This document shows, in pieces, positions 1 to 64,000 of a DNA stretch of 64,000 nucleotides. The notes under the pieces are model-generated. The model was given only the letters and a program-made list of their open reading frames with translations. It was not told the origin of the DNA and did not search any database. This DNA comes from Limnovirga soli (GTDB lineage Bacteria; Bacteroidota; Bacteroidia; Chitinophagales; Chitinophagaceae). Within the stretch, counting starts at the first letter, position 1, and every line of letters starts with the position of its first letter. The position numbers and the translations under genes were made by a program. Location: contig NZ_WHPF01000004.1 of the NCBI RefSeq assembly GCF_013106755.1, positions 186,001-250,000 on the forward strand. Reading direction: 5' to 3'.

Positions 1-1127
1 TTGATAATAATTGTAACGGAAAAATTGATGCTGGGGACGCGCCTGGGGCAGGGTGGGTGTTCAATTTATTGAATGGCAGCACCATAATTCAAACATCTGT
101 TTCTGATGCTAATGGTCAATTCTATTTTAATAATATTCCAATTGGCACTTATACAATTGCTGAAGTTATTCAATCGGGTTATTCTCCTATTAGCCCCGCT
201 GGAGGCACTCAAACAGTAAGCGTATCACAAAATAATAGCGTAATTCTTTTAAATAATTTTTTGAATTGTAAAGCGCCTCCCTGCCAATGTGGGCAATTCG
301 ACTCATTAATATATAATAATACTACATACACAACAAATTGGCCAAATCTTAGCTTGGGCCAGGGGCTTGCTTCAGGCATATTGACTGCTTTTTATCATTG
401 TAATCCTAGTACCGAAGGTTGCACAACTTCATATAATTGGCAGGTTTTGGCAAATGGTACTCCACTTAGCCCTGCAATCATAAGCACAACAAACAGTTTC
501 AATTTATCGTTGCTTAATGGCTTGGCTTGCGGCACGTATACTATAAAAGTAACTCCAACCTGTGGTACAACGGCTTGCACTCCTAAAACTATTCTTGTAA
601 AATTTGATTGTCCGCCGCTCCCATGCCCATGTGTGGGAATGCCTCCTGTTATTACACAATCTGCGGTAAATGTTATTACGCAAAATAATGCAAGCAATGC
701 CAATCCGGTTTCTACAATAACAACAAATTTTACACTTACAACATCAGTTCCGATATCAGAGGTGAGGATACTAATTGATGAGTTCAGGTTAACAACCACA
801 GCAGGTAATGAAAATTGTATGCTTTGCAGAAATAAGCCTCAAACATGGGCAAATATCAATTCAGCTACTTTAACTGGTGTAACAAATCAAACAATTGTTA
901 ATCCATCCGCTTTGGAAAAAGATATACGAGAATTGGTATTTAATAACGGTGCGGGCACAGCCTTTAACCTTAATGGAAATATATTGAGCTTAACCCTTGG
1001 CCTACCTGGTGTTACAGGTCTCGATTGCTGCACACTTAAAGCAGATGTTTGCATCAAGTTTATCATCAGAGATGTGAACTGCTGTGAAAGGGAAATAATG
1101 AAATGCTTCACGTTTAACCTGCAATAG
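1..1127 (+). CDS. Secreted SdrD_B/Cna-B-like surface protein, C-terminal part
   Basis: The reading frame is open from the window edge (first full codon at base 3) to a TAG at 1125-1127, so the N-terminus lies outside the window. The first residues (DNNCNGKIDAGDAPGAGW) followed by a GQFYFNNIPIGTYTIAE segment match the SdrD_B/Cna-B fold, in which an Asp/Asn-rich calcium-like loop precedes a GxYxVxE strand. The rest is Cys-rich (CKAPPCQC, CPPLPCPC) with Ser/Thr-rich beta segments and no membrane span. No T9SS sorting domain is evident at the C-terminus. An extracellular structural or adhesive role is inferred from the fold and from the secreted neighbours. The overall protein family is not recognised. 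Confidence 0.75.
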   Translation, partial: DNNCNGKIDAGDAPGAGWVFNLLNGSTIIQTSVSDANGQFYFNNIPIGTYTIAEVIQSGYSPISPAGGTQTVSVSQNNSVILLNNFLNCKAPPCQCGQFDSLIYNNTTYTTNWPNLSLGQGLASGILTAFYHCNPSTEGCTTSYNWQVLANGTPLSPAIISTTNSFNLSLLNGLACGTYTIKVTPTCGTTACTPKTILVKFDCPPLPCPCVGMPPVITQSAVNVITQNNASNANPVSTITTNFTLTTSVPISEVRILIDEFRLTTTAGNENCMLCRNKPQTWANINSATLTGVTNQTIVNPSALEKDIRELVFNNGAGTAFNLNGNILSLTLGLPGVTGLDCCTLKADVCIKFIIRDVNCCEREIMKCFTFNLQ

Positions 1128-1129
1128 AA

Positions 1130-2469
1130 ATGAATAATATTATAATACAAAGCAGGAAAATTAATATGCCTGCTTTATGTATTATTTTAACATGCTGATT
1201 TTTTTGTAATACAACGGCACAAACATTTTCTGTAAAAAATGTAGGACAGTATGATTATGCTAATAAGTTTTTTATTCAGGAAATTCCCATATATGTACAT
1301 GAGTTGCCAAAAAAAGCTGATGCATATTTTGGCATTGAAAAAATACAGTTAACAATTCATCATACACGGGTAAGTAATTTAAAAACACAATTACAATCAC
1401 CAAACGGGAGCAATATTTAGGTTGCCAACCCAAATGGGGGTACTAATGGCCAAAACTATATACACACTACATTTCGGCAATATGGGAAAAATGGTTTAAT
1501 AAATAAGTCGAAACCGCCTTTTACAGACAATTATACATCAGACGGAGAATTGTCAAGTTTTAACAATGGGAGCAACCCAAATGGGATATGGAAATTGCTG
1601 ATCGAGGATTTGAAAGAAGGTGAAACAGGTTTTCTGGACTCTGTAAATATTACGTTTGGCAGCAAGCCTGCCTTTATAAGGCAAAGACAATATTGCAATT
1701 TTAATCAGCCTGAATTATGTGTTTGTAATAAGAATGAAAAAACTTGTGAATTGTTTCCGGATTTAGTGGGGGTCCTGCAATTTTCAAAAAACAGTACAAT
1801 GAGTTTGCATGGAATGACCCCATGTATCCAGGCCAGTTGAAAATAGCTGTGGCTATTGCCAACATTGGTTTAGGTCCTTTGGAAGTAGCACCAGAAACAA
1901 CATTAACAGGCAGTTGTTGTGAGGGAGATACAACTGAAAATAAAGATGAAAAAAGATATTGCCTGTTTCAGAAAATATATACAAAAACAGGTAACGGCTT
2001 TTCAGAAAGAAAATTTAAAACAGGGACTATTTATTTTGAAAGCAAACCTGGCCACCAGCACTTACATGTAGATGACTGGATTGAAATGCGGCTTATAAAG
2101 ATGAGTAAAGGAAAAAGAGTTGTTGCATGTAAAGGTCAAAAAGTAAGTTATTGTTTATTCACTACAGGTATGTTGTATGATAAAGACAGCAGCAGTTATT
2201 TCAATAAAAAGTTTTACGGAGAAGGCATGCCCAATTTTGCTTTGGGGGAATATTATGCATGCAGTCTTGCAAAGCAAGGCATTAGTGTTGGGGGGTACGA
2301 TTATTATGGCATGATGTACGAAGGTCAGTTTTTACAACTACCAAAGGGTTTTAAAAATGGTGAATATATTATGGAATTTGAAATAGATCCTGCTCATAAA
2401 TACATAGAGAGCAATAAAGCAAACAATATTTTTTCAATGAAAATAAATATTCAAAAACAAAAATTATAA
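1130..2469 (+). pseudogene. Decayed P-domain plus lysyl-oxidase-like secreted protein
   Basis: A single ancestral gene can be read across three lesions. From ATG 1130 the frame gives a signal-peptide-like start interrupted by TGA 1196-1198, then resumes with CNTTAQTFSVKN. It encodes a proprotein-convertase P-domain (SPNGSNI, SNPNGIWKLLIED, GFLDSVNITFG) interrupted by TAG 1418-1420, where CAG would restore Gln. A -1 frameshift lies at the five-G run near 1767-1771. The downstream frame (ATG 1822) encodes a lysyl-oxidase-like domain: GHQHLHVDDWIEMRL, a GISVGGYDYYG motif and a C-terminal ESNKANN segment. The His-rich motif corresponds to the copper-binding region of PF01186. The last fragment (1822-2469) is long enough to be made alone but has no signal peptide. 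A sequencing error could explain the frameshift but hardly all three lesions. Confidence 0.75.
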
Positions 2470-2482
2470 TAAAATCAGAAAA

Positions 2483-4555
2483 ATGAAAAAAATATATCAT
2501 ATACTTTTCATACTGCTATTGAATAGCAGCTTACTCCATGCCCAGGAAAACGAAATCTCCATCACCAATTTTACAGTTAAGAACGAACTGCCGCCAAGCA
2601 TCGGCGAATGGGGCAATACGCCCGGTGCTCTCTTACTGGTAGCACAAAATAATACCTGGGGTGACAGGCCGGTAAAGTTATTGATTGCTCTAAGAAAAGG
2701 GGATAGTAAAATTTGCGGTATAGCAGATGGTATTGCCTTAGACTATTTTAAAACCGGCAGTTTTCAAACCAAAGATATGCTGGCAGCTTTAGGCAACTGT
2801 GAAGCATTAACCCCCGGCGATTACACTTTATGCGCCAGTTTTAGGGGGATGAGCGATAACCGGCAATGGGTGGATATTAGCGCAGAAATATGCAAGCCAT
2901 TTACAGTTGGTGGCGGCAGTTCAGATAACCAAAAATATACAGGCCCTTCAATTATTGCTCCAGCTAATAATAAGGTAATTGCAGAGAAGGAAGCAAATGC
3001 ACCCATAACATTCCGATGGACGCCTGTTGTTCCGAAGCCAAAGGAGCCGGTAACATACCGCTTAAAAGTATGGCAGCTTATGCAGGGGCAAACAGGTGCA
3101 CAGGCCATGAAAGTAAACCAGACAATAGTGGAAAAAAATGTAGAAAACCTTACTCAAACAAATATTACCAGTGGGTTATTTCCATGTAGCCCAAATTGTC
3201 GGTTTGTGTGGGCAGTACAAGCTACAAACAGCGAAAGTAAGCCTTTTGGAGAGAATAATGGAATGAGTGACATTGCACAAATCTATTTTGACAATGATGG
3301 TCAAAATAAAACTTCAAACTTGACTAAAACTTCTAATAAAATCAATAGTGTTGGTAATATAAATAATTCACAAAACAGACAAGATCCTAATATAGATCCT
3401 AGCACTTGGAATGATCCGAATTCCTGTGCATATATAACTCCATGGTATACAGGAGGAAACTCTAATCCTTTAAACTCAACTGCAGGAACATGCACCAATC
3501 AGGATTTTATTTTAAAAGCAAATGATAATAAAGCACTTTGGGTTAAAACCAATAGCAACATAGGTATTGGAACTGAATACCCTAATCGAAAGTTTAGTGT
3601 AAACGGAGATGTAAGTATTGGACTTGGGTATAGTAATGCAGGCATTGGAGGTAATGGAATTGAAATATTAGGAGGTGGGCAGGTGCCCACACGAAGAGGA
3701 ATAAGTACTGATGCTGATCCAAATGGGCACTTTGATTTCTTTATTAATGGATGGCAATCTGCGAATGGTATTCCTGAATTCAGATTTAAGAATGGTATTT
3801 TAAATAACGGAAATGCAGGAAATTCTGCTATTGCGCCTGATTTAATGCGAATAGATGGTTTGGGCAGGATAACAATTAACAACTCTAACACTACTTTGAC
3901 TGATAAAGCTTTTACGATTGTTAACAATACAAACCCGGTATTACCATTTGACTATTTTACCGTGAATGGTGATGGAAGAACGGTGATTAATTCAACTAAC
4001 GCAACTCCATTTAAATTATGGGATGGGCCTGGTGGGACTTATAACTATGAATTCAAGCAATCAGGAGGTAAGCTAGGTATATGGACGCTAAATAGTTTAT
4101 TTTCTTATGGTTTTGGTATTGATAATAGTGCAGTAGGACATATTTGGGCGGATGTAAATCAAAAGCACCAGGTGATAAATTTCAAAATGGGTTCCTTCGG
4201 TTCATCACAGGTTTGGATTGGTGATAAACAGCCAATTGGCACTCATTCAAACTATAGATTAGCAGTAAAGGGAAAACTTGTTGCACAATCATTATATATT
4301 ACTGCTGCTACTCAGGCCAATTGGGCGGATTATGTTTTTGATGATAATTATAAGTTACCAAACCTTTATGATATAGAGTCTTACTATACAAAGAACAATC
4401 ACTTACCAGAAATACCTAGCGCTGAAGAAGTGGTAGAAAAAGGAATCAATGTTGGGGAAATGAATGCACTTCTTTTGAAAAAAATTGAGGAGTTAACTAT
4501 TTTAATGGTAAAGCAACAAAGAGAAATTGACGAACTGAAATCGAAAGTAAATTAG
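2483..4555 (+). CDS. Secreted tail-fibre-like protein with TFRWTP domain and endosialidase-chaperone-like C-terminus
   Basis: 690 aa. Residues 1-20 form a signal peptide ending LLHAQ. Residues about 25-145 are a beta-rich domain, and residues about 155-270 contain TFRWTP (176-181) and an FVWAVQA strand. The same module is present in the protein at 8196-9065, so the two are partial paralogues. After a Asn/Ser-rich linker, the sequence switches to a phage-tail-like repeat style (NIGIGTEYPNRKFSVNGDVS). It ends with LPEIPSAEEV and a coiled coil (NALLLKKIEELTILMVKQQ), the usual end of Bacteroidota tail-fibre-like surface proteins carrying an intramolecular chaperone-like tail. It follows the decayed gene by 13 bp and precedes the metalloprotease by 23 bp, suggesting one operon. 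A trimeric surface fibre is an inference. Confidence 0.65.
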   Translation: MKKIYHILFILLLNSSLLHAQENEISITNFTVKNELPPSIGEWGNTPGALLLVAQNNTWGDRPVKLLIALRKGDSKICGIADGIALDYFKTGSFQTKDMLAALGNCEALTPGDYTLCASFRGMSDNRQWVDISAEICKPFTVGGGSSDNQKYTGPSIIAPANNKVIAEKEANAPITFRWTPVVPKPKEPVTYRLKVWQLMQGQTGAQAMKVNQTIVEKNVENLTQTNITSGLFPCSPNCRFVWAVQATNSESKPFGENNGMSDIAQIYFDNDGQNKTSNLTKTSNKINSVGNINNSQNRQDPNIDPSTWNDPNSCAYITPWYTGGNSNPLNSTAGTCTNQDFILKANDNKALWVKTNSNIGIGTEYPNRKFSVNGDVSIGLGYSNAGIGGNGIEILGGGQVPTRRGISTDADPNGHFDFFINGWQSANGIPEFRFKNGILNNGNAGNSAIAPDLMRIDGLGRITINNSNTTLTDKAFTIVNNTNPVLPFDYFTVNGDGRTVINSTNATPFKLWDGPGGTYNYEFKQSGGKLGIWTLNSLFSYGFGIDNSAVGHIWADVNQKHQVINFKMGSFGSSQVWIGDKQPIGTHSNYRLAVKGKLVAQSLYITAATQANWADYVFDDNYKLPNLYDIESYYTKNNHLPEIPSAEEVVEKGINVGEMNALLLKKIEELTILMVKQQREIDELKSKVN

Positions 4556-4578
4556 AATCACTTCCTTAAATTGATTTC

Positions 4579-6333
4579 ATGAAAAAGCAATATCGCATTT
4601 TAATTTTTTTTACTTGTGTAACATTTTGTACCCATAATACTAATGCACAAACAATGCATTGTGGTACAACTTATTTTGAAACTGAATTAAAAAATACTGA
4701 CCCTAATTACTTAGGTAGGGTGCTACAATTGCAATCAGGCATTCAGGATACGATTAATGCACATCATTTAAATTCTTTATTATCCAGAGCTTCCTTAATA
4801 TGGGGAGTTAAAAGAATTCCGGTTGTTGTTCATGTCATTGGCAATGCAAGGAATAATGCAGCCTTAAGCACTGCATTTAGCGTTCAACAACTGATAATTG
4901 ACAAACTTAATGAAGATTTCAGAAAAATGACTAGCACACCGGGTTATGGAAACGGTGTGGATGCAGAAATTGAATTTTGTTTAGCACAAAAAGATCCAAA
5001 TGGATTACCAACCACGGGTGTTTTATCTGTAAATGACAACTCTCATGGCCCTTACTCAAAAGCAGATGATATCTTAATAAAAAACTGGTCTCACTGGCCT
5101 CCGGATAAATACCTTAATATATGGATTTGCGATTTAACGGGCAGTAATGTTCAAGCCTGGGGTTCTGACCCTTCAATGTATTTTACAAGCAATGTTCCGG
5201 CTACAAAAAACAGAGACGGGGTTGTTTGTGATATGAACGCTTTTGGTACAAGAATATTAACTCATGAAATAGGTCACTGGTTAAATCTAAAACATACATA
5301 CAGTGATGCTCAAAAGGATTGCATATATACAGACTTTTGTGGTGATACCCCTTTTTGTTTCGGAGGCTCCGGTTCAGATTTAACAAATAACTGTCTTCCA
5401 CCTAATCAATGTACAACTGAAAATAATAATGGAATTTCCACAAGGCAAGTTGCTAATTATATGGACGATGCTGAAGATTGTATGAATATGTTTACTACTG
5501 ATCAAACAACAAGAATGCAATTAACTCTTAGTAACATAAGAAATGGAATTTTACAAAATTCTGCTGCTGCTTGTTTAGCGCCACCTATTCCAACTACTTG
5601 TTTAAATCATATACAAGATCCTGGTGAGGAAGACATTGATTGTGGCGGGATTTGTCCTCCATGTTTTGTGGGCGGGTGCAGAACCGTAGCGTTTAAGATT
5701 AATGGCCGAACAACGAGTTGGGGAAATATTACAAATGTTAATTTGAATTGTCCTATAAAAATAATACCTGATCAATGTGTTTGGGCATTTACTCAAATTT
5801 ATAAAGAACATTTGTCCGCCTCTGATCCAAATGCGTGGTTTTGTACCTGCACAAATTTTTGTATGACTTCCAAGGCTAAATATGAATGCTCCTATAAGGT
5901 TTTGTATATTTCTATTCAGGAATGTGATGAGAATTTCCAAATGATAGGCACCGAATCAGGACAATGGTTTGATGTTACAAATTCATTTTTATATACGCAA
6001 ACTATCGACCTTTTCGATTATTTAAATATTTTAGGTAATCCTCTTGCACATGGCAAATATTTTAAAATTAAGATTGCCTTTACAACTAATATAATGCATG
6101 AGTGGCAGGAGCATACTGGATTTATTAAAGTTTTTGAACCCAATGTTTTTCTCACAAACAAAACGATTACTAATTCTCAGGTTGCAGATAATATTACCAT
6201 AAATAATTGTTCTGCTAATTCTCCAATTAATGTTGTTGCAAGCAATGCAATAGAAATATTACCAAACACATCATTAACTGATGGCAGTTATTTTATAAAT
6301 ACTATAGATTGTAATAATATAAGTAATTATTAG
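4579..6333 (+). CDS. Secreted pappalysin-type (M43) zinc metalloprotease
   Basis: 584 aa. A signal peptide (residues 1-23, ending TNAQ) is followed by a propeptide-like stretch and a catalytic domain starting near RIPVVVHVIGN (about 79). The zinc site is HEIGHWLNLKH (His229, Glu230, His233, His239), and the Met-turn is NYMDDAEDCMNMF (Met295), both characteristic of the metzincin M43/pappalysin family. Near residue 345 a Cys-rich motif CLNHIQDPGEEDIDCGG begins, a module often found in secreted Bacteroidota proteins. The remaining 220 residues are beta-rich and unassigned. It probably cleaves extracellular or surface proteins; the substrate is unknown. No T9SS domain is obvious. It lies in the same run as the surface-protein genes on both sides. 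Confidence 0.85.
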   Translation: MKKQYRILIFFTCVTFCTHNTNAQTMHCGTTYFETELKNTDPNYLGRVLQLQSGIQDTINAHHLNSLLSRASLIWGVKRIPVVVHVIGNARNNAALSTAFSVQQLIIDKLNEDFRKMTSTPGYGNGVDAEIEFCLAQKDPNGLPTTGVLSVNDNSHGPYSKADDILIKNWSHWPPDKYLNIWICDLTGSNVQAWGSDPSMYFTSNVPATKNRDGVVCDMNAFGTRILTHEIGHWLNLKHTYSDAQKDCIYTDFCGDTPFCFGGSGSDLTNNCLPPNQCTTENNNGISTRQVANYMDDAEDCMNMFTTDQTTRMQLTLSNIRNGILQNSAAACLAPPIPTTCLNHIQDPGEEDIDCGGICPPCFVGGCRTVAFKINGRTTSWGNITNVNLNCPIKIIPDQCVWAFTQIYKEHLSASDPNAWFCTCTNFCMTSKAKYECSYKVLYISIQECDENFQMIGTESGQWFDVTNSFLYTQTIDLFDYLNILGNPLAHGKYFKIKIAFTTNIMHEWQEHTGFIKVFEPNVFLTNKTITNSQVADNITINNCSANSPINVVASNAIEILPNTSLTDGSYFINTIDCNNISNY

Positions 6334-6368
6334 AATTGTATTTGTTAGTAGTATTCTGCAGTAATACT

Positions 6369-6420
6369 GTACAAGTGTGCGACGCAACAAAAGCTTCATA
6401 GTAATTCAATAGCCGGGCCA
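6369..6420 (+). repeat. Intergenic repeat family, copy A
   Basis: Core GTACAAGTGTGCGACGCAA at 6369-6387, then a variable stretch and the GCCGGGCCA box at 6412-6420. It lies 35 bp after the stop of the metalloprotease gene. Confidence 0.85.
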
Positions 6421-6437
6421 ATAAAAAATTCTAAACA

Positions 6438-8189
6438 ATGAAAAAAATTTTAATCATACTCCTGCTTTTCTCCACCGCAAACCTCTTTGCGCAGCAACCC
6501 TCACCGCCCAAAATTTCTTTGGGTGGCAGCATGGGTGTAAGCTATGAAGGCTATGGATTAGACCTTAACCCGGCGGGCAGTTATTATGCGCCACGCAGAC
6601 CCTGGAACCTGGTACGATTTAACTTTGCACCCACATTTAATTTTGGCAAATGGGGCCTGCCGGTGAATATTAATTTCACACCCCAGCAAACAAATTTTGT
6701 AACACCTTCTACTCTGGGTGGCTATGGCAGCATTGGCGGCAAGCCACAAAATTTGTGGCAGTTCCTTACCAATCCGTTGAACAATTTTGGTGTCAGCCCA
6801 AAATACAAATGGGCAGAGTTGCAGTTGGGTACACAATACCTTAATTACAGTGAATTAAGCACAGGCGATATTGGCTTATTTGGTTATGGTTTTGCATTGA
6901 CGCCGAAAAAATTCCGTGTCAGGTTTTTTAATGGTGTAAGCCAGCGCCCCATCAGTTACAATGCATTGGCAACACCGCCCATTATAGGCGCCTATCAAAG
7001 AAACAACTGGATGGCGCAACTGGGTATGGAAGAAGAGGGAAAATATTCGGTTAGTCTCAATTTTGCAAAAGGCAAGGACAAGCTGAGCAGCGTAAACCCT
7101 GCACCACCTGCCCTTTCAGGCATATTGCCACAGGAAGGTTTTACAGCAAGCTTTGTGGTAAAAACCACTATTGCAAAAAATTACTACTTCAATTCTGAAT
7201 TTGCCCACAGCATATACACTCTAGATGAAACGCAACCCTTAACAGTTATTGGCGTTAAAGATTTGCAACCATTTATTAAGGCCAATACCAGTACATTGGC
7301 AGACAATGCAGCAAAAATTTCTATCGGGCGTAAAAGCAAAAATTTTGATATAGGTATCAGTACAAAATATTTGGGTGCAGGTTTTCAAACAGCAGGTTAC
7401 CCTTTTATGCAACCCGACCGTTGGGATTATACGTTGAATACGAGACTGAACGCATGGAAAAATAAAATGAACATAACTGCAAGCATTGGGCAGCGTATGA
7501 ACAACCTGAGCAATACCACGCTAAAATCGAAACAACTGATTGCAAACGTGAACTGGTTTACACAGTTCAGCGATCACTTTAGTGTAAATGCTTTCTATAG
7601 CAATTTTGGTTTTCAAACAAGCGGGATAAATGGTTTGCGCAATGTGGCAAACGATTTAAGCATCAACCCTACTTATACTTGGACGACAGAAAAAATCATG
7701 CACAATATTACAGGCACGTATAGTTGGAGTAAATATGATGAGCGTACGAATTATAACCCATTAGTTACTACGCATAACAATACACATACAGCACTGATTA
7801 CCTATATACCCACTTACCTTAATAAGAAAGTTTCAACAGATTTTACGGCTATGTATTTTTTGAATAAAACACCATTGCTTCCCAATCAATTTTTAAAAAC
7901 AACCTTTTATTCCCTTAGCAGCAATATTGGTTTACCCATTGCAAGAGATAAATTAAAACTCAAGGGGCAGCTGATGTACACTTATAATAAAACTGATGGA
8001 ACACTACCAAAATCAGATGGCGGCAATATATTGGCAACTGCGGGTGCAGACTGGAATATAACTAAAAAACTAAAATGGAATATTTCCATGACTGGCAGCC
8101 TCTTCAAATACACAAAAGATTTTTTGCCACCCAGTGCACGGTATCTTGAAAGCACAGTGCGTACATCATTTAATTATCGCTTTAAATAA
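6438..8189 (+). CDS. Outer-membrane beta-barrel protein
   Basis: 583 aa. Signal peptide MKKILIILLLFSTANLFAQ, then continuous alternating beta segments rich in Tyr, Asn and Gly, with aromatic residues at strand ends and a C-terminal strand ending SFNYRFK. This is the usual form of a large Bacteroidota outer-membrane barrel. No plug or TonB-box was seen. The next gene begins 6 bp downstream, so the two are co-transcribed. It is likely to be a channel, or a membrane partner for the exported proteins of this locus, but no transport substrate can be named. Upstream is intergenic repeat copy A, suggesting a new transcription unit starts in the 104-bp gap. Confidence 0.7.
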   Translation: MKKILIILLLFSTANLFAQQPSPPKISLGGSMGVSYEGYGLDLNPAGSYYAPRRPWNLVRFNFAPTFNFGKWGLPVNINFTPQQTNFVTPSTLGGYGSIGGKPQNLWQFLTNPLNNFGVSPKYKWAELQLGTQYLNYSELSTGDIGLFGYGFALTPKKFRVRFFNGVSQRPISYNALATPPIIGAYQRNNWMAQLGMEEEGKYSVSLNFAKGKDKLSSVNPAPPALSGILPQEGFTASFVVKTTIAKNYYFNSEFAHSIYTLDETQPLTVIGVKDLQPFIKANTSTLADNAAKISIGRKSKNFDIGISTKYLGAGFQTAGYPFMQPDRWDYTLNTRLNAWKNKMNITASIGQRMNNLSNTTLKSKQLIANVNWFTQFSDHFSVNAFYSNFGFQTSGINGLRNVANDLSINPTYTWTTEKIMHNITGTYSWSKYDERTNYNPLVTTHNNTHTALITYIPTYLNKKVSTDFTAMYFLNKTPLLPNQFLKTTFYSLSSNIGLPIARDKLKLKGQLMYTYNKTDGTLPKSDGGNILATAGADWNITKKLKWNISMTGSLFKYTKDFLPPSARYLESTVRTSFNYRFK

Positions 8190-8195
8190 AACGGC

Positions 8196-9065
8196 ATGAA
8201 AAAAATATTCATCATAGCACTTATATTTTTTACAAGATACAATAGTTTGAATGCTCAACTATTCAGGACACAAATGACGCTGAGTGCACGCCCAACTGCG
8301 TTGCTAAGCAACTGGGCACAGCGTCCAGAAATACTGATTTATACCATTAATTATGAAGGCCCTGAAAATTTTCCTGTAAAAATAAAAGCAAACTTCAGCG
8401 ATGGTGCGGGCAATCTTATTGGCACAAGCGATCTGAATTTTGTACCCAATTCTTTTTTCAATGTAGGCACTACAATATTGCTTAGCAAAGATGCATTACT
8501 TTTTCAAAGCATACGGTTTACAGGAAGCATTCAGCGTACATTATTACAAACAGGCCGACTGCCTGCAGGCAGCTACCAGCTTACATTACAGCTTTTAAAT
8601 GCAACCACACTTGAGCCGCTAAATGAGGGCGATACTAGGCCATTCACTATCCTGAGTTATCAATTACCTATATTGATGCAACCACAAAACGAAAGTATAT
8701 TAAGTGCTGAACAATCGGCTGTAGCCATCACTTTCAGATGGACGCCCCTGGCACCTGCGCCTACACAGGAACGTACCAGTTTTCAACTGCAGATTTTCGA
8801 AATACAGGAAGGTCAAACACCCATGCAGGCATTTCGTAGCAACCGTCCATTGTTAGACGAGCAGGTAAACGGTGTAACACAATTCATCTGGCGTCCCCAA
8901 TTATATTTGGCCGACAGTGCACAAAACAGAAAATTTATCTGGACCATCCAAACTCTTGATTCAAATGGATTTGGTTTTAATAATGGTACAGGTGATGGTC
9001 GTAGTGAACCGTTTTGGTTTCAGGTAAAATCAACAAGAGAAATATTAGAACAGAGAAAGCAGTAA
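8196..9065 (+). CDS. Secreted protein with TFRWTP domain
   Basis: 289 aa. Signal peptide residues 1-20 (ending NSLNAQ), then an N-terminal beta domain and a second domain with TFRWTP (179-184), an FQLQIFEIQEGQTPMQAF segment and a KFIWTIQTLDSNG strand. The second domain is clearly related to residues about 155-270 of the tail-fibre-like protein at 2483-4555, which has the same order of motifs. It is not related to any enzyme family I recognise. The 6-bp spacing to the upstream barrel gene suggests that the two products work together at the outer membrane. The fold is probably fibronectin- or immunoglobulin-like (inference). Confidence 0.6.
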   Translation: MKKIFIIALIFFTRYNSLNAQLFRTQMTLSARPTALLSNWAQRPEILIYTINYEGPENFPVKIKANFSDGAGNLIGTSDLNFVPNSFFNVGTTILLSKDALLFQSIRFTGSIQRTLLQTGRLPAGSYQLTLQLLNATTLEPLNEGDTRPFTILSYQLPILMQPQNESILSAEQSAVAITFRWTPLAPAPTQERTSFQLQIFEIQEGQTPMQAFRSNRPLLDEQVNGVTQFIWRPQLYLADSAQNRKFIWTIQTLDSNGFGFNNGTGDGRSEPFWFQVKSTREILEQRKQ

Positions 9066-9107
9066 GTAATATTTTGGACTAAGCATTGGAATATCTATTA
9101 AGCTTTT

Positions 9108-9125
9108 CTTGCGTCGCACTCTTGT
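9108..9125 (-). repeat. Intergenic repeat family, copy B
   Basis: CTTGCGTCGCACTCTTGT on the plus strand, 43 bp after the preceding stop codon. The next copy seen is at 34.4 kb. Confidence 0.75.
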
Positions 9126-9225
9126 TCTTTAGAATAAAATGTAACAGCTCACGATTGATTGTAAAGTTTAAATGTTAAAATGTTCGTTGCCCTTAATCAT
9201 TTTTAAGGATACTAAAAAATATTGT

Positions 9226-10815
9226 ATGAGACAAATAATAGTAAAAACCTCGATCAATTTTAAGTGCCTCTTTCAGGCCTTGGGGTTATTCATTTTAGTA
9301 TTATCGTTTAGTGTAGTTCATGCACAAAACTACATAAAACCGGCAACACTTGGTATACATTATTCCCTTACCGATTTTGAAACAGCGGCAAAAATAACGT
9401 CATCATCGTTTCATGATGTGCTTAAAAACAAGCTATGGAGCAAGCCCCCGCAAATGATGACAGGCATTGGTGTTGATTATTTACAAGGCATTTCAAAACA
9501 CATTGACCTTGCAGCCAGCTTTAATTATACAAAAGGGATCAATGGGTATAAACTTTCCACCACAAATAGTACCTCTTACGCACTGTTTACTTTAGATGCT
9601 GTGGCAAATATTAAATTGCTAAGCGATAAATATTATGTGCGTCCATACCTTATTGCAGGTGCAGGATTGTATAACCAGGATGGCACAGGTTTCTATGCAC
9701 CACTAGGGAGCGGTTTACAATTTAATATTTTCAATGAAGCACTTGTTAATGTACAAATTCAACACAGGCTAGCTTTTGCAAATAGCGATAATAAAAACTT
9801 CTTTTACCAAATGGGTATTGCAACAGCTATCGGCAAAAAGAAAGAAAAACCCTTACCTGTAAAACCAGTAGTAGAAACGATACCTCAAAAAGTTTTAGAA
9901 CCAGTAGTCGTAGTAAAAACACCTGCTAAAAATATTAAAGTTATTGTAACGGATGAAGCCACAGGTTTTCCATTGCCAGATGTTGCAGTAGAAATAAAGG
10001 GTAACGATGGAAAAAAACTAACAGGCAATACAGATGCAAATGGTAGCATTATATTCGATACTTTGCCTGCTGCAGATTACACCGTAAGTGGCCTATTAAA
10101 TAACATCAGCACCACCACTGAAAACGTTGCAAAAAACAGCTTTAATACAGGTAATGCTGCAATTGATATTCATATCACCCACAACGACCCAAGGTTTACA
10201 TTGCAGGGCCAGGTTATAAATAAAACAACGAACCTTCCAGAAGCCGGTGTAACTGTAAGCATAAAAAATGAAACGCAAAACAGCATTATTCGCAGCCAGA
10301 GTCAGGTTACGGATGGTAAGTTCATAATGCAATTAGACAGTGAAAGTGATTTCTCTGTATCAGGAAAAAAAGCAGATTATCTCTCAAATATTGAAGGTAT
10401 AAGTACAAAAGGATTAAATCGCAGTACAACACTATATGTAAAACTTGAATTGGCTGTACAAGATGCTTCAGTAGGAACGAAGATCGTACTTAATAAAATT
10501 TATTTTGAAACAGGAAAGTCAGTGATTAATACAACATCTTCTTCTGACCTTGACAGGCTTGTATTATTTATGAACGATAACCCAACTGTAAAACTTGAAA
10601 TAGGCGGGCATACCGATAATATTGGCAAACCGGCGGGTAATTTGGTACTTAGCCAAAAAAGGGCTAATGCAGTTTTAAATTATTTGGTAAGTAAAGCCAT
10701 TGGCAAAGAACGTATATCAGCAAAAGGTATGGGACAAACACAACCTATTGCAGACAATGCTACTGCTGATGGCCGCTCACAAAACAGGCGTGTGGAAATT
10801 AAAGTTGTACATTAA
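9226..10815 (+). CDS. OmpA-family outer-membrane protein with barrel and carboxypeptidase-like regulatory domains
   Basis: 529 aa from ATG 9226. This start gives a signal peptide ending VVHAQ; an upstream in-frame ATG at 9172 would add 18 residues before it. The order is signal peptide, an eight-strand-type barrel (to about residue 195), a Pro/Lys/Val-rich linker (KEKPLPVKPVVETIPQK), two carboxypeptidase-regulatory-like domains with the pattern T.FPLPDVAVEIKG and DANGSIIFDTLPAADYTV, then a C-terminal OmpA peptidoglycan-binding domain (IYFETGKS, IGGHTDN, LSQKRANAVLNYL, NRRVEIKV). The last domain anchors the protein to peptidoglycan. Proteins of this build are typical partners of Bacteroidota surface-export loci. 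The gene ends the plus-strand surface cluster. Confidence 0.85.
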   Translation: MRQIIVKTSINFKCLFQALGLFILVLSFSVVHAQNYIKPATLGIHYSLTDFETAAKITSSSFHDVLKNKLWSKPPQMMTGIGVDYLQGISKHIDLAASFNYTKGINGYKLSTTNSTSYALFTLDAVANIKLLSDKYYVRPYLIAGAGLYNQDGTGFYAPLGSGLQFNIFNEALVNVQIQHRLAFANSDNKNFFYQMGIATAIGKKKEKPLPVKPVVETIPQKVLEPVVVVKTPAKNIKVIVTDEATGFPLPDVAVEIKGNDGKKLTGNTDANGSIIFDTLPAADYTVSGLLNNISTTTENVAKNSFNTGNAAIDIHITHNDPRFTLQGQVINKTTNLPEAGVTVSIKNETQNSIIRSQSQVTDGKFIMQLDSESDFSVSGKKADYLSNIEGISTKGLNRSTTLYVKLELAVQDASVGTKIVLNKIYFETGKSVINTTSSSDLDRLVLFMNDNPTVKLEIGGHTDNIGKPAGNLVLSQKRANAVLNYLVSKAIGKERISAKGMGQTQPIADNATADGRSQNRRVEIKVVH

Positions 10816-11259
10816 ATATTACCCATATATATAGACTTAGGAATAATTATATTAATAGTGTCCATATTTCGAAGTGTTATTTTAATAAGGACGTATAAGA
10901 ATTCTATAATCTCCACAGCTCTTGTAGCCTTACCTGTTTTTGAAGCATACAATAGTGGAAAATTACAGAAGAAGATACATTTTATGACTTGGATTTTATG
11001 CTTATTAAAAGATTTCTTTCCTCGCCTTATAATTAGGTTAGATTAAACTCTTTTTATAATATTGATCGAATGAACATAAAGCAGAGGCTTACCAAAGTAG
11101 AGTGTTTGAACCTGTTATTAGCAAGGAGTTTGATATAATTTTAAATCGCCTGCAAGAAGGGCAACTGTAAGGTTACATACAGAATAGATAAATTATTTAA
11201 AATTATTGTGAAGGCTTCACTTAGTATTAAATATGGTTAGGCTTCTGTATTTATTTGTG
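10816..11259. other. No recognisable gene
   Basis: Short open frames here (for example 10858-11046) have no start context or family resemblance. The 11.05-11.25 kb part may be the eroded 5' portion of the IS110 remnant that follows, but I could not align it convincingly. Confidence 0.5.
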
Positions 11260-12143
11260 GAAATTTGAATGATTTCTGCCATTCAAGAGCTCCGAACTTA
11301 TTATCATCATCGCATACATCTCATTGAGCAGGCTTCCATTTATGTTCACAAAATGCAAAAAGCTTTGCGGCTAATGAATATCAGATTAGATATTGTTATT
11401 CGGGATGTGTTTGAAAATCTGTATTAAACATAGGTGAAGCAATTCAAGCGGGTAATAGGAAACCTAAACACTTGCCTTCCTTTGTTAAAGTAAGAGTAAA
11501 CAAATCGCAAAAAGAGATTGTCAATTCGTTGCAAGAAGAATGACTGAAGGAATTATTATTTGACTTAAAAGCTTCGTTAAATATTTACAAAATATATGAG
11601 AAGGCTTTTTGGGAATATTACAAGCAAATTGAGGATAAATTAAAAAGCTACATTCCACAAAACATACTTGACCCTAAGGAAGATAAGATGCTAAAAGCAA
11701 ATAATAAAAAAGCAGAAAACACTCACCCCCATTAAATGTTTCCCGACTAGCTTACCAATAATTTCACACGGATATTTTCGCCATTTTTGGTATCAGTCAT
11801 ACGACTGTTCTTTGCCTTTTGACTAATATTGGTAATGACTTACACATGTTTCCATCAGCAAAAAGTTTTTCTTCGTGGCTAAGGTTAGCACCGGACAATA
11901 AAACTAGTGGCGGGCAAATCATTAAAAATAAAACACCCGTGGAAAAAAATTATTGCAAATGCGTTACGCCAGGCAGCCAACTCCATAGGTAACCAGAAAG
12001 ATTATGAGTTAACGCCCTTTTTTAAACGAATTGCATTTAAAATAGGGAGGATTGCAGCTATAACTGCAACGGCTCGTAAACTTGCCGTTATTATTCGGAA
12101 CATGGTAACCAAGGTTGAACCCTACACTACAAAAAGACGCTGA
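11260..12143 (+). mobile_element. Decayed IS110-family transposase
   Basis: Fragments of one transposase follow in the right order but in different frames. RTYYHHRIHLIEQAS and VHKMQKALRLMNIRL (about 11290-11400) match the DEDD-domain side. KELLFDLKASLNIYK and a short coiled segment follow at about 11545-11650. Near 11765-11910 the frame reads HTDIFAIFGISHTTVLCLL and FPSAKSFSSWLRLAPDN, the helix-hairpin-helix region. From 11907 a clean 78-codon frame gives ANALRQAANSIGNQKD and ITATARKLAVIIRNM, the IS116/IS110/IS902 C-terminal domain with its serine-containing region. In-frame stops (for example TAA 11759-11761) and at least one frameshift near 11910 make it non-functional. No terminal repeats were identified, as expected for this family. 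Confidence 0.75.
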
Positions 12144-12503
12144 CTATAAATAGCGATAAACATAAGGGCAATCAATTGAGACACATTGAAACAAGCATTG
12201 GATTGATGCAGTAGACGCATGAAGAATTTAAAAGACTGTTTTTAAAAATTTCATTATTAGCAGAGTAAAAAGGTGTTGTATAGAAATCAAAAATGGTAAG
12301 GGTATACAAATGGAAAGGTTGCTATTAAATCCCTAAGGTTACAGCAGAACAATCAGAGTTATTTTTTTCAAAACAATTTCGATTCACTTATTTTCTTGCT
12401 TAACACTTATTCCAAAATAAGTATCAATTATTTTATAATACTAGTTCGAGTTAAAAATAAAATCGTGCCAAAAATTCAAAATGCTATAATCATTAGCCAA
12501 AAA
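12144..12503. other. No recognisable gene
   Basis: AT-rich, stops in all frames. Nothing beyond the flanking IS110 remnant and the palindrome cluster could be assigned. Confidence 0.5.
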
Positions 12504-12560
12504 CGTGATAAATCACGTGCTGCGTGATTTATCACAGAGCAAATTGTGTGAAAAATCACG
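12504..12560. repeat. Triple palindrome CGTGATAAATCACG, copy 1
   Basis: CGTGATAAATCACG at 12504-12517, its reverse-complement form CGTGATTTATCACA at 12523-12536, and a degenerate third unit GTGTGAAAAATCACG at 12546-12560. The first two can pair into a long hairpin. The same arrangement, with matching flanks (AAAATCGTG upstream, TTAGCCAAAAA just before), is found at 62650-62706. Confidence 0.8.
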
Positions 12561-12639
12561 TTGTTTGGTATTTGCCAGATTAATATTTTTGCTTTAATGG
12601 TTACCATATATAAATTTTGATTACAATAATTTTAAACAA

Positions 12640-12753
12640 ATGCCTAACCTAAAGATTGGACTGTGGAGTGTAGTTTTTATGACATTGATAATTTTTGGAG
12701 GTGGTGTTGCAATGGGATGTATAATCATTTCAATATATAGCGATCATGTATAA
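12640..12753 (+). CDS. Possible small membrane peptide
   Basis: A 37-codon frame (ATG 12640, TAA 12751-12753) encodes MPNLKIGLWSVVFMTLIIFGG followed by a second hydrophobic stretch, consistent with one transmembrane helix. A terminator-like hairpin lies 66 bp downstream. No homologue is recognised and no ribosome-binding site stands out, which is normal for Bacteroidota. It could be chance in AT-rich DNA. Confidence 0.25.
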   Translation: MPNLKIGLWSVVFMTLIIFGGGVAMGCIIISIYSDHV

Positions 12754-12818
12754 TACAAGATTTAAAGGAGTTGGAAGAAAAATTATAAATGAATTTACTT
12801 GGAGCGTAGTTACACATG

Positions 12819-12848
12819 GCCCGGGTATTTTAATACAAGGGCTTTTTT
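12819..12848 (+). terminator. Rho-independent terminator
   Basis: GCCC-GGGTATT-TT-AATAC-AA-GGGC stem-loop followed by TTTTTT. It is the only transcription signal in this gene-poor stretch. Confidence 0.55.
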
Positions 12849-12859
12849 AAAAAAATTGA

Positions 12860-13665
12860 TTTCTTGTTTCGTATCATTTTTGGGTTTTAAGGTTAGTCAT
12901 GCATGGGTTGTGAGTGGACTTTATGTATCTGTTAGATAAATGACAAGGAGCTTTATTTGCATTTTAGCCTTTACTGTTTTTGATGTTAAGGACAGTAGCT
13001 TAAAATAAGTGTATAGATAACACTAATATTTTTTGATGCAAAAAAATGTTTAAAATTTTAAGGTAAAATACTTTTCTATTTAAAATATTTTTTCTTCCTT
13101 CACATCTCCTAATAAAAATTGTTAGCTTAAATATATCCTACATTAAAAACTTGTTTAACAACCAAACCTGATTACCGTATGCTATTAACAATTTGCACAT
13201 AGTGCATCAACCCAAATGCAAAAAGATAAATGTTATAAAATAGGTTAACTCCGATATTGTAGCGAAGCACTCACACCTTGTTTTATTCTGATTTACATTT
13301 TGCTAGACAAATAAAGATTAATTGCCGTTTATTCCATGTGATGCGTGCATGCAGTAATTGTATTGCCCAGTATAGAGGTGATTATGTTGCTGTATTAGCC
13401 TATAACATTGTATTTCGTGAAATAAATCGTTGAATAGTTTTGACAATATTGCCATTGTGTAAACTACTTTTAAAAGTGGGTATGGGGATTTTATGCGTCA
13501 AAACGTTCTCTTGTATCATTTGTAATTTGATAGTAGTTGTAGGTGAATTATCCTTATAGGGGAATGTTTTGGAGGCTATTTATATACTAATAAAATTCGA
13601 GGTGTCATTTGAAATTTATATACTTTTTTGAAAGAATTTTATACTCAAAAAGTAATCATTTTAGA
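12860..13665. other. No recognisable gene
   Basis: AT-rich DNA without credible open frames on either strand. I see no repeat family member or RNA gene here. Confidence 0.5.
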
Positions 13666-13980
13666 ATGAAAAATTACTTTTTTATTGTAATGCTTTTACT
13701 GGCATGAAGAGTATTTGAACAATATTCAGTACAAGCGCAATTACTAGAGAGTTGTGAAGAAGAATTTAATAGTTCAATAATTGGAAATTCTTCAAAATAC
13801 ATTGATGCAATAAGAGCTAAGTATATTAAAATAACTAAGCATATACAGAATAAAAGATTGCAGTTTATAAAAGCTATACAAAAGGAAATCGAATTAATGG
13901 AATTAATAAATGAAGAGTTACAAAAAATTGTTCATAAGCCGGAAATGTATTTTTATAGAGGTATTTTAAATAGTTATTAA
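13666..13980 (+). pseudogene. Truncated secreted coiled-coil protein with TGA in the signal peptide
   Basis: ATG 13666 starts MKNYFFIVMLLLA, then TGA 13705-13707, after which the same frame runs 90 codons to TAA 13978-13980. The continuation (YSVQAQLLESCEEEF) completes a plausible signal peptide ending VQAQ, and the rest is Lys/Glu/Ile-rich helix (KYIDAIRAKYIKITKHIQNK). The helical part resembles residues about 45-90 of the protein encoded at 14192, so this may be a decayed partial copy of it. TGA is a normal stop in this genome (for example the AraC gene ending at 37977), so read-through as Trp is not expected. Confidence 0.5.
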
Positions 13981-14191
13981 TGTTGTTTGATAAAATCGTA
14001 AGTATGTAATGAAAGTATTTATTTCAGCACAATGGTCTATTTTTTTTTAATATAAATGAAGCAATAGTCTTCAATATATTTTAGTTGAGTAAATGCAATA
14101 TTTTTTAGTAAGTATAAGCATAAATCTGTTCCAATTCGTAGACTTTACACATACTAAAAAATATTGACTTTAAACCGATTAAATCCCTATT

Positions 14192-15652
14192 ATGAGGTAC
14201 ACTCTCATGTTGTTTTTTATTTTGTTTTCCATAATCTGTTTTAGTCAAAAAACGGACAGTATTCTCGCGTCTGATACAGTGAAACAAAATATCATTTTCG
14301 CAATGAATAGTATTCCCGAAAAATCATTTGACTATTTTGATAAAAAGTATTCAAAACTTAGTAATGATGTGCAGAAGCAAAGTGAAAAGCTATTGAAGAA
14401 AATGCAACAAAAGGAGTCAAAGTTGCAAGAGAAATTGCGAGGTATAGACAGTTTAAAAACTAAGCAATTATTCGATAAATCTCAGGAGAAGTATAAAGAG
14501 TTGGAAATAAGGATTACTGGGCCTGTTACAAAGGTAAATGCAAAATTGAAAGAATATTTACCAGGTCTTGATAGTGTCAGCGGTGCACTAAAATTTTTAC
14601 AACAAAATGGATCGGGGTTAGGTGGGTTTTCTTCTGATAAATTAGATCAAATTGGAGATGCTAGTAAACAAATTTGGGAACTGCAAGGCAGGCTACAACA
14701 AGCCAATGAAATACAAAACTTTATTCGGGAGAGGGAAAGGCAATTAAAAGAAACGCTTTCAAACACGGGCCTTGGTAAAGAGCTGTTGGCTATCAATAAG
14801 GAAGTTTATTATTATCAGCAAATGGTGAAAGAGTATAAAACCATATTACATGAGCCTGATAGACTTGAAGCAAAAGCTTTTGAAGTTTTAAATAGAATAC
14901 CTGCCTTTCAAAAATTTATAGAGAAGAATAGTATGTTGGCAGGACTGCTTCGCATTCCATCAAATTATGGGACTCCCGCAGCACTGGACGGTTTGCAAAC
15001 CTCTGCTCAAATTCAGCAACAAGTGAATCAGGCTTTTGCAGGTAGTGGAACAAATCCGCAGCAATATATTTCACAGGAGATGCAGGTAGCTCAGGCGCAG
15101 CTCAATAAATTGAAAGACAAGGTCAACCAGTTAGGTGGTGGTTCAAGTGATATGACCATGCCCGACTTTAAGCCAGACAATCAAAAGACTAAAAAATTCT
15201 GGCAGAGATTAGAATATGGTATCAATGTACAAAACCAGAGAGGAACATTGTTTCTTCCATCTATGAGTGATTTGGCTTTTTCATTGGGATACAAGATTAG
15301 CGATTCCAAATCAATAGGCATAGGGGCCAGCTATAAAATTGGTTTAGGGAGTGGGTTGAACAATATCCGTTTTACGAGTGAGGGTATAGGACTGAGGAGT
15401 TATGCGGATGTTAGGTTTAAGGGAAGTATCTGGATTGCTGGCGGATTTGAATATAACTACTTACAACGGTTTAATAATTTTAATGATATCAAGAATATTG
15501 ATATCTGGCAAAGGAGCGCCTTAATTGGAGTAAGTAAAAAATTCAAGGCAGGTAAAAAGGGTGGAGATATAAAGTTATTATATGACTTACTCAATAATAA
15601 GCAGGTGCCTCCGGGGCAGGCTTTAAAATTTCGCATGGGATATAGTTTTTAA
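14192..15652 (+). CDS. Secreted coiled-coil protein with C-terminal beta-barrel-like region
   Basis: 486 aa. Signal peptide MRYTLMLFFILFSIICFSQ. Residues about 40-330 are strongly helical and rich in Lys, Gln and Glu (SEKLLKKMQQKESKLQEKL; AQAQLNKLKDKVNQLGGG), predicted as coiled coils. Residues about 355-486 switch to beta strands with Tyr/Gly alternation (LAFSLGYKISDSKSIGIGA; FEYNYLQRFNNF) and end RMGYSF, an outer-membrane-like terminal strand. The gene is 17 bp ahead of the large YD-repeat gene, so it opens the Rhs operon. Its place suggests an outer-membrane anchor or export partner for the Rhs-type proteins. That is inference; no named family is recognised. Confidence 0.6.
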   Translation: MRYTLMLFFILFSIICFSQKTDSILASDTVKQNIIFAMNSIPEKSFDYFDKKYSKLSNDVQKQSEKLLKKMQQKESKLQEKLRGIDSLKTKQLFDKSQEKYKELEIRITGPVTKVNAKLKEYLPGLDSVSGALKFLQQNGSGLGGFSSDKLDQIGDASKQIWELQGRLQQANEIQNFIRERERQLKETLSNTGLGKELLAINKEVYYYQQMVKEYKTILHEPDRLEAKAFEVLNRIPAFQKFIEKNSMLAGLLRIPSNYGTPAALDGLQTSAQIQQQVNQAFAGSGTNPQQYISQEMQVAQAQLNKLKDKVNQLGGGSSDMTMPDFKPDNQKTKKFWQRLEYGINVQNQRGTLFLPSMSDLAFSLGYKISDSKSIGIGASYKIGLGSGLNNIRFTSEGIGLRSYADVRFKGSIWIAGGFEYNYLQRFNNFNDIKNIDIWQRSALIGVSKKFKAGKKGGDIKLLYDLLNNKQVPPGQALKFRMGYSF

Positions 15653-15669
15653 TTTTTAGATACAAGTTT

Positions 15670-18600
15670 ATGAAATCAAGAGTTGTATTTTTTATTGGAT
15701 TTCTCAGTATTTTTTTAGCTACTGGGTTAGAAATTGATGCACAAACCGGACCCCAATTGGTCAAAGTTGCCCCACCTTCACCAAATGTACAGGCATTGCA
15801 AAAGTATGGTGAAATACCGGTGAGCGCATATACAGGTATTCCCAGTATTTCAGTACCTATTTACACGATAAAATTTAGAGACATTACCGTTCCGGTTTCC
15901 TTAAGTTATCATGCTTCAGGAATTAAAGTAGGTGAAGAAGCTAGTCGTGTTGGTTTAGGCTGGAGTCTAAATGCCGGTGGCGTAGTATCAAGAACGATAA
16001 TGGGTGGAGATGATTTTGAAACTGGGTATTTTTCAAGCAATATTCCTGACTTTGATGAACTTTATTTCCCAAAACAATTTGTTCAGAAAAGCGACCCCTG
16101 CAACATTATCGTAATGGATCATTACAATGAAACAACTCTTTCAGTAACAAATGAAATGGATGGACTTCCTTACACCGATTTTGAACCAGACCAATACTAT
16201 TTCAACTTTGCCAATCAAAGTGGTAAATTTATTTTGAAAAAGGATAAGAGTACCGCCGTATTGGAAAAGAAACAGAATCTCAAAATCTCATTGTTAACTA
16301 GTCCTAATGATTACTGGAGAATAACAGATGTCGATGGATTCATTTATGACTTTGAGGCCATAGAAAGTTATCACCCTAATAACGACCCTCTCGATCATAA
16401 ATCAGCCTGGTATTTGACTAAGATTACATCACCCGCAGGAAATATAGTTACATTTTCATATACGATTGTCGCATCGAATTATATTCAATCTTTTGGGTCT
16501 TACACCGAAACAAAAGATGTTTATCAAACACCAGGTTTTGAGCTAGCACGCTACCAGTTTTCTGAGCAAAAAGGCATGGCTCCTGGAAGAAATTATACTC
16601 AGGTATTGTTATCATCAATTGATTTTACAACAGGAGTAATGGAATTTACTTATTCAACACGTGATGATGTTGAAAATGATAAGAAAGTGGATAAAATAGC
16701 GATTTATTCCAAAGATGCGGGAGGGAATAAAAGCTCCAATCCGATTAAATTTTTTGATTTAGGATATACCTATTTTGATGGAGGTTATGATAATGATTAT
16801 GGCCCTAATCCACCGCAACCTGCAACGGGATTCTACGCAAAACGTTTAAAGTTAACAGGGATTACGGAAAAGGGCTATGACCAAAATGGACTGGTGGTTT
16901 CGAATAACCCTTATTCATTTATATATAATGAGTCGGGTAACCTGCCGGCTAAGACATCTTTTGCGCGGGATCACTGGGGATATTTTAATGGGAAGCATGG
17001 TAACATCAGTCTGATTCCTGATTACATTTTGACTTCAAATACCGAGGCTTACGACCAAATCTCCTATGTTTTAGGAACACAAGGGCAAAACAGGGATGCA
17101 GATAATAGTCCTGATTTAGATTTTATGAAAGTCTTTAGTCTTAAGACTATTCAATATCCCACAGGAGGTTCAACAGAATTTGTTTATGAGGCCAATGATT
17201 TTGATGAACAGGCTTCACAGATAAATGACCAATCATATTTTGCAAAACAGTATTCTGTAGTTGTTCACAATGATGCGAATGATATGACATATGATAATCT
17301 TTATAACGGTGGTGCATGGAGAACAAGTAACGTAAAGGACTTAACTGATTTATATCTTTTTTCCAGTAATCAACTCGCTTTCGTACAATTAACTGTACCT
17401 GTTAGATTTGGCAGCAACCTAACTTGTCCTTTTGTAATTCAAAATGGCGCCATCAAATTTTCAATTCTTGACGAAGCAAACAATATTATTTATGAAAAAG
17501 ATTTAAGTGGGACCTACAAAAGTGATGACTCTTCATTAATATGTCAAGGATCGGCTGTTACGTTCAAAACCAATTTATATCTTACTCCAGGCTTATATAC
17601 CATACAGGTTTCAGTAAATAATAGCTTATTTCCTACAGGCATTACGTTACAGGATATGCGTTTTAACTTTAATTGGTATAGCCAGGTAAGCTCAAACCCT
17701 CTTTCATTACAGGGTATTACATTTTCCAATGCTGGCGGATTAAGGGTAAAAAGAATTATTGATCATGATGGATTGAATCCTACTAACGATAAAATCAAGC
17801 GGTTCATTTATCATTATTGGGAGGATAGGAATGGCACTGGCCTTAAAGAGTATAGCTATGGTAAAAGAATGTCTCGTCCCGAGTATCGTTACTTTATCCC
17901 TTCCGAAGAATTTCATCATTCAAGAGACCCAGGTAACGGGAATGACATAGTTCAACCATTCTGGACTTATCACTTAATGAGAAACTCAGACAGTAATATA
18001 CCACTCAATGGATCAGCGGCTGGAGCGGTAGTTGGGTACGATACAGTGGTTGTACTGGATGGAGAAAACGGGGAATTTGGCAAAACCGTGTATGCTTATC
18101 ATAACAATCCGGATATCGTAGGAAATTATAGCTTTGATGGATTACCTATTATGCCTCCGTCAGGTTCGAATACAGCCGACCCCCTGAATGGATCACTACT
18201 TGATGAAACCGTGTATAAAGCAAATACTCAAAATAATCCTATTACTTATTCGCCGGTACAAACGACTTCCAATACCTACAATATTGGTGTCAATCCAAGC
18301 TATATATGCGGTCTGATGTGGGAAAGAATTACATATGTCAATGCCTTTCCTTCTTCGATGAATACAAATGATTATGGAGTTTGTTCAGGGTATATGAAAG
18401 CATATAGAACATTGAATCCAAATTTTAGCTATTTATCAAGCACAACAAAAAAGATATATGATCCAAATGATAAAGACATATTTTTAAGTTCAACTACAAA
18501 TTATTTTTATGAAGGCAGTCAACACTATTTCCCAACAAGAACTGTTACGCAGAACAGTCTAGGTGAAAACATAACAACACATACTACTTATCCATTGGAT

Positions 18601-19839
18601 TTTACGAGTCCATATGTTGCAAATGGTGCTTTAGGTATTCAAAATTTGAAAAATAAAAATGTTGTAAACGTTCCAATAGAGGTTTATACTGACAAATCAA
18701 ATACAGATATCAATAATCCTGATCTAAGAACTCTATCGGCGGTGTTAAGTTCTTATGCGACTGCCAATACACTACCCAAACCTAATTTGCTATATGCATT
18801 AACTTCTTCGACACCTGTTAGCAATTTCTCTCCAATCTCAATTAAGGCATCAGGTTTGCATATTGATGATTCTTACAAGGCTGCCATATTTTTTGATAGC
18901 TATGACGTTAACGGAAATATTATACAGCAGCGAAAAGATAAAGATGTAGGTCAATTTTACATTTGGGACTACAAAAACAGCTTGCCGGTTGCAGAATGTG
19001 TATTTCCGGCAGTTAGTAATGTGTCACAATTGAAGACAGACATTGCATATACTTCTTTCGAAGGAGATGGCACTGGAAATTTTGATAGTTATTCCGGTGT
19101 TATAACTCCGGTAATACTCACAGATGATTATAATGGTATGCCACCAACTGGGAAAAAGTATTACAATCTTACTGGCTCTAATGTTTTGAGCAAAAGTGGC
19201 ATTACTAATGGTAAAGAGTATGTTGTATCATACTGGAGTAACAAGACAACTCCTTATACCCTAAGCGGAGTCATCAATGCCAGTTATAAAACTGGCCGCA
19301 TATTCAACACAAGCTGGATTCATTATGAGCATACTGTTACCGCAAGCGGAAATACTATTACAATTTCAGGTACAGGCAAGCTGGATGAGGTTCGTATTTA
19401 CCCCCTTGGGGCGCAAATGACAACTTATACATATGAGCCAATAATTGGAGTTACCAGCGTTTGTGATGCAAATAATAAAATAGCATATTACCTCTATGAT
19501 GGGCTATCTAGGTTGTCATCAATTCGTGATCAAAATAAAAATATAATTAAAACATTCCGGTATTATCAAAAAGGCAATGTGCCAAATGATGCTCTTGTAA
19601 ATGACTGTGCTGCCTGCACCGTTGCAAATGGTTCAAAAAAATGTATGGGTAATGGTTATTGTGAAACAGGGGTACGAACCAATACCAGTGCACGGTGGGT
19701 TAATGACCATATTAACCAGGACGGATCAATAGGTGCCTGGAAATGCACCTATTATTACGTTTTTAGTGATAATTCCCATTCCGGTCCAAATTCTGAATAT
19801 AGTGTCTTTACACCCTGTGATATTGATTATGTTCCTTAA
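15670..19839 (+). CDS. Large SpvB/YD-repeat-like secreted protein
   Basis: 1389 aa. Signal peptide ends EIDAQ. The N-terminal motif PSPNVQALQKYGEIPVS with TGIPSISVPIYTIK and LSYHASGIKVGEEASRVGLG is the standard start of Bacteroidota Rhs-like companion proteins related to the SpvB N-terminal domain. Weak YD-type repeats occur late (FFDSYDVNGNIIQQR, YYLYDGLSRLSSIRDQNKNI). The last 80 residues are Cys-rich (CAACTVANGSKKCMGNGYC) with WKCTYYYVFSD, a C-terminal module often seen in these proteins. It lacks the HYYPFG/DPxGRE Rhs-core end and therefore carries no toxin tip. It lies 15 bp before the peroxidase-like gene. It probably forms part of the delivery shell with the Rhs protein at 20425 (inference). 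Confidence 0.75.
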   Translation: MKSRVVFFIGFLSIFLATGLEIDAQTGPQLVKVAPPSPNVQALQKYGEIPVSAYTGIPSISVPIYTIKFRDITVPVSLSYHASGIKVGEEASRVGLGWSLNAGGVVSRTIMGGDDFETGYFSSNIPDFDELYFPKQFVQKSDPCNIIVMDHYNETTLSVTNEMDGLPYTDFEPDQYYFNFANQSGKFILKKDKSTAVLEKKQNLKISLLTSPNDYWRITDVDGFIYDFEAIESYHPNNDPLDHKSAWYLTKITSPAGNIVTFSYTIVASNYIQSFGSYTETKDVYQTPGFELARYQFSEQKGMAPGRNYTQVLLSSIDFTTGVMEFTYSTRDDVENDKKVDKIAIYSKDAGGNKSSNPIKFFDLGYTYFDGGYDNDYGPNPPQPATGFYAKRLKLTGITEKGYDQNGLVVSNNPYSFIYNESGNLPAKTSFARDHWGYFNGKHGNISLIPDYILTSNTEAYDQISYVLGTQGQNRDADNSPDLDFMKVFSLKTIQYPTGGSTEFVYEANDFDEQASQINDQSYFAKQYSVVVHNDANDMTYDNLYNGGAWRTSNVKDLTDLYLFSSNQLAFVQLTVPVRFGSNLTCPFVIQNGAIKFSILDEANNIIYEKDLSGTYKSDDSSLICQGSAVTFKTNLYLTPGLYTIQVSVNNSLFPTGITLQDMRFNFNWYSQVSSNPLSLQGITFSNAGGLRVKRIIDHDGLNPTNDKIKRFIYHYWEDRNGTGLKEYSYGKRMSRPEYRYFIPSEEFHHSRDPGNGNDIVQPFWTYHLMRNSDSNIPLNGSAAGAVVGYDTVVVLDGENGEFGKTVYAYHNNPDIVGNYSFDGLPIMPPSGSNTADPLNGSLLDETVYKANTQNNPITYSPVQTTSNTYNIGVNPSYICGLMWERITYVNAFPSSMNTNDYGVCSGYMKAYRTLNPNFSYLSSTTKKIYDPNDKDIFLSSTTNYFYEGSQHYFPTRTVTQNSLGENITTHTTYPLDFTSPYVANGALGIQNLKNKNVVNVPIEVYTDKSNTDINNPDLRTLSAVLSSYATANTLPKPNLLYALTSSTPVSNFSPISIKASGLHIDDSYKAAIFFDSYDVNGNIIQQRKDKDVGQFYIWDYKNSLPVAECVFPAVSNVSQLKTDIAYTSFEGDGTGNFDSYSGVITPVILTDDYNGMPPTGKKYYNLTGSNVLSKSGITNGKEYVVSYWSNKTTPYTLSGVINASYKTGRIFNTSWIHYEHTVTASGNTITISGTGKLDEVRIYPLGAQMTTYTYEPIIGVTSVCDANNKIAYYLYDGLSRLSSIRDQNKNIIKTFRYYQKGNVPNDALVNDCAACTVANGSKKCMGNGYCETGVRTNTSARWVNDHINQDGSIGAWKCTYYYVFSDNSHSGPNSEYSVFTPCDIDYVP

Positions 19840-19854
19840 ACTAAAATCATACCA

Positions 19855-20373
19855 ATGAAAAATGTTCTCTTAAGCATCGCGGCATTCTTTTTTACCACAA
19901 GTATTTATACATACACTATACCGGATACAAATGGTGAACCTATTGCATTTGCAAATTTTCAGGGAAAGAAAATATTGATTGTTAATACTGCAGGGGGAAG
20001 TGAATTTGTAGACCAATATGCTAGTCTTGAACAGTTGTATCAGATTCATAAAGATAGCCTTGTCATTATAGTAGTACCTAGTAATAGTTTTGGGAATGAA
20101 CAAGGGACAGACAGTACCATTTTTCAATATGTTACGGAAACATATGGTGCTACATATGTTATTTCTGGTAAGGCAGAAGTAAAAGGAGTAAATCAAGTAC
20201 CACTTTATCATTGGCTTACCAACAAATCAGATAATGGGCAAGTAGGCTATGCCATTCACGGAGACTGGCAAAAATTCCTGATTGATAAGAATGGGAAAAT
20301 TATAGGTGTTTTTGCACCATCAGTTGATCCTATGAGTGATGAATTGCAGGATGCGATCAAGAATGTTGATTAA
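19855..20373 (+). CDS. Glutathione-peroxidase-like protein lacking catalytic residues
   Basis: 172 aa with a signal-like start (residues 1-19). The thioredoxin-like fold of the GPx family is visible in GKKILIVNTAGGSEF, LEQLYQIHKDSLVIIVVPSN and QKFLIDKNGKIIGVF. In active GPx proteins the first motif reads NVASxCG; here the peroxidatic Cys/Sec position is Ser. By manual alignment the conserved Gln of FGxQEP is Glu (FGNEQGTD), and the Trp and Asn of the WNFxKF motif become Gly and Asp (HGDWQKF). All four tetrad positions therefore differ. A peroxidase activity is unlikely; a structural or binding role in the Rhs operon is possible. It sits between two giant YD/Rhs genes, 15 bp after one and 51 bp before the other. 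Confidence 0.7.
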   Translation: MKNVLLSIAAFFFTTSIYTYTIPDTNGEPIAFANFQGKKILIVNTAGGSEFVDQYASLEQLYQIHKDSLVIIVVPSNSFGNEQGTDSTIFQYVTETYGATYVISGKAEVKGVNQVPLYHWLTNKSDNGQVGYAIHGDWQKFLIDKNGKIIGVFAPSVDPMSDELQDAIKNVD

Positions 20374-20424
20374 TTATAAAAGATTACAGTAATCTTCACT
20401 TTTTACAAATCAAAAGTATAGACC

Positions 20425-23400
20425 ATGCGATATACGCTTTTAACTATTTGTCTTGTAATTTCCATAATATGTTTTGGGCAGGGAAATACACCCCAAAATA
20501 GCGTAACAGGCCCGGGCAATCCCGGGATTGCCCCTCGGACATTACCAACTCTCCCAGCGACATACAATAAGAACAATGTAAATGCAATTGTTATTTATGA
20601 ACCCCAATTGCCTTATTCTTTGGAAAGCGAAGTTGTCTCTATTAACAGAAGTGTTGATGAGGTACGTAGAGCTTCTCAATATTTTGACGGATTGGGTTAT
20701 CAGTTACAAACGGTTGGCTGGCAAATGAGTAGCGATAAGCGTGATATCGTTTCTATAAATGAGTATGATCTATCAGGAAGGGAAACGTATAAATATTTAC
20801 CTTTTGTTTCAACATTGCTTCCGAATGTAACGCTTAATACTACTGGAACTGGTAACTTCAAGACAGCACCGTATGACGAGCAAAAGAAGTTTAGTCAAAA
20901 AGAGTATGGCGGAGAAAATATTTATTATGGTCATGATATATATGAAACGTCTCCACTTGACCGGGTACTAAAAAGCTTTGCTCCAGGAAATAGCTGGGCT
21001 GGTTCAGAAGGTACAGCAACAGAGCGTACTTTTGTGAAACAATCTCTTGTCAATTCTAGCACTATCGATTTGGTGTATAAATGGTCAATCTTAATTAACC
21101 CCTCTGACCCAACTTCACTTAAGGCATCAACAAGTAAACTATTGTATAGCACTGGAGATTTATTTAAAAGTGTCACTATTGATGAAAGAGGGGTACAAAC
21201 CATAGAGTACACAGATAAAGGAGGAAAAGTAATTTTAAAGAAGGTACAGGCAGACAACACGCCAACATCTTTTTATGATGGTTGGCTTTGTACTTACTAT
21301 GTGTATGATGATTTTGACAGGCTGAGATTCGTGATTACACCAAAACTGGTTGCAAAAATGAACAGTCAGGATAATTGGAATATATCAAACAGTAATGCAG
21401 CAGAATTATGTTTTCATTATGAGTATGACGCAAAAGGAAGAATGACAGCTAAGAAAGTGCCTGGATCTGCTTTTGTGTATATGATTTATGATGATCGGGA
21501 TCGGTTAGTATATACACAGGATGGAAATATGCGTGCAAAAAATCAATGGATGGTGACATTCTATAATGCATTAAACATGCCTATTATGACAGGCATCCTG
21601 TCCCATTCTACAACTATTATCACCTCAGCAACATTGCAGGCAGCAATTGATCAACTTGATTTTACAATTAATACGACATTAACAGCAGATAATGAAAATA
21701 TCATTGTAAATGCTAATCCATTGCCTGGTATTACTGGTCAGCAATTTATTGCTTTAACAAAGACATACTACAAGACATATGATAACTTAAGCAGTAATAG
21801 CTATAATGCTGGCTTTAACACCCAGTTTGACCAGGCTATTATCAACCAGGCACCAGAGACAAATCCAGGTACTTCAAATGCAATTCTAACTGGGGTGACA
21901 ACTGGTACAAAGATTCGGGTGATAAAAAATGCCGATAATCTTGCTTCAACAGAAAATAACAGCTGGATTTCCACCGCAATTTTTTACGATAATAAGGGAA
22001 GGGTAATTCAAACTAACGCTACTAATTTTAAGGGAGGCACAGACATTACAGTAAATCTTTATGATTTTGCAGGGAAACTTTTAAGTACATATACCGGCCA
22101 TACTTACCCGACTGTAAATACTTTAGGTACCGGCGTTGGCACAGATATGCAGTTTGACCATGCTGGGAGAGTATTAAAAGTGAAAAAGCGTATTTATAAT
22201 CAGGCATCCCCCGCAACGGGAATTAATCCGGCGGTTGTAACCAAAATAGCCGATAACACTTATACACCCATGGGTCTGCTGGAAACAAAGGAATTGGGTC
22301 AGGAAAAAGATGCATCAAGCGGAAACTACACTTCAACACTTCCAATAGAAACGCTAGATTATTCATATAATATCCGGGGCTGGTTAAAGTCAATTAATAA
22401 AGAGTACTGCAATATCAATGGTACTGCTACTGATCGCTGGTTTGGTATGGAGCTTAGTTATGACTGGGGTTTTCAGAAAAAAGAATATGGAGGCAATATT
22501 AGTGGTACGACCTGGAGAAGTAAAGGGGATGGAGAGCGACGGGCATATGGATTTAGCTATGACAATGTAAACAGGTTGCTGTATGCAGATTTTAATCAAT
22601 CTAACGGCACAGCTTGGGATAAAACTGCGCAAGTAGATTTTTCTGTAAAAATGGGAGATGGGGTGAATTATAAACTTGCATACGATGAAAACGGGAATAT
22701 CTTGCGGATGCAGCAGTGGGGGGTAAAGATCGGAAGCGCCTCTTCGAATTCTGTACAAATTGATGATCTCGCTTATTCCTATTATAATAATTCTAATAAA
22801 CTCCAGGCAGTAACAGATCAAATCACTGCAAATAATAAGCTAGGTGATTTTTATGATAAGAATACTGATGCAACAGACTACGGCTACGATATCAATGGAA
22901 ATTTAATAACGGACAAGAATAAATCATTGGACGGCGCAACAGGGATTGATGTAGCTACGGGTGGCGCAATTCAATATAGTTTTCAAAATCTTCCGTGGAT
23001 GATTACCGTTCAGAACGATGCAGGAATTACAAATGATAACGGCTCATCCACTAAAGGAACTATAAAATATATATATGACGCTACTGGCAATAAATTAGAG
23101 AAAATAGTTGCAGAGAATGCTAGTTCAGCCAATAGCCATATCGTAAAAACAGTAACTACTTCATATATGGGGCTGTGTGTGTATGAAGAAACATCTTCCT
23201 ATTATTATTCAACACCGAATGATCCAATACCTCAAACAAACAATGGCCTTCAATTCATTAATCAGGAAGAAGGGAGGATACGAAGGGTTGATGATGGGGC
23301 AGGTGGCTATAAGTATAATTTTGATTACTTTGTTAAGGATCACTTGGGAAATATCAGAATGGTTCTTACTGATGAACTAAAAGAAGATATTTATCCTGCT

Positions 23401-25035
23401 GCAACACTTGAAGATAATGCACAAGCATTAGCAAAAGAAAAGGAGTATTATTTTATTACTAATGAGTCGGTGAATATTGTGGATGAAAACGATATTCCTG
23501 GATTTGTAGCGAATACTCCATCGTATAAGAACAATAACCAGGATGCTGGTAGTGGAGGTTATGTGAATTCAAATCCATATGCCAGCACCGGGGGGAATAG
23601 TAAAAAATTATACAAGCTTAACGGAGCAATAGGCTTAAAAACAGGCTTGGGTATTACCTTGAAAGTGATGAGTGGTGACCAGGTAAAAATAATGGGTAAA
23701 TCATATTATACCTACACCAATCAACCTACGCCAAATAATAATAATCTTATCAGCACCGCCTTAACTGATTTTCTAGCGGTGCTTACAGGAAGTAATGCTG
23801 TAGTTGGTAATACCCATGGAGTAGTAACATCATCTACCGTTTTGAACAGTACCCCAGATGCTTCAACACAAATAAATAGTTTTCTTAATCAATCTTCCAG
23901 AGTAACCGGAACACTGCCGCTTAAGGGTGGTATTAGCTGGATTTTATTTGATGAACAATTTAAGCCGGTGCTCACAAATAGCGGATTTTATCCACTTGGA
24001 ACAAATGAACAGTTAGTTAATTATAATAATGCACCTATAGATATCACTAAGAATGGATATCTTTATGTCTATTGCAGTAATGAAAGCAATATCGATGTGT
24101 TCTTTGATAATTTTCAAGTGGTCCAAATGAGAGGACCATTGGTGGAGGAAACACATTATTATCCGTTCGGGTTGATACAAAGTGGTATATCATCTAAGAG
24201 CGCAGGCAAGCTGGATAATAAAATACTCTATAACGGCAAAGAGAAGCAAAGCAAAGAATTTACAGACGGTAGCGGGTTAGAATGGTACGACTACGGCGCA
24301 AGAATGCAAGACCCACAGATAGGAAGATGGATGACGATAGACCCTAAAGCAGAAAAGTATCCTAATTGGAGCCCTTATGTTTATGCGTTTGATAATCCTG
24401 TAAGGTTTATAGATAAAGATGGCAGAGAAGGCGAAGATCCTGTAAAAGATATTATTGATGAAGGGAAAAAGTCGCAGACATTTACAAACTTGCTTATTAC
24501 CGCAGGAGTTACTAACAACAACTACAGTCAAATAATTAGCATTGGCCAACAAACAACAATCAATGATGATAAAGAGTATGGCGGCAATGGGGAAATAACA
24601 GTAAGCCCTGGCAAAACTTTAGGTAATAGCGCCGCAAACCTTTCATTTGAATTAACAAACAGGTCTAATCTTTCAGATTTGCAAAAGAACAATGAAGCAG
24701 TTAGGAGTGGTACAAAAACTGCTGATGAATATGCTGCAAACAAGATAGGCATAGAATCAAAGGGATTTGCAAATAAAATTGCGGTAGCCGTTGAGTTAGG
24801 GGTTACGTTTGGCGGAGACAAAACCAAACAAATTATTCAAGATTATAAAGATGGTAAAGTTAGTTTAGCGGACATAGCAAAGCAATTTGCATCGAATATG
24901 AAAACAGTTAAAATAGCCAATACAGACCAGACTGCTTACGATGCTTATAAAGCACAGGGTGAAGCCAAAAGAGCAGAACAGGTTCAAAAAGAAGCGGAAG
25001 AAAAAAAGAAGCAGTCAGGTAAGCCGGGTCAATAA
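20425..25035 (+). CDS. Rhs polymorphic toxin with variable C-terminal tip
   Basis: 1536 aa. Signal peptide [19 protein letters not shown], then a DUF6443-type N-terminal region ([20 protein letters not shown]), many YD repeats ([39 protein letters not shown]) and the Rhs-associated core [15 protein letters not shown]. The Bacteroidota core end starts at HYYPFG (His1244) and runs through [20 protein letters not shown] to FIDKDGREG (about 1330-1336). The last 200 residues (about 1337-1536) are the variable tip, a presumed toxin of unrecognised type containing [10 protein letters not shown] and ending in a Lys/Glu/Gln-rich helix. By analogy with Rhs proteins the YD region would form a shell around the tip. 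A putative immunity gene follows 38 bp later. The core end is repeated at three orphan tips downstream. Confidence 0.85.
24155..24170 (+). repeat. Rhs tip junction, site 0
   Basis: ATTATTATCCGTTCGG encoding YYPFG inside the intact Rhs gene. Identical 16-mers begin the three orphan tips. Confidence 0.9.
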
Positions 25036-25073
25036 GAAGTATTTGTTATTAAAATAAATGTAAAAATATTGCA

Positions 25074-25478
25074 ATGAGGTACTTAAAAAATATAGTGGTT
25101 TTTTTGGGGTTATTATTGATTACAAATATTGGGTACAGTCAATTGAATGGTATTTATAAATATATTAATAATGATTCTATCCAGTATAAAGTTTTATTAA
25201 CGTATAGAGAAGATAGCCTTGGAGATTTTTTACCCTCAATTTATACAGTATCGGTAAAAATTAAAGACAGTTCAATGCTTAACACTATCAAATCATTAAG
25301 TAATAGTGACTGGCTGAAATTGCTTACCAATGAAAAATCGGATTGGGCAGCCAATTTGCTATTATACAATTTGTATAATAAAGATGCCACGAGGTTTACT
25401 GTGATTAGGACAAGGGATAATTGGATAAGCCGAAGGAAGAATGAAGACGTCGAGTATTGGCGAAAGACTTTTAAATAG
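25074..25478 (+). CDS. Putative immunity protein of the intact Rhs toxin
   Basis: 134 aa with a signal peptide MRYLKNIVVFLGLLLITNIGYSQ, so the product should be outside the cytoplasm. The mature part is about 110 residues with alternating strands and helices (YKVLLTYREDSLGDFL, DWLKLLTNEKSDWAANLL) and ends WRKTFK. No family is recognised. It lies 38 bp after the Rhs gene on the same strand and is followed by a terminator, the standard position of an immunity gene. A periplasmic location would fit neutralising a toxin acting in the periplasm or during entry. The assignment rests on position only. Confidence 0.5.
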   Translation: MRYLKNIVVFLGLLLITNIGYSQLNGIYKYINNDSIQYKVLLTYREDSLGDFLPSIYTVSVKIKDSSMLNTIKSLSNSDWLKLLTNEKSDWAANLLLYNLYNKDATRFTVIRTRDNWISRRKNEDVEYWRKTFK

Positions 25479-25515
25479 CCATCATTCATCGGGTAGTTCA
25501 TGCTTTAAATATTAC

Positions 25516-25546
25516 AGCCGTTTGGTAAAAGCCAAGCGGCTTTTTT
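25516..25546 (+). terminator. Rho-independent terminator of the Rhs operon
   Basis: AGCCGTTTGG-TAAAAG-CCAAGCGGCT stem (one G-T pair) followed by TTTTT. Confidence 0.85.
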
Positions 25547-25634
25547 ACTGCATTAGGAATAATATAACAATAAAGAAGGTTGTTATAGGTTTCCCCACGT
25601 CTAAGTACACCTTGAATTAAATTTTCTGAGTCAT

Positions 25635-25642
25635 TAGTTTTG
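25635..25642 (+). promoter_or_regulatory. Possible Bacteroidota -7 element (TAnnTTTG)
   Basis: TAGTTTTG 25 bp before the IS66 orf start fits the TAnnTTTG element. No convincing -33 TTTG partner is seen. Confidence 0.3.
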
Positions 25643-25667
25643 TTTTTTAAACTTCAATTGGCTTCAG

Positions 25668-25990
25668 ATGGATCAGCTACAAAACAAACGCAACCGCCGC
25701 ACTTCGTTGGAAATAAAAAAACTCTTTGAAGACTTTACCCACAGCGGCATAAGTGCAAAAGAATTTTGTAAAGCACAAGGTGTTTCAAGAGGTGTTTTTT
25801 ATAAATGGAGGTCACGATATGGCGCAAAACCTGCAGTAAAGCGGGGAGCATTCATCAAGCTGAACGTACCAACTTTACCCGAATAGCAACCGTCACTTTT
25901 TGCAGAAGTAAAAGGAAAAAAGGTCTCTCTTCGGCTTTGTCGGCAAGGAGTACGCCAAACTAATGCAGCAAAAAGCATTTTCTTATAAAA
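25668..25990 (+). mobile_element. IS66-family accessory gene (tnpA type), interrupted
   Basis: ATG 25668 opens a 72-codon frame with a helix-turn-helix: RRTSLEIKKLFEDFTHSG and KEFCKAQGVSRGVFYKWRS, the start of IS66 OrfA/TnpA proteins. It stops at TAG 25884-25886, but the same frame continues directly with QPSLFAEVKGKKVSLFGFVG and KEYAKLMQQK, which corresponds to the usual LFAEVKG-type C-terminus of this family. So a nonsense mutation splits the gene. No tnpB or tnpC transposase gene follows, and IS66 terminal inverted repeats were not found. The element is therefore a fragment. Its 3' end is duplicated at 27822. Confidence 0.7.
25927..25984 (+). repeat. 58-bp direct repeat, left copy (IS66 tnpA 3' end)
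   Basis: From CTCTTCGGCTTTGTCGGCAA to GCATTTTCTT, matching 27822-27879 with one mismatch (G/T at the GGAG/TGAG position). The pair brackets orphan tip 1 in direct orientation. Confidence 0.9.
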
Positions 25991-26450
25991 ACCTTTTAAG
26001 GAATGCTTTTAACTGCATTTTCCTACGGATGCTTTGCAGTTTGTCATACTCCTTGCTACTCATACAGCCTACATTCGGACAACTCTTGTGACCTTCACCC
26101 AAATTCGTTCATTTCTTCTAGGTTGTGCTCCGGCCTTTCCCTAAGGTCATCCGAATGGTTAATCGGATCTAAACTGTTCCTAACCTACAAGTTAGGTATT
26201 GCTGTTTCAAAGCAGCAAATACCTAACAAAATGAATCCTATGAAAAACCAATGCTTTAAGCCCAAAATGGTATTTTGCATGAATATTATTTCTTTTCATA
26301 TTGCAAATTTAAAAGCAGTGGACTGGGTAAGCATTATACAATAAATGTAATTTGAGATAAAATAAGTGATTATACATCGATAAATTTAAGGCGAATATTT
26401 ATATATTCATGAAGGCAATTTTATTGGGTTTTTAAAAAGCTCTTTGATAA
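25991..26450. other. No gene; contains an inverted repeat
   Basis: The 113-codon open frame at 26003-26344 has Cys/Ser/His-rich composition unlike a bacterial protein and is judged non-coding. The stretch holds the 37-nt inverted repeat at 26191-26227 and leads into orphan tip 1. Confidence 0.5.
26191..26227. repeat. 37-nt inverted repeat
   Basis: Arms GTTAGGTATTGCTG and (on the other strand) GTTAGGTATTTGCTG, differing by one extra T, around a short AT-rich loop. No T-tract follows, so it is not an obvious terminator. It lies 250 bp before orphan tip 1. Confidence 0.7.
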
Positions 26451-26475
26451 ATTTCCAGCACTTTCAAGGCCATAA

Positions 26476-26491
26476 ATTATTATCCGTTCGG
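26476..26491 (+). repeat. Rhs tip junction, site 1
   Basis: ATTATTATCCGTTCGG at the start of orphan tip 1. The reading frame is closed 9 codons upstream (TAA 26448-26450), so the homology to Rhs begins here. Confidence 0.9.
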
Positions 26492-26498
26492 ACTTACC

Positions 26499-27278
26499 AT
26501 GAGTGGCATATCAAGCAAAGCTGCAAACTCTGTGGGCAATAAGTATGAGTATAATGGCAAAGAAAAGCAATCAAAAGAATTTAGTGATGGGAGTGGTCTT
26601 GATTGGTATGATTATGGTGCAAGAATGTATGATGTGCAGATAGGTAGATGGGAAGTTGTTGACCCACTAGCGGGGAAATATCCGAGCCTATCACCGTACT
26701 GTTATGTTGCAAACAATCCCATAAAATATATAGATCCAGACGGAAGAGAAATAGTAGTTCCTAATGTTGCAGATAGGGCACCAATTTTAAAGATGATAAA
26801 TGCAAGAGCAGTTGGTACATTTGCGTTTGATAAAAATGGTGTGTTGTATCAAGCTAGTGCTAAAGGAGACGCTACTAAATTTTCTAAATACTATGCCGAC
26901 AAATTGGTTGAAGGAATAAACAGTGATAAAAAAATTACAATTGCAATTGCTGAGAAATTTACCTATGGTGGTAAAGAATATGACACTGATAAAGATTGGG
27001 GAGGTGCAGCAACAGCAGGTGGTGAAGGTACAGACCAATCTACTTGGATTTCGGGCAATGAAAATACAAATTTGCAAGACACAGAAGGCAAGCAGTTAAG
27101 GGATAATCCAGCAGATATATTGGCACACGAATTAGTAGGTCACGCCATTCCTAAAGCAGTAAAGTCCGATACAGGAAATGCAGTCGAAAATGAAAATAAA
27201 GTACGTAAAGAATATAAAGAGAAAGGCCAAAAAGGAGAAAGTCCATTAAGAGCTGCTGAACCAAAACATAAAGAATAA
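26499..27278 (+). CDS. Orphan Rhs tip 1: core end plus zincin-like toxin domain
   Basis: 259 aa from ATG 26499; homology actually starts at codons 26475-26489 (NYYPF) without a start. Residues 1-83 are the Rhs core end ([47 protein letters not shown]). Residues 84-259 are the tip, with HELVGH (His210-His215), an HExxH zinc-protease motif, followed by AVENENKVRKE and a late SPLR. This His-Glu pattern with a downstream EN..R resembles M91/NleD-like zincins used as polymorphic toxins. There is no signal peptide and no Rhs shell, so alone it should be silent or inactive for delivery; it may serve as a donor tip. A lipoprotein gene follows 2 bp later. Confidence 0.75.
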   Translation: MSGISSKAANSVGNKYEYNGKEKQSKEFSDGSGLDWYDYGARMYDVQIGRWEVVDPLAGKYPSLSPYCYVANNPIKYIDPDGREIVVPNVADRAPILKMINARAVGTFAFDKNGVLYQASAKGDATKFSKYYADKLVEGINSDKKITIAIAEKFTYGGKEYDTDKDWGGAATAGGEGTDQSTWISGNENTNLQDTEGKQLRDNPADILAHELVGHAIPKAVKSDTGNAVENENKVRKEYKEKGQKGESPLRAAEPKHKE

Positions 27279-27280
27279 TT

Positions 27281-27655
27281 ATGAAAGTGATATTATTAGA
27301 TATTGTCCTACTACTTTCATTAAGTTGTAATTCCCAAGCGATGAAAGAACATATTTTTATTATTGGAATTTGGTCATTGATAAATATTGATGGCTTGAGT
27401 TGTAATGTTTGTCCTGAAATCAAATTTACCAAAGACGGTAAAGGTAAAATTACAAAGCCTTCAAGGGAGGAAATTGATTTTACTTATACTTTATCATTAG
27501 AAAATAAGAAGATTGTATTTTCAATTGATGCTAATCAGCAATATTTTAATGAAAAAGAATATTCTTATAAAGTGTACACGGAAGATAATTTAGAAATCCT
27601 TGAATTAAGTCTAAAAGACAAACCGAGTAAGTATATTTTAACTAGAAAAAAATAA
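27281..27655 (+). CDS. Putative immunity lipoprotein for orphan tip 1
   Basis: 124 aa. The N-terminus (MKVILLDIVLLLSLSCNSQA) has a lipobox-like LSLSC, suggesting a lipoprotein. The mature part (GIWSLINIDGLSCNVCPEI, FTKDGKGKI, then strands up to YILTRKK) resembles lipocalin-like Bacteroidota proteins. It begins 2 bp after the tip 1 stop codon and is followed at once by a terminator, so the two form a toxin-immunity pair. A surface or periplasmic location would fit binding an incoming metalloprotease. Immunity function is inferred from position. Confidence 0.55.
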   Translation: MKVILLDIVLLLSLSCNSQAMKEHIFIIGIWSLINIDGLSCNVCPEIKFTKDGKGKITKPSREEIDFTYTLSLENKKIVFSIDANQQYFNEKEYSYKVYTEDNLEILELSLKDKPSKYILTRKK

Positions 27656-27661
27656 CTTTTT

Positions 27662-27690
27662 AAGCCTTGCCATTCGGCAGGGCTTTTTTA
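27662..27690 (+). terminator. Terminator of cassette 1
   Basis: AAGCCTTGC-CATTCG-GCAGGGCTT stem with one G-T pair, then TTTTT. Confidence 0.85.
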
Positions 27691-27816
27691 ATCCTGCATA
27701 AGGGTAGCCAAATTATCTTTCATTTTCTTTTTGGCAATAGCAATCATTTTAAGCAGACAGCTTTTTTCGTCTTTGTCTAAAGTATCAATCAATTTTACTT
27801 TATCAAGGATAGAAAA
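27688..27816 (-). pseudogene. C-terminal remnant of an XRE-type regulator
   Basis: On the minus strand the frame gives FSILDKVKLIDTLDKDEKSC, LLKMIAIAKKKMKDN and ends ATLMQD. This resembles the C-terminal end of Bacteroidota helix-turn-helix (XRE) regulators, but the DNA-binding part is missing: upstream the frame runs into the duplicated IS66 fragment. The open frame continues to 27873 only by passing through that fragment. Family assignment is weak. Confidence 0.35.
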
Positions 27817-27821
27817 GGTTA

Positions 27822-27879
27822 CTCTTCGGCTTTGTCGGCAATGAGTACGCCAAACTAATGCAGCAAAAAGCATTTTCTT
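27822..27879 (+). repeat. 58-bp direct repeat, right copy (IS66 tnpA 3' end)
   Basis: Second copy of 25927-25984, same orientation. The tnpA frame continues beyond it into an unrelated Lys/Thr-rich end (KMATKKTKPNK) stopping at TAA 27953-27955. Confidence 0.9.
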
Positions 27880-27957
27880 TTACACTCAACAAAGCAGATG
27901 CTGGTAAAAACACTAAAGTTAAAATGGCTACTAAAAAAACAAAACCTAATAAATAAC

Positions 27958-27979
27958 AAAAGCCCCGTGAGGGGCTTTG
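27958..27979 (-). terminator. Terminator of cassette 2
   Basis: AAAGCCCC-GTGA-GGGGCTTT perfect stem, 4 bp beyond the last gene of the minus-strand cassette; T-rich on the minus-strand side. Confidence 0.8.
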
Positions 27980-27982
27980 TGG

Positions 27983-28186
27983 TTATTTACAAAAGAAAGG
28001 AAAGTAATAACAAAAGGACTTATCTGTTGTGAAAAATCCTATCGCTAAGAGTAATAATAAGCCCGCTGCTCCTAATAATCTAATTCTTGTGATATAATCA
28101 CTTTCTTTGTTATTCTTAAACTTAAATGAGAATTTTACTAGAATAACAACTATTAGTAAAATAAATATAGCAATTATCTTCGTCAT
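27983..28186 (-). CDS. Small two-helix membrane protein, putative immunity for orphan tip 2
   Basis: 67 aa: MTKIIAIFILLIVVILVKF, a short charged loop (NNKESDYITRIR), a second helix LLGAAGLLLLLAIGFF, and a short tail. Its ATG overlaps the stop of the orphan tip 2 gene by 4 bp (28183-28186), indicating translational coupling. Small integral-membrane immunity proteins usually accompany toxins that act on the inner membrane. No family is recognised. Immunity is inferred from the overlap and order. Confidence 0.5.
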   Translation of the reverse strand: MTKIIAIFILLIVVILVKFSFKFKNNKESDYITRIRLLGAAGLLLLLAIGFFTTDKSFCYYFPFFCK

Positions 28187-29010
28187 TTTTCCTTCTTACT
28201 TTCTTTTACTGAATAATTAATCAATAAGTTAGTTTTACCTACTTGTGCTTTTAAAATTTTCTTTGCAGATTCATCCAAATTAGTTTTTTTAATAACCATC
28301 TCAAATGGAACAGGAGCTAATTCAAATACAGCATCAACAGCCAATTCGGTTTTAATTTCATTAGTTAATCCTTCTCTCTTAATTCTTGCTGAATACTCTA
28401 AAATACTACCACCCTTAGATATACCTTCTCCAATTCCGGCAATACTTAGTGTTGCACCCTCTGTAAAAGGGGCTGCTAAATAACCAACAGCAGCCACCCC
28501 ATCTCCTATTGCAGAAACCACACTACCTGTTTTCTCTAATCCTTTATTAAGTTTTATTTGTGTTTGTCGATACTCGTTCATTTTCCTTTCTATAGACCCT
28601 GCTTTAGTAACAACCATTTTTCCTGTTTCGCCATTATAGAAAGAAACATCTCCATTTCTATGTATAAAAGTATGGTTCTTCTCACCACCGTCATTTTGAA
28701 CTCCTTCACGCCTTTTCCAAGAACCGTCTTTCTGCTCATCGAAAATTCCATCCAAAGCTCCATCAGGGTCATTTCTTAAAATTGGATTGTTTTGGCAAAA
28801 ATTATACGGTGATAGCCAAACTCTGAGGTGTGCTTTCTTGTCAACACTCCACCACCTGCCTATTTGTGGGTCATAATTACGTGCAGAAAAATCATAGAGT
28901 TCTAAACCACTGTTATCCGCAAATTCATTTGATTGTAATTCCTTACCTCCAAATTTATATTTGTTGGCAAGTGTTCCTGCAGCTTTAGAACTTATCCCTG
29001 CCATTGTCAA
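28183..29010 (-). CDS. Orphan Rhs tip 2
   Basis: 275 aa from TTG 29010; the homology begins upstream at the junction (NYYPFG, 29012-29028). Residues 1-85 are the Rhs core end ([43 protein letters not shown]). The tip has a hydrophilic start (GIFDEQKDGSWKRREGVQND) and a hydrophobic Gly/Ala-rich stretch near residues 165-200 (SVVSAIGDGVAAVGYLAAPF) that could insert into a membrane, then a basic helical end. The toxin type is not recognised. It lies on the strand opposite to the intact Rhs gene and has no signal peptide or shell. The overlapping 67-aa membrane gene is its likely immunity partner. Confidence 0.65.
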   Translation of the reverse strand: MTMAGISSKAAGTLANKYKFGGKELQSNEFADNSGLELYDFSARNYDPQIGRWWSVDKKAHLRVWLSPYNFCQNNPILRNDPDGALDGIFDEQKDGSWKRREGVQNDGGEKNHTFIHRNGDVSFYNGETGKMVVTKAGSIERKMNEYRQTQIKLNKGLEKTGSVVSAIGDGVAAVGYLAAPFTEGATLSIAGIGEGISKGGSILEYSARIKREGLTNEIKTELAVDAVFELAPVPFEMVIKKTNLDESAKKILKAQVGKTNLLINYSVKESKKEK

Positions 29011-29011
29011 C

Positions 29012-29027
29012 CCGAACGGATAATAAT
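29012..29027 (-). repeat. Rhs tip junction, site 2
   Basis: Reverse complement of ATTATTATCCGTTCGG. Upstream DNA (above 29031) has no Rhs homology. Confidence 0.9.
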
Positions 29028-29030
29028 TTA

Positions 29031-29375
29031 TTACTAATATTATTGGCCGAATTTAATCAAAGAACTAATTTGTATTCTTCATGTGATCGCTCACATAAAT
29101 ATACAAATAACGCTCTGGGTATTTTAAGGACTTATTATATGTATTTTCTTTTTGATTTAGATTTTTTAAAAAAAAGAATATTTCAGTCACCAGTAAGAGT
29201 ATTACATAGCATCGCCCGTTTTTGTCACTCACATGAACGATTGGATTATGAATGAGCCCTTTTCGTAGCGAACCGACGAGTTCCTGCCACCCACAAAGAA
29301 ACTATGGGAACAAACACTACGGATAAAGAAGCCGTTGATTTGGTCGCACTCACGGCGGCAAAAGAGAACAATATC
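29031..29375. other. Spacer between cassettes 2 and 3
   Basis: No convincing gene. A plus-strand stretch at about 29305-29404 reads TTDKEAVDLVALTAAKENN and then a stop, composition like real protein, so it may be the end of a lost gene. It overlaps the 3' end of the next minus-strand gene. Confidence 0.35.
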
Positions 29376-30095
29376 TTAATTACCTGTTACAATATTATAA
29401 AGTAAATGAGGTTCAATTGAAGCATTAGCGTTAATAGGCGTCATTAACAATAAATAAACGCTTCTATTACGTTTTAAAAATAAACAGTCTATTGGCACTA
29501 TACTGGTTTCCCCCAATGGTCTTTCTTGTCCTATTACAAGGATATCTACGGGGTCTTCCTTTGAATATCGTATCGAAAAATTATCAGCTAATAAATGATA
29601 GTTTATAATCGTATCATTTATTTCGACTTTTTGTAGCGAATCCCCAGCTAAGGTTAAATAAAGAGCAGAAGCAGGTTTTATAGCTCCTGCTTTATACCGA
29701 AATCTATAGATTATATCCCTACCTATTGTTCCATAACTATATCCTGTTGATAAATCAACGCTTTTCATTTCTACATGTAAAATATTTTCTAATGAAACAT
29801 CATTCTGTAATATCATTTTATACATTATCAAATGATATTTATTATCAAAATCTAAAATTGCTATCGGAGCTCTTACTTTACTTTGATAAACTTCAATTAC
29901 TTTTAATTTCCCTTGATATTTTTTTGAAATTAAATTGGAATCTTCCAAAGTGAGTGAATAGGTGGATGGAAGATCTTCGGTAAGAGCTTTTTCATTTTGC
30001 AAAAAGCCATTATATATTTTTACAACGGAAAAGATAAAAATACCTAAGATAGATAGCGCTATGATTCGTGTTCTATTTTTTACTTTTTTTTGCAT
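29376..30095 (-). CDS. Membrane-anchored protein, putative immunity for orphan tip 3
   Basis: 239 aa. One N-terminal transmembrane helix (IIALSILGIFIFSVVKIY, residues about 11-28), then a beta-rich extracytoplasmic domain (LKVIEVYQSKVRAPIAILDF, RDIIYRFRYKAGAIKP, CLFLKRNRSVYLLLMTP). No catalytic motif is seen and no family is recognised. It starts 75 bp after the orphan tip 3 stop on the same strand, the position of an immunity gene. At about 240 residues it is longer than most such partners. Confidence 0.45.
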   Translation of the reverse strand: MQKKVKNRTRIIALSILGIFIFSVVKIYNGFLQNEKALTEDLPSTYSLTLEDSNLISKKYQGKLKVIEVYQSKVRAPIAILDFDNKYHLIMYKMILQNDVSLENILHVEMKSVDLSTGYSYGTIGRDIIYRFRYKAGAIKPASALYLTLAGDSLQKVEINDTIINYHLLADNFSIRYSKEDPVDILVIGQERPLGETSIVPIDCLFLKRNRSVYLLLMTPINANASIEPHLLYNIVTGN

Positions 30096-30170
30096 CTATA
30101 TTAATTGAAATATTCGTTTAATTATCAAATGTTTTGAACAACTAATAATTTTTACATAGCCTATTCTCTG

Positions 30171-31058
30171 CTATTTTGGTGCTAATTTTGAAAGCAAAGG
30201 AACTATAGATCCTTCTGTATTAGTAAGAATTGCCACAGCCACAACAAGTGCACCTAAACCGGGGCGTATGCTCAAATCTCCACCACCACTATTGCCATTT
30301 TTATCAATATGACTACCACCACCGGAGATTTGGCCTAAACCAACCCCCAGCCCAACTCCTATATGCCCTTCGTATCCAAAAGCGCCAAGACCAAATGAAA
30401 TTGAACAATCGGTATTAACACCCACTGTTACAACACCACCAACCGAAATAGAACCACCATCAATATTACCATTACTCAATGAAATGTCATTAATTATAGA
30501 ACCATCTGTTCCATTCGTCACTCCTTTAAATGATGATACTGTAACCTTATCTCCAAGACCAGAATTAAATACATCTGCTTCTTTAACGATCTTATTTGTA
30601 ATTGTATAGCCATTTAAAGTAGTAGCTTTTGTACTTGTATTAGATGTTCCAATTGATTTTGATTCTATCTCATTAGTAGCTGTATTTGTTTGACCCTGAT
30701 TTGCCTGGTTATTGGTCGATGTAGCAAAATTATAAGGCATAATGTGGGCTAATGGATTAATTGGTTTTGGCGGTGGTGGAAGAGAATCTCCTAACTTGTC
30801 ATTATACAAAATTGGATTATTGCCCATTGAAGCATACAAGCTTTGCGAGTAATCAGGCTTTGAGTCTATCTGACACCATCTGCCTAATTGTGGGTCAAGG
30901 CTTCTAAAGTATGTTGTGTATAATTCTAATCCGCTTCCATCGCTAAATTCTTTATACTGCAACTCTGAACCGTCATTAAATTTTATTTTATTTTCTACAC
31001 TGCCTGCAGCTTTTGAAGATATTCCACTCATTGTCAATCCGAACGGATAATAATGCAA
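30171..31058 (-). CDS. Orphan Rhs tip 3, Gly-rich
   Basis: 295 aa from TTG 31058 (MHYYPFG). Residues 1-85 are a divergent Rhs core end: [35 protein letters not shown], then [13 protein letters not shown] in place of the usual DPDGRE. A Pro-rich linker ([15 protein letters not shown]), a Thr/Asn/Gln-rich stretch and a Gly-rich beta region ([20 protein letters not shown]) follow. The protein ends with a hydrophobic segment ([10 protein letters not shown]). The composition suggests a membrane-active or structural tip. The recombinase gene ends 92 bp upstream on the same strand. Confidence 0.6.
31039..31054 (-). repeat. Rhs tip junction, site 3
   Basis: Reverse complement of ATTATTATCCGTTCGG at the start of orphan tip 3, about 97 bp from the recombinase stop codon. 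Confidence 0.9.
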
Positions 31059-31150
31059 ATGGATTCAATGCCTTTACTGTAAAACGTTTCAAAGAACAGA
31101 TTACCCTTGTAATATTGGCAAATTATGGAAAATTGAGCATGTTTTATACA

Positions 31151-32218
31151 CTATTTTTTAAGCTGTATTTCAGTAAGTAATTTTTGCTGCGCCCTTCTTA
31201 CCTCTACATTCAGATAATCTTGTACGAGGCATACATAACGGTAAAATTCTTTGCTGCCACCAGCATGACCAGATATCCTGCGAACCATCATTTCAGGTAC
31301 TCCCAGCATTAATAAGGTTGTAATTGCGGTTCTGCGCATGGTATGTGCGCTCATGTGGTCACAAAAGCGGAAGGACTGCCCATTCTTCCTTTTAATTTCT
31401 ATAGGCTTACCTTCCCGAAACCTTATTTTTGGCAAAGGATGTATCCAGCCTGCAAGTTGAATTATTTGTTTTATCTGTAGGTCGAAATTGGTAGCTGATA
31501 AGCAGGGTAAAAGATTGCTGCCATATTTGGATTTATAGGTTTTAAGAATTGATAAGGCATAATCGGGTAGAGGTATCTGTACTTCTGTGGTTGTTTTTTG
31601 AGTAATTATCGAGAGCAGTGCACCCTCTTGACTATGATGGATATTTTTTAGTTTGAGCCTCATTAAATCTGAATATCGAAGGCCAACTGTACATCCAAAT
31701 ACAAAAATATCTTTTGTGCGCTTTAGATGCCTGGATAATGATTTATCAAATTGCTGATCAAGCACAAGGAAGCGAAGTTGTTGTGGCGTAAGTACAATTG
31801 GTGCTATATTGCTTATAGGTATGCGAAAACGTTTATGAAAATTGCCTACAGGAAGTGACTTTTCTTTTGCGAGGTAATTGAAAAAGGTTTTGATTATTTT
31901 AAATACCGCGCCAGCATAAGCATCGTAATATTTTTTATCGCGATAGAGAAAATCTCTGAACTGTCTGTAAAAGGCATCCCAATATCTATTTTCTTTTTGC
32001 TGATCCCGCAAGCTGGCCCTATTGATAAAGGTAATTAAGAGTGGTTTGCCTGTGGATAGTTCAAATTCAGTAATCAGGCGACTTGCCATAGTATACTGTT
32101 CCACCGTTTCTTTTGTAATTCTTTTACCGCTTGGTTGAGTTCTGCGCCCAGTTTTGGAAGCGCTGATAAATTTTTTAAACTGTGGCAAAAGCAGTACCTG
32201 CTTAGCATTTTTCTTCAT
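31151..32218 (-). CDS. Tyrosine recombinase / integrase
   Basis: 355 aa. An N-terminal SAM-like core-binding domain (about 30-125) is followed by the catalytic domain. The catalytic residues are visible: Arg181 (VGLRYSDLMRLK), Lys208 (ITQKTT), His292 and Arg295 (AHTMRRTAIT), His318 (SGHAGG) and the nucleophile, most likely Tyr328 (EFYRYV). The protein looks intact. It carries out site-specific strand exchange through a 3'-phosphotyrosyl intermediate. Bacteroidota recombinases of this length occur in mobile elements and invertible-DNA loci. No excisionase or other phage or ICE gene is nearby. Its gene lies 92 bp upstream of orphan tip 3 in the same orientation, at the edge of the tip array. 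Whether it acts on tips is an inference. Confidence 0.9.
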   Translation of the reverse strand: MKKNAKQVLLLPQFKKFISASKTGRRTQPSGKRITKETVEQYTMASRLITEFELSTGKPLLITFINRASLRDQQKENRYWDAFYRQFRDFLYRDKKYYDAYAGAVFKIIKTFFNYLAKEKSLPVGNFHKRFRIPISNIAPIVLTPQQLRFLVLDQQFDKSLSRHLKRTKDIFVFGCTVGLRYSDLMRLKLKNIHHSQEGALLSIITQKTTTEVQIPLPDYALSILKTYKSKYGSNLLPCLSATNFDLQIKQIIQLAGWIHPLPKIRFREGKPIEIKRKNGQSFRFCDHMSAHTMRRTAITTLLMLGVPEMMVRRISGHAGGSKEFYRYVCLVQDYLNVEVRRAQQKLLTEIQLKK

Positions 32219-32673
32219 GTTTTAAGTATGAAGATAGGAGGCTATTACTACCTGTATTTTGCAAGTTAATCTGAGATTTAAATAATATTTAGTTTAGTGA
32301 ATAAATATGATTGTACCGCATGAATAAAATTAGAATTCTATTCCTTTTAATTATTGGTGCAAAAGTAGAATGTGTGACACAATATAGGTGTTGCTTTATA
32401 ATACAAAAGTTGATAATTTATTAGTTAATCTAGTCTGAAAATAACAATTCATTTTAAGAAAACCCATTTGCGCTTTACACTATTAGTAAAATTTAGTACT
32501 TAAAACTTTAGTGTTTTAAAAAGATTATTGTTATTTGTTAGGAGAAATATTTCAATGGAATTGCTTCAGTATTTCTAGGAATCGCTGTAAATATTGCTAT
32601 TATTACACCTTAGCGTTTGCCAATCACTCACTTTAATGTTAAAAATTATTTGACCATGTTGTTATTGCATTTT
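32219..32673. other. No recognisable gene
   Basis: AT-rich intergenic DNA between the recombinase and the ATPase gene. It contains the presumed recombinase promoter, but no clear motif, repeat or RNA gene was seen. Confidence 0.5.
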
Positions 32674-33858
32674 TTAAAATAAGCTGACTGGGTTTAGTTT
32701 AAGGAAATCCTGCCATGGCAGCCCTGCATTTCCAATAAGTAAAACTTTATCAGGATTAAATTTTTGTTTAAAAGCAGTTATTCCTGAGGTGTAACCCGCG
32801 GCACCACTTTTTACCTCAAGGCCAATAACTTTTCCCTTTCTTTCAATAACAAAATCTACTTCCTCATTCCGCTCTCTCCAGTAATGTAAGTTGAATTTTT
32901 CGGTAAGAGAATGATTGATGAGGTGTGCACCAATGGCTGATTCAACCAAGCGGCCCCATTCATCAGGTTTGGCAAGTGTATTTTTAAACAGATCATTTCT
33001 CTGAGCGCTTATTAAAGCGGTATTATGCACCTGAAATTTAGGACTGGTTGATCGTTGACGGATCACATCCGGTGCAAATTTCTCAATGCCTGCCAGTAAA
33101 CCGGCCGTATTCAGTAATGCTAAATAATGAGACAGGGTAGTAGTATTTCCGGCATCTAGTAGTTGGCCGAGTAGTTTTGTATAGGAAAGGATCTGCCCTG
33201 AATAAAGACAGCCTAATTCAAAAAGGCGCTTCATCAATGCAGGCTTATCTACACGGGTTAGCATAAGAATATCTTTTGAAATACTTGTCTCGATCAGCGA
33301 TTCTGTTATGTAGGTTTTCCACCTATCTTCATCCTCTATTAAACTTGCAGATCCGGGGTAGCCACCAAACCATACATATTGATTTACATCCCATCCAAAA
33401 GCCTGTTGCATTTCCTCATAAGACCAATGACTCATATAAGTGCTTTCAAACCTGCCGGCCAGTGATTCGGTAAGTCCTTGCTGCAATAATAATCTGGATG
33501 ACCCCAGCAGGATTACTTTTAGGTTTAAATTGTTTCGGGTGTCAGTATCCCACAACAGCTTAACAGTTTCACTCCAGTTATTAATTTTTTGTATTTCATC
33601 AATTACCAATAAAAATTCTTTCGTTTCAAGTTGTGCCAGTTTTGTACGGGCAGCTTCCCATTGTTGTTCCAGCCAGGTTGCATTGCTGGCAGCTACAGCG
33701 TCCGCAGAAACAAAAAGATAGTCGATTTTTACTTGGGTAACCAGCTGGGTCACTAAGGTAGTTTTACCCACCTGACGAGGTCCCATAATTACCTGCGCGA
33801 ACCTTCTTGGCTCTTTCATCCTCTTTATAAGTGTCTGTAAATGAGGTCGTTCAAACAT
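32674..33858 (-). CDS. AAA+ ATPase with DUF4143 domain
   Basis: 394 aa. Walker A GPRQVGKTT (26-34) and Walker B LLVIDEI (Asp87, Glu88) belong to the AAA_14 fold, followed by an LGSSRLLL sensor segment. The C-terminal half carries the DUF4143 module with NEEVDFVIERKGKVIGLEVKSG, a PD-(D/E)xK-like pattern. Members of this family are widespread in Bacteria and Archaea and often lie in accessory DNA; their cellular role is not settled. The gene is alone on the minus strand at the edge of the accessory region. It appears intact. Confidence 0.85.
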   Translation of the reverse strand: MFERPHLQTLIKRMKEPRRFAQVIMGPRQVGKTTLVTQLVTQVKIDYLFVSADAVAASNATWLEQQWEAARTKLAQLETKEFLLVIDEIQKINNWSETVKLLWDTDTRNNLNLKVILLGSSRLLLQQGLTESLAGRFESTYMSHWSYEEMQQAFGWDVNQYVWFGGYPGSASLIEDEDRWKTYITESLIETSISKDILMLTRVDKPALMKRLFELGCLYSGQILSYTKLLGQLLDAGNTTTLSHYLALLNTAGLLAGIEKFAPDVIRQRSTSPKFQVHNTALISAQRNDLFKNTLAKPDEWGRLVESAIGAHLINHSLTEKFNLHYWRERNEEVDFVIERKGKVIGLEVKSGAAGYTSGITAFKQKFNPDKVLLIGNAGLPWQDFLKLNPVSLF

Positions 33859-34290
33859 AAAATACTATTTACTCAATATAATGAGTAAAATTACTAAAAA
33901 TTATGAGTAAACCAAAGAGTTACGAAGAATTCTTCGAATAAGTGATATTTTACCGTCGAAAAAAATTTTCCATCATGCTTTAAAGAAAAGAGCATTGTTA
34001 CAAACAATCTTTACCTAAGTAAAATTTGGAGGTGAAACAAATTTGGCCGAAATATAACAGGTTAGTAATACAGGAAGAAAGGTTTATTTAACACTAATTA
34101 CAAATCTTAGCTAAATTACCTAGCTGCGGTATAGATGGTTATTGATCTTAGCATCGCACTATACCGCTGCTTCAAGTATTTTAACTGGTATAACAGTTCT
34201 TAACGCATAAATTCTTTTAAATTTCATTAATAAATGGTTTGAAAACTGTACTATGGGGGTCACAGTGTAAACCTCAAAAAACAACGAATT

Positions 34291-34320
34291 CCCTGTAATA
34301 CAATGTGTTACAGGGATTTT
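34291..34320 (+). terminator. Terminator-like hairpin
   Basis: CCCTGTAA-TACAATGTG-TTACAGGG followed by ATTTTTATTTT. No plus-strand gene precedes it, so its client is unclear; it may be a relic. Confidence 0.45.
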
Positions 34321-34432
34321 TATTTTCAATATGTCTCAATAAAGCGTGGTTTTTGTTAAGTTTTGGAACGCCATCCTGACACCAAAATGTTTTTTTTTGA
34401 CACCAGGCAATGAATATGCTGTTCAGCACCTG

Positions 34433-34451
34433 TTGCGTCGCACACTTTTAC
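34433..34451 (-). repeat. Intergenic repeat family, copy C
   Basis: TTGCGTCGCACACTTTTAC, 50 bp beyond the stop of the minus-strand amylase gene. First copy after the 25-kb gap. Confidence 0.75.
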
Positions 34452-34500
34452 TGCAGATATTCATCTGGTCATTTCCTTAGGGCAAATGTTTGGGAAACTG

Positions 34501-36045
34501 CTATTTTATTTCGCATACCAACACTTCGTATGGGGATAAAACAACTTCATTATGTTGTACAGTATTCCAGCCAAGTAGGGTTGTATAATGGTTATACTCC
34601 TGCTGCAATTTTGCTGTTTGCAATTCATTTGAAAGATTTACCAACACTACAACTTTCCTGCTTTCAAAATTGCGATAGAAGCTAAATACATTTCTGTTAT
34701 TATTTGCTGCATTGGCATAAACGCCATTTGCTATAGCCGGGTTACTTTGTTTGAGATGAATGAGTTTTTTATAAAAGTTGAATAGAGAAGTTGAATCTTT
34801 TATTTCTTCCTCCAGCGATATGCCGTCGTTGGACTTAAAATTGGTATTATCCCACCAATCACCGGTATTTTTATACCAAAGAGCTGAACCTTTTCCCGCT
34901 CCAGATGCATACCAGTCAAATGCTTCCCTTACAGGGATACTATTTCCATCGCTACTCCCAGAAATTACATTTTTGCCCTGCATGCCAATTTCCTGACCAT
35001 AATAAATGGATGGTATTCCTCCCATTAACAACATTAAAGCAGCGGCCACTTTTTGTTTTTGAGGATTTTTTTCCAAAGATGCAAACCTGTCTATATCATG
35101 GTTTTCTAAAAAAATAATTTGATCTTTCCCTTTTGGGCAAAGCACTAAGGTTGTATCGGCTTTATTGATTAATTGTTGTTTATCAAAAGACAGAATTGCC
35201 TGTTGCAGGTTAAACCCAAACATTCTGTCAACGCCAGCCTTTTCAAAATAGCCAAAACCATAATCTTTCCATTCAGCTTGCTCGCCCACTATTTTTATAT
35301 TAGGGTTTATTTGTTTAAGTGAACTAATTAAAGGGCTCCAAAATTCAGTAAAGAGGTTGGTAAGAGCTGGTTTGTTATCTAAATTATCCATGGCATGGTC
35401 TAGCCTAAAGCCATCTGTTCCATCATCAAATTTTCCATCCTTATTAGGGTCCATAAAATAGGTAAACAATTCGCGGTTATAATCCAGCACCTTTTCGCTT
35501 TTTAAATTAACCGTAGTTGCCTTTATAACGGTACCATCATAACCGTGCAGTTCATGTAAATCAAATACCATGGTGGACGGCTTTAAATGTGCTGCATCAT
35601 CAAACAAAATATAATCGCTGTAAGGCGATGAAAGATTTCCTACGGCATCTTTCCACCACAGATGTTTTTCTGTTACATATTGTGTTTCCATGTCAAGATA
35701 GATCTTCATGCCATGTTTATGAATATCTTTTACCAGTGCGATATAATCTTTCATGGTGCCAAATTCAGCATCTATTTTTTCGAAACTATTTGCGAAATAG
35801 TTGTGATAGCAATCTGCATCATAAAGCGGTAAAAGTAATATGGAAGTTATCCCTAAATCCTGCAGGTAATCAAGCCTTTTACGCAGTCCGTTTAGGTCTC
35901 CTTGCATATCGCCATTGCTATCGTAAAAACTGCGCTGACAAACATGGTAAATTACTTCACCTTTATCATTTGCATTTATTTTTTGTGCCCAAAGAGCTGA
36001 GGTGTTTATTACTAAAAAGAGGGAAAGCAGAATAGATTGTTTCAT
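34501..36045 (-). CDS. Secreted GH13 alpha-amylase-type glycosidase
   Basis: 514 aa. Signal peptide ends TSALWAQ. The (beta/alpha)8 barrel of GH13 is recognised by its conserved regions: DGFRLDHAMD with nucleophile Asp216, KIVGEQAEW with acid/base Glu255, and FLENHDIDR with transition-state Asp317. A C-terminal beta domain follows (NVFSFYRNFESRKVVVLVNL). It should cleave alpha-1,4-linked glucans in the periplasm or outside. The exact specificity (amylase, neopullulanase or similar) cannot be read from the motifs. It is a single gene rather than part of a sus-like PUL, with no SusC/SusD nearby. Confidence 0.9.
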   Translation of the reverse strand: MKQSILLSLFLVINTSALWAQKINANDKGEVIYHVCQRSFYDSNGDMQGDLNGLRKRLDYLQDLGITSILLLPLYDADCYHNYFANSFEKIDAEFGTMKDYIALVKDIHKHGMKIYLDMETQYVTEKHLWWKDAVGNLSSPYSDYILFDDAAHLKPSTMVFDLHELHGYDGTVIKATTVNLKSEKVLDYNRELFTYFMDPNKDGKFDDGTDGFRLDHAMDNLDNKPALTNLFTEFWSPLISSLKQINPNIKIVGEQAEWKDYGFGYFEKAGVDRMFGFNLQQAILSFDKQQLINKADTTLVLCPKGKDQIIFLENHDIDRFASLEKNPQKQKVAAALMLLMGGIPSIYYGQEIGMQGKNVISGSSDGNSIPVREAFDWYASGAGKGSALWYKNTGDWWDNTNFKSNDGISLEEEIKDSTSLFNFYKKLIHLKQSNPAIANGVYANAANNNRNVFSFYRNFESRKVVVLVNLSNELQTAKLQQEYNHYTTLLGWNTVQHNEVVLSPYEVLVCEIK

Positions 36046-36105
36046 ATTTTATTTTTTCAATTTTAATTTAATTCGGGCTGTTTTATGCAGCGCAGCAATA
36101 CAGGT

Positions 36106-36158
36106 GTACAAGTGTGCGACGCAACGGCAGCTACATTATAATTATTTGCCGGGTACAT
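36106..36158 (+). repeat. Intergenic repeat family, copy D
   Basis: Core GTACAAGTGTGCGACGCAA (36106-36124) and GCCGGGTA box (36148-36155), just beyond the PhyH stop. Confidence 0.85.
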
Positions 36159-36165
36159 TAAACAT

Positions 36166-37002
36166 TTAAAGCGAAGCGCTATTATATAATACCGGATTTA
36201 ATGGTGAGTTAATGATAGTATCTACAGTAGCCCCGGGGCACCAGGTATTCCAATCATTTATCTGATCTTTGTTTTCCGGTTGTTTTAACTTCATGTCTTT
36301 ATCCATATAAATAATCGTCATCACCTTTCGCATAGTATTGGTGGTATTAGCCCCTGCACGATGAAAAAGCCAGCCCGAATGAAAACTTATTTCACCTGCA
36401 TCAAAGGGTTCAATTACATGTGTAAAATCGGTAACTCTCAGTTTGTTTTGTATTAGCCTTTCGCTCTCATCGCTAATTTCCAGATCTCTTCCTTCTGTAA
36501 TTTTATGACTGCCTGCACTGAACTCTAATGGCCCAAGTTCAAGTGGCGTGGCCTGTAAAGGTATCCATGCAGTGATGGTTTTATCTGATTGCAGCGGCCA
36601 ATAATATTGATCTGCATGCCATGGTGTTATGCCACCGCCACCTTCTTTAAACAGGGCCTGATCGTGGTATATACGCACTCCGCTGGTTTGCATTAGTTCG
36701 GAGGCAATTTTAGCAAGTCGTTTACTAAATATAAGTTGTTGTACTGTGTCATCCTCACGCCATAAATTAAAGAGTTGTAAAAAAGCTTTGCCATAGGTTG
36801 TTCTTTCCTCTAATGGCTTGCTTTGATTGTTCATAATGTTCACTCTGTGGGTAATAGCTTCCTGGAAATAGTTAAGCGTGGGTTCGTCTAAAACCTGTTT
36901 CAATTTTATATAATTGTACTTTTCATAAAAAGCTATCTGTGCTTCTTTTAAAGTATATGGCTCGTTTAAAAAATTGGCAATTGCTGCGGGCAACTGTGTC
37001 AT
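36166..37002 (-). CDS. Phytanoyl-CoA dioxygenase (PhyH) family Fe(II)/2OG oxygenase
   Basis: 278 aa using ATG 37002. The frame is open to 37233, but that part has no PhyH similarity and would overlap the divergent AraC gene, so the internal start is preferred. The double-stranded beta-helix iron site is visible as WHADQYYW (HxD) with the distal His in FHSGWLFHRAGAN; a SAGSHK motif lies between. These enzymes hydroxylate small molecules using 2-oxoglutarate and O2. The substrate is unknown. It is divergent from an AraC regulator with 129 bp between the starts, a typical regulator-target pair. Confidence 0.85.
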   Translation of the reverse strand: MTQLPAAIANFLNEPYTLKEAQIAFYEKYNYIKLKQVLDEPTLNYFQEAITHRVNIMNNQSKPLEERTTYGKAFLQLFNLWREDDTVQQLIFSKRLAKIASELMQTSGVRIYHDQALFKEGGGGITPWHADQYYWPLQSDKTITAWIPLQATPLELGPLEFSAGSHKITEGRDLEISDESERLIQNKLRVTDFTHVIEPFDAGEISFHSGWLFHRAGANTTNTMRKVMTIIYMDKDMKLKQPENKDQINDWNTWCPGATVDTIINSPLNPVLYNSASL

Positions 37003-37131
37003 AGTAATTTGTTTTAACAAAAATATTGTAGCGGCAGCAGCTGCGTTTGCACCTATTTGCCAATTTGTAGCACTATATTGACAGTTTAAAGTGATTATTG
37101 CATAATTTAGGGAAATATACTGTTTTACTAG

Positions 37132-37977
37132 ATGAGGGCTGCATTTGAAAATATTCCACTGCAAAAGGGCGAGCAGGCATTTCATGTGTTCAGGCTTGCC
37201 GTGCCTGCCTTTGAATTTAACTGGCATTATCATCCGGAATATGAGTTAACACTTATTAAAAGCGGCATGGGTAAAAGAATGGTGGGCGACAGTTATGCAG
37301 CATTTGATTCTGGTGATCTGGTGCTTACAGGATCGGGTTTGCCACATACATGGGCCAGTGAAAAAAAGAACAATAAAAAGGTAGTGGCAGAAGCTGTTGT
37401 AATACAATTCTCTGCAAATTTATTTGAGCCCTTGCTCCACTTTTCTGAGTTTAAAGCTATCAAAAAGATGTTGCTGCAAAGTAATCGCGGACTTGCTTTT
37501 TCATTCGACAAAGAGACTGTTGCGCTTATTGAATCTTTGCCGGAACTAAATGGTGCAGTGCGTATGGCTACCTTACTGCTTATTCTTGAAAAGCTTGCTT
37601 CTCAAAAACCTGAATATTTATCTTCAGTGGAATTTGTTGGCATGAAGGGAGAAGCAAATGAAAAACGGATAAATAAAATATGTGCCTATATTCAACATCA
37701 TTTTAATAAACCCCTGCAATTAGAAAAAGTTGCGGCGTATATTCATTTATCGCCCAGTGCGTTTTGTAAGTTTATGAAAAGGGCTTCGGGTAAAACCTTT
37801 TCTGATTATGTAAATGATGTACGCATTGCACATGCCTGTAAACTACTTACTGAGACGGATAAACCTGTTAGAACTATTGCATTTTCCTGTGGCTTTGAAT
37901 CGCTTACTTATTTTAACCGGGTATTTCTAAAAAAGAAGCATATTACCCCGAATATGTTCAGGCAAAAGAATAGTTGA
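37132..37977 (+). CDS. AraC-family transcriptional regulator with cupin sensor
   Basis: 281 aa. The N-terminal half is a cupin-type sensor (FNWHYHPEYELTLIKSGMG, DLVLTGSGLPHTW). The C-terminal AraC domain has two helix-turn-helix units (LEKVAAYIHLSPSAFCKFMK and IAFSCGFESLTYFNRVFLKK) and ends TPNMFRQK. It probably controls the divergent PhyH dioxygenase gene in response to a sugar-like or related ligand (inference). It uses TGA as stop, evidence that TGA is not recoded in this genome. Confidence 0.9.
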   Translation: MRAAFENIPLQKGEQAFHVFRLAVPAFEFNWHYHPEYELTLIKSGMGKRMVGDSYAAFDSGDLVLTGSGLPHTWASEKKNNKKVVAEAVVIQFSANLFEPLLHFSEFKAIKKMLLQSNRGLAFSFDKETVALIESLPELNGAVRMATLLLILEKLASQKPEYLSSVEFVGMKGEANEKRINKICAYIQHHFNKPLQLEKVAAYIHLSPSAFCKFMKRASGKTFSDYVNDVRIAHACKLLTETDKPVRTIAFSCGFESLTYFNRVFLKKKHITPNMFRQKNS

Positions 37978-38405
37978 GCTTTTGTGTATACAGACTTGAG
38001 GGCCAATTGTACCAGCGTGGTTTGCCAGCCTGGTTAAATATGCCAATTGGTTGGTGTTACAATAACATGCTATTTTATGTAATCGCCAGTTAGCGAAAAT
38101 GGAGTTGGCTTATTTCTTTCTTAGCGCCATAAATACAGGAAATCTTATTGGGTAGGTATAAAAGAATAATAAAACATTGTTTAAATACTGTTGTACCCGG
38201 CTTTGGTTTTTTATTAGGCTTTACTTGCGTCGCACTCTTGTACGGTTAGATACTATATGGAGCAAAACCAAATGGAAGATTAATGCAAAAAATGTATGGG
38301 AAGAAAGATAATTGGGAAGAAAATTTATATAGCATTCAGTCAGGAGCAGGAGGATAAAAGCTCCCTTGCTTACTCCGCTTCAGGCAGACATTCTGTCTAC
38401 TATGA
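37978..38405. other. Intergenic, no gene
   Basis: Between two convergent genes. It contains repeat copy E and short chance frames only. Confidence 0.55.
38193..38247 (-). repeat. Intergenic repeat family, copy E
   Basis: Core CTTGCGTCGCACTCTTGTAC (38224-38243) and the box TACCCGGC at 38194-38201. Confidence 0.85.
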
Positions 38406-39257
38406 TTACCAAAGCTTCCATTTACCTTTCTTTTTTGTTAACTCTTTAATGGTCTGTTTGGTTGTTGGTTTGGGTTTTGTTTTTTCTGATTCAAATTGTT
38501 GGTCTGCAACTTTAATAATCCACATGACAAAGTCGGCAACAAAACCGTTCATTGATTTATTATTGTCGTAATTAATTTGAACTTCTATCATGTCAATTTT
38601 TTCAATTAAGTGTGCTATCTGCTTGTGTCGAATAGGTAAGTACCATTTAATATTAAAGTTGTTGTCCCAATTCGCATAATTAGCAATTAATACCTCGGCA
38701 TTTTCAAAATCGTTTTTTGTAGGCTTTGTTGGTTGATTTATTCTCGTTGTCGCAATCAGGGTGTATCCATGCTCTGTATCTTTTATTGCTTCTAAAACAA
38801 CCGCTCCACCATAATTTCCATTTGTAAGTTTAAATGTCAAGCAGTCACCTTTCTCAAAAGGTGGCTGTTTGATTACTTTCTTTTTTCTAGATTTTGCTTT
38901 TGGCCTTTCAGTTTGTAAGTCCGCCAAGAATTTGTCAAGAACAACCTCTCTTTTTTTAATGTCTTTTTCATCAGCATCAAGTCGTCGCCAAACTTCCAGG
39001 TCTAACCCTGTTTCAATTATTTTTCTTACTTTTTCTAAAATCTCTGTATTAGGTTCCTTGCATTCCCATTGTGCTTTTGCAATTGCAAACCAAAAGTTGT
39101 TACAGTCGTCAGGTTCATTGATGATTTCTTGATTGTCGGCAATTAGCTTTTTTGAAATGTCTTCTACCGAAAGTCCTTCATTATAAAGGGCGAAAAATTC
39201 ATCGTATATGTCTGCGTAAGTGTCGTTAGATGATATTGCTGTTCCCCATGCTCCCAT
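38406..39257 (-). CDS. DUF4259-like cytoplasmic protein
   Basis: 283 aa, no signal peptide. The start MGAWGTAISSNDTYADIYDE is the typical opening of DUF4259-type proteins. Residues about 35-120 are helical (EPDDCNNFWFAIAKAQWECK), a Lys-rich linker follows (RPKAKSRKKKVIKQ), then a beta domain (GDCLTFKLTNGNYGGAVVLE) and a Lys-rich end. Function unknown. It stands alone between repeat copies E and F. The family match is from the N-terminal motif only. Confidence 0.6.
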   Translation of the reverse strand: MGAWGTAISSNDTYADIYDEFFALYNEGLSVEDISKKLIADNQEIINEPDDCNNFWFAIAKAQWECKEPNTEILEKVRKIIETGLDLEVWRRLDADEKDIKKREVVLDKFLADLQTERPKAKSRKKKVIKQPPFEKGDCLTFKLTNGNYGGAVVLEAIKDTEHGYTLIATTRINQPTKPTKNDFENAEVLIANYANWDNNFNIKWYLPIRHKQIAHLIEKIDMIEVQINYDNNKSMNGFVADFVMWIIKVADQQFESEKTKPKPTTKQTIKELTKKKGKWKLW

Positions 39258-39410
39258 AGTTTGGTAGTGTAAGTTTATAGTTGCCTATAACTCAAAAATA
39301 GACGAACGAAATAGCGTTCCCAAAAAAAAGTGTTCTCATACTTTATTTGGTCGATTGGCCAATAGCTGTTACTTTAATTTTGGGTGTTATAACAGCCCAT
39401 TCAATAATCC

Positions 39411-39466
39411 AACCGTACAAGAGTGCGACGCAAGCGGCGATGCCATGAAAACCATTTGCCGGGTAA
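39411..39466 (+). repeat. Intergenic repeat family, copy F
   Basis: AACCGTACAAG... core at 39415-39434, then GCGGCGATGCCATG and GCCGGGTAA: one of the two most complete copies. Confidence 0.9.
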
Positions 39467-39587
39467 CAAAAGCATTATTTTTCAAGAGTAGCAAAGAGGA
39501 AATTACAATGCTTTAGATAGATAGCTATGCCAGTTTATATACAGTTGGTTTAGTAAAAATACATATGCGCATTGTGCTTTAATGTGA

Positions 39588-39776
39588 TTAGCGCTGCAGT
39601 ATTCTGCCGGGGAGCATGATAATGCCTTTTAGTAAATTTAAAACCCCATCTACCGCAATGCCCAGTATTCTGAATGGAATGGTGAGTATCCAGAAAATGG
39701 GATAGAGTACCAATGCAAGTATGGCGAGTGGCCAGCAAAGTACAAAGAGGATGATCCAGGCAATAAATGTTATCAT
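39588..39776 (-). CDS. Small conserved membrane protein
   Basis: 62 aa: two or three hydrophobic helices (IAWIILFVLCWPLAILALV, YPIFWILTIPFRILGIAV, VLNLLKGIIMLPGRIL) with Arg at the end. Proteins of this size and pattern recur as unannotated small membrane proteins in Bacteroidota. It is preferred over the overlapping frame at 39550-39738, which lacks this pattern. Function unknown. Confidence 0.55.
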   Translation of the reverse strand: MITFIAWIILFVLCWPLAILALVLYPIFWILTIPFRILGIAVDGVLNLLKGIIMLPGRILQR

Positions 39777-40166
39777 GGTTTGAAGATAATTATTGCCTGT
39801 TGCTGCTCCAAGTGAAAATACATGAACGGCAGACGGTGCATTACTTTCTATTACTTCATTCCATTGTTTATGTGTTTGTATGGATATTCAAATCGCCAAA
39901 TGCCTGCCTGATACACAGCTAAAAATTAGTACGAAATAACCTGATGCTAAGGACATTCACAGAAGCAGGTATAAACGACGTTTTGTGTTGCCGGCGGAGG
40001 ACTTAGATGCTCTGTGCTTTTTCTCCAATCAACCAGTTTTATTACCATTGCTGTTATATTATTCTTAAACAGTCATTAAGCTTTAGTTAATCGCCTGTCT
40101 GGCGTTCTTGAATTAATTTGCACCCTTTCTTTAAGAATTTCATAGGCTTAGTTTCAATATCAACTC
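39777..40166. other. Intergenic, no gene
   Basis: 390 bp between divergent genes. No repeat copy or RNA gene seen; must hold both promoters, but no clear motif was recognised. Confidence 0.5.
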
Positions 40167-42455
40167 ATGAAGAATTGTATACTGCTGGTTATTGGTGTTT
40201 TTGTTGTTGGTAATGCATTTGCCAATCTTACACAAGGCAATTGGCGTTGGCGTAATAATAACGGAACAGAAACCACTGCCACCTGGAAAGCCGCAGAAAA
40301 CAACTCCATTTCCATAAGTGATACAAGTGCCCTAAGGCTTAGAATGGAAATCATCAATACCAATACCGATCCCAAAGATTTTTCTCAGCCCTTGCAATAT
40401 GCTACCAATATAAACGGTCCATGGGAGCAGGTGAATAACGTAAGTGCTGCATTTACAGTAGGGTATTCCTCCTTTGTTGCGCAAAATGAAGCTACCACTC
40501 AGCAGCTAACAGGTTATTCCGCAAGCTTATTTGTGCCGGGCCAGCTAATAGTTACTAATCCTATTTTTTTACAAACATTGGGCGCCACCACCAAAACCGA
40601 ATATGAATGGGTAATTAAACCCACCCCATATATTAAACCCGGTGCCACTTATTATTTCAAGTTAGCAGGTATGGATTATCCGGTGGTATTGCCTTCATTA
40701 ACAACATCCGCTAGTTTGCCTGTTCAGCCGGATATTTTAACCAATGGGGGCTTTGAAAGCGAATTAAAGGACTGGAAAACTTCTATCGGTATCGGAGTTG
40801 CAACATTTGCTACCACCACCAATCCTTATCATACCGGTAATAAAGCCATTAAAGTGGTAGTTACCAATAAGGGGGGTAACAATAAAATTAAATTAAAGCA
40901 TAAGCAATTTACCATTGATACTGCCGGCACATATGAGCTAAGGTTTTGGGCCCTTGCAGATATAAAAGACGCACTGTTGAATATTAATTTAAAAACTGCC
41001 ACCGCCACAAATGGCTGTACCTATAAAATCTATAACCGTTTCGATAATACAGCCAATGGCTGGCAAATGTATCATTATACCTTCAGGGTAAGCCAAAGCC
41101 CGGTAACACTGGAAATTAATTTTAATACCAACACCACCTACTATTTGGATGATGTGGAAATACTTGCTGCCAACCGTCCAGTAACAGATGTAGCCACACA
41201 ATATAAATGGCAATACCAGCAACAGGGCTATGGTTGGCTTTCCGGCGATAATGATAACTCCGTTAAATTACCCGATGGCAGCATTGCATGGATTTTCAGT
41301 GATTCTTTTTTAGGAACACCTGATGCACATTCCAATATCATCACCAATAATTCAATTGTAAATAACCTGATTGTGCACGAACAAAACGGACAATTCAACT
41401 CAATTTTTGGGGGCACTTCGGCCGCACCTGTTTCTTTATTCAGCCCCGGCAATGGCAATATTTTCTGGAATAGTGGGGGCGTAGTAGATGGCGGCAAACT
41501 AAAAATATTATTAATGGAAATTGGCGGCAGTGGCGCTTATCAAAATAAAACCTATATCGGTACCTTAACCCTGCCTGATTTACAGGTAGAAAGCCTGGTA
41601 GAATCGCCTTATCACGAAATAAATGCACCTAATACCATTTTTCAGGATAGTGGCTTTAATTATATCTACCTCAGCGAAAGGGTAAGCACTTTTGAAAATT
41701 ATACCCAGATAGCCAGGGTAGCTGCAGGCAAACTAAATAATAGCAGGCCATGGCAGTTTTATAAAAACGATGGCACCTGGAGTACCAGTTATACCAATGT
41801 AAAAAGAATTGTAAGTGGGGTAGAAGCAGCTTCCGTAAAAAAACTGGGGCCGGGTAACTATGTAATGTCGGGTGTACCCAATTTAACCAATGAGGTTGCC
41901 GTATGGTTTGCACCTGCGCCTGAGGGTCCATGGACAAACAAACAGGTAGTGGCCAATATCCCGCAGGAAGAAGGTGTGCTGCCCTACCAGGGGCATATTG
42001 ATGCGGGCAGTGGTGCTAATGGAGTATATACATTGTCTTATTCCGTGTACCCTTTTACCGGTTCAGTTCCGCAACAATTGTCAGATAAGGGTAGCTATAT
42101 TCCCTACTATATAAAGGCCAATTTACTGGCATTATCGCCTTTTACAAATAACAATATGGCAAGCGCAGCCGTGCAGCAATCTGTTACAAATAGCATAGCC
42201 AATCATACGGTGCAGGCATTTATAGCACCCAATCCGGTGCAAGGCGATATCCGGTTTACGCTAAGGGGATTCAAGGGGGCAAGTATAACTGCCAGGCTCA
42301 CCAGTTTGGCAGGCAAAATATTGTATACCCAACAACTGGCAGTAACTGAAAATGGCACTTATACCTTAACCTGTGCAAAGCCAGCTGCCGGCCTATATAT
42401 TTTGCAACTCATAGCCCCGCAACTTCGCCAAAACCTAAAAGTAATTGTGGAGTAA
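40167..42455 (+). CDS. T9SS-sorted secreted protein with CBM-like and propeller (DUF5005-like) domains
   Basis: 762 aa. Signal peptide ends GNAFA. Residues about 20-180 form an N-terminal beta domain. The segment ILTNGGFESELKDWKTS (about 190) begins a carbohydrate-binding-like jelly roll ending TYYLDDVEILA. A glycosidase-like beta-propeller follows (SGDNDNSVKLPDGSIAWIFS, VVDGGKLKILLMEIGG, QGHIDAGSGANGVYTLSYSV), similar to DUF5005/DUF4185-type proteins. The last about 80 residues (FIAPNPVQGDIRFTL, PAAGLYILQLI, LKVIVE) are a type A T9SS sorting domain, so the protein is exported across the outer membrane and attached or released. A role in glycan binding or hydrolysis is inferred. Confidence 0.75.
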   Translation: MKNCILLVIGVFVVGNAFANLTQGNWRWRNNNGTETTATWKAAENNSISISDTSALRLRMEIINTNTDPKDFSQPLQYATNINGPWEQVNNVSAAFTVGYSSFVAQNEATTQQLTGYSASLFVPGQLIVTNPIFLQTLGATTKTEYEWVIKPTPYIKPGATYYFKLAGMDYPVVLPSLTTSASLPVQPDILTNGGFESELKDWKTSIGIGVATFATTTNPYHTGNKAIKVVVTNKGGNNKIKLKHKQFTIDTAGTYELRFWALADIKDALLNINLKTATATNGCTYKIYNRFDNTANGWQMYHYTFRVSQSPVTLEINFNTNTTYYLDDVEILAANRPVTDVATQYKWQYQQQGYGWLSGDNDNSVKLPDGSIAWIFSDSFLGTPDAHSNIITNNSIVNNLIVHEQNGQFNSIFGGTSAAPVSLFSPGNGNIFWNSGGVVDGGKLKILLMEIGGSGAYQNKTYIGTLTLPDLQVESLVESPYHEINAPNTIFQDSGFNYIYLSERVSTFENYTQIARVAAGKLNNSRPWQFYKNDGTWSTSYTNVKRIVSGVEAASVKKLGPGNYVMSGVPNLTNEVAVWFAPAPEGPWTNKQVVANIPQEEGVLPYQGHIDAGSGANGVYTLSYSVYPFTGSVPQQLSDKGSYIPYYIKANLLALSPFTNNNMASAAVQQSVTNSIANHTVQAFIAPNPVQGDIRFTLRGFKGASITARLTSLAGKILYTQQLAVTENGTYTLTCAKPAAGLYILQLIAPQLRQNLKVIVE

Positions 42456-42467
42456 ATAATTTTTATT

Positions 42468-42520
42468 GGCCCGGCTATATCGCTGCAACCAGCTTCTCTT
42501 GCGTCGCACACTTGTACGTT
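42468..42520 (-). repeat. Intergenic repeat family, copy G
   Basis: Core CTTGCGTCGCACACTTGTAC at 42498-42517, box GGCCCGGC at 42469-42476, 13 bp after the stop of the T9SS gene. Confidence 0.85.
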
Positions 42521-42641
42521 CGGGATGCTCATCAGCTTTTAACAAAGGAATCCTGCGCATTTTGCTATCCGTTGGTGGAAATATTACCGGTTGCAGATAA
42601 TAATGTTGCTGGCAGGTCTTTTGTGTTCAGCAATCCTGTTG

Positions 42642-43349
42642 CTACTTAATTCCTCCAAAGGCACCAAAGCACATATTTTTATGCAATATTTCTACTTTTC
42701 TAAAGCCAACTTGTTTCATCAGGTCTAATTGATAATTGATGGACCTTGGTGAATCTTCTTTAGCTACATAGTCTAACACTTTTTGGCGATATTCTTTGCC
42801 ACTTAATCCTTCTAAATAGTCGCCATACCTTTCCCAGGTATATTCGTTTAGTAATGGGGTGTCTTGTGTAACTAAATCCGATATCATCAGGCAACCACCT
42901 GGTTTTAGCAGCGTAAAGAGTTTGCCAAATGTTGTTTCCCAATCTTTGTCGTCTCTTAAATGATGCAATACGGCACCTGCTAAAATAATATCGTAATAAT
43001 TTTCATTTAGTTTAACTTCTCTTATATCGCCTTGCACAATGGTTACCTTATTATTTGTTTTTTGGGAAACCCTTTCAAATGCTTTATCAAGCATAGGCAA
43101 ACTCAGGTCAACTAATGTGCAGTTTAAGTTGGCAATTTTTGTGAGCATCATTAAAGTATAATTTCCTCCACCACAACCTATGTCCAATAAATTGGTAGCA
43201 TCAGGCACAATTCTCTTCGCTGATTCTGTGATAAGTTCTAATGAAACTGTTGCATCAATTGTTGAAAGCTGTCCGGTGTCCAGGTTTGAAAATCGTTCCA
43301 CATCATTGTCAAACCGTTCTTTAATTTCTGCTACTGTTGATTTATTCAT
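42642..43349 (-). CDS. Class I SAM-dependent methyltransferase
   Basis: 235 aa. Motif I is NLLDIGCGGGNYTLMML (about 58-74), followed by CTLVDLSLPML (acidic residue binding the ribose), VQGDIREV and ILAGAVLHHL (motif IV region), and LKPGGCLMISDLV. This is the methyltransferase_25/11 type with no clue to its substrate. Single gene, flanked by repeat copy G downstream. The frame at 42760-42942 in the same strand is a shadow. Confidence 0.85.
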   Translation of the reverse strand: MNKSTVAEIKERFDNDVERFSNLDTGQLSTIDATVSLELITESAKRIVPDATNLLDIGCGGGNYTLMMLTKIANLNCTLVDLSLPMLDKAFERVSQKTNNKVTIVQGDIREVKLNENYYDIILAGAVLHHLRDDKDWETTFGKLFTLLKPGGCLMISDLVTQDTPLLNEYTWERYGDYLEGLSGKEYRQKVLDYVAKEDSPRSINYQLDLMKQVGFRKVEILHKNMCFGAFGGIK

Positions 43350-43551
43350 ATGCGTTTTGATTTGTTATAAACATCTTTTGATGGCGCAGCGGCGGTTCTT
43401 ACTCTTGCACCCAACTCAAAAATAGCCGAACCAAATACCTTTCCAAAAAAATGCGTTATTGATAATGGATATAATTATTGTGGGTTTTTTAAATAAATGG
43501 GGCGTTTATTTCTTACTGTCCCAAAAACCGCGAAGGTTACAGCAGCCTTAA

Positions 43552-44094
43552 TTATTGTACGGTTATTTTAAATTCCTTTGCAATGACATAATTTTCATCA
43601 ATGGTTATTAGCTTATAAGAAAATACTTCCCTGTTGGCTTCGAAATGAATTGTCGAAATGCCATGTTTAGTACAAACAGCTTCAACTTTTTTCGTAATTG
43701 AAATTGGAGCTTCTAACAATTTGCCACGCCCTTCCTTTAAATTGCCCACAAATGTGTCGAAAGTAAAATTGCATTGTTTATTTGTTATATATGTAATCCA
43801 ATTCCTAAAGCCTAAGGTTATTGAGTCAATTGCCTCTTTGATGTCACTAATTATTTTTTCAATATCAACTGCTTTGGAATTTATATAAGTTGTGGCAAAT
43901 TTTTCATTGTAGTCTAATAACAAAGGATGAGCCTCAAAATATTTCAGCTGACCATTAGTGCCTGCTAATAATTTGAACTCCTGTTTATCTTTAAGGTCAA
44001 TTAGAATTTTTTGTTCCCCAACTTTAATACTTATAAAAGTTGCTTGATAATGATCAATTTCACATATTTGATTGGCTATCTCTGTTATGTCCAT
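43552..44094 (-). CDS. Hypothetical protein
   Basis: 180 aa, no signal peptide or membrane span. Mixed alpha/beta: FISIKVGEQKILIDLKDKQ at the start, a helix IEKIISDIKEAIDSITLGF, and a C-terminal beta part ending AKEFKITV. No motif or family recognised. It is alone between the methyltransferase and a secreted protein gene. Confidence 0.5.
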   Translation of the reverse strand: MDITEIANQICEIDHYQATFISIKVGEQKILIDLKDKQEFKLLAGTNGQLKYFEAHPLLLDYNEKFATTYINSKAVDIEKIISDIKEAIDSITLGFRNWITYITNKQCNFTFDTFVGNLKEGRGKLLEAPISITKKVEAVCTKHGISTIHFEANREVFSYKLITIDENYVIAKEFKITVQ

Positions 44095-44227
44095 TGGGGC
44101 CTGTATAATTTTTCAGCTAACTCAAAAATAAAAGAACAAAATACCCTTTCCAAAAAATGCATTCTTCCACCGCTGCTGGGAGCAGGGTCCGAAATCCCTT
44201 GCTTACTCGCCCTATTAGCAATACTAT

Positions 44228-44794
44228 TTATGTTTTAAGTTTTTTAAGCTTATTTAGTTCTTCTTCACTTGAATGTTGCGTCAATCTGCATTTACTTGTA
44301 AAAAAGGTATTTTGTAATATAGTTCGCTTAATTTGCTTAATCCTGCGATTGTCTTTAGCCACTTCTTCTATCGAATAATCTATCCAACGGTCTGCATAAA
44401 TAATAAAGTCATAGTATGATGATGGAATTTGCGTATAATAAGGAGGAAACTGATAGCCACATGCAGTGCTTTGAGTACTTGTTAAAATATAAATTGTGTC
44501 GGGAAGTTGAGTTGAAGATTTAAAATTAATTTCTGGAATTAACTTGACTCGTACGAGATCTTCAAAACCGATTGAATATTTGTGCTTACCATATTTAATG
44601 CCTTGTTTATCCTGCCAAATGTAATTTCCTGCAGTTATAGTGTCAACACCAACTATTTTACCCATAACAACGAGTTCAGACCTTTTGTATTCTTCTTCTA
44701 TCGTTGGAATATAACAGGTGCATGCAAGCAGATTCTTGCAAAAAATAAGCGAGAATAAGAATACCCAAAAAGTTTTTGAATATATAGTTGTCAT
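44228..44794 (-). CDS. Secreted protein with NTR/TIMP-like Cys pattern
   Basis: 188 aa using ATG 44794, which gives a signal peptide ending NLLACTC; the longer frame to 44863 adds residues before it without merit. The mature N-terminus CTCYIPTIEEEYKRSELVVMG has the CxC followed by a Ser/Glu-Leu-Val-Val.Gly pattern seen in Bacteroidota proteins resembling the tissue-inhibitor-of-metalloprotease (netrin-like) fold. The rest is beta-rich (YSIGFEDLVRVKLIPEINF) with one more Cys. Function unknown; the fold assignment is tentative. Confidence 0.55.
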   Translation of the reverse strand: MTTIYSKTFWVFLFSLIFCKNLLACTCYIPTIEEEYKRSELVVMGKIVGVDTITAGNYIWQDKQGIKYGKHKYSIGFEDLVRVKLIPEINFKSSTQLPDTIYILTSTQSTACGYQFPPYYTQIPSSYYDFIIYADRWIDYSIEEVAKDNRRIKQIKRTILQNTFFTSKCRLTQHSSEEELNKLKKLKT

Positions 44795-45011
44795 TTGTGA
44801 TGCTGTTAAATCAAAATTAAATGAACTAAATACCCTTTCCAAAAATGCGATATTGAAAATCAAAGTGATTATCCTGCGTTTTCTAAAATAGTTGGGCCCT
44901 TATTGCTAAACCGTACTTTTTTAGGCAAGCTTATCCTTAGTATTTCACTATCATAACCAGCAATAAACATGGCTGTTTTTCAATACGCTTTATTACAAGC
45001 CCAGTAATACC

Positions 45012-45070
45012 CCAACCGTACAAGAGTGCGACGCAAGCGGCGATGCCAGGTGTTACCACAGCCGGTAACA
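45012..45070 (+). repeat. Intergenic repeat family, copy H
   Basis: CCAACC then core at 45018-45037, GCGGCGATGCC and GCCGGTAAC. It joins directly to the glutamate dehydrogenase terminator. Confidence 0.9.
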
Positions 45071-45098
45071 AAAAAGCCCTCTTTGCAGAAGGCTTTTT
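45071..45098 (-). terminator. Terminator of the glutamate dehydrogenase gene
   Basis: AAAAAGCC-CTCTTTGCAGAA-GGCTTTTT, with T-tracts on both sides; 23 bp beyond the stop at 45121. Confidence 0.8.
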
Positions 45099-45120
45099 GT
45101 ATAATTACATGTACCGGCTA

Positions 45121-46539
45121 TTATGGGAAAATGCCCAGTTCGGCATAAGCTGTACCTACTTTGTTAATGGCAACTACATAAGCAGCCGTACGCATATCGG
45201 GAATGGCGGGATTTTGTTTCCAGCAATTCATGATTTCGTGGGTGGCTTCTATCATGGTTTCTTCTAAACCACTGTGTACCAGGTCTACCTCGCTGGCGCC
45301 ATGTTCAATATAATCCCTGTCGCTTTCGGTAACTTCTTTACCGGTCATTTGCTCCATGGTGCTAAGGATTTTTTTGTTCATATTCTCGCTAAAGCGTTTT
45401 TCCATTCTGCCATATCTTACGTGGCTAAGGTTTTTTAACCACTCAAAATACGATACGGTTACACCACCTGCATTAAGATACATATCCGGAATAATAAGGG
45501 TACCTTTTTCGGCAAAAACGGCATCAGCTTCGGGGGTTAATGGTCCGTTGGCAGCTTCGCCAATAATTTTGGCTTTTACCCTTGGGGCATTTTCTCCGTT
45601 TATTACGTTTTCCAAAGCCGCAGGTATCAAAATATCGCATTCCAGTTCAAGGGCATCGGTACTTTTTTCAATATTGGTAGCACCGGGAAAATTGAGTAAG
45701 GAGCCCGTTGTTTTACGAAACTGAAATACTTCTTCTTCGTTTAGTCCGTCTGCATTGTAAATAGCGCCTTCCCACTCGGCAATAGCCACTACTTTAGCAC
45801 CACCCTGACGGAAATATTTGGCGCTATGGTAGCCCACATTACCCAAACCCTGCACCACCACTTTTTTGCCTTCTATGCCTACTTCAAGGCCCAAACGTTG
45901 CATAATATCGGGCATTTTACAAACTTCGCGTACACCAAAGAAAACACCTAAACCGGTGGCTTCTTTACGGCCACGTACACCGCCCTGGGTAACAGGTTTA
46001 CCTGTAACGCAGGCCAGGCCATCAATTTCGCCGGGGCGCATACTTTCGTAGGTGTCAACAATCCAGGCCATTTCTCTTTCACCGGTTCCATAATCGGGGG
46101 CGGGAACATCAATGCCGGGGCCTATAAAATTTTTCTTAATTAATTCTGCGGTGTAGCGGCGGGTAATTTTTTGCAGCTCAAACTCGCTGTAGTTACGCGG
46201 ACTTATTTTTATACCGCCCTTAGCGCCACCAAATGGTACGTTTACAATGGCACATTTGTAGGTCATTAATGCAGCTAGTGCCATTACTTCGTCCTGGTTA
46301 ACAAACTGGCTAAAGCGTATACCACCTTTACAGGGCGTTTTGTGCTGGCTATGTTGTACCCGGTACGCTTCTACCACTTCTATTGAGCCATTATCTCTTT
46401 TAATAGGAAATTTGATTTGATAAACAGCATTACATGCTTTAATCTGTTCCAGTAAACCATTTTCCCAGGTTGTAAATTTCGATGCTTTATCAAAGCTTTT
46501 TGTTACGCTTTCAAAAAAGCTATACCCTTGTTCTGCCAT
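45121..46539 (-). CDS. gdhA: Glutamate dehydrogenase
   Basis: 472 aa. The Glu/Leu/Phe/Val dehydrogenase signature is clear: PCKGGIRFSQFVNQDEVMAL, the catalytic-Lys region NVPFGGAKGGI and the Rossmann motif VVQGLGNVGYHSAKYF (GxGxxG). It converts glutamate to 2-oxoglutarate and ammonia with NAD(P)+ or the reverse, linking nitrogen and carbon metabolism in the cytoplasm. The length fits the class of about 420-480 residues. It is monocistronic with a terminator downstream. The cofactor preference is not assigned. Confidence 0.9.
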   Translation of the reverse strand: MAEQGYSFFESVTKSFDKASKFTTWENGLLEQIKACNAVYQIKFPIKRDNGSIEVVEAYRVQHSQHKTPCKGGIRFSQFVNQDEVMALAALMTYKCAIVNVPFGGAKGGIKISPRNYSEFELQKITRRYTAELIKKNFIGPGIDVPAPDYGTGEREMAWIVDTYESMRPGEIDGLACVTGKPVTQGGVRGRKEATGLGVFFGVREVCKMPDIMQRLGLEVGIEGKKVVVQGLGNVGYHSAKYFRQGGAKVVAIAEWEGAIYNADGLNEEEVFQFRKTTGSLLNFPGATNIEKSTDALELECDILIPAALENVINGENAPRVKAKIIGEAANGPLTPEADAVFAEKGTLIIPDMYLNAGGVTVSYFEWLKNLSHVRYGRMEKRFSENMNKKILSTMEQMTGKEVTESDRDYIEHGASEVDLVHSGLEETMIEATHEIMNCWKQNPAIPDMRTAAYVVAINKVGTAYAELGIFP

Positions 46540-46840
46540 GTGTTATGGATTTTATTTTTTTAAATACTAATTAACATTTGTTTTTTAAATAACGCTGATT
46601 TTCGGCCCAACATTTAATAAAATGGCAACAGCTCTTGCGTCGCACACTTGTACTGTAGAAATTATTGGCAGCAAAAATACAATCGTTGGTGTATGTTTCA
46701 CATTAAGAAATTACATACAAGTTAGTTATTTTATAATAACTAATGGGTGATTGTAACCATATTTTCGGGAAAATTATTGATGCGGCAAAGCAATCGCATA
46801 GTATGCTTTTGGCAGGTATGCGGGTATCCCTTTATGTTAA
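46540..46840. other. Intergenic with repeat copy I
   Basis: Upstream region of glutamate dehydrogenase; no gene. It carries repeat copy I (core 46634-46653). Confidence 0.55.
46600..46656 (-). repeat. Intergenic repeat family, copy I
   Basis: Core CTTGCGTCGCACACTTGTAC at 46634-46653 with a degenerate box CGGCCCAAC at 46606-46614. Confidence 0.8.
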
Positions 46841-47068
46841 CTATTTAATAGCTTTTTCAAGTTTGCTAATCTTTCTGTCCAAATTAATCAGGTAAATTAA
46901 AATGCCCAGCACAATAGTTACCACCACGGCCAGTACCACATATAATTTGCCTTCGCTGCGCATAAAATCAGTAGGCGCTTCGGTAGTATTGTCCATAGTT
47001 TGGGCAAATAAAACTACCTGTATAGTGCAAAGTAAAAACGATAAAACGATTCTTTTAATGTTATTCAT
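46841..47068 (-). CDS. CcmD-like small membrane protein
   Basis: 75 aa: an N-terminal signal-like helix ending LFAQ, then one transmembrane helix KLYVVLAVVVTIVLGILIYLI and a basic amphipathic end (NLDRKISKLEKAIK). This is the pattern of Bacteroidota CcmD-type proteins. Its ATG overlaps the stop of the ccmC-like gene by 8 bp (47061-47068), so the two are co-translated. CcmD helps release heme-loaded CcmE from CcmABC. The assignment rests on size, topology and context. Confidence 0.65.
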   Translation of the reverse strand: MNNIKRIVLSFLLCTIQVVLFAQTMDNTTEAPTDFMRSEGKLYVVLAVVVTIVLGILIYLINLDRKISKLEKAIK

Positions 47069-47738
47069 GTTCCAGTTGCTTATCAGTTAATAATTGTAAT
47101 CTTATTCTTAATGTGGTAATCCAAACAGCCAGTAAGGTCCAGCCAATAACGGCAGGCCAAAAAAGCATGGTCATTTCAGGGGTTGAATCGTTGGGGTTTA
47201 AAGCAGGATTGCCTTCGCTGCCCTGGCCACCGGGGTGTAATGATTCAGTAAGTCTTGGTAAAATCCACAAAGTGGGGAATAGCATGGCAAAGGCAAATAC
47301 GTTGTACACTGCGCTAATTCTGGAGCGTTTATCTATATCGGTCATAGATCCCCTTAGTACAAAATAGGCCATATAAATTAACAGTGCAATAGCAGCGCCA
47401 TTTTGTTTGGGGTCTCCACTCCAGGGCGAGCCCCATTGGTAGTTAGCCCAAATAGCACCGGTAACAATACCCAGGAAACCAAAAACAATACCACCACGGG
47501 CAAATTCTGCTGCATAATGGTCGTAAACCGGTTTGGGGTTGCGTAAATATTTAATGGCGTAAAAAACAGAAACGGAAAGTAATATCATCATGCCAAACCA
47601 CATGGGCACATGGAAAAACAGGTTGCGAACCGATTGTTGCAGGCGGCCATCCAACACAGGCACTTTAACCAGAAAGCCCATTACACTTACATAAATCAAT
47701 AATAAGAAACATAGTATTTTCCACCAGTTTTTAAGCAT
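47061..47738 (-). CDS. ccmC: Heme exporter CcmC / CcsA-type cytochrome c assembly protein
   Basis: 225 aa with six predicted transmembrane helices. The heme-handling tryptophan-rich loop is present in the form WGSPWSGDPKQNG (classically WGxxWxWDPR). Helix-flanking His residues (FFHVPMWFG and a later SLHPGG) fit axial heme ligands. The protein moves heme to the periplasmic chaperone for covalent attachment to c-type cytochromes. It overlaps the CcmD-like gene and is 144 bp downstream of the CcmB gene. Confidence 0.85.
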   Translation of the reverse strand: MLKNWWKILCFLLLIYVSVMGFLVKVPVLDGRLQQSVRNLFFHVPMWFGMMILLSVSVFYAIKYLRNPKPVYDHYAAEFARGGIVFGFLGIVTGAIWANYQWGSPWSGDPKQNGAAIALLIYMAYFVLRGSMTDIDKRSRISAVYNVFAFAMLFPTLWILPRLTESLHPGGQGSEGNPALNPNDSTPEMTMLFWPAVIGWTLLAVWITTLRIRLQLLTDKQLEHE

Positions 47739-47882
47739 TATAGTTCGATTTTATTGAAGTAATCAGCAGTATCAGGCAAGTTGCTTATTTGCGGGCAAAA
47801 TTAGGGGAAAGGGATAATAAATAAGATGCGTAATACAAAATTATGATTTGAACAGGCATTTGTAACTGCTAAAATGGACATC

Positions 47883-48545
47883 TTAGTCTTTCCATAAAAA
47901 GGGGAATAAAATAATGGCCAGTAATACGATTAAAATATCAAGACCTACCAGTAATAAAACCATTTGCCAAAGTCCGGCCTGCAAAATAGGAGAGAAGCTG
48001 GCTTTTGCAATACGCCCCAACAAAAGAAGTTGTGGTATAATAATAGGGAAACCCATGATAGCCATAAGTGCAGCCTGCTGTTGTGCTTTTGCGGCAATGG
48101 CTGCCAGAAAGGTGAAAATAAAACTAAGCCCAATGCCACCCAAAAAACTAAGGCCTATAAACTGAACAAGATAAAGAATGGGGTTGCCCAGTAATAACAT
48201 GAAAATAAAGAGGCTTAGTAGGCTCATTAACATCATGAGCAAGGCATTGAAAATTAGTTTAGAGAGAATAAAATCTCTGGCGCCGGCGATAGAATAATAA
48301 TATAACATACGGCCTTTATTATCCTGCAAAAAGCTTTTTGCAACTGCGTTTACGCATACAAATAGTTGAATAACCCAGAATAATGCATTCCAAACGGCGG
48401 GTTCAGGTTCGCCCATAGATAGATATACCACGAATATGGTAGAAGCTACATACAATAATACCCCGTAAAAAGTATACTGTTGCCTTATTTCGAGCAAAAG
48501 ATCTTTTTTGATGAGTGTTATGATATGTGCACCTTTATTTGCCAT
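47883..48545 (-). CDS. ccmB: Heme exporter CcmB
   Basis: 220 aa, six hydrophobic helices. Start MANKGAHIITLIKKDLLLEIR and middle segments FVCVNAVAKSFLQDN, YYSIAGARDFILSKL are typical of CcmB, the membrane subunit of the CcmAB ABC complex. No ccmA (ATPase) gene is within the window; it may lie elsewhere. With the CcmC- and CcmD-like genes downstream it forms a cytochrome c maturation operon. Confidence 0.85.
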   Translation of the reverse strand: MANKGAHIITLIKKDLLLEIRQQYTFYGVLLYVASTIFVVYLSMGEPEPAVWNALFWVIQLFVCVNAVAKSFLQDNKGRMLYYYSIAGARDFILSKLIFNALLMMLMSLLSLFIFMLLLGNPILYLVQFIGLSFLGGIGLSFIFTFLAAIAAKAQQQAALMAIMGFPIIIPQLLLLGRIAKASFSPILQAGLWQMVLLLVGLDILIVLLAIILFPFLWKD

Positions 48546-48656
48546 TAGTGCGCAAATGTAAAAGCATATTTGATTAGTTGCTTAATTTACAGGAACATAG
48601 TTTATTGCCCCTGTTGCCATATGGTGTATTTGCCTTTTGCTGCCCTATTTGTTGCT

Positions 48657-48676
48657 GTACAAGAGTGCGACGCAAG
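48657..48676 (+). repeat. Intergenic repeat family, copy J
   Basis: Core GTACAAGAGTGCGACGCAAG, 50 bp beyond the stop of the hydrolase gene. The box is not evident. Confidence 0.85.
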
Positions 48677-48726
48677 TAAAGCTGCCTGCTTACAATAAAG
48701 TTTGGCTAATAATAGCAAAGAAAATA

Positions 48727-49578
48727 TCAGGCGTTTTGCAAAAAGTGTATGGTTCTTTTTACTACTGCATCCATTGCCTGTGGTAAATTATCGGCCGTCC
48801 AGGGATGCTTGCGGCCAAATACATGATCGCTATCTATAATAAAAAGCGAGGCAGCAGGCTGTAACTGCGCTAAATGATAAGCACTATTAACGGGTACAGC
48901 TTTATCATTTAAACCATGGCAAATTAGTAGGGGTATATTAATGTTTTGGATGGCTTGCTCAATATTTAATATTGTACTGTTTTGAATAAAATCCTGGTAT
49001 AGCTGGTAGTATAAAGGCATTTGCTGATTGGTTCGGGTATTGGTATAATAGGCTACACCTGTTTGCTGCCAATCGTTTAGTTGATTCTGCGTCCAGTTAG
49101 TCCATGGTGTCTTACAGGCTGCCACTGCTGCCCAGGTAACCAATTGCCTGATACGGGCATCCACGGAGGTTTGCAATATGGCCATACCGCCGCCAAGACT
49201 ATGCCCGATAAGACTGAGTTTGGCTGGGTTTATTTGATTGGCATAGGGGTTATCCTGCTCAACAGCCCAGTTGATGACAGCGTTAAGATCATATAGTTCT
49301 TTTGTATAATTATTGTTGCCAAATAGCTCCAGCTGTGTAAATGCTTCTGGTTCCTGAATGGAAGTGCCGTTATGGGAAAAATTAAATTTGATAAATACAA
49401 ATCCCAGGCTGGCAAACCTATTGGCAATTAAATCGAAATTTCCCCAGTCTTTAAAACCATTAAATCCATGTGCGTAAATTACAACAGGCTTTTTGGTGGT
49501 ACTGTTGATAAAGCAAATGTCGATGCCTATTGGGTAATTTTCTGAACCCGGGATGCTGATATTTTTAATGAGTTGCAT
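48727..49578 (-). CDS. Alpha/beta hydrolase
   Basis: 283 aa from ATG 49578, chosen because the family similarity starts there; the frame to 49635 adds a hydrophobic stretch of doubtful value. The oxyanion-loop HGFNGFKDWG, nucleophile elbow GHSLGGG (Ser), a late acidic residue in CHGLNDKAVP and His in DSDHVFG give a complete catalytic triad. It resembles dienelactone-hydrolase/peptidase-like cytoplasmic esterases. The substrate is unknown. Confidence 0.8.
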   Translation of the reverse strand: MQLIKNISIPGSENYPIGIDICFINSTTKKPVVIYAHGFNGFKDWGNFDLIANRFASLGFVFIKFNFSHNGTSIQEPEAFTQLELFGNNNYTKELYDLNAVINWAVEQDNPYANQINPAKLSLIGHSLGGGMAILQTSVDARIRQLVTWAAVAACKTPWTNWTQNQLNDWQQTGVAYYTNTRTNQQMPLYYQLYQDFIQNSTILNIEQAIQNINIPLLICHGLNDKAVPVNSAYHLAQLQPAASLFIIDSDHVFGRKHPWTADNLPQAMDAVVKRTIHFLQNA

Positions 49579-49622
49579 AGGGATAAAAATAAGACAAAGC
49601 TGCAGTATGCTTAATATAAAAC

Positions 49623-49654
49623 AAAAAACAGCCACAAAAGAGTGGCTGTTTTTC
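49623..49654 (-). terminator. Terminator of the PepSY-like lipoprotein gene
   Basis: AAAAAACAGCCAC-AAAAGA-GTGGCTGTTTTT, a strong symmetrical stem with T-tracts either way, 70 bp beyond the stop at 49726. Confidence 0.8.
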
Positions 49655-49725
49655 TATGGTAGATGTGTTTTACAGGCTAGATTATATAGTGTTGCAGTGT
49701 TGTATATTACAATATACTATGTTGC

Positions 49726-50196
49726 TTAATCGTGCTCAGATTTGATGATTACTGCATCAGCACTAAAGGTGATTTCCCATTTTACAGAAGATCTTAGGAA
49801 ATGCGCTTTCCAGGTACCATCATTATATAATTTCCACTCATACACATTATCACTTGGGAATTGTGACCTGAATACATTTAAAATGGCTAAAGGAACCGGT
49901 GCTTCCAAACAAATGGTGCTATGTTTAGATTCATGGCCTTTGTCATCGAAATGCGCTTCGTGACGTTGGTTGTCTTCGTTAAACTGGCAGATAAAGCTAT
50001 CACTGCTATTATGTTGCCATTCAGTTTCTGTGGCGTTGCTGAAAGTGCTGGTAAATGTATTCATTACAGCTTGCGGTACGCTGGAAGCTGCGATAATGTT
50101 AACTGTACCTGTTGTACCACCTGCCTGAGCTACTTCTTTTTTACATGATACCAAAGAGAATAAAAGAACTGCTGCTAATAAAATGTTGCGTTTCAT
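49726..50196 (-). CDS. PepSY-like lipoprotein
   Basis: 156 aa. The lipobox LFSLVSCKK indicates a lipoprotein. The mature part has two similar halves with the pattern PQAVMNTFTSTFSNATETEW... and PLAILNVFRSQFPSDNVYEW..., each followed by strands ending in F.....W. This is the repeated helix-sheet of Bacteroidota PepSY-like (DUF2874-type) periplasmic proteins. The function of these is not established. Monocistronic with its own terminator. Confidence 0.7.
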   Translation of the reverse strand: MKRNILLAAVLLFSLVSCKKEVAQAGGTTGTVNIIAASSVPQAVMNTFTSTFSNATETEWQHNSSDSFICQFNEDNQRHEAHFDDKGHESKHSTICLEAPVPLAILNVFRSQFPSDNVYEWKLYNDGTWKAHFLRSSVKWEITFSADAVIIKSEHD

Positions 50197-50409
50197 ACCC
50201 GTATATTTATTTTGTTTTTAAACTGTTTACATATTTAGGTTGCAGCAGCAGAATAAAATGTAACCAAAGCAATTATATATTTTAAATTTTAATGTAGGAG
50301 ATGGGTAATTGTAATGGCTTATTGGAAGAAGCCGGGTAAAATGAAAATAAAAGAAACATTGCTGATTTAAATATCATTTAATATTTTTACCGACTAATAA
50401 TTTTGGTTT

Positions 50410-50634
50410 ATGACTATTGATCAGTTTAAGACGTTGAATCATCCTGAGAAACTTAAAGAAATTAAATACAACGGTATTTTGTTGGGTAGTTTCGAACGCA
50501 ATAATGAACCTGGCGGTAAAAAACAACCAGGTGATTTATTTGAATTACATGATTTCTGGGTTTTTTTAAGTGAAGACGAACAAACTGTAATTCCTACCCG
50601 CCGAAATATTTATATCCCGGAGAAATCGGAATAA
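50410..50634 (+). CDS. Small cytoplasmic hypothetical protein
   Basis: 74 aa: MTIDQFKTLNHPEKLKEIKY, then strands (GILLGSFERNNEPGGKK, FELHDFWVFLSEDEQ) ending IPEKSE. Soluble and acidic/basic mixed, with natural protein composition. A strong terminator follows 59 bp downstream, supporting a real gene. No family recognised. Confidence 0.6.
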   Translation: MTIDQFKTLNHPEKLKEIKYNGILLGSFERNNEPGGKKQPGDLFELHDFWVFLSEDEQTVIPTRRNIYIPEKSE

Positions 50635-50693
50635 ATAATTTCTATCTAATCTATTATTCAGGCGAAACGGTTTATATAGTTTGCCAAAAAAAT

Positions 50694-50718
50694 AAAAAAA
50701 GTCCCAATGGGACTTTTA
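50694..50718 (+). terminator. Rho-independent terminator
   Basis: AAAAAGTCCC-AATG-GGACTTTT followed by AATTTTTT. Confidence 0.85.
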
Positions 50719-51125
50719 ATTTTTTCTCTTTCTTAAGAAAGAAAGCTTTTCGAATGGATATTGGATATTTGGATATGTCAAAAATAGCCTCCATGAATGG
50801 GTAAGCCGTGCAAAAAGGGGTTAATGGATATCCTAATCGGACCTAATATGTCTTTTTATTGTATTTCAATTCCCTTAAATTAGGTGGCAATTTACACTGG
50901 TTGTGGAAATTTGCCTATAGAGTAGATTTAACTGTAAAAGTGCAGTTTGGCAATGATTAACCAGGTGTTTTGTTATAATTTTTTAAAAAAATAGGAATAC
51001 ATTATCCCAAAATAGGAAAATTTGAATTTGCTGATTTCGTAAACTGTTGATTTGTAAGGATTTGTGGAAGTGGCATGTGATTGGCTATATTGTAACAAAC
51101 CTTAAATATCGTTAAAACGAATCCA
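50719..51125. other. Intergenic, no gene
   Basis: 407 bp before the lipoprotein gene at 51126. Nothing recognisable apart from presumed promoter sequences. Confidence 0.5.
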
Positions 51126-51653
51126 ATGAAAAAGTCAATCCTATTTGCAATTATTTCAATTTCTTTTTTCGCTTGTACCAAAGAAACTATTCAGCCAACA
51201 GCCATTGGTTCAAATGCTAGTGGTGAATCATTACGTTTTTCTCAGCCCAGAGTAGAATTTAAAGTATCTGATCCTTATACTATTTATTTATCCCAGGGAC
51301 TTAATACTTTACAAAGTGATAGCTTTTATGTAGAAAACGATACTTCTTTTATTTCTTCGTTTTTATATGTTATTTCTGGACATCCTAACTTGTCTAATTT
51401 CAAATTTTATTTGAATGGCGGACAGTTAAATGCTACAATAACTTATTTCAATGATACTATTGTTGTATCTGCCAGAAGAAAATTAAAATTAGCTCCGGGC
51501 AGTTATAGTTATATTCTTCAGGCTAAAACAACCGGCAATTCAGGTACTGAATTTTCAACTGCCTTGAATAGTGCCATTATAGTTGATAGACAAGGATTTA
51601 TGGCAGAAATATTGAATTTACCTTCAGTAGGTAATTCAATGATTATAAGATAG
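51126..51653 (+). CDS. Lipoprotein of unknown function
   Basis: 175 aa. Signal MKKSILFAIISISFFACTKE has a lipobox (FFAC). The mature part is beta-rich (VEFKVSDPYTIYLSQGLNTL, FKFYLNGGQLNATITYFND, LKLAPGSYSYILQAKTTG), fitting a small immunoglobulin-like domain. No family recognised. It has its own terminator. Confidence 0.6.
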   Translation: MKKSILFAIISISFFACTKETIQPTAIGSNASGESLRFSQPRVEFKVSDPYTIYLSQGLNTLQSDSFYVENDTSFISSFLYVISGHPNLSNFKFYLNGGQLNATITYFNDTIVVSARRKLKLAPGSYSYILQAKTTGNSGTEFSTALNSAIIVDRQGFMAEILNLPSVGNSMIIR

Positions 51654-51680
51654 TTTTTGGTTATTACTTTACCTCTCTTA

Positions 51681-51707
51681 AACCCATGTGTATTGCATGG
51701 GTTTTTT
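51681..51707 (+). terminator. Rho-independent terminator
   Basis: AACCCATG-TGTATTG-CATGGGTT followed by TTTT. Confidence 0.85.
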
Positions 51708-51788
51708 ATTTTGGAAACAAGGGTGTGCCTGAAGTTTAATGCATATAATGGCTGTTAAAATAGCTGCTATGAAAACAGAACAATGAAA

Positions 51789-51834
51789 CGAGCGTGGCAA
51801 GAGGTGATGCCAGCTGTTCAATTGCCGGTTACCA
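51789..51834 (+). repeat. Intergenic repeat family, copy K (divergent)
   Basis: CGAGCGTGGCAAGAGGTGATGCC, then GCCGGTTACC at 51824-51833: same layout as copies F and H but with an altered core. Confidence 0.6.
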
Positions 51835-51855
51835 AAAAATACATGCCTTTTTGCG

Positions 51856-52341
51856 CTATAACTTTTTTACCATCCAGATATTACAACCAAAATGACCTGA
51901 TTTACCCATTGGTCCTGTTAAATAGGAGAAGCCTTGTTGTTCATAAAGACCAACCGCAATATTTAACTCGGGCATGGTTTCCAGGTACATTTTTTCAAAT
52001 CCCATTTCTTTGGCTTTTGTAAAACATTCCTGCATCAGTAATTTGCCAAGACCTCTGCCCCGGGCACTTTTTGAAAGGTATAATTTAACCAGTTCGCAAC
52101 AATTTTCGGGCAAGCCAGCTGTTGGGAAAATTCCGGATCCGCCAACAATGGTATCGTTGATGGAGGCAATAAAATAACAGGAATTTGGATGCTGAAACAA
52201 GCTAAATAAATCATCAGTGGTAGGATCGTAATAAACAGTGCCGGGTTTATTGGCACCAAACTCGCTTAACACGTTTCGAATAATTGTGGCTATGTGGGCA
52301 TTGTCGTGCGGAAGTATTTGCCTGATATGAATATCGTTCAT
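51856..52341 (-). CDS. GNAT-family N-acetyltransferase
   Basis: 161 aa. The acetyl-CoA-binding motif A is visible as CCELVKLYLSKSARGRGLGK (R/QxxGxG/A), preceded by a VGGSGIFPT strand and followed by EMGFEKMYLETM and LYEQQGFSYL. It transfers an acetyl group from acetyl-CoA to an amine, with unknown acceptor. It is 25 bp downstream of the Nramp gene on the same strand and may be co-transcribed with it. Confidence 0.85.
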   Translation of the reverse strand: MNDIHIRQILPHDNAHIATIIRNVLSEFGANKPGTVYYDPTTDDLFSLFQHPNSCYFIASINDTIVGGSGIFPTAGLPENCCELVKLYLSKSARGRGLGKLLMQECFTKAKEMGFEKMYLETMPELNIAVGLYEQQGFSYLTGPMGKSGHFGCNIWMVKKL

Positions 52342-52366
52342 TTAGTAAATTGCTTAATATATTTAT

Positions 52367-54244
52367 TTAACTAACGATAAGAACAGGGATATCAACCCTA
52401 TGCCTAACCGTATTAACTGTTTCACCAAAAATAAGGTCTTTTAACCCCGTATGTTTATGTGCACCCATTATTAATAAATCGGCTTCTTCTTCTTTTACGA
52501 TGCGTACAATTTCTTTAACGCGGTTTCTATATCCTAATACCCCTTTTACGGTGTATCCCATTGCTTGTAACTGGTTTGTATATAGGTTAAGCCTTTCTGC
52601 ATCTTTTCTTGTTTCATAGTCATCCGTGGCCTCCCCAAGATAACCGGATGAGGCCGTTTCTACAATATGCATTAGCACATAGCTGGCTTTGTTATTGCCC
52701 TGTGCAATGGCATAGGCAATTATTTTTTCATCACTATCAGAGAAGTCCAAAGAAACAGCAATGGTATTCATTTGCGGTACCGATAAATTTTCAATAGGTT
52801 TTTGTTCGCCATGTATCAATACCTTTTTGTTTAGTTTACGTTTGCGAATTATCGGCAAAAAAGTCATCATACAAAACAGCCATAAAAATGCCAGCCATGC
52901 TATTACAATCAGTGTTTTAAGCCAGCTATTATCACTTGAATTAAAAAACGCAATTGATTCGTCTAATACCAGTTTTACATTTAAAAAAATAAGAATGCCG
53001 GCAACAATCCATGATATTATTTTTATTGGCGTGGTAATTACAAATTTTCCCATGGTTTCTTTATCGCTAACAAAATGAATTAGGGGTATTACTGCAAAAC
53101 CTAGTTGCAGGCTTAACACCACCTGACTTAATACCAGCAAGTCATCCAGATTTTCATCCCCCGAAATTAGGATAACCGCAACTGCAGGTGTAATGGCAAT
53201 AAGCCTGGTAATTAGCCTGCGCATCCATGGGTTAATTCTTAATCTTAAATAGCCTTCCATTACAATTTGTCCTGCCATGGTACCGGTAACTGTGGAACTT
53301 TGTCCGGCAGCAATTAATGCTATGGCAAATAGTATAGGTGCCAGTGCATTACCTAATAATGGTGCCAGCAATGTATGGGCGTCTTCAATTTTGGCTACTT
53401 GTGTATTGCCTGTTTTATAAAATACACTTGCTGCTAATACCAGTATAGCTGTATTTACAAAAAATGCGGCATTAAGGGCAATAACACTATCAATTCTATT
53501 GAATTTTAATGCCTGCTGAATACTGGCATCATCTGTTTTTATTTTTCTTGTTTGTACCAGCGCCGAGTGCAAATACAGGTTATGTGGCATAACAGTAGCA
53601 CCAATAATACCTACCGCAATATATAAGGCCCCATCATTTAAAGACGTAGGTATAAAACCTTTGAGTACTTCACCGGCATTTGGCTGCGCAAAAATAATTT
53701 CAATTAAAAACGACAAGCCAATAATAAGTACCAACGCAATAATAAAAGCCTCCAGTCTTTTTATGCCTTTTCGTTGCAGGTATAATAACAAAAAGGTATC
53801 CAGCACGGTAAAAAACACTCCATATAAAATGGGTAACCCTGTAAGCAGGTGAATACCAATGGCCATACCCAGTACTTCTGCAAGATCGCAGGCGGCTATT
53901 GCCAGTTCTGCCAGTACATACAAACAAAAATTCACCATTTTGGGATAGGTTTCCCGGTTGGCCTGTGCCAAATCTCTTCTTCTAACAATGCCAAGTCTGG
54001 CACTTAAACCTTGCAGCAGCAATGCCATAAGGTTACTCATTAACAATACCCATATCAGTTTATATCCAAATTGAGAACCACCTTGTAAATCGGTAGCCCA
54101 GTTGCCGGGGTCCATATAGCCTACGCTTACCAGGTAAGCGGGTCCAAGAAACGAAAATATTTTTTTCCATTTCTTTCCAGGTTGAGTGGTGTCAACAGTT
54201 TCATGTACTTCACTCAGCGATGTAGTTCTGTTTTTTGTTGTCAT
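52367..54244 (-). CDS. mntH: Nramp-family Mn(II)/Fe(II) transporter fused to a universal stress domain
   Basis: 625 aa from ATG 54244 (the 12 residues upstream to 54280 add nothing family-like). Residues about 30-430 are Nramp: the TM1 metal-binding DPGN in GYMDPGNWATDL and the TM6 motif MPHNLYLHSALV are both intact, with about 11 helices. Residues about 480-625 are a UspA domain (NTIAVSLDFSDSDEKIIAYA and a late IMGAHKHTGLKDLIFGETV, the GxxG nucleotide-binding end). It imports divalent manganese or iron with protons; the UspA part may sense nucleotide or stress. The DtxR-family regulator lies just upstream in the same direction, supporting metal control. Confidence 0.9.
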   Translation of the reverse strand: MTTKNRTTSLSEVHETVDTTQPGKKWKKIFSFLGPAYLVSVGYMDPGNWATDLQGGSQFGYKLIWVLLMSNLMALLLQGLSARLGIVRRRDLAQANRETYPKMVNFCLYVLAELAIAACDLAEVLGMAIGIHLLTGLPILYGVFFTVLDTFLLLYLQRKGIKRLEAFIIALVLIIGLSFLIEIIFAQPNAGEVLKGFIPTSLNDGALYIAVGIIGATVMPHNLYLHSALVQTRKIKTDDASIQQALKFNRIDSVIALNAAFFVNTAILVLAASVFYKTGNTQVAKIEDAHTLLAPLLGNALAPILFAIALIAAGQSSTVTGTMAGQIVMEGYLRLRINPWMRRLITRLIAITPAVAVILISGDENLDDLLVLSQVVLSLQLGFAVIPLIHFVSDKETMGKFVITTPIKIISWIVAGILIFLNVKLVLDESIAFFNSSDNSWLKTLIVIAWLAFLWLFCMMTFLPIIRKRKLNKKVLIHGEQKPIENLSVPQMNTIAVSLDFSDSDEKIIAYAIAQGNNKASYVLMHIVETASSGYLGEATDDYETRKDAERLNLYTNQLQAMGYTVKGVLGYRNRVKEIVRIVKEEEADLLIMGAHKHTGLKDLIFGETVNTVRHRVDIPVLIVS

Positions 54245-54329
54245 TTTAGTTATTTCAAACAGTGCAATATGTTTTACCAAAAAATGTATTCATCTTATTA
54301 GCCAGGCTTTTTTGTACTATATAGCTTTG

Positions 54330-54349
54330 CTTGCGTCGCACTCTTGTGC
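54330..54349 (-). repeat. Intergenic repeat family, copy L
   Basis: Core CTTGCGTCGCACTCTTGTGC, between the transporter and its regulator, 23 bp beyond the regulator stop. Confidence 0.85.
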
Positions 54350-54371
54350 GTTCTTATCGCTATGCAGCTTT

Positions 54372-55037
54372 TTAAACTGGCTTTACAAATAAAACTGTAG
54401 CCAATTGTTTACTAATTGTGGCTGTATTCTCCCCATCTATCAATAATTCCAGCGATTCATCAAAATCAAATTTCTTTTTAATCTCTACAGTTGAACCTAT
54501 GGTAATTGATTTATGTTTTAATAGTTCAAGTAATGGTGTAGATTGGCTACCTACCATAGTAACTACAGATTTTTTTTGTTCGGGTAATTCTGTTAACAGA
54601 ATTTGTTGTACAGCATTCATTTTGCCGTTGCTGTCAGGTATGGGGTCTCCATGTGGGTCAAATCTGGGGAAATCCAGAAAGCTATCCAGCTGATCAATTA
54701 ATTTTTTACTGGTTATATGTTCCAGTTCTTCCGCAATTTCGTGTACCTCATCCCAGCCAAAAGATAATTTCTCTACCAGAAAATATTCCCAAAGGCGGTG
54801 TTTACGTACTATGCCCAATGCCACTTTTTTTCCCTGAACGGTAAGCTGAAATTCTTTATAAGGTTCATAATGAACCAGTTTTTTGGCCTTTAACTTTTTC
54901 AGCATATCGGTTATAGAGGCAGGTTTTGCTTTTATGGTAGCGGCTAATTCGTTGGTAGTTACATAGCCGGTACCCTGTTGCAAATGGTAAATGTTTTTGA
55001 TATAATTCTCCTCAGATGCTGAATAATTAGGTAGCAC
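54372..55037 (-). CDS. mntR: DtxR/MntR-family metal-dependent regulator
   Basis: 221 aa from a GTG start (55035-55037). Typical opening SASEENYIKNIYHLQQG, winged helix (TTNELAATIKAKPASITDML), the metal-binding dimerisation domain (LGIVRKHRLWEYFLVEKLSF, HEIAEELEHI with His and Glu ligands) and a C-terminal FeoA/SH3-like domain (HKSITIGSTVEIKKKFDFDE). With metal bound it should repress uptake genes. The Nramp gene downstream is a natural target, and a palindromic operator lies 10 bp before the start, suggesting autoregulation. Confidence 0.9.
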   Translation of the reverse strand: MLPNYSASEENYIKNIYHLQQGTGYVTTNELAATIKAKPASITDMLKKLKAKKLVHYEPYKEFQLTVQGKKVALGIVRKHRLWEYFLVEKLSFGWDEVHEIAEELEHITSKKLIDQLDSFLDFPRFDPHGDPIPDSNGKMNAVQQILLTELPEQKKSVVTMVGSQSTPLLELLKHKSITIGSTVEIKKKFDFDESLELLIDGENTATISKQLATVLFVKPV

Positions 55038-55047
55038 AAAAAATAAA

Positions 55048-55063
55048 TTTAGGCAAACCTAAA
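55048..55063. promoter_or_regulatory. Putative MntR operator
   Basis: TTTAGG-CAAA-CCTAAA, a perfect 6-bp inverted repeat around 4 bp, matching the style of DtxR-family sites. It lies 10 bp upstream of the mntR GTG and 55 bp before the divergent lipoprotein gene, so it could control both. Confidence 0.7.
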
Positions 55064-55118
55064 AAAAAATCCCCATATCATATCCTGTGAAACCTATATT
55101 TTTATCAAAACTTTCTGC

Positions 55119-56072
55119 ATGTATAAATACGCGATTGCCTGTTTATTAATATTGGCAGGTATTGCCTGTAAAAATGATAAAGTATCTCTTTCCGGCGATT
55201 CGCCTGTGGATATGAAAGATTTTATGGAGGCATTCCCCACTGTAGCCCTGCCTTATAAAATTGCAGACTCTAATATGGTTAAACTTGCTGATACCACCAG
55301 AATTAGCTACGCTATTTTTACTGAGTTTATACCCGACACGGTGTTAACCGCCCTGTATGGTAAGAATGCCAAAAAGATGCTAATACACCCAGTTGCAAAA
55401 ATTGAGAAAGAGCAGGAAATATACTTGTTGGCTAACCTAAAATTAAATGGCAAAACAGCCTTATTTGTTTTTTTATTTAATAGCGAAAACAAATACATCA
55501 CCAGATATCAGCTGCTTAGTCAGCAGGTAAAAGATGAATATGCCAGAAATGTGGCCATTACCTCAGAGCCAACTTTTATTATTTCAAGGGAGAAATCCAA
55601 TAGTGCCGGCGACTTTTTTTATACCCGAAATGGGGTAGCTTATAACAATGGATCTGGTAGTTTTATTACAGTGATGAGTGATAATAATGAAGACCTGAAG
55701 AAAATAAATGAAATAATAAACCCCATTGATACCTTAGCCCATAAAAATAAACTAAGTGGCGATTACGTAAAAGATAAACGCAATTTTATCTCGCTACGTG
55801 ATGGAAATAATAACAAGTATATTTTCTTTATACATTTTGAAAAAAATGGTGGCGATTGCATTGGTGAATTAAAAGGTAATTTAACCATGAGAGATGCAAC
55901 GCATGGTTATTTTCAGGAGAGTGGCGACCCATGTGTAATTGACTTTGTTTTTTCCGGTAAAACTGTTAAGGTAAAAGAACAAGGCAACTGTGGCAATCAC
56001 CGTGGTATTAAATGTTTTTTTGATGATGCGTATAATAAAATCAAGGATAAGAAAATTCCTTCCAGAAAATAG
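55119..56072 (+). CDS. Lipoprotein, divergent from mntR
   Basis: 317 aa. Lipobox LAGIACKND. The mature part is mixed: FMEAFPTVALPYKIADSN, TLAHKNKLSGDYVKDKRNFI, GGDCIGELKGNLTMRDATHG and FVFSGKTVKVKEQGNCG. Three Cys occur in the last third, one in a GDPCVIDF strand. No known family. Sharing the intergenic operator with mntR makes metal-dependent expression possible (inference). Confidence 0.6.
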   Translation: MYKYAIACLLILAGIACKNDKVSLSGDSPVDMKDFMEAFPTVALPYKIADSNMVKLADTTRISYAIFTEFIPDTVLTALYGKNAKKMLIHPVAKIEKEQEIYLLANLKLNGKTALFVFLFNSENKYITRYQLLSQQVKDEYARNVAITSEPTFIISREKSNSAGDFFYTRNGVAYNNGSGSFITVMSDNNEDLKKINEIINPIDTLAHKNKLSGDYVKDKRNFISLRDGNNNKYIFFIHFEKNGGDCIGELKGNLTMRDATHGYFQESGDPCVIDFVFSGKTVKVKEQGNCGNHRGIKCFFDDAYNKIKDKKIPSRK

Positions 56073-56386
56073 CTTTTAATGGGTATTAAACAATACCGCC
56101 TAAAGCTTGTTTACACCTAAATGTACCAACAAACTGCAAACTGCAGCTGCCATAAATGAGGAACCTTGAACCGAGCGTGGCAAGAGCAGTGGCATATAGA
56201 TTTTTAGCTGGCTACATGATATTTTTTAATTATTAACCGCAAACCTTTGCATAGGCGTAAGTATAATTAGAAAGTTTAATATTGAGTAATAATAAAAAAT
56301 AAGGATACTTTATTTTATTGTGTAAAAAATACATTTTAAATAATAAGCTGTAAATTGCGCAGGCTTTTAAATCCAAAACAAAAGAT
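56073..56386. other. Intergenic with repeat copy M
   Basis: No gene. It contains a divergent repeat copy (CCGAGCGTGGCAAGAGCAGT at 56171-56190). Confidence 0.55.
56171..56190 (+). repeat. Intergenic repeat family, copy M (divergent)
   Basis: CCGAGCGTGGCAAGAGCAGT, same altered core as copy K. Confidence 0.55.
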
Positions 56387-58039
56387 ATGAATTTCAGAAA
56401 CTTTCAGGTACCCTATTCGATTGACGACCGTTATAGCAAAAAAGTAGCTTATTTTTCAATGGAATTTGCAGTACATCAGCCCTTGAAAATCTACAGTGGC
56501 GGTCTCGGTTTTCTGGCAGGTTCTCATATGCGTAGTGCATTTGAATTAAAGCAAAATTTGATAGGTATAGGTATACTTTGGAAATATGGTTACTACGATC
56601 AGGCACGTAATCAGGATCAAACCCTGCAAGTTACCTGGATGGAGAAAATATTTAGTTTTCTGGAAGATACCGATATTAAGTTCCAGATTTTGATTCATGA
56701 TCATCCGGTTTGGGTAAAAGCCTATTATTTAAGGCCTGAAACCTTTAATACAGCACCATTATTTTTTCTGAGTACTGATTTGCCGGAAAATGATTATGTA
56801 TCTCAAACCATTTCTCACCGACTGTACGATGCAAATGTAGCTACCAAAATTGCCCAGTTTATTTTATTAGGTGTAGGTGGTGCCAAACTGATAGATGAAT
56901 TGGGGTATTCTCCTGATCTATATCATTTAAATGAAGCGCATGGTATTTCAGCCGCATTTCATTTGCTGAATAAATTTAAGAGTGTTGATATGGTGCGCAA
57001 GCATCTGGTGTTTACTACCCATACGCCTGAGGAAGCCGGCAATGAAAAACACGATATTTACCTATGCCATAAAATGAGTTATTTCTGTGGCCTGAGTATT
57101 GATGAGGTTAGAAGATTATGTGGCGTTACCGATGATTTATTTAACCACTCTCTTGCTGCTTTACGTTTTGCCAAACTGGCTAATGGTGTTTCTGAATTGC
57201 ATGGGCATGTTTCCAGAGAAATGTGGAGTAAATATGAAGGTATTTGTCCCATTATTTCTATTACCAATGCCCAAAACTACCGTTACTGGGCCGATAAGCA
57301 ATTATACCGCGCCAAAGACGAAGCCAACGATTGGGCTTTTGATGACCGCAAAAAATATTTAAAGAAAAGAGCTTTTGATATTGTGGCCGATCAAACTGGT
57401 AAATTATTTGACCCTAATGTATTAACCATTGTTTGGGCACGCAGGTTTGCTGGTTATAAACGCGCCGATTTCCTTACCCAGGAAATGGATCGCTTTAATA
57501 AATTGATCAATAATACCAAATATCCCATACAGATTATTTGGGCTGGTAAACCTTACCCATTGGATTACCCTTCTATTTCTCAGTTTAATAACCTGGTACA
57601 CTTAAGCAAAAATTATAAAAATGTTGCGGTATTGATTGGTTATGAGCTGGGCTTAAGTAAGCGGTTAAAACAAGCTTCAGATATTTGGCTTAATAACCCA
57701 CGTGTGCCACGTGAAGCTTCCGGTACCAGTGGTATGACTGCCTGTATGAATGGAGCCGTAAATGTGTCTACCGATGATGGATGGATACCAGAATTTATCA
57801 ACCACGGTCATAATGGTTTTGTCGTGCCTAAGGCAGATTATAAAAATATGACGGTGCATGAACAGGATAAATACGATTTTGATAAACTGTACGATATCCT
57901 TGAAAACCAGGTATTACCATTATACTACGATAGTTACGATACCTGGAGACAAGTAGTAAAAAATGGTATGACAGATGTACGCTTTCAGTTTGAAAGTAAC
58001 CGTATGGCCGACCAGTACTACGAATTACTGTATAAATAA
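56387..58039 (+). CDS. Alpha-glucan phosphorylase-like enzyme (GT35 type)
   Basis: 550 aa. The GT35 family is recognised by YFSMEFAVHQPLKIYSGGLG, HLNEAHG, VFTTHTP, VWARRFAGYKRAD and the C-terminal REASGTSGMTACMNGAVNVS, followed by DGWIPEF. Family members release glucose 1-phosphate from glycogen or starch using pyridoxal phosphate. In the best known enzymes the residue after GM (or NM) is the PLP-binding Lys (rabbit muscle Lys680); here it is Thr451. The length is short for GT35 but usual for Bacteroidota members. Activity as a PLP phosphorylase is therefore doubtful. Confidence 0.8.
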   Translation: MNFRNFQVPYSIDDRYSKKVAYFSMEFAVHQPLKIYSGGLGFLAGSHMRSAFELKQNLIGIGILWKYGYYDQARNQDQTLQVTWMEKIFSFLEDTDIKFQILIHDHPVWVKAYYLRPETFNTAPLFFLSTDLPENDYVSQTISHRLYDANVATKIAQFILLGVGGAKLIDELGYSPDLYHLNEAHGISAAFHLLNKFKSVDMVRKHLVFTTHTPEEAGNEKHDIYLCHKMSYFCGLSIDEVRRLCGVTDDLFNHSLAALRFAKLANGVSELHGHVSREMWSKYEGICPIISITNAQNYRYWADKQLYRAKDEANDWAFDDRKKYLKKRAFDIVADQTGKLFDPNVLTIVWARRFAGYKRADFLTQEMDRFNKLINNTKYPIQIIWAGKPYPLDYPSISQFNNLVHLSKNYKNVAVLIGYELGLSKRLKQASDIWLNNPRVPREASGTSGMTACMNGAVNVSTDDGWIPEFINHGHNGFVVPKADYKNMTVHEQDKYDFDKLYDILENQVLPLYYDSYDTWRQVVKNGMTDVRFQFESNRMADQYYELLYK

Positions 58040-58060
58040 TAAAGCATTTATGCTATTTAT

Positions 58061-58089
58061 AAAAGGGCTGCCAACCGGCAGCCCTTTTT
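58061..58089 (+). terminator. Rho-independent terminator
   Basis: AAAAGGGCTGCC-AACC-GGCAGCCCTTTTT, strong, 22 bp after the phosphorylase stop. Confidence 0.9.
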
Positions 58090-58186
58090 ATTGTATCTAT
58101 TCCCATAAAATACTCCTGAAACCTGTATTTATTGCGTAGTATTTGGCATATTTGTACACGCTTTATAAAAATAAAACATAAGGGCT

Positions 58187-59266
58187 ATGGCAAACAATAA
58201 CGATATAAAAGTACTGGTAGTAGGTTGTGGAAATATGGGTGCATCGCATGCAACTGCATACCATCACCTGGACGGTTTTAGTATTTGTGGTATTGTATCA
58301 ACCGGTAAAAGCAAGGAGGTATTAAACGATAAACTCGGCGGCGGCTATCCTTTATTTAGCGATTACACAGAGGCATTGGCTGCCACCAAACCAGATGCGG
58401 TATGCATTGCTACTTATCCGGATACGCATGAAAGCTTTGCCATTCAGGCTTTGGAAAGTGGCTGCCATGTATTTATTGAAAAACCTTTGGCTGATACCGT
58501 TGCCGGTGCCGAAAGGGTAGCAGCAGCTGCAGCAAAAGCGGGTAAGAAACTGGTGGTTGGTTATATTTTAAGACACCACCCCTCATGGGAGAAATTTATT
58601 GAACTGGCACAGCAATTAGGCAAACCATTGGTAATGCGTATGAACCTGAACCAGCAAAGCCATGGCATTATGTGGAATGTACACCGCAACCTGATGAAAA
58701 GCCTTAGTCCAATAGTTGATTGTGGTGTGCACTATATTGATGTAATGTGCCAGATGGTGCGCAGCAAGCCCATTCAGGTAAGTGCTATTGGTGCCCGGCT
58801 TACCGAGGAAATACCAGCCGGCAATTATAATTACGGACAATTACAAATACGCTTTCAGGATGGCTCTGTGGGCTGGTACGAAGCCGGCTGGGGCCCAATG
58901 ATGAGCGAAACCGCCTTCTTTGTAAAAGATGTAATTGGCCCGAAAGGGGCCGTTTCTATCGTGGCAAAAGAAGCCTCTGGTGCAGGAAAATCTGACGCCG
59001 TGGAAGCACATACCAAAACCGAGAATATTCGCCTGCACCATGCTGATTTGAACGATCAAAATGCCTTTACAAAACCAGATGAATGGTTTCAGCTGGCCGA
59101 TGAGCCCGATCATCAGGAGCTGTGTAACCGGGAGCAGCTGTATTTTAAAAATGCCATTTTGCAAAATATAGACCTTACCGATCATGTAGAAGATGCTGTA
59201 AACAGTTTACGTATTGCTTTTGCCTGCGACGAAAGTGTGCGCACAGGCCAGGTGGTAATGCTTTAA
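58187..59266 (+). CDS. Gfo/Idh/MocA-family oxidoreductase
   Basis: 359 aa. N-terminal Rossmann fold with VLVVGCGNMGASHATAYHHL (GxGxxG), then YPDTHESFAIQAL, HVFIEKPLADT (the EKP motif with the catalytic Lys) and a C-terminal domain with GVHYIDVMCQMV (the conserved D/H region). It oxidises or reduces sugars or cyclitols with NAD(P). The substrate cannot be inferred. It stands alone after the glucan phosphorylase-like gene. Confidence 0.9.
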   Translation: MANNNDIKVLVVGCGNMGASHATAYHHLDGFSICGIVSTGKSKEVLNDKLGGGYPLFSDYTEALAATKPDAVCIATYPDTHESFAIQALESGCHVFIEKPLADTVAGAERVAAAAAKAGKKLVVGYILRHHPSWEKFIELAQQLGKPLVMRMNLNQQSHGIMWNVHRNLMKSLSPIVDCGVHYIDVMCQMVRSKPIQVSAIGARLTEEIPAGNYNYGQLQIRFQDGSVGWYEAGWGPMMSETAFFVKDVIGPKGAVSIVAKEASGAGKSDAVEAHTKTENIRLHHADLNDQNAFTKPDEWFQLADEPDHQELCNREQLYFKNAILQNIDLTDHVEDAVNSLRIAFACDESVRTGQVVML

Positions 59267-59565
59267 ATACCTATACATTTTATGTACCGGGCTGTAGTTA
59301 TTATGGCAGCGCTGCTTGCGTCGCACTCTTGTACGATTAGATACCCTATTGGGCTTTTACAAAAGCAAAAACATTTATTAAATAACTATTCATGCTTCTG
59401 TTGGCGTACCCGTCAAAGAAAGTCTAGTGGTGAAAACAACAGCAGCGTAAGTGAGGTGTTTTGTTGTAGCTTGGTTGATGCTTTTGTTTGCTATTGCACA
59501 AACACGCTACGCTTCATGGCTTGGCTGTATAATCTCCCTTGAATGGTTAGGCCATTTTTTTATCT
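59267..59565. other. Intergenic with repeat copy N
   Basis: No gene; repeat copy N at 59284-59338 and otherwise unassigned DNA. Confidence 0.55.
59284..59338 (-). repeat. Intergenic repeat family, copy N
   Basis: Core CTTGCGTCGCACTCTTGTAC (59315-59334) with box GTACCGGGC at 59284-59292, 17 bp after the oxidoreductase stop. Confidence 0.85.
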
Positions 59566-59946
59566 TTACTTTTTTCTAGCACCCATAATTATAAAACTAA
59601 TGCCTATAATAGCAAAAAGCCCAGCTGAAATAAATTCTGATTCCTTATTCTCTGTTTCAAATAGGAAAATATCTGTACTGTCATTATGCATTAAATTAAT
59701 TGTATCTCCAACTTTATGAGTGTCAGAAAAAGCACAGCCAACACTTTTGTCAAATTCACTTCCTGCATATGTAAATTTCATGAATTGGTTTGATTTTGTA
59801 CCAATGCAATTTGGAATATATGTAATTGTTGCTTTTACTATTTCTCCGGTTATTTGAACCTTGTATTCTTGTATATCTCTTTTTAGTGGAACTAAACAGA
59901 AAAATATAATCATAAGAAGTCCGCCGATAATTAGAAATAGTTTCAT
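59566..59946 (-). CDS. Small membrane protein, DUF3592-like
   Basis: 126 aa: an N-terminal helix (LFLIIGGLLMIIFFCLVPL), a beta domain with two Cys (ATITYIPNCIG, VGCAFSDTHKVGDTINLMH) and a C-terminal helix (SAGLFAIIGISFIIMGARKK). The helix-beta-helix layout with VGDTINLMHN.. resembles DUF3592-type membrane proteins. Function unknown. Confidence 0.55.
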   Translation of the reverse strand: MKLFLIIGGLLMIIFFCLVPLKRDIQEYKVQITGEIVKATITYIPNCIGTKSNQFMKFTYAGSEFDKSVGCAFSDTHKVGDTINLMHNDSTDIFLFETENKESEFISAGLFAIIGISFIIMGARKK

Positions 59947-60140
59947 TTTATTAAATATTTTAGAAAATGCCTACCTATATTTTCATTTATAAGTTTGCTT
60001 AATATACTAGCAAACAACTCTAAGCCTTAGACTATAAACGATATCCTGTATATTGTAAAACGATTGATAATCAACAAACTGTCATTATGCACTTTGTATT
60101 GCTTATCATATCAATCCAACTTGTTCGGTTTTGTTACCGT

Positions 60141-60174
60141 TTCACGCCCTAAGGTACAAGGCTGAGGGCGTGAA
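60141..60174. repeat. Long perfect inverted repeat
   Basis: TTCACGCCCT and AGGGCGTGAA, a perfect 10-bp stem with 14-nt loop and no T-tract. GC-rich compared with its surroundings. Confidence 0.7.
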
Positions 60175-60319
60175 TGATTGCTTTACAATTTACTATTTTG
60201 TTAAAAATATGGATTTGTTTAAGTAGCCAATTTACAATTTGGTTTATTTAGATAAATGCAACACCAAACATGGCAAAGGCGGCCACGGAGTTAAAAAGAA
60301 TAGCCCCATTTGTAACCAA

Positions 60320-60352
60320 CCGATGAAGTGCTTGCGACGCAAGGGACGATGC
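60320..60352 (+). repeat. Intergenic repeat family, copy O (divergent)
   Basis: CCGATGAAGTGCTTGCGACG with CAAGGGACGATGCCATG, 30 bp beyond the sigma factor stop. Confidence 0.6.
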
Positions 60353-60381
60353 CATGAAACTCCTCTGCTGGTATTAAAGGG

Positions 60382-61611
60382 CTATTTAAACGAATTTATT
60401 TTTTTAAGAATGGTCTCTTTGTCGGCAGTGGTTTTGGCCAATGCCAGGGCCTGTTTGGTGTGCTGCAATGCTTTGGCATCATCTATACTTGTATATAAAT
60501 TGCCCAGCAGCGAGTGGTATAAATGGTTATTGGTAAGCTGCAATTTCTCGGCCTGTATAATGGCTTCTTTTTTGCCATTGGCTTTAGACAGGGCATAGGT
60601 TCTGTTTAATGCAGCAATAGGTGTGTACTCAATCTGCAATAATTTATTGTATAACTGTAAAATGTTTTCCCATTTTTCGAGCGTATCTGCTTTATGGGTA
60701 TGCCAGTAAGCAATGGCCGCTTCTACATGGTATTTGGTAAGCGTATTGCCGGTAGAGGCACGGGTTAAATAATACTCACCCTTTTGTATTAATGCTTTGT
60801 TCCAAATGGTTTCATCCTGTTCTTCGTACAAAACCATTTCGCCCTGTTTATTTATCCTTGCCTCAAAACGGGAGGCATGAAAACACATCAATGCCAGCAA
60901 TGCATTAGCAGCAGGTATATTCGTTTGCTCATGTTCGGTTAGCATTAAGTTGAGTCGCATGGCTTCCAGGCAAAGCTCTTTACGCAAACCGGTGTTTTGA
61001 GATGCGGAGTAATACCCTTCGCTAAACAATAAATACAAAGTGGTTAAAACGGTATGCAGCCTGCTCTCAATTTCTTGTTGTGCCGGTATGGCAATACTTA
61101 TTTTTTCTGTTCTAAGTTTTTCTTTGGCCCTTGCCAATCTTTTATAAATGGTTTCTTTATTGGATAAAAAAGCATCGGCAATTTCCTCTGCGCCAAACCC
61201 GCACAATATGCTAAGCGATAAACCAATTTGCGCTTCGGCCGGTATGGCCGGGTGGCAAATGGCAAACATCATTTGTAACTGGCTGTCGCTAATGTTTTTG
61301 GTGGATAGGTCAATTTCCGGTGTGGTATCAGCCATATCCTGTTCTTGCAAAACGTTACTAATTTTTTGCTTAAAAAGGGTATCGCGTCTTAAAAAATCTA
61401 CGGCTTTATTTTTAGCCACCATATATAGCCAGGCCGCAGGGTTATTGGGTAGGCCTTTAAGTCCCCATGTTTCGGCAGCCAATAAAAAAGTATCGCTTAC
61501 AATATCTTCTGCGGTGGCAATATGTTCTACCCCAAATAACTTACACAGCACCGAAATAATTTTGCGGTACTCGGTACGAAACAAATGTGGTATTAATTCA
61601 TTTTGCTGCAT
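60382..61611 (-). CDS. ECF42-type RNA polymerase sigma factor with TPR-like C-terminus
   Basis: 409 aa. Sigma region 2 (AEDIVSDTFLLAAETWGLKG, NPAAWLYMVAKNKAVDFLRR) and region 4 (EAQIGLSLSILCGFGAEEIA, LSNKETIYKRLARAKEKLR) are followed by a long helical C-terminal part with TPR-like repeats (DUF6596 region) ending KETILKKINSF. This build, and the neighbouring DGPF/YCII gene, define the ECF42 group, in which the C-terminal extension is thought to be required for activity. There is no anti-sigma gene. The two upstream genes on the same strand are the likely targets or partners. Confidence 0.9.
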   Translation of the reverse strand: MQQNELIPHLFRTEYRKIISVLCKLFGVEHIATAEDIVSDTFLLAAETWGLKGLPNNPAAWLYMVAKNKAVDFLRRDTLFKQKISNVLQEQDMADTTPEIDLSTKNISDSQLQMMFAICHPAIPAEAQIGLSLSILCGFGAEEIADAFLSNKETIYKRLARAKEKLRTEKISIAIPAQQEIESRLHTVLTTLYLLFSEGYYSASQNTGLRKELCLEAMRLNLMLTEHEQTNIPAANALLALMCFHASRFEARINKQGEMVLYEEQDETIWNKALIQKGEYYLTRASTGNTLTKYHVEAAIAYWHTHKADTLEKWENILQLYNKLLQIEYTPIAALNRTYALSKANGKKEAIIQAEKLQLTNNHLYHSLLGNLYTSIDDAKALQHTKQALALAKTTADKETILKKINSFK

Positions 61612-61618
61612 AATAAAA

Positions 61619-61642
61619 GCCTCCCGTCAACAGGCGGGAGGC
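61619..61642 (-). promoter_or_regulatory. Hairpin just upstream of the ECF sigma gene
   Basis: GCCTCCCG-TCAACAGG-CGGGAGGC stem; on the minus strand it is followed by TTTTATT and then the sigma ATG (61611). It could be a terminator between the DGPF and sigma genes or an attenuator/RBS-blocking structure. Confidence 0.65.
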
Positions 61643-61662
61643 GGTAAAAGTATCAAACCCTT

Positions 61663-62010
61663 TTAGTTCATGGATACAATTGTTCTAATTTCAACATTGC
61701 CGCCAACCATTAAAATAGGACAGCCTTTAGCAAGTTCGGTAGCTTCTTCCAAAGAGTTGGCTTTTACAATGATATAGCCCCCAATGGCTTCCTTAATTTC
61801 AACATAGGGGCCATCGGTTACTATATTGCCAGTTTTTAAAACACGGCCATCTGCTTCCAGGCGGTTGCCGGAGTTAGCCAGTTTGTTTTGTGCGGCAATA
61901 TTGCCAATCCAATCCTGCCAGGGTTTCATCATAGCCTGCAATTGCTCGGGCGATAATGCCGGCTCGCTGGCTATATGTTCTCTTCTAAAAATCAATAAAA
62001 ATTCTTTCAT
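61663..62010 (-). CDS. DGPF/YCII-family protein
   Basis: 115 aa. The ferredoxin-like YCII domain carries MKPWQDWIGNIAAQNKLANS and the signature TDGPYVEIKEAIGGYIIV (DGPF-type motif), and ends VEIRTIVSMN. Such proteins are constant genomic partners of ECF42 sigma factors. Function is unknown. It starts 10 bp after the VOC gene stop. Confidence 0.85.
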   Translation of the reverse strand: MKEFLLIFRREHIASEPALSPEQLQAMMKPWQDWIGNIAAQNKLANSGNRLEADGRVLKTGNIVTDGPYVEIKEAIGGYIIVKANSLEEATELAKGCPILMVGGNVEIRTIVSMN

Positions 62011-62020
62011 GAGTAATTAT

Positions 62021-62404
62021 TTATTTGTTTGAATGTAAGGCAACCGCATTGCCTTCGGTATCTAAAAAAAATGCCATAAAGCCAATATCATCGCTAATCT
62101 TTGTTTTGGGCATCAACACCTGTCCGCCTGCAGCAGCTATATTGCCAAGAGCTGCAGACAAATCAGGATTGCCATTCAGGTAAATTTTGGCACCACTGGC
62201 GCTGGGTTGGTGCATACTGCTTTCTACCAGGGCGCCAGATACTTTGCCATTCATATTTTCTGATGGAAAGTAAGCCATTTTTCGGCCCATCATTTCCTGT
62301 AATGGCATTTCAATATTAAATACTTTTTCATAAAAATCTTTTGCACGGTTAATATCCAATACAGATATTTCAAACCAGTTGAGTGCATTGGCTGTGGCTG
62401 TCAT
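62021..62404 (-). CDS. VOC-family (glyoxalase-like) protein
   Basis: 127 aa. Two beta-alpha-beta-beta-beta units with NWFEISVLDINRAKDFYEKV and KISDDIGFMAFFLDTEGNAV, typical of glyoxalase/bleomycin-resistance/dioxygenase superfamily proteins. Its metal-dependent activity and substrate are unknown. It is the first gene of the three-gene ECF42 set (VOC, DGPF, sigma). Confidence 0.85.
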   Translation of the reverse strand: MTATANALNWFEISVLDINRAKDFYEKVFNIEMPLQEMMGRKMAYFPSENMNGKVSGALVESSMHQPSASGAKIYLNGNPDLSAALGNIAAAGGQVLMPKTKISDDIGFMAFFLDTEGNAVALHSNK

Positions 62405-62502
62405 TTTTTTTATTTGTTTTATTGTTATAAAATGAGTGTTACATCATTATTACGAACAGCCTTTGTATCACTGGACAAATATGTAAATATATTTTTTTTT
62501 GA

Positions 62503-62556
62503 GCCCGGCAAAACAACTTATAAGGGGCATTCTTGCGTCGCACTCTTGTACGGTTG
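62503..62556 (-). repeat. Intergenic repeat family, copy P
   Basis: Core CTTGCGTCGCACTCTTGTAC (62532-62551), box GCCCGGC at 62502-62508, and GGTTGG after the core. Confidence 0.85.
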
Positions 62557-62649
62557 GATTGTGTATGGGACTTTTACAAAGCCAAAAGAGCACGGTTTAA
62601 AATTAAAATCGTGTCACAAATTCATATTACTATAAACCTTAGCCAAAAA

Positions 62650-62706
62650 CGTGATAAATCACGGGGTGCGTGATTTATCACAGACCAAATTGCGTGATAA
62701 ATCACG
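62650..62706. repeat. Triple palindrome CGTGATAAATCACG, copy 2
   Basis: Units at 62650-62663, 62669-62682 (reverse form) and 62693-62706; all three near-perfect. Flanks match those of the copy at 12504-12560. Confidence 0.85.
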
Positions 62707-62897
62707 CTTTTTGGTGTTACCAGGATATATAAATTTGTTGAAGCGATTTCAAACTATTTTATTTAAAAGATTGACGCATTAAACAATACAAATTGTATTA
62801 TTAAAGTTTGTGTATTAGCAATGGTTTTAAAATATATTTTATTAAATGATAGGATCTATCCTTAAGTTAGTAGCAATTTTAAAGAAAACATCTCTAT

Positions 62898-63809
62898 ATG
62901 AAAATTAGACTTTTAGTATCGATTTTAGCATTTGCACAAATTGTTTTTGCACAGACAGATAAACTCTCAAAAGTATCAGGTACAAAATGCAGCTTAGTTG
63001 CGCCAAGTGGTTTTGTTGCAGCAACAAGTTTTAGTGGTTTTCAAAATATTAAAAATGGTGCATCTATAGTAATTAACGAACTTCCAACACCTTATCAATC
63101 TCTTGTTGAAGGCTTTACAGCAGAAGCTTTAAAATCAAAAGGTATGATTCTGGTAAAGAAAGAAACTATTGACTTCAATGGCGCAAAGGCTACACTAATA
63201 AATCTTACCCAATCAGCCAATGGGACGACTTACTTAAAACAGATGCTGGTTTTTGGAGACACAAAAAATACTGTTATAGTAAATGGCATATATCCAGAAG
63301 CGTCAAAAGAAATTGGTGCAAAAATTAAGGAGGCTTTATTATCGACTGTTTATTCCAATTCGCAAACTGATAAGCCACTTGAGGCTTCAACTTTTGGAAT
63401 TGACGTTAAGGATACAGATTTCAAACTTCTAAAAAATATGTCAGGTAGTTTTCTTTACTCTACTGATGGAAAATTTCCTTCTGAAAAGCCAACTTTAATT
63501 GTGGGTAACTCTATAGCAAAAATTGCTAGCCAAAATCAAAAGAAATATTCGGAAGAGAGACTTAAAAAACTTCCTGGAGGAGAACTTAGTGTTATCAAGG
63601 AAATTAAAGAAATATCCGTTGACAATTTAAAAGGCTATGAGATTGTTGCTGATGGAAAAACAAAGGATGATAAGCCTGTATTAGTGTATCAAGTAATGCT
63701 CTTTAATGACAAAGGAGACTATTACATAATTGTTGGGCAAGCCAAAGATGAGTTTCAGAAAAATTTGGCGGCATTCCAAAAAATTACCCAAACATTCAAA
63801 CGCATGTAG
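62898..63809 (+). CDS. Secreted protein of unknown function
   Basis: 303 aa. Signal peptide ends QIVFAQ. Two similar halves are suggested: CSLVAPSGFVAATSFSGFQN ... LKQMLVFGDTKNTVIVNGIY and LVYQVMLFNDKGDYYIIVGQ with a final FQKITQTFKRM. This resembles the PsbP/DUF1795-like fold found in many periplasmic proteins. No catalytic motif was seen. It may be transcribed from a promoter between the palindrome cluster and 62898. Confidence 0.6.
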   Translation: MKIRLLVSILAFAQIVFAQTDKLSKVSGTKCSLVAPSGFVAATSFSGFQNIKNGASIVINELPTPYQSLVEGFTAEALKSKGMILVKKETIDFNGAKATLINLTQSANGTTYLKQMLVFGDTKNTVIVNGIYPEASKEIGAKIKEALLSTVYSNSQTDKPLEASTFGIDVKDTDFKLLKNMSGSFLYSTDGKFPSEKPTLIVGNSIAKIASQNQKKYSEERLKKLPGGELSVIKEIKEISVDNLKGYEIVADGKTKDDKPVLVYQVMLFNDKGDYYIIVGQAKDEFQKNLAAFQKITQTFKRM

Positions 63810-63952
63810 ACTAAACTGCTATCGACATAGTTTGACTGCTACTGTTGGTGTCCGCGTTGCGCTTCCGGTGGCGTCCCCGACAACGGTAAACGAAATTAAA
63901 CTTCCATAATCAATTTATTCGCTTCGGTAAAAGCCCAATAGATAATCCAACC

Positions 63953-63970
63953 GTACAAGTGAGTGACACA
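63953..63970 (+). repeat. Intergenic repeat family, copy Q
   Basis: ATCCAACC then GTACAAGTGAGTGACACA, a degenerate core, followed by ACGATGCTCC at the window edge. Confidence 0.65.
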
Positions 63971-64000
63971 ACGATGCTCCATAGCCATTCTATTGCTTGC

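Follow-up and report, generated by a model that had tools for sequence, protein, structure and literature searches.

The R64 shufflon brings together the Rci recombinase, sfx sites made of a conserved core and a variable arm, and the alternative tips of pilV (PMC3414803, PMC11852207), and with artificially symmetric sfx sites Rci gives excisions besides inversion (PMC11852207). The locus described here resembles it in having a tyrosine recombinase beside inverted segments, a constant N-terminal part, alternative C-terminal ends and short sites. It differs in its target, which is of the Rhs polymorphic toxin type with small genes in the immunity position and not a pilus adhesin, in a site that encodes the Rhs motif YYPFG, in a recombinase from a separate Bacteroidota subfamily, and in a leader element, GTTCTTTGA, at a fixed distance.

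In Salmonella rhs, displaced orphan tips and their immunity genes can fuse to the full-length gene, and homologous recombination after duplication has been proposed (PMC3967940). The present locus shares with enterobacterial rhs a full-length gene, displaced orphan tips and small genes, but adds a dedicated recombinase and short sites, and has inverted orphans where the enterobacterial orphans lie downstream. Those parts of Zhang et al. (2012) that deal with tip exchange describe polymorphic toxin loci in which tips are replaced from cassettes of toxin and immunity gene, and XerC/D-type recombinases that adjoin polyimmunity loci (PMC3482391); unlike the loci described in those parts, the one here has a putative site-specific system at the tip junction. 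Inversion between inverted repeats, in several cases with a linked tyrosine recombinase, is also known from phase-variable hsdS loci and from Bacteroides Tsr0667 and Mpi (PMC4948785, PMC11892184, PMC11852207); the hsdS and Bacteroides systems switch promoters, SusC/SusD proteins and restriction specificity, whereas here Rhs tips are concerned. Like an integron, this locus places a recombinase gene beside a constant platform and, after it, cassettes that all begin in one fixed way; unlike an integron, it showed no attC-like element, holds its cassettes in both orientations and offers two inverted partners for joining, namely the main gene and the leader. No paper linking Rhs tips to a site-specific recombinase was found in the open-access literature (subscription papers and preprints lay mostly outside the scope of this search), and a recombinase-driven Rhs tip switch is thus only provisionally new.

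Results

An Rhs tip bank closed by an intact tyrosine recombinase

The window, meaning the whole 64-kb (64,000-nucleotide) stretch of DNA analysed here, holds a bank in which a main Rhs gene with tip 1 and an orphan tip 2 lie on the plus strand, followed by two inverted tips, 3 and 4, and by the recombinase gene that closes the bank. The main, full-length Rhs/YD-repeat gene (20425..25035, plus strand) encodes 1536 aa and has behind it a small ORF of 134 aa (25074..25478, plus strand). The ORF of orphan tip 2 (26499..27278, plus strand), in the main gene's orientation, is followed by one of 124 aa (27281..27655, plus strand); that of orphan tip 3 lies inverted relative to the main gene (28183..29010, minus strand); and orphan tip 4, nearest the recombinase (30171..31058, minus strand, 295 aa from a TTG start), is followed by an ORF of 239 aa (29376..30095, minus strand). 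The ORFs behind tips 1, 2 and 4 are placed in the immunity-gene position by their location only. The TIGR03696 Rhs core is present in the main gene and in all three orphan tips (tip 4, E=2.8e-8), and the four core ends, each of about 270 bp, begin at 24154 (plus), 26475 (plus), 29028 (minus) and 31055 (minus). With its core ends, variable C-terminal ends and small genes, the bank has the layout of an Rhs polymorphic toxin. No tip in the window matched a Pfam toxin domain at E<=0.1; the tips are presumably toxins and the small genes presumably immunity genes.

The recombinase gene (31151..32218, minus strand) is uninterrupted and encodes 355 aa that match Phage_integrase (PF00589) with E=1.8e-10 and 41.3 bits, against a Pfam cut-off of 27.1. 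Arg181, Lys208, His292, Arg295, His318 and Tyr328 are invariant over 20 aligned relatives; because Tyr326 varies among these relatives and Tyr328 does not, Tyr328 is the likely nucleophile. With the R-K-H-R-H-Y set and the domain match, the protein is a tyrosine recombinase. Its predicted structure is confident (mean pLDDT 90) and on structure comparison resembles Xer, lambda integrase and Cre-type enzymes, while a sequence search returned no relatives in the PDB. An Rci-specific model was not among the profile matches, and the likeness to the shufflon is one of layout and sites. The gene is present in a single copy in its own genome.

An earlier note on this DNA had placed an intact recombinase 92 bp from an orphan tip, had named the same six catalytic residues, and had it transcribed toward that tip (its tip 3, our tip 4) with no phage or ICE genes around. 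The open frame, the invariance of the residues and the shared minus strand of recombinase and tip bear this out, and so does the neighbourhood: no phage or ICE genes were seen around the recombinase in the window, the only trace of a mobile element being a short, transposase-like piece of HTH sequence that separates tips 1 and 2, and the neighbours checked were ordinary (an AAA_14/DUF4143 ATPase, an amylase and PhyH).

The HTH fragment is a 72-aa ORF (about 25668-25887) with a weak HTH_Tnp_1 match, probably an insertion-sequence remnant. A 70-nt repeat occurs at 25918-25987 and 27813-27882 of the window and has four copies in the genome, the others at G000:C34:147337 and G000:C1:69569; Rhs cores are found close to these further copies too. 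The repeat was considered as an attC-like end of cassettes and dropped, being absent behind tips 3 and 4. A repeat search of the window found no element common to all cassette ends, and Rfam gave no match over positions 20000-34000.

A recombinase subfamily tied to Rhs cores

A profile search of 396 Chitinophagaceae genomes gave subfamily members mostly at 290-673 bits, with fragments lower, and other tyrosine recombinases at <=120 bits; set against 19 control recombinases, the subfamily forms one clade with support of 100/100. Its proteins measure about 350-370 aa, and some are frameshifted or fragmentary. Assignment to the arm-binding Bacteroidota integrases of ICE or phage type, which run to about 400-480 aa and carry an arm-binding domain at the N-terminus, was rejected because the subfamily is shorter and forms a separate clade and no ICE or phage genes were seen in the window.

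Across 25 Chitinophagaceae genomes, a TIGR03696 core was found within 1.5 kb of 18/26 subfamily members versus 2/134 other PF00589 recombinases (Fisher p about 1e-15, uncorrected for kinship). Of the eight members that missed this distance, that of G026 has a core detectable with a custom HMM. In G145 and G274 the contig breaks off within a tip head, in G415 at the site described below and in G362 inside the recombinase; in G193 it starts in a partial head; and in G317 and G168 two leaders meet at the recombinase. The flanks of 18 other recombinases, found by sequence similarity, held no Rhs core. In a class-wide sample of 395 genomes, members from other families had a core within 1.5 kb in 15 of 20 cases, the remaining five being at contig ends, degenerate or without a core. 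The adjacency of recombinase and Rhs tips in related genomes is thus far beyond chance.

Phage records reached <=28% identity among the matches listed, and in viral contigs a single weak relative turned up, which falls outside the subfamily. NZ_CP109997.1, a Flavobacterium sequence with plasmid annotation, carries a member of 41.6% identity, and an Rhs core lies just upstream of it. This 26.9-kb record (L243), with its subfamily recombinase, Rhs cores and chromosome-type genes, may be a misassembled piece of chromosome.

The closest relative, 82% identical, lies in a Chitinophagaceae MAG (JANXWM010000464.1), where it again precedes an orphan Rhs tip, though one whose end differs, and sits beside other genes. 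Its frame has one TAA near the start, with a TTG start behind the TAA. In the locus of this sister MAG (L025), the recombinase-tip unit is flanked by inverted copies resembling the 70-nt repeat (about 5530-5600 and 8265-8330) and by a further inverted repeat, CTTGCGTCGCACTCTTGTA / TACAAGAGTGCGACGCAAG, at about 5335-5365 and 8350-8375.

A putative crossover site at the YYPFG codons

Each of the four tip heads carries one copy of the 16-mer ATTATTATCCGTTCGG, and the window holds no others; about 5e-5 copies would be expected by chance. The copies are at 24155..24170 (s1, plus strand, within the main gene at the YYPFG codons), 26476..26491 (s2, plus strand, head of tip 2), 29012..29027 (s3, minus strand, head of tip 3) and 31039..31054 (s4, minus strand, head of tip 4), so that two plus-strand copies face two minus-strand copies, as the short inverted sites of a shufflon do. 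The 16-mer is likely the crossover site, with CCGTTCGG as its core. Its codons spell YYPFG, with which the Rhs core family starts, and for this reason all tips would join in the same codon phase and an exchange would be in frame; because the site sits at this conserved Rhs motif, even very different tips stay in frame. The positions and orientations of the sites predict an invertible region from s1 to s4 (24155..31054).

In alignments of tip heads, similarity between tips begins abruptly at the YYPFG codons, and several banks share nothing upstream of them. When sites from one bank are paired, the codons for the second Tyr and for Pro always agree (120/120 pairs), the Phe codon agrees in 95% and the Gly codon in 88%, while most codons further downstream are identical in 33-78% of within-bank pairs; one rich genome dominates these pairs, and the search pattern fixed part of the site. 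Since the third position of the Pro codon was left free by that pattern, it is the cleanest sign: the codon varies between banks (CCG, CCC, CCA or CCT) and is identical within each, which would fit an overlap region that must match between recombining partners. The arms on either side of the site are imperfect inverted repeats and in some members near perfect, as in L136 (GCATCATCATCC-TTTCG-GGATGATGATGC). In G327 and G358, which have another core type, the site pattern was not found at the core start, although a site is readable in the recombinase-side leaders.

Orientation of tips and main genes in related banks

The recombinase lies at the end of its bank, and it points to the nearest tip in 24/34 recombinase-proximal heads and away from it in 10/34. 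In all 11 banks that have both on one contig (the window, G358, G385, G288, G240, G075, G347, G327, two in G357, and G416), the main gene and the recombinase-proximal tip are inverted relative to one another, and most banks hold cassettes in both orientations.

Banks without the recombinase also exist. The earlier note had named tip banks equally common without the recombinase as a result that would refute its idea; such banks do occur, but the five with a long upstream main frame are laid out differently, with tips in direct orientation and similarity that mostly runs far upstream, as would be expected for displaced tips made by homology. The recombinase-less pairs L142 and L146 are inverted and have leader-type heads, and some leader-type tips have no recombinase nearby.

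Among about 58 tips almost no C-terminal ends are shared, and repertoires are nearly unrelated between genomes; a comparison of tip swaps between genomes was dropped, the tips being too diverse. One genome, G357 (L080, L085, L152), has two banks with about 20 tips in total, each with its own recombinase. Upstream of an orphan tip in L085 (3545, minus strand) lies a remnant of a recombinase C-terminus, 29 residues long and 86% identical, and judging by this remnant tips may have been copied along with the recombinase end. In L061 (about 14700-16200; G127:C1:57706-59170) two further tyrosine recombinases, of other kinds, sit inside a tip bank, perhaps as an inserted element.

DNA joints and contig ends that fall on the site

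In G168 (L079, about 9100-9220) and G317 (L075, about 10300-10420) the recombinase has no tip, and two leaders are joined head to head at the site. The joint, around CTATCCC-TTT-GGGATAG, is palindromic and like an empty site; such joints recall the excision products of symmetric sfx sites. In G010 (L026) two tips meet head to head at the site, and at a second joint of that locus the recombinase leader runs into Rhs coding sequence (2385-2411 and about 4010-4050). The joints in these three genomes fall exactly at the site, and recombination based on homology would not readily make them.

In G274, contig C3 ends at the recombinase leader and site, C7 (488 kb) breaks off at YYPFGM within an Rhs frame that stays open over the 2601 aa up to that point, and C13 (4890 bp) has a site at both ends, its end heads mutually inverted, so that the segment fits either way round. 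All four ends share exactly 27 bp, compared with 100 bp at eight other joins in the assembly. Because an assembler with a word length near 100 would have assembled a single orientation straight through, the assembly probably holds both orientations; this rests on the inferred behaviour of the assembler, and a mixture of strains would also fit. G415, assembled in four contigs, has a 3.09-Mb contig that starts inside an Rhs frame (2767 aa open) and a 1.23-Mb contig that ends at the recombinase leader, both stopping at the same 25 bp. The contig structure of G274 and G415 fits a mixed orientation. No inversion was seen in the window organism, whose own contig is unbroken through the bank. Two contigs of G145 with a common 141-bp leader before different tips were left unused, since either two orientations or two leader copies could produce them, and so was a 141-bp overlap of two G001 contigs.

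A leader element at a fixed distance from the site

In the gap between the recombinase and tip 4, the element GTTCTTTGA lies at 31089..31097 (minus strand) and begins 51 bp ahead of the site's CC. It stands exactly before 12/34 recombinase-proximal heads and with <=1 mismatch before 16/34, compared with 0.03 and 0.6 in shuffled sequence. The distance from its start to the CC of the site is 50-53 bp in 28/53 distinct leader-to-site stretches from many genera, and a fixed distance of this kind speaks for a tie to the recombination site. A coding version, VFFDN, occurs in main genes at 64 bp from the CC. That GTTCTTTGA is a mere relic of VFFDN was rejected for the other core type, because the motif is missing from its main genes; in the window it may yet hold for tips 2 and 3. 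A hairpin between GTTCTTTGA and the site was also rejected, folding being no better than in shuffles (mean z -0.5, 17 leaders). An identical 9-mer is present in the same genome's 16S rRNA leader (L139), within AAGTTCTTTGAAAG, where it recalls a boxA antitermination element.

Discussion

We read this locus, with a probability of roughly 0.8, as a tip switch of the shufflon kind, in which a new recombinase subfamily exchanges the ends of an Rhs polymorphic toxin. The recombinase would cut and rejoin DNA at the short site encoding YYPFG, of which one copy lies inside the full-length main gene and one heads each orphan tip. Exchange between two inverted sites would flip the intervening DNA: a new tip, together with the small gene that follows it, would be joined in frame to the constant N-terminal region, and the old tip would be parked in the bank; through s2 and s3, further inversions could bring any of the four tips to the main gene. 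We infer that this recombinase performs the exchange and that the exchange occurs in the window organism; the GTTCTTTGA leader may have a role in it.

The shufflon-type tip switch was one of several possibilities raised by the earlier note, and it is the one that the comparative evidence favours: the window itself combines a linked recombinase, a constant N-terminal part and several alternative C-terminal segments, the subfamily is tied to Rhs tips within and beyond the Chitinophagaceae, inverted banks are the rule, the site is fixed and bank-specific, and one assembly apparently holds both orientations. The same note had proposed looking for this recombinase subfamily beside Rhs tips in other genomes, where it is indeed found, and had named close relatives confined to unrelated mobile elements as the result that would speak against it; the low identity of the phage matches listed and the plasmid-record member beside Rhs cores show no such confinement. 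On the other side, the head regions are similar in coding sequence, so homologous recombination could contribute; the unbroken contig of the window organism, the leader-type tips that lack a recombinase nearby, the frameshifted or fragmentary recombinases and the core starts of G327 and G358 without the site pattern also count against this reading.

A wider version of this reading can be offered only tentatively. It would make of these loci one class-wide Bacteroidia system, in which a single subfamily both shuffles and acquires tips at one codon-embedded site, and in which the GTTCTTTGA leader, at its fixed distance and shared with the rRNA leader, would be a recombination platform that lets a parked tip and its immunity gene be transcribed.

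Somewhat less probable still is that the recombinase mainly captures new tips, as an integron does, at the leader site beside its own gene, with inversion secondary; the likelihood given to this overlaps with that of the tip switch, as capture may be a second activity of the same enzyme. It would account for the constant leader platform on the recombinase side, kept across genera, for the leader-leader sites of G168 and G317, which look cassette-free, for tip repertoires that are almost unrelated between genomes, and for the recombinase 3' end remnant carried by a tip in L085. As the main role, however, the integron-like capture suggested by the earlier note gives way to the absence of any attC-like element seen at the cassette ends, to cassettes lying in both orientations, and to platforms and main genes that face each other in every bank where this can be read, as inversion expects.

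We consider it improbable that the recombinase serves as integrase to a small mobile module, made of recombinase, tip and immunity gene and moving between genomes. The 82% identical relative, beside other genes and a different tip, and the repeats around its unit in L025 would suit such a module, but the recombinase is single-copy in its own genome, banks that include a main gene turn up in many families, and subfamily members are almost absent from the phage, plasmid and viral collections.

Least probable, and by our estimate very unlikely, is the other suggestion of the earlier note, that ordinary homologous recombination over the roughly 250 bp of shared core end swaps the tips and the recombinase is an unrelated neighbour: fusion of main gene and orphan over 522 bp at 95% identity has been proposed for Salmonella rhs (PMC3967940), and the same genomes do contain banks that lack the recombinase and have their tips in direct tandem, with homology extending far upstream, but the linkage of the recombinase is far too specific, similarity starts sharply at the site with several banks lacking upstream homology, leader-leader and head-head joints fall exactly at the site, and the G274 contigs break at 27 shared bp only.

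Change of tips in polymorphic toxins is already known and has so far been explained by chance homologous recombination. If the tip switch proposed here is true, a dedicated enzyme with sites of its own would make the choice of tip a programmed, reversible switch within one clone, one able to split it into differently armed subpopulations and, possibly, to produce kin without immunity to one another. The subfamily would then be a new set of putative inversion enzymes, each with its site written in the neighbouring genes.
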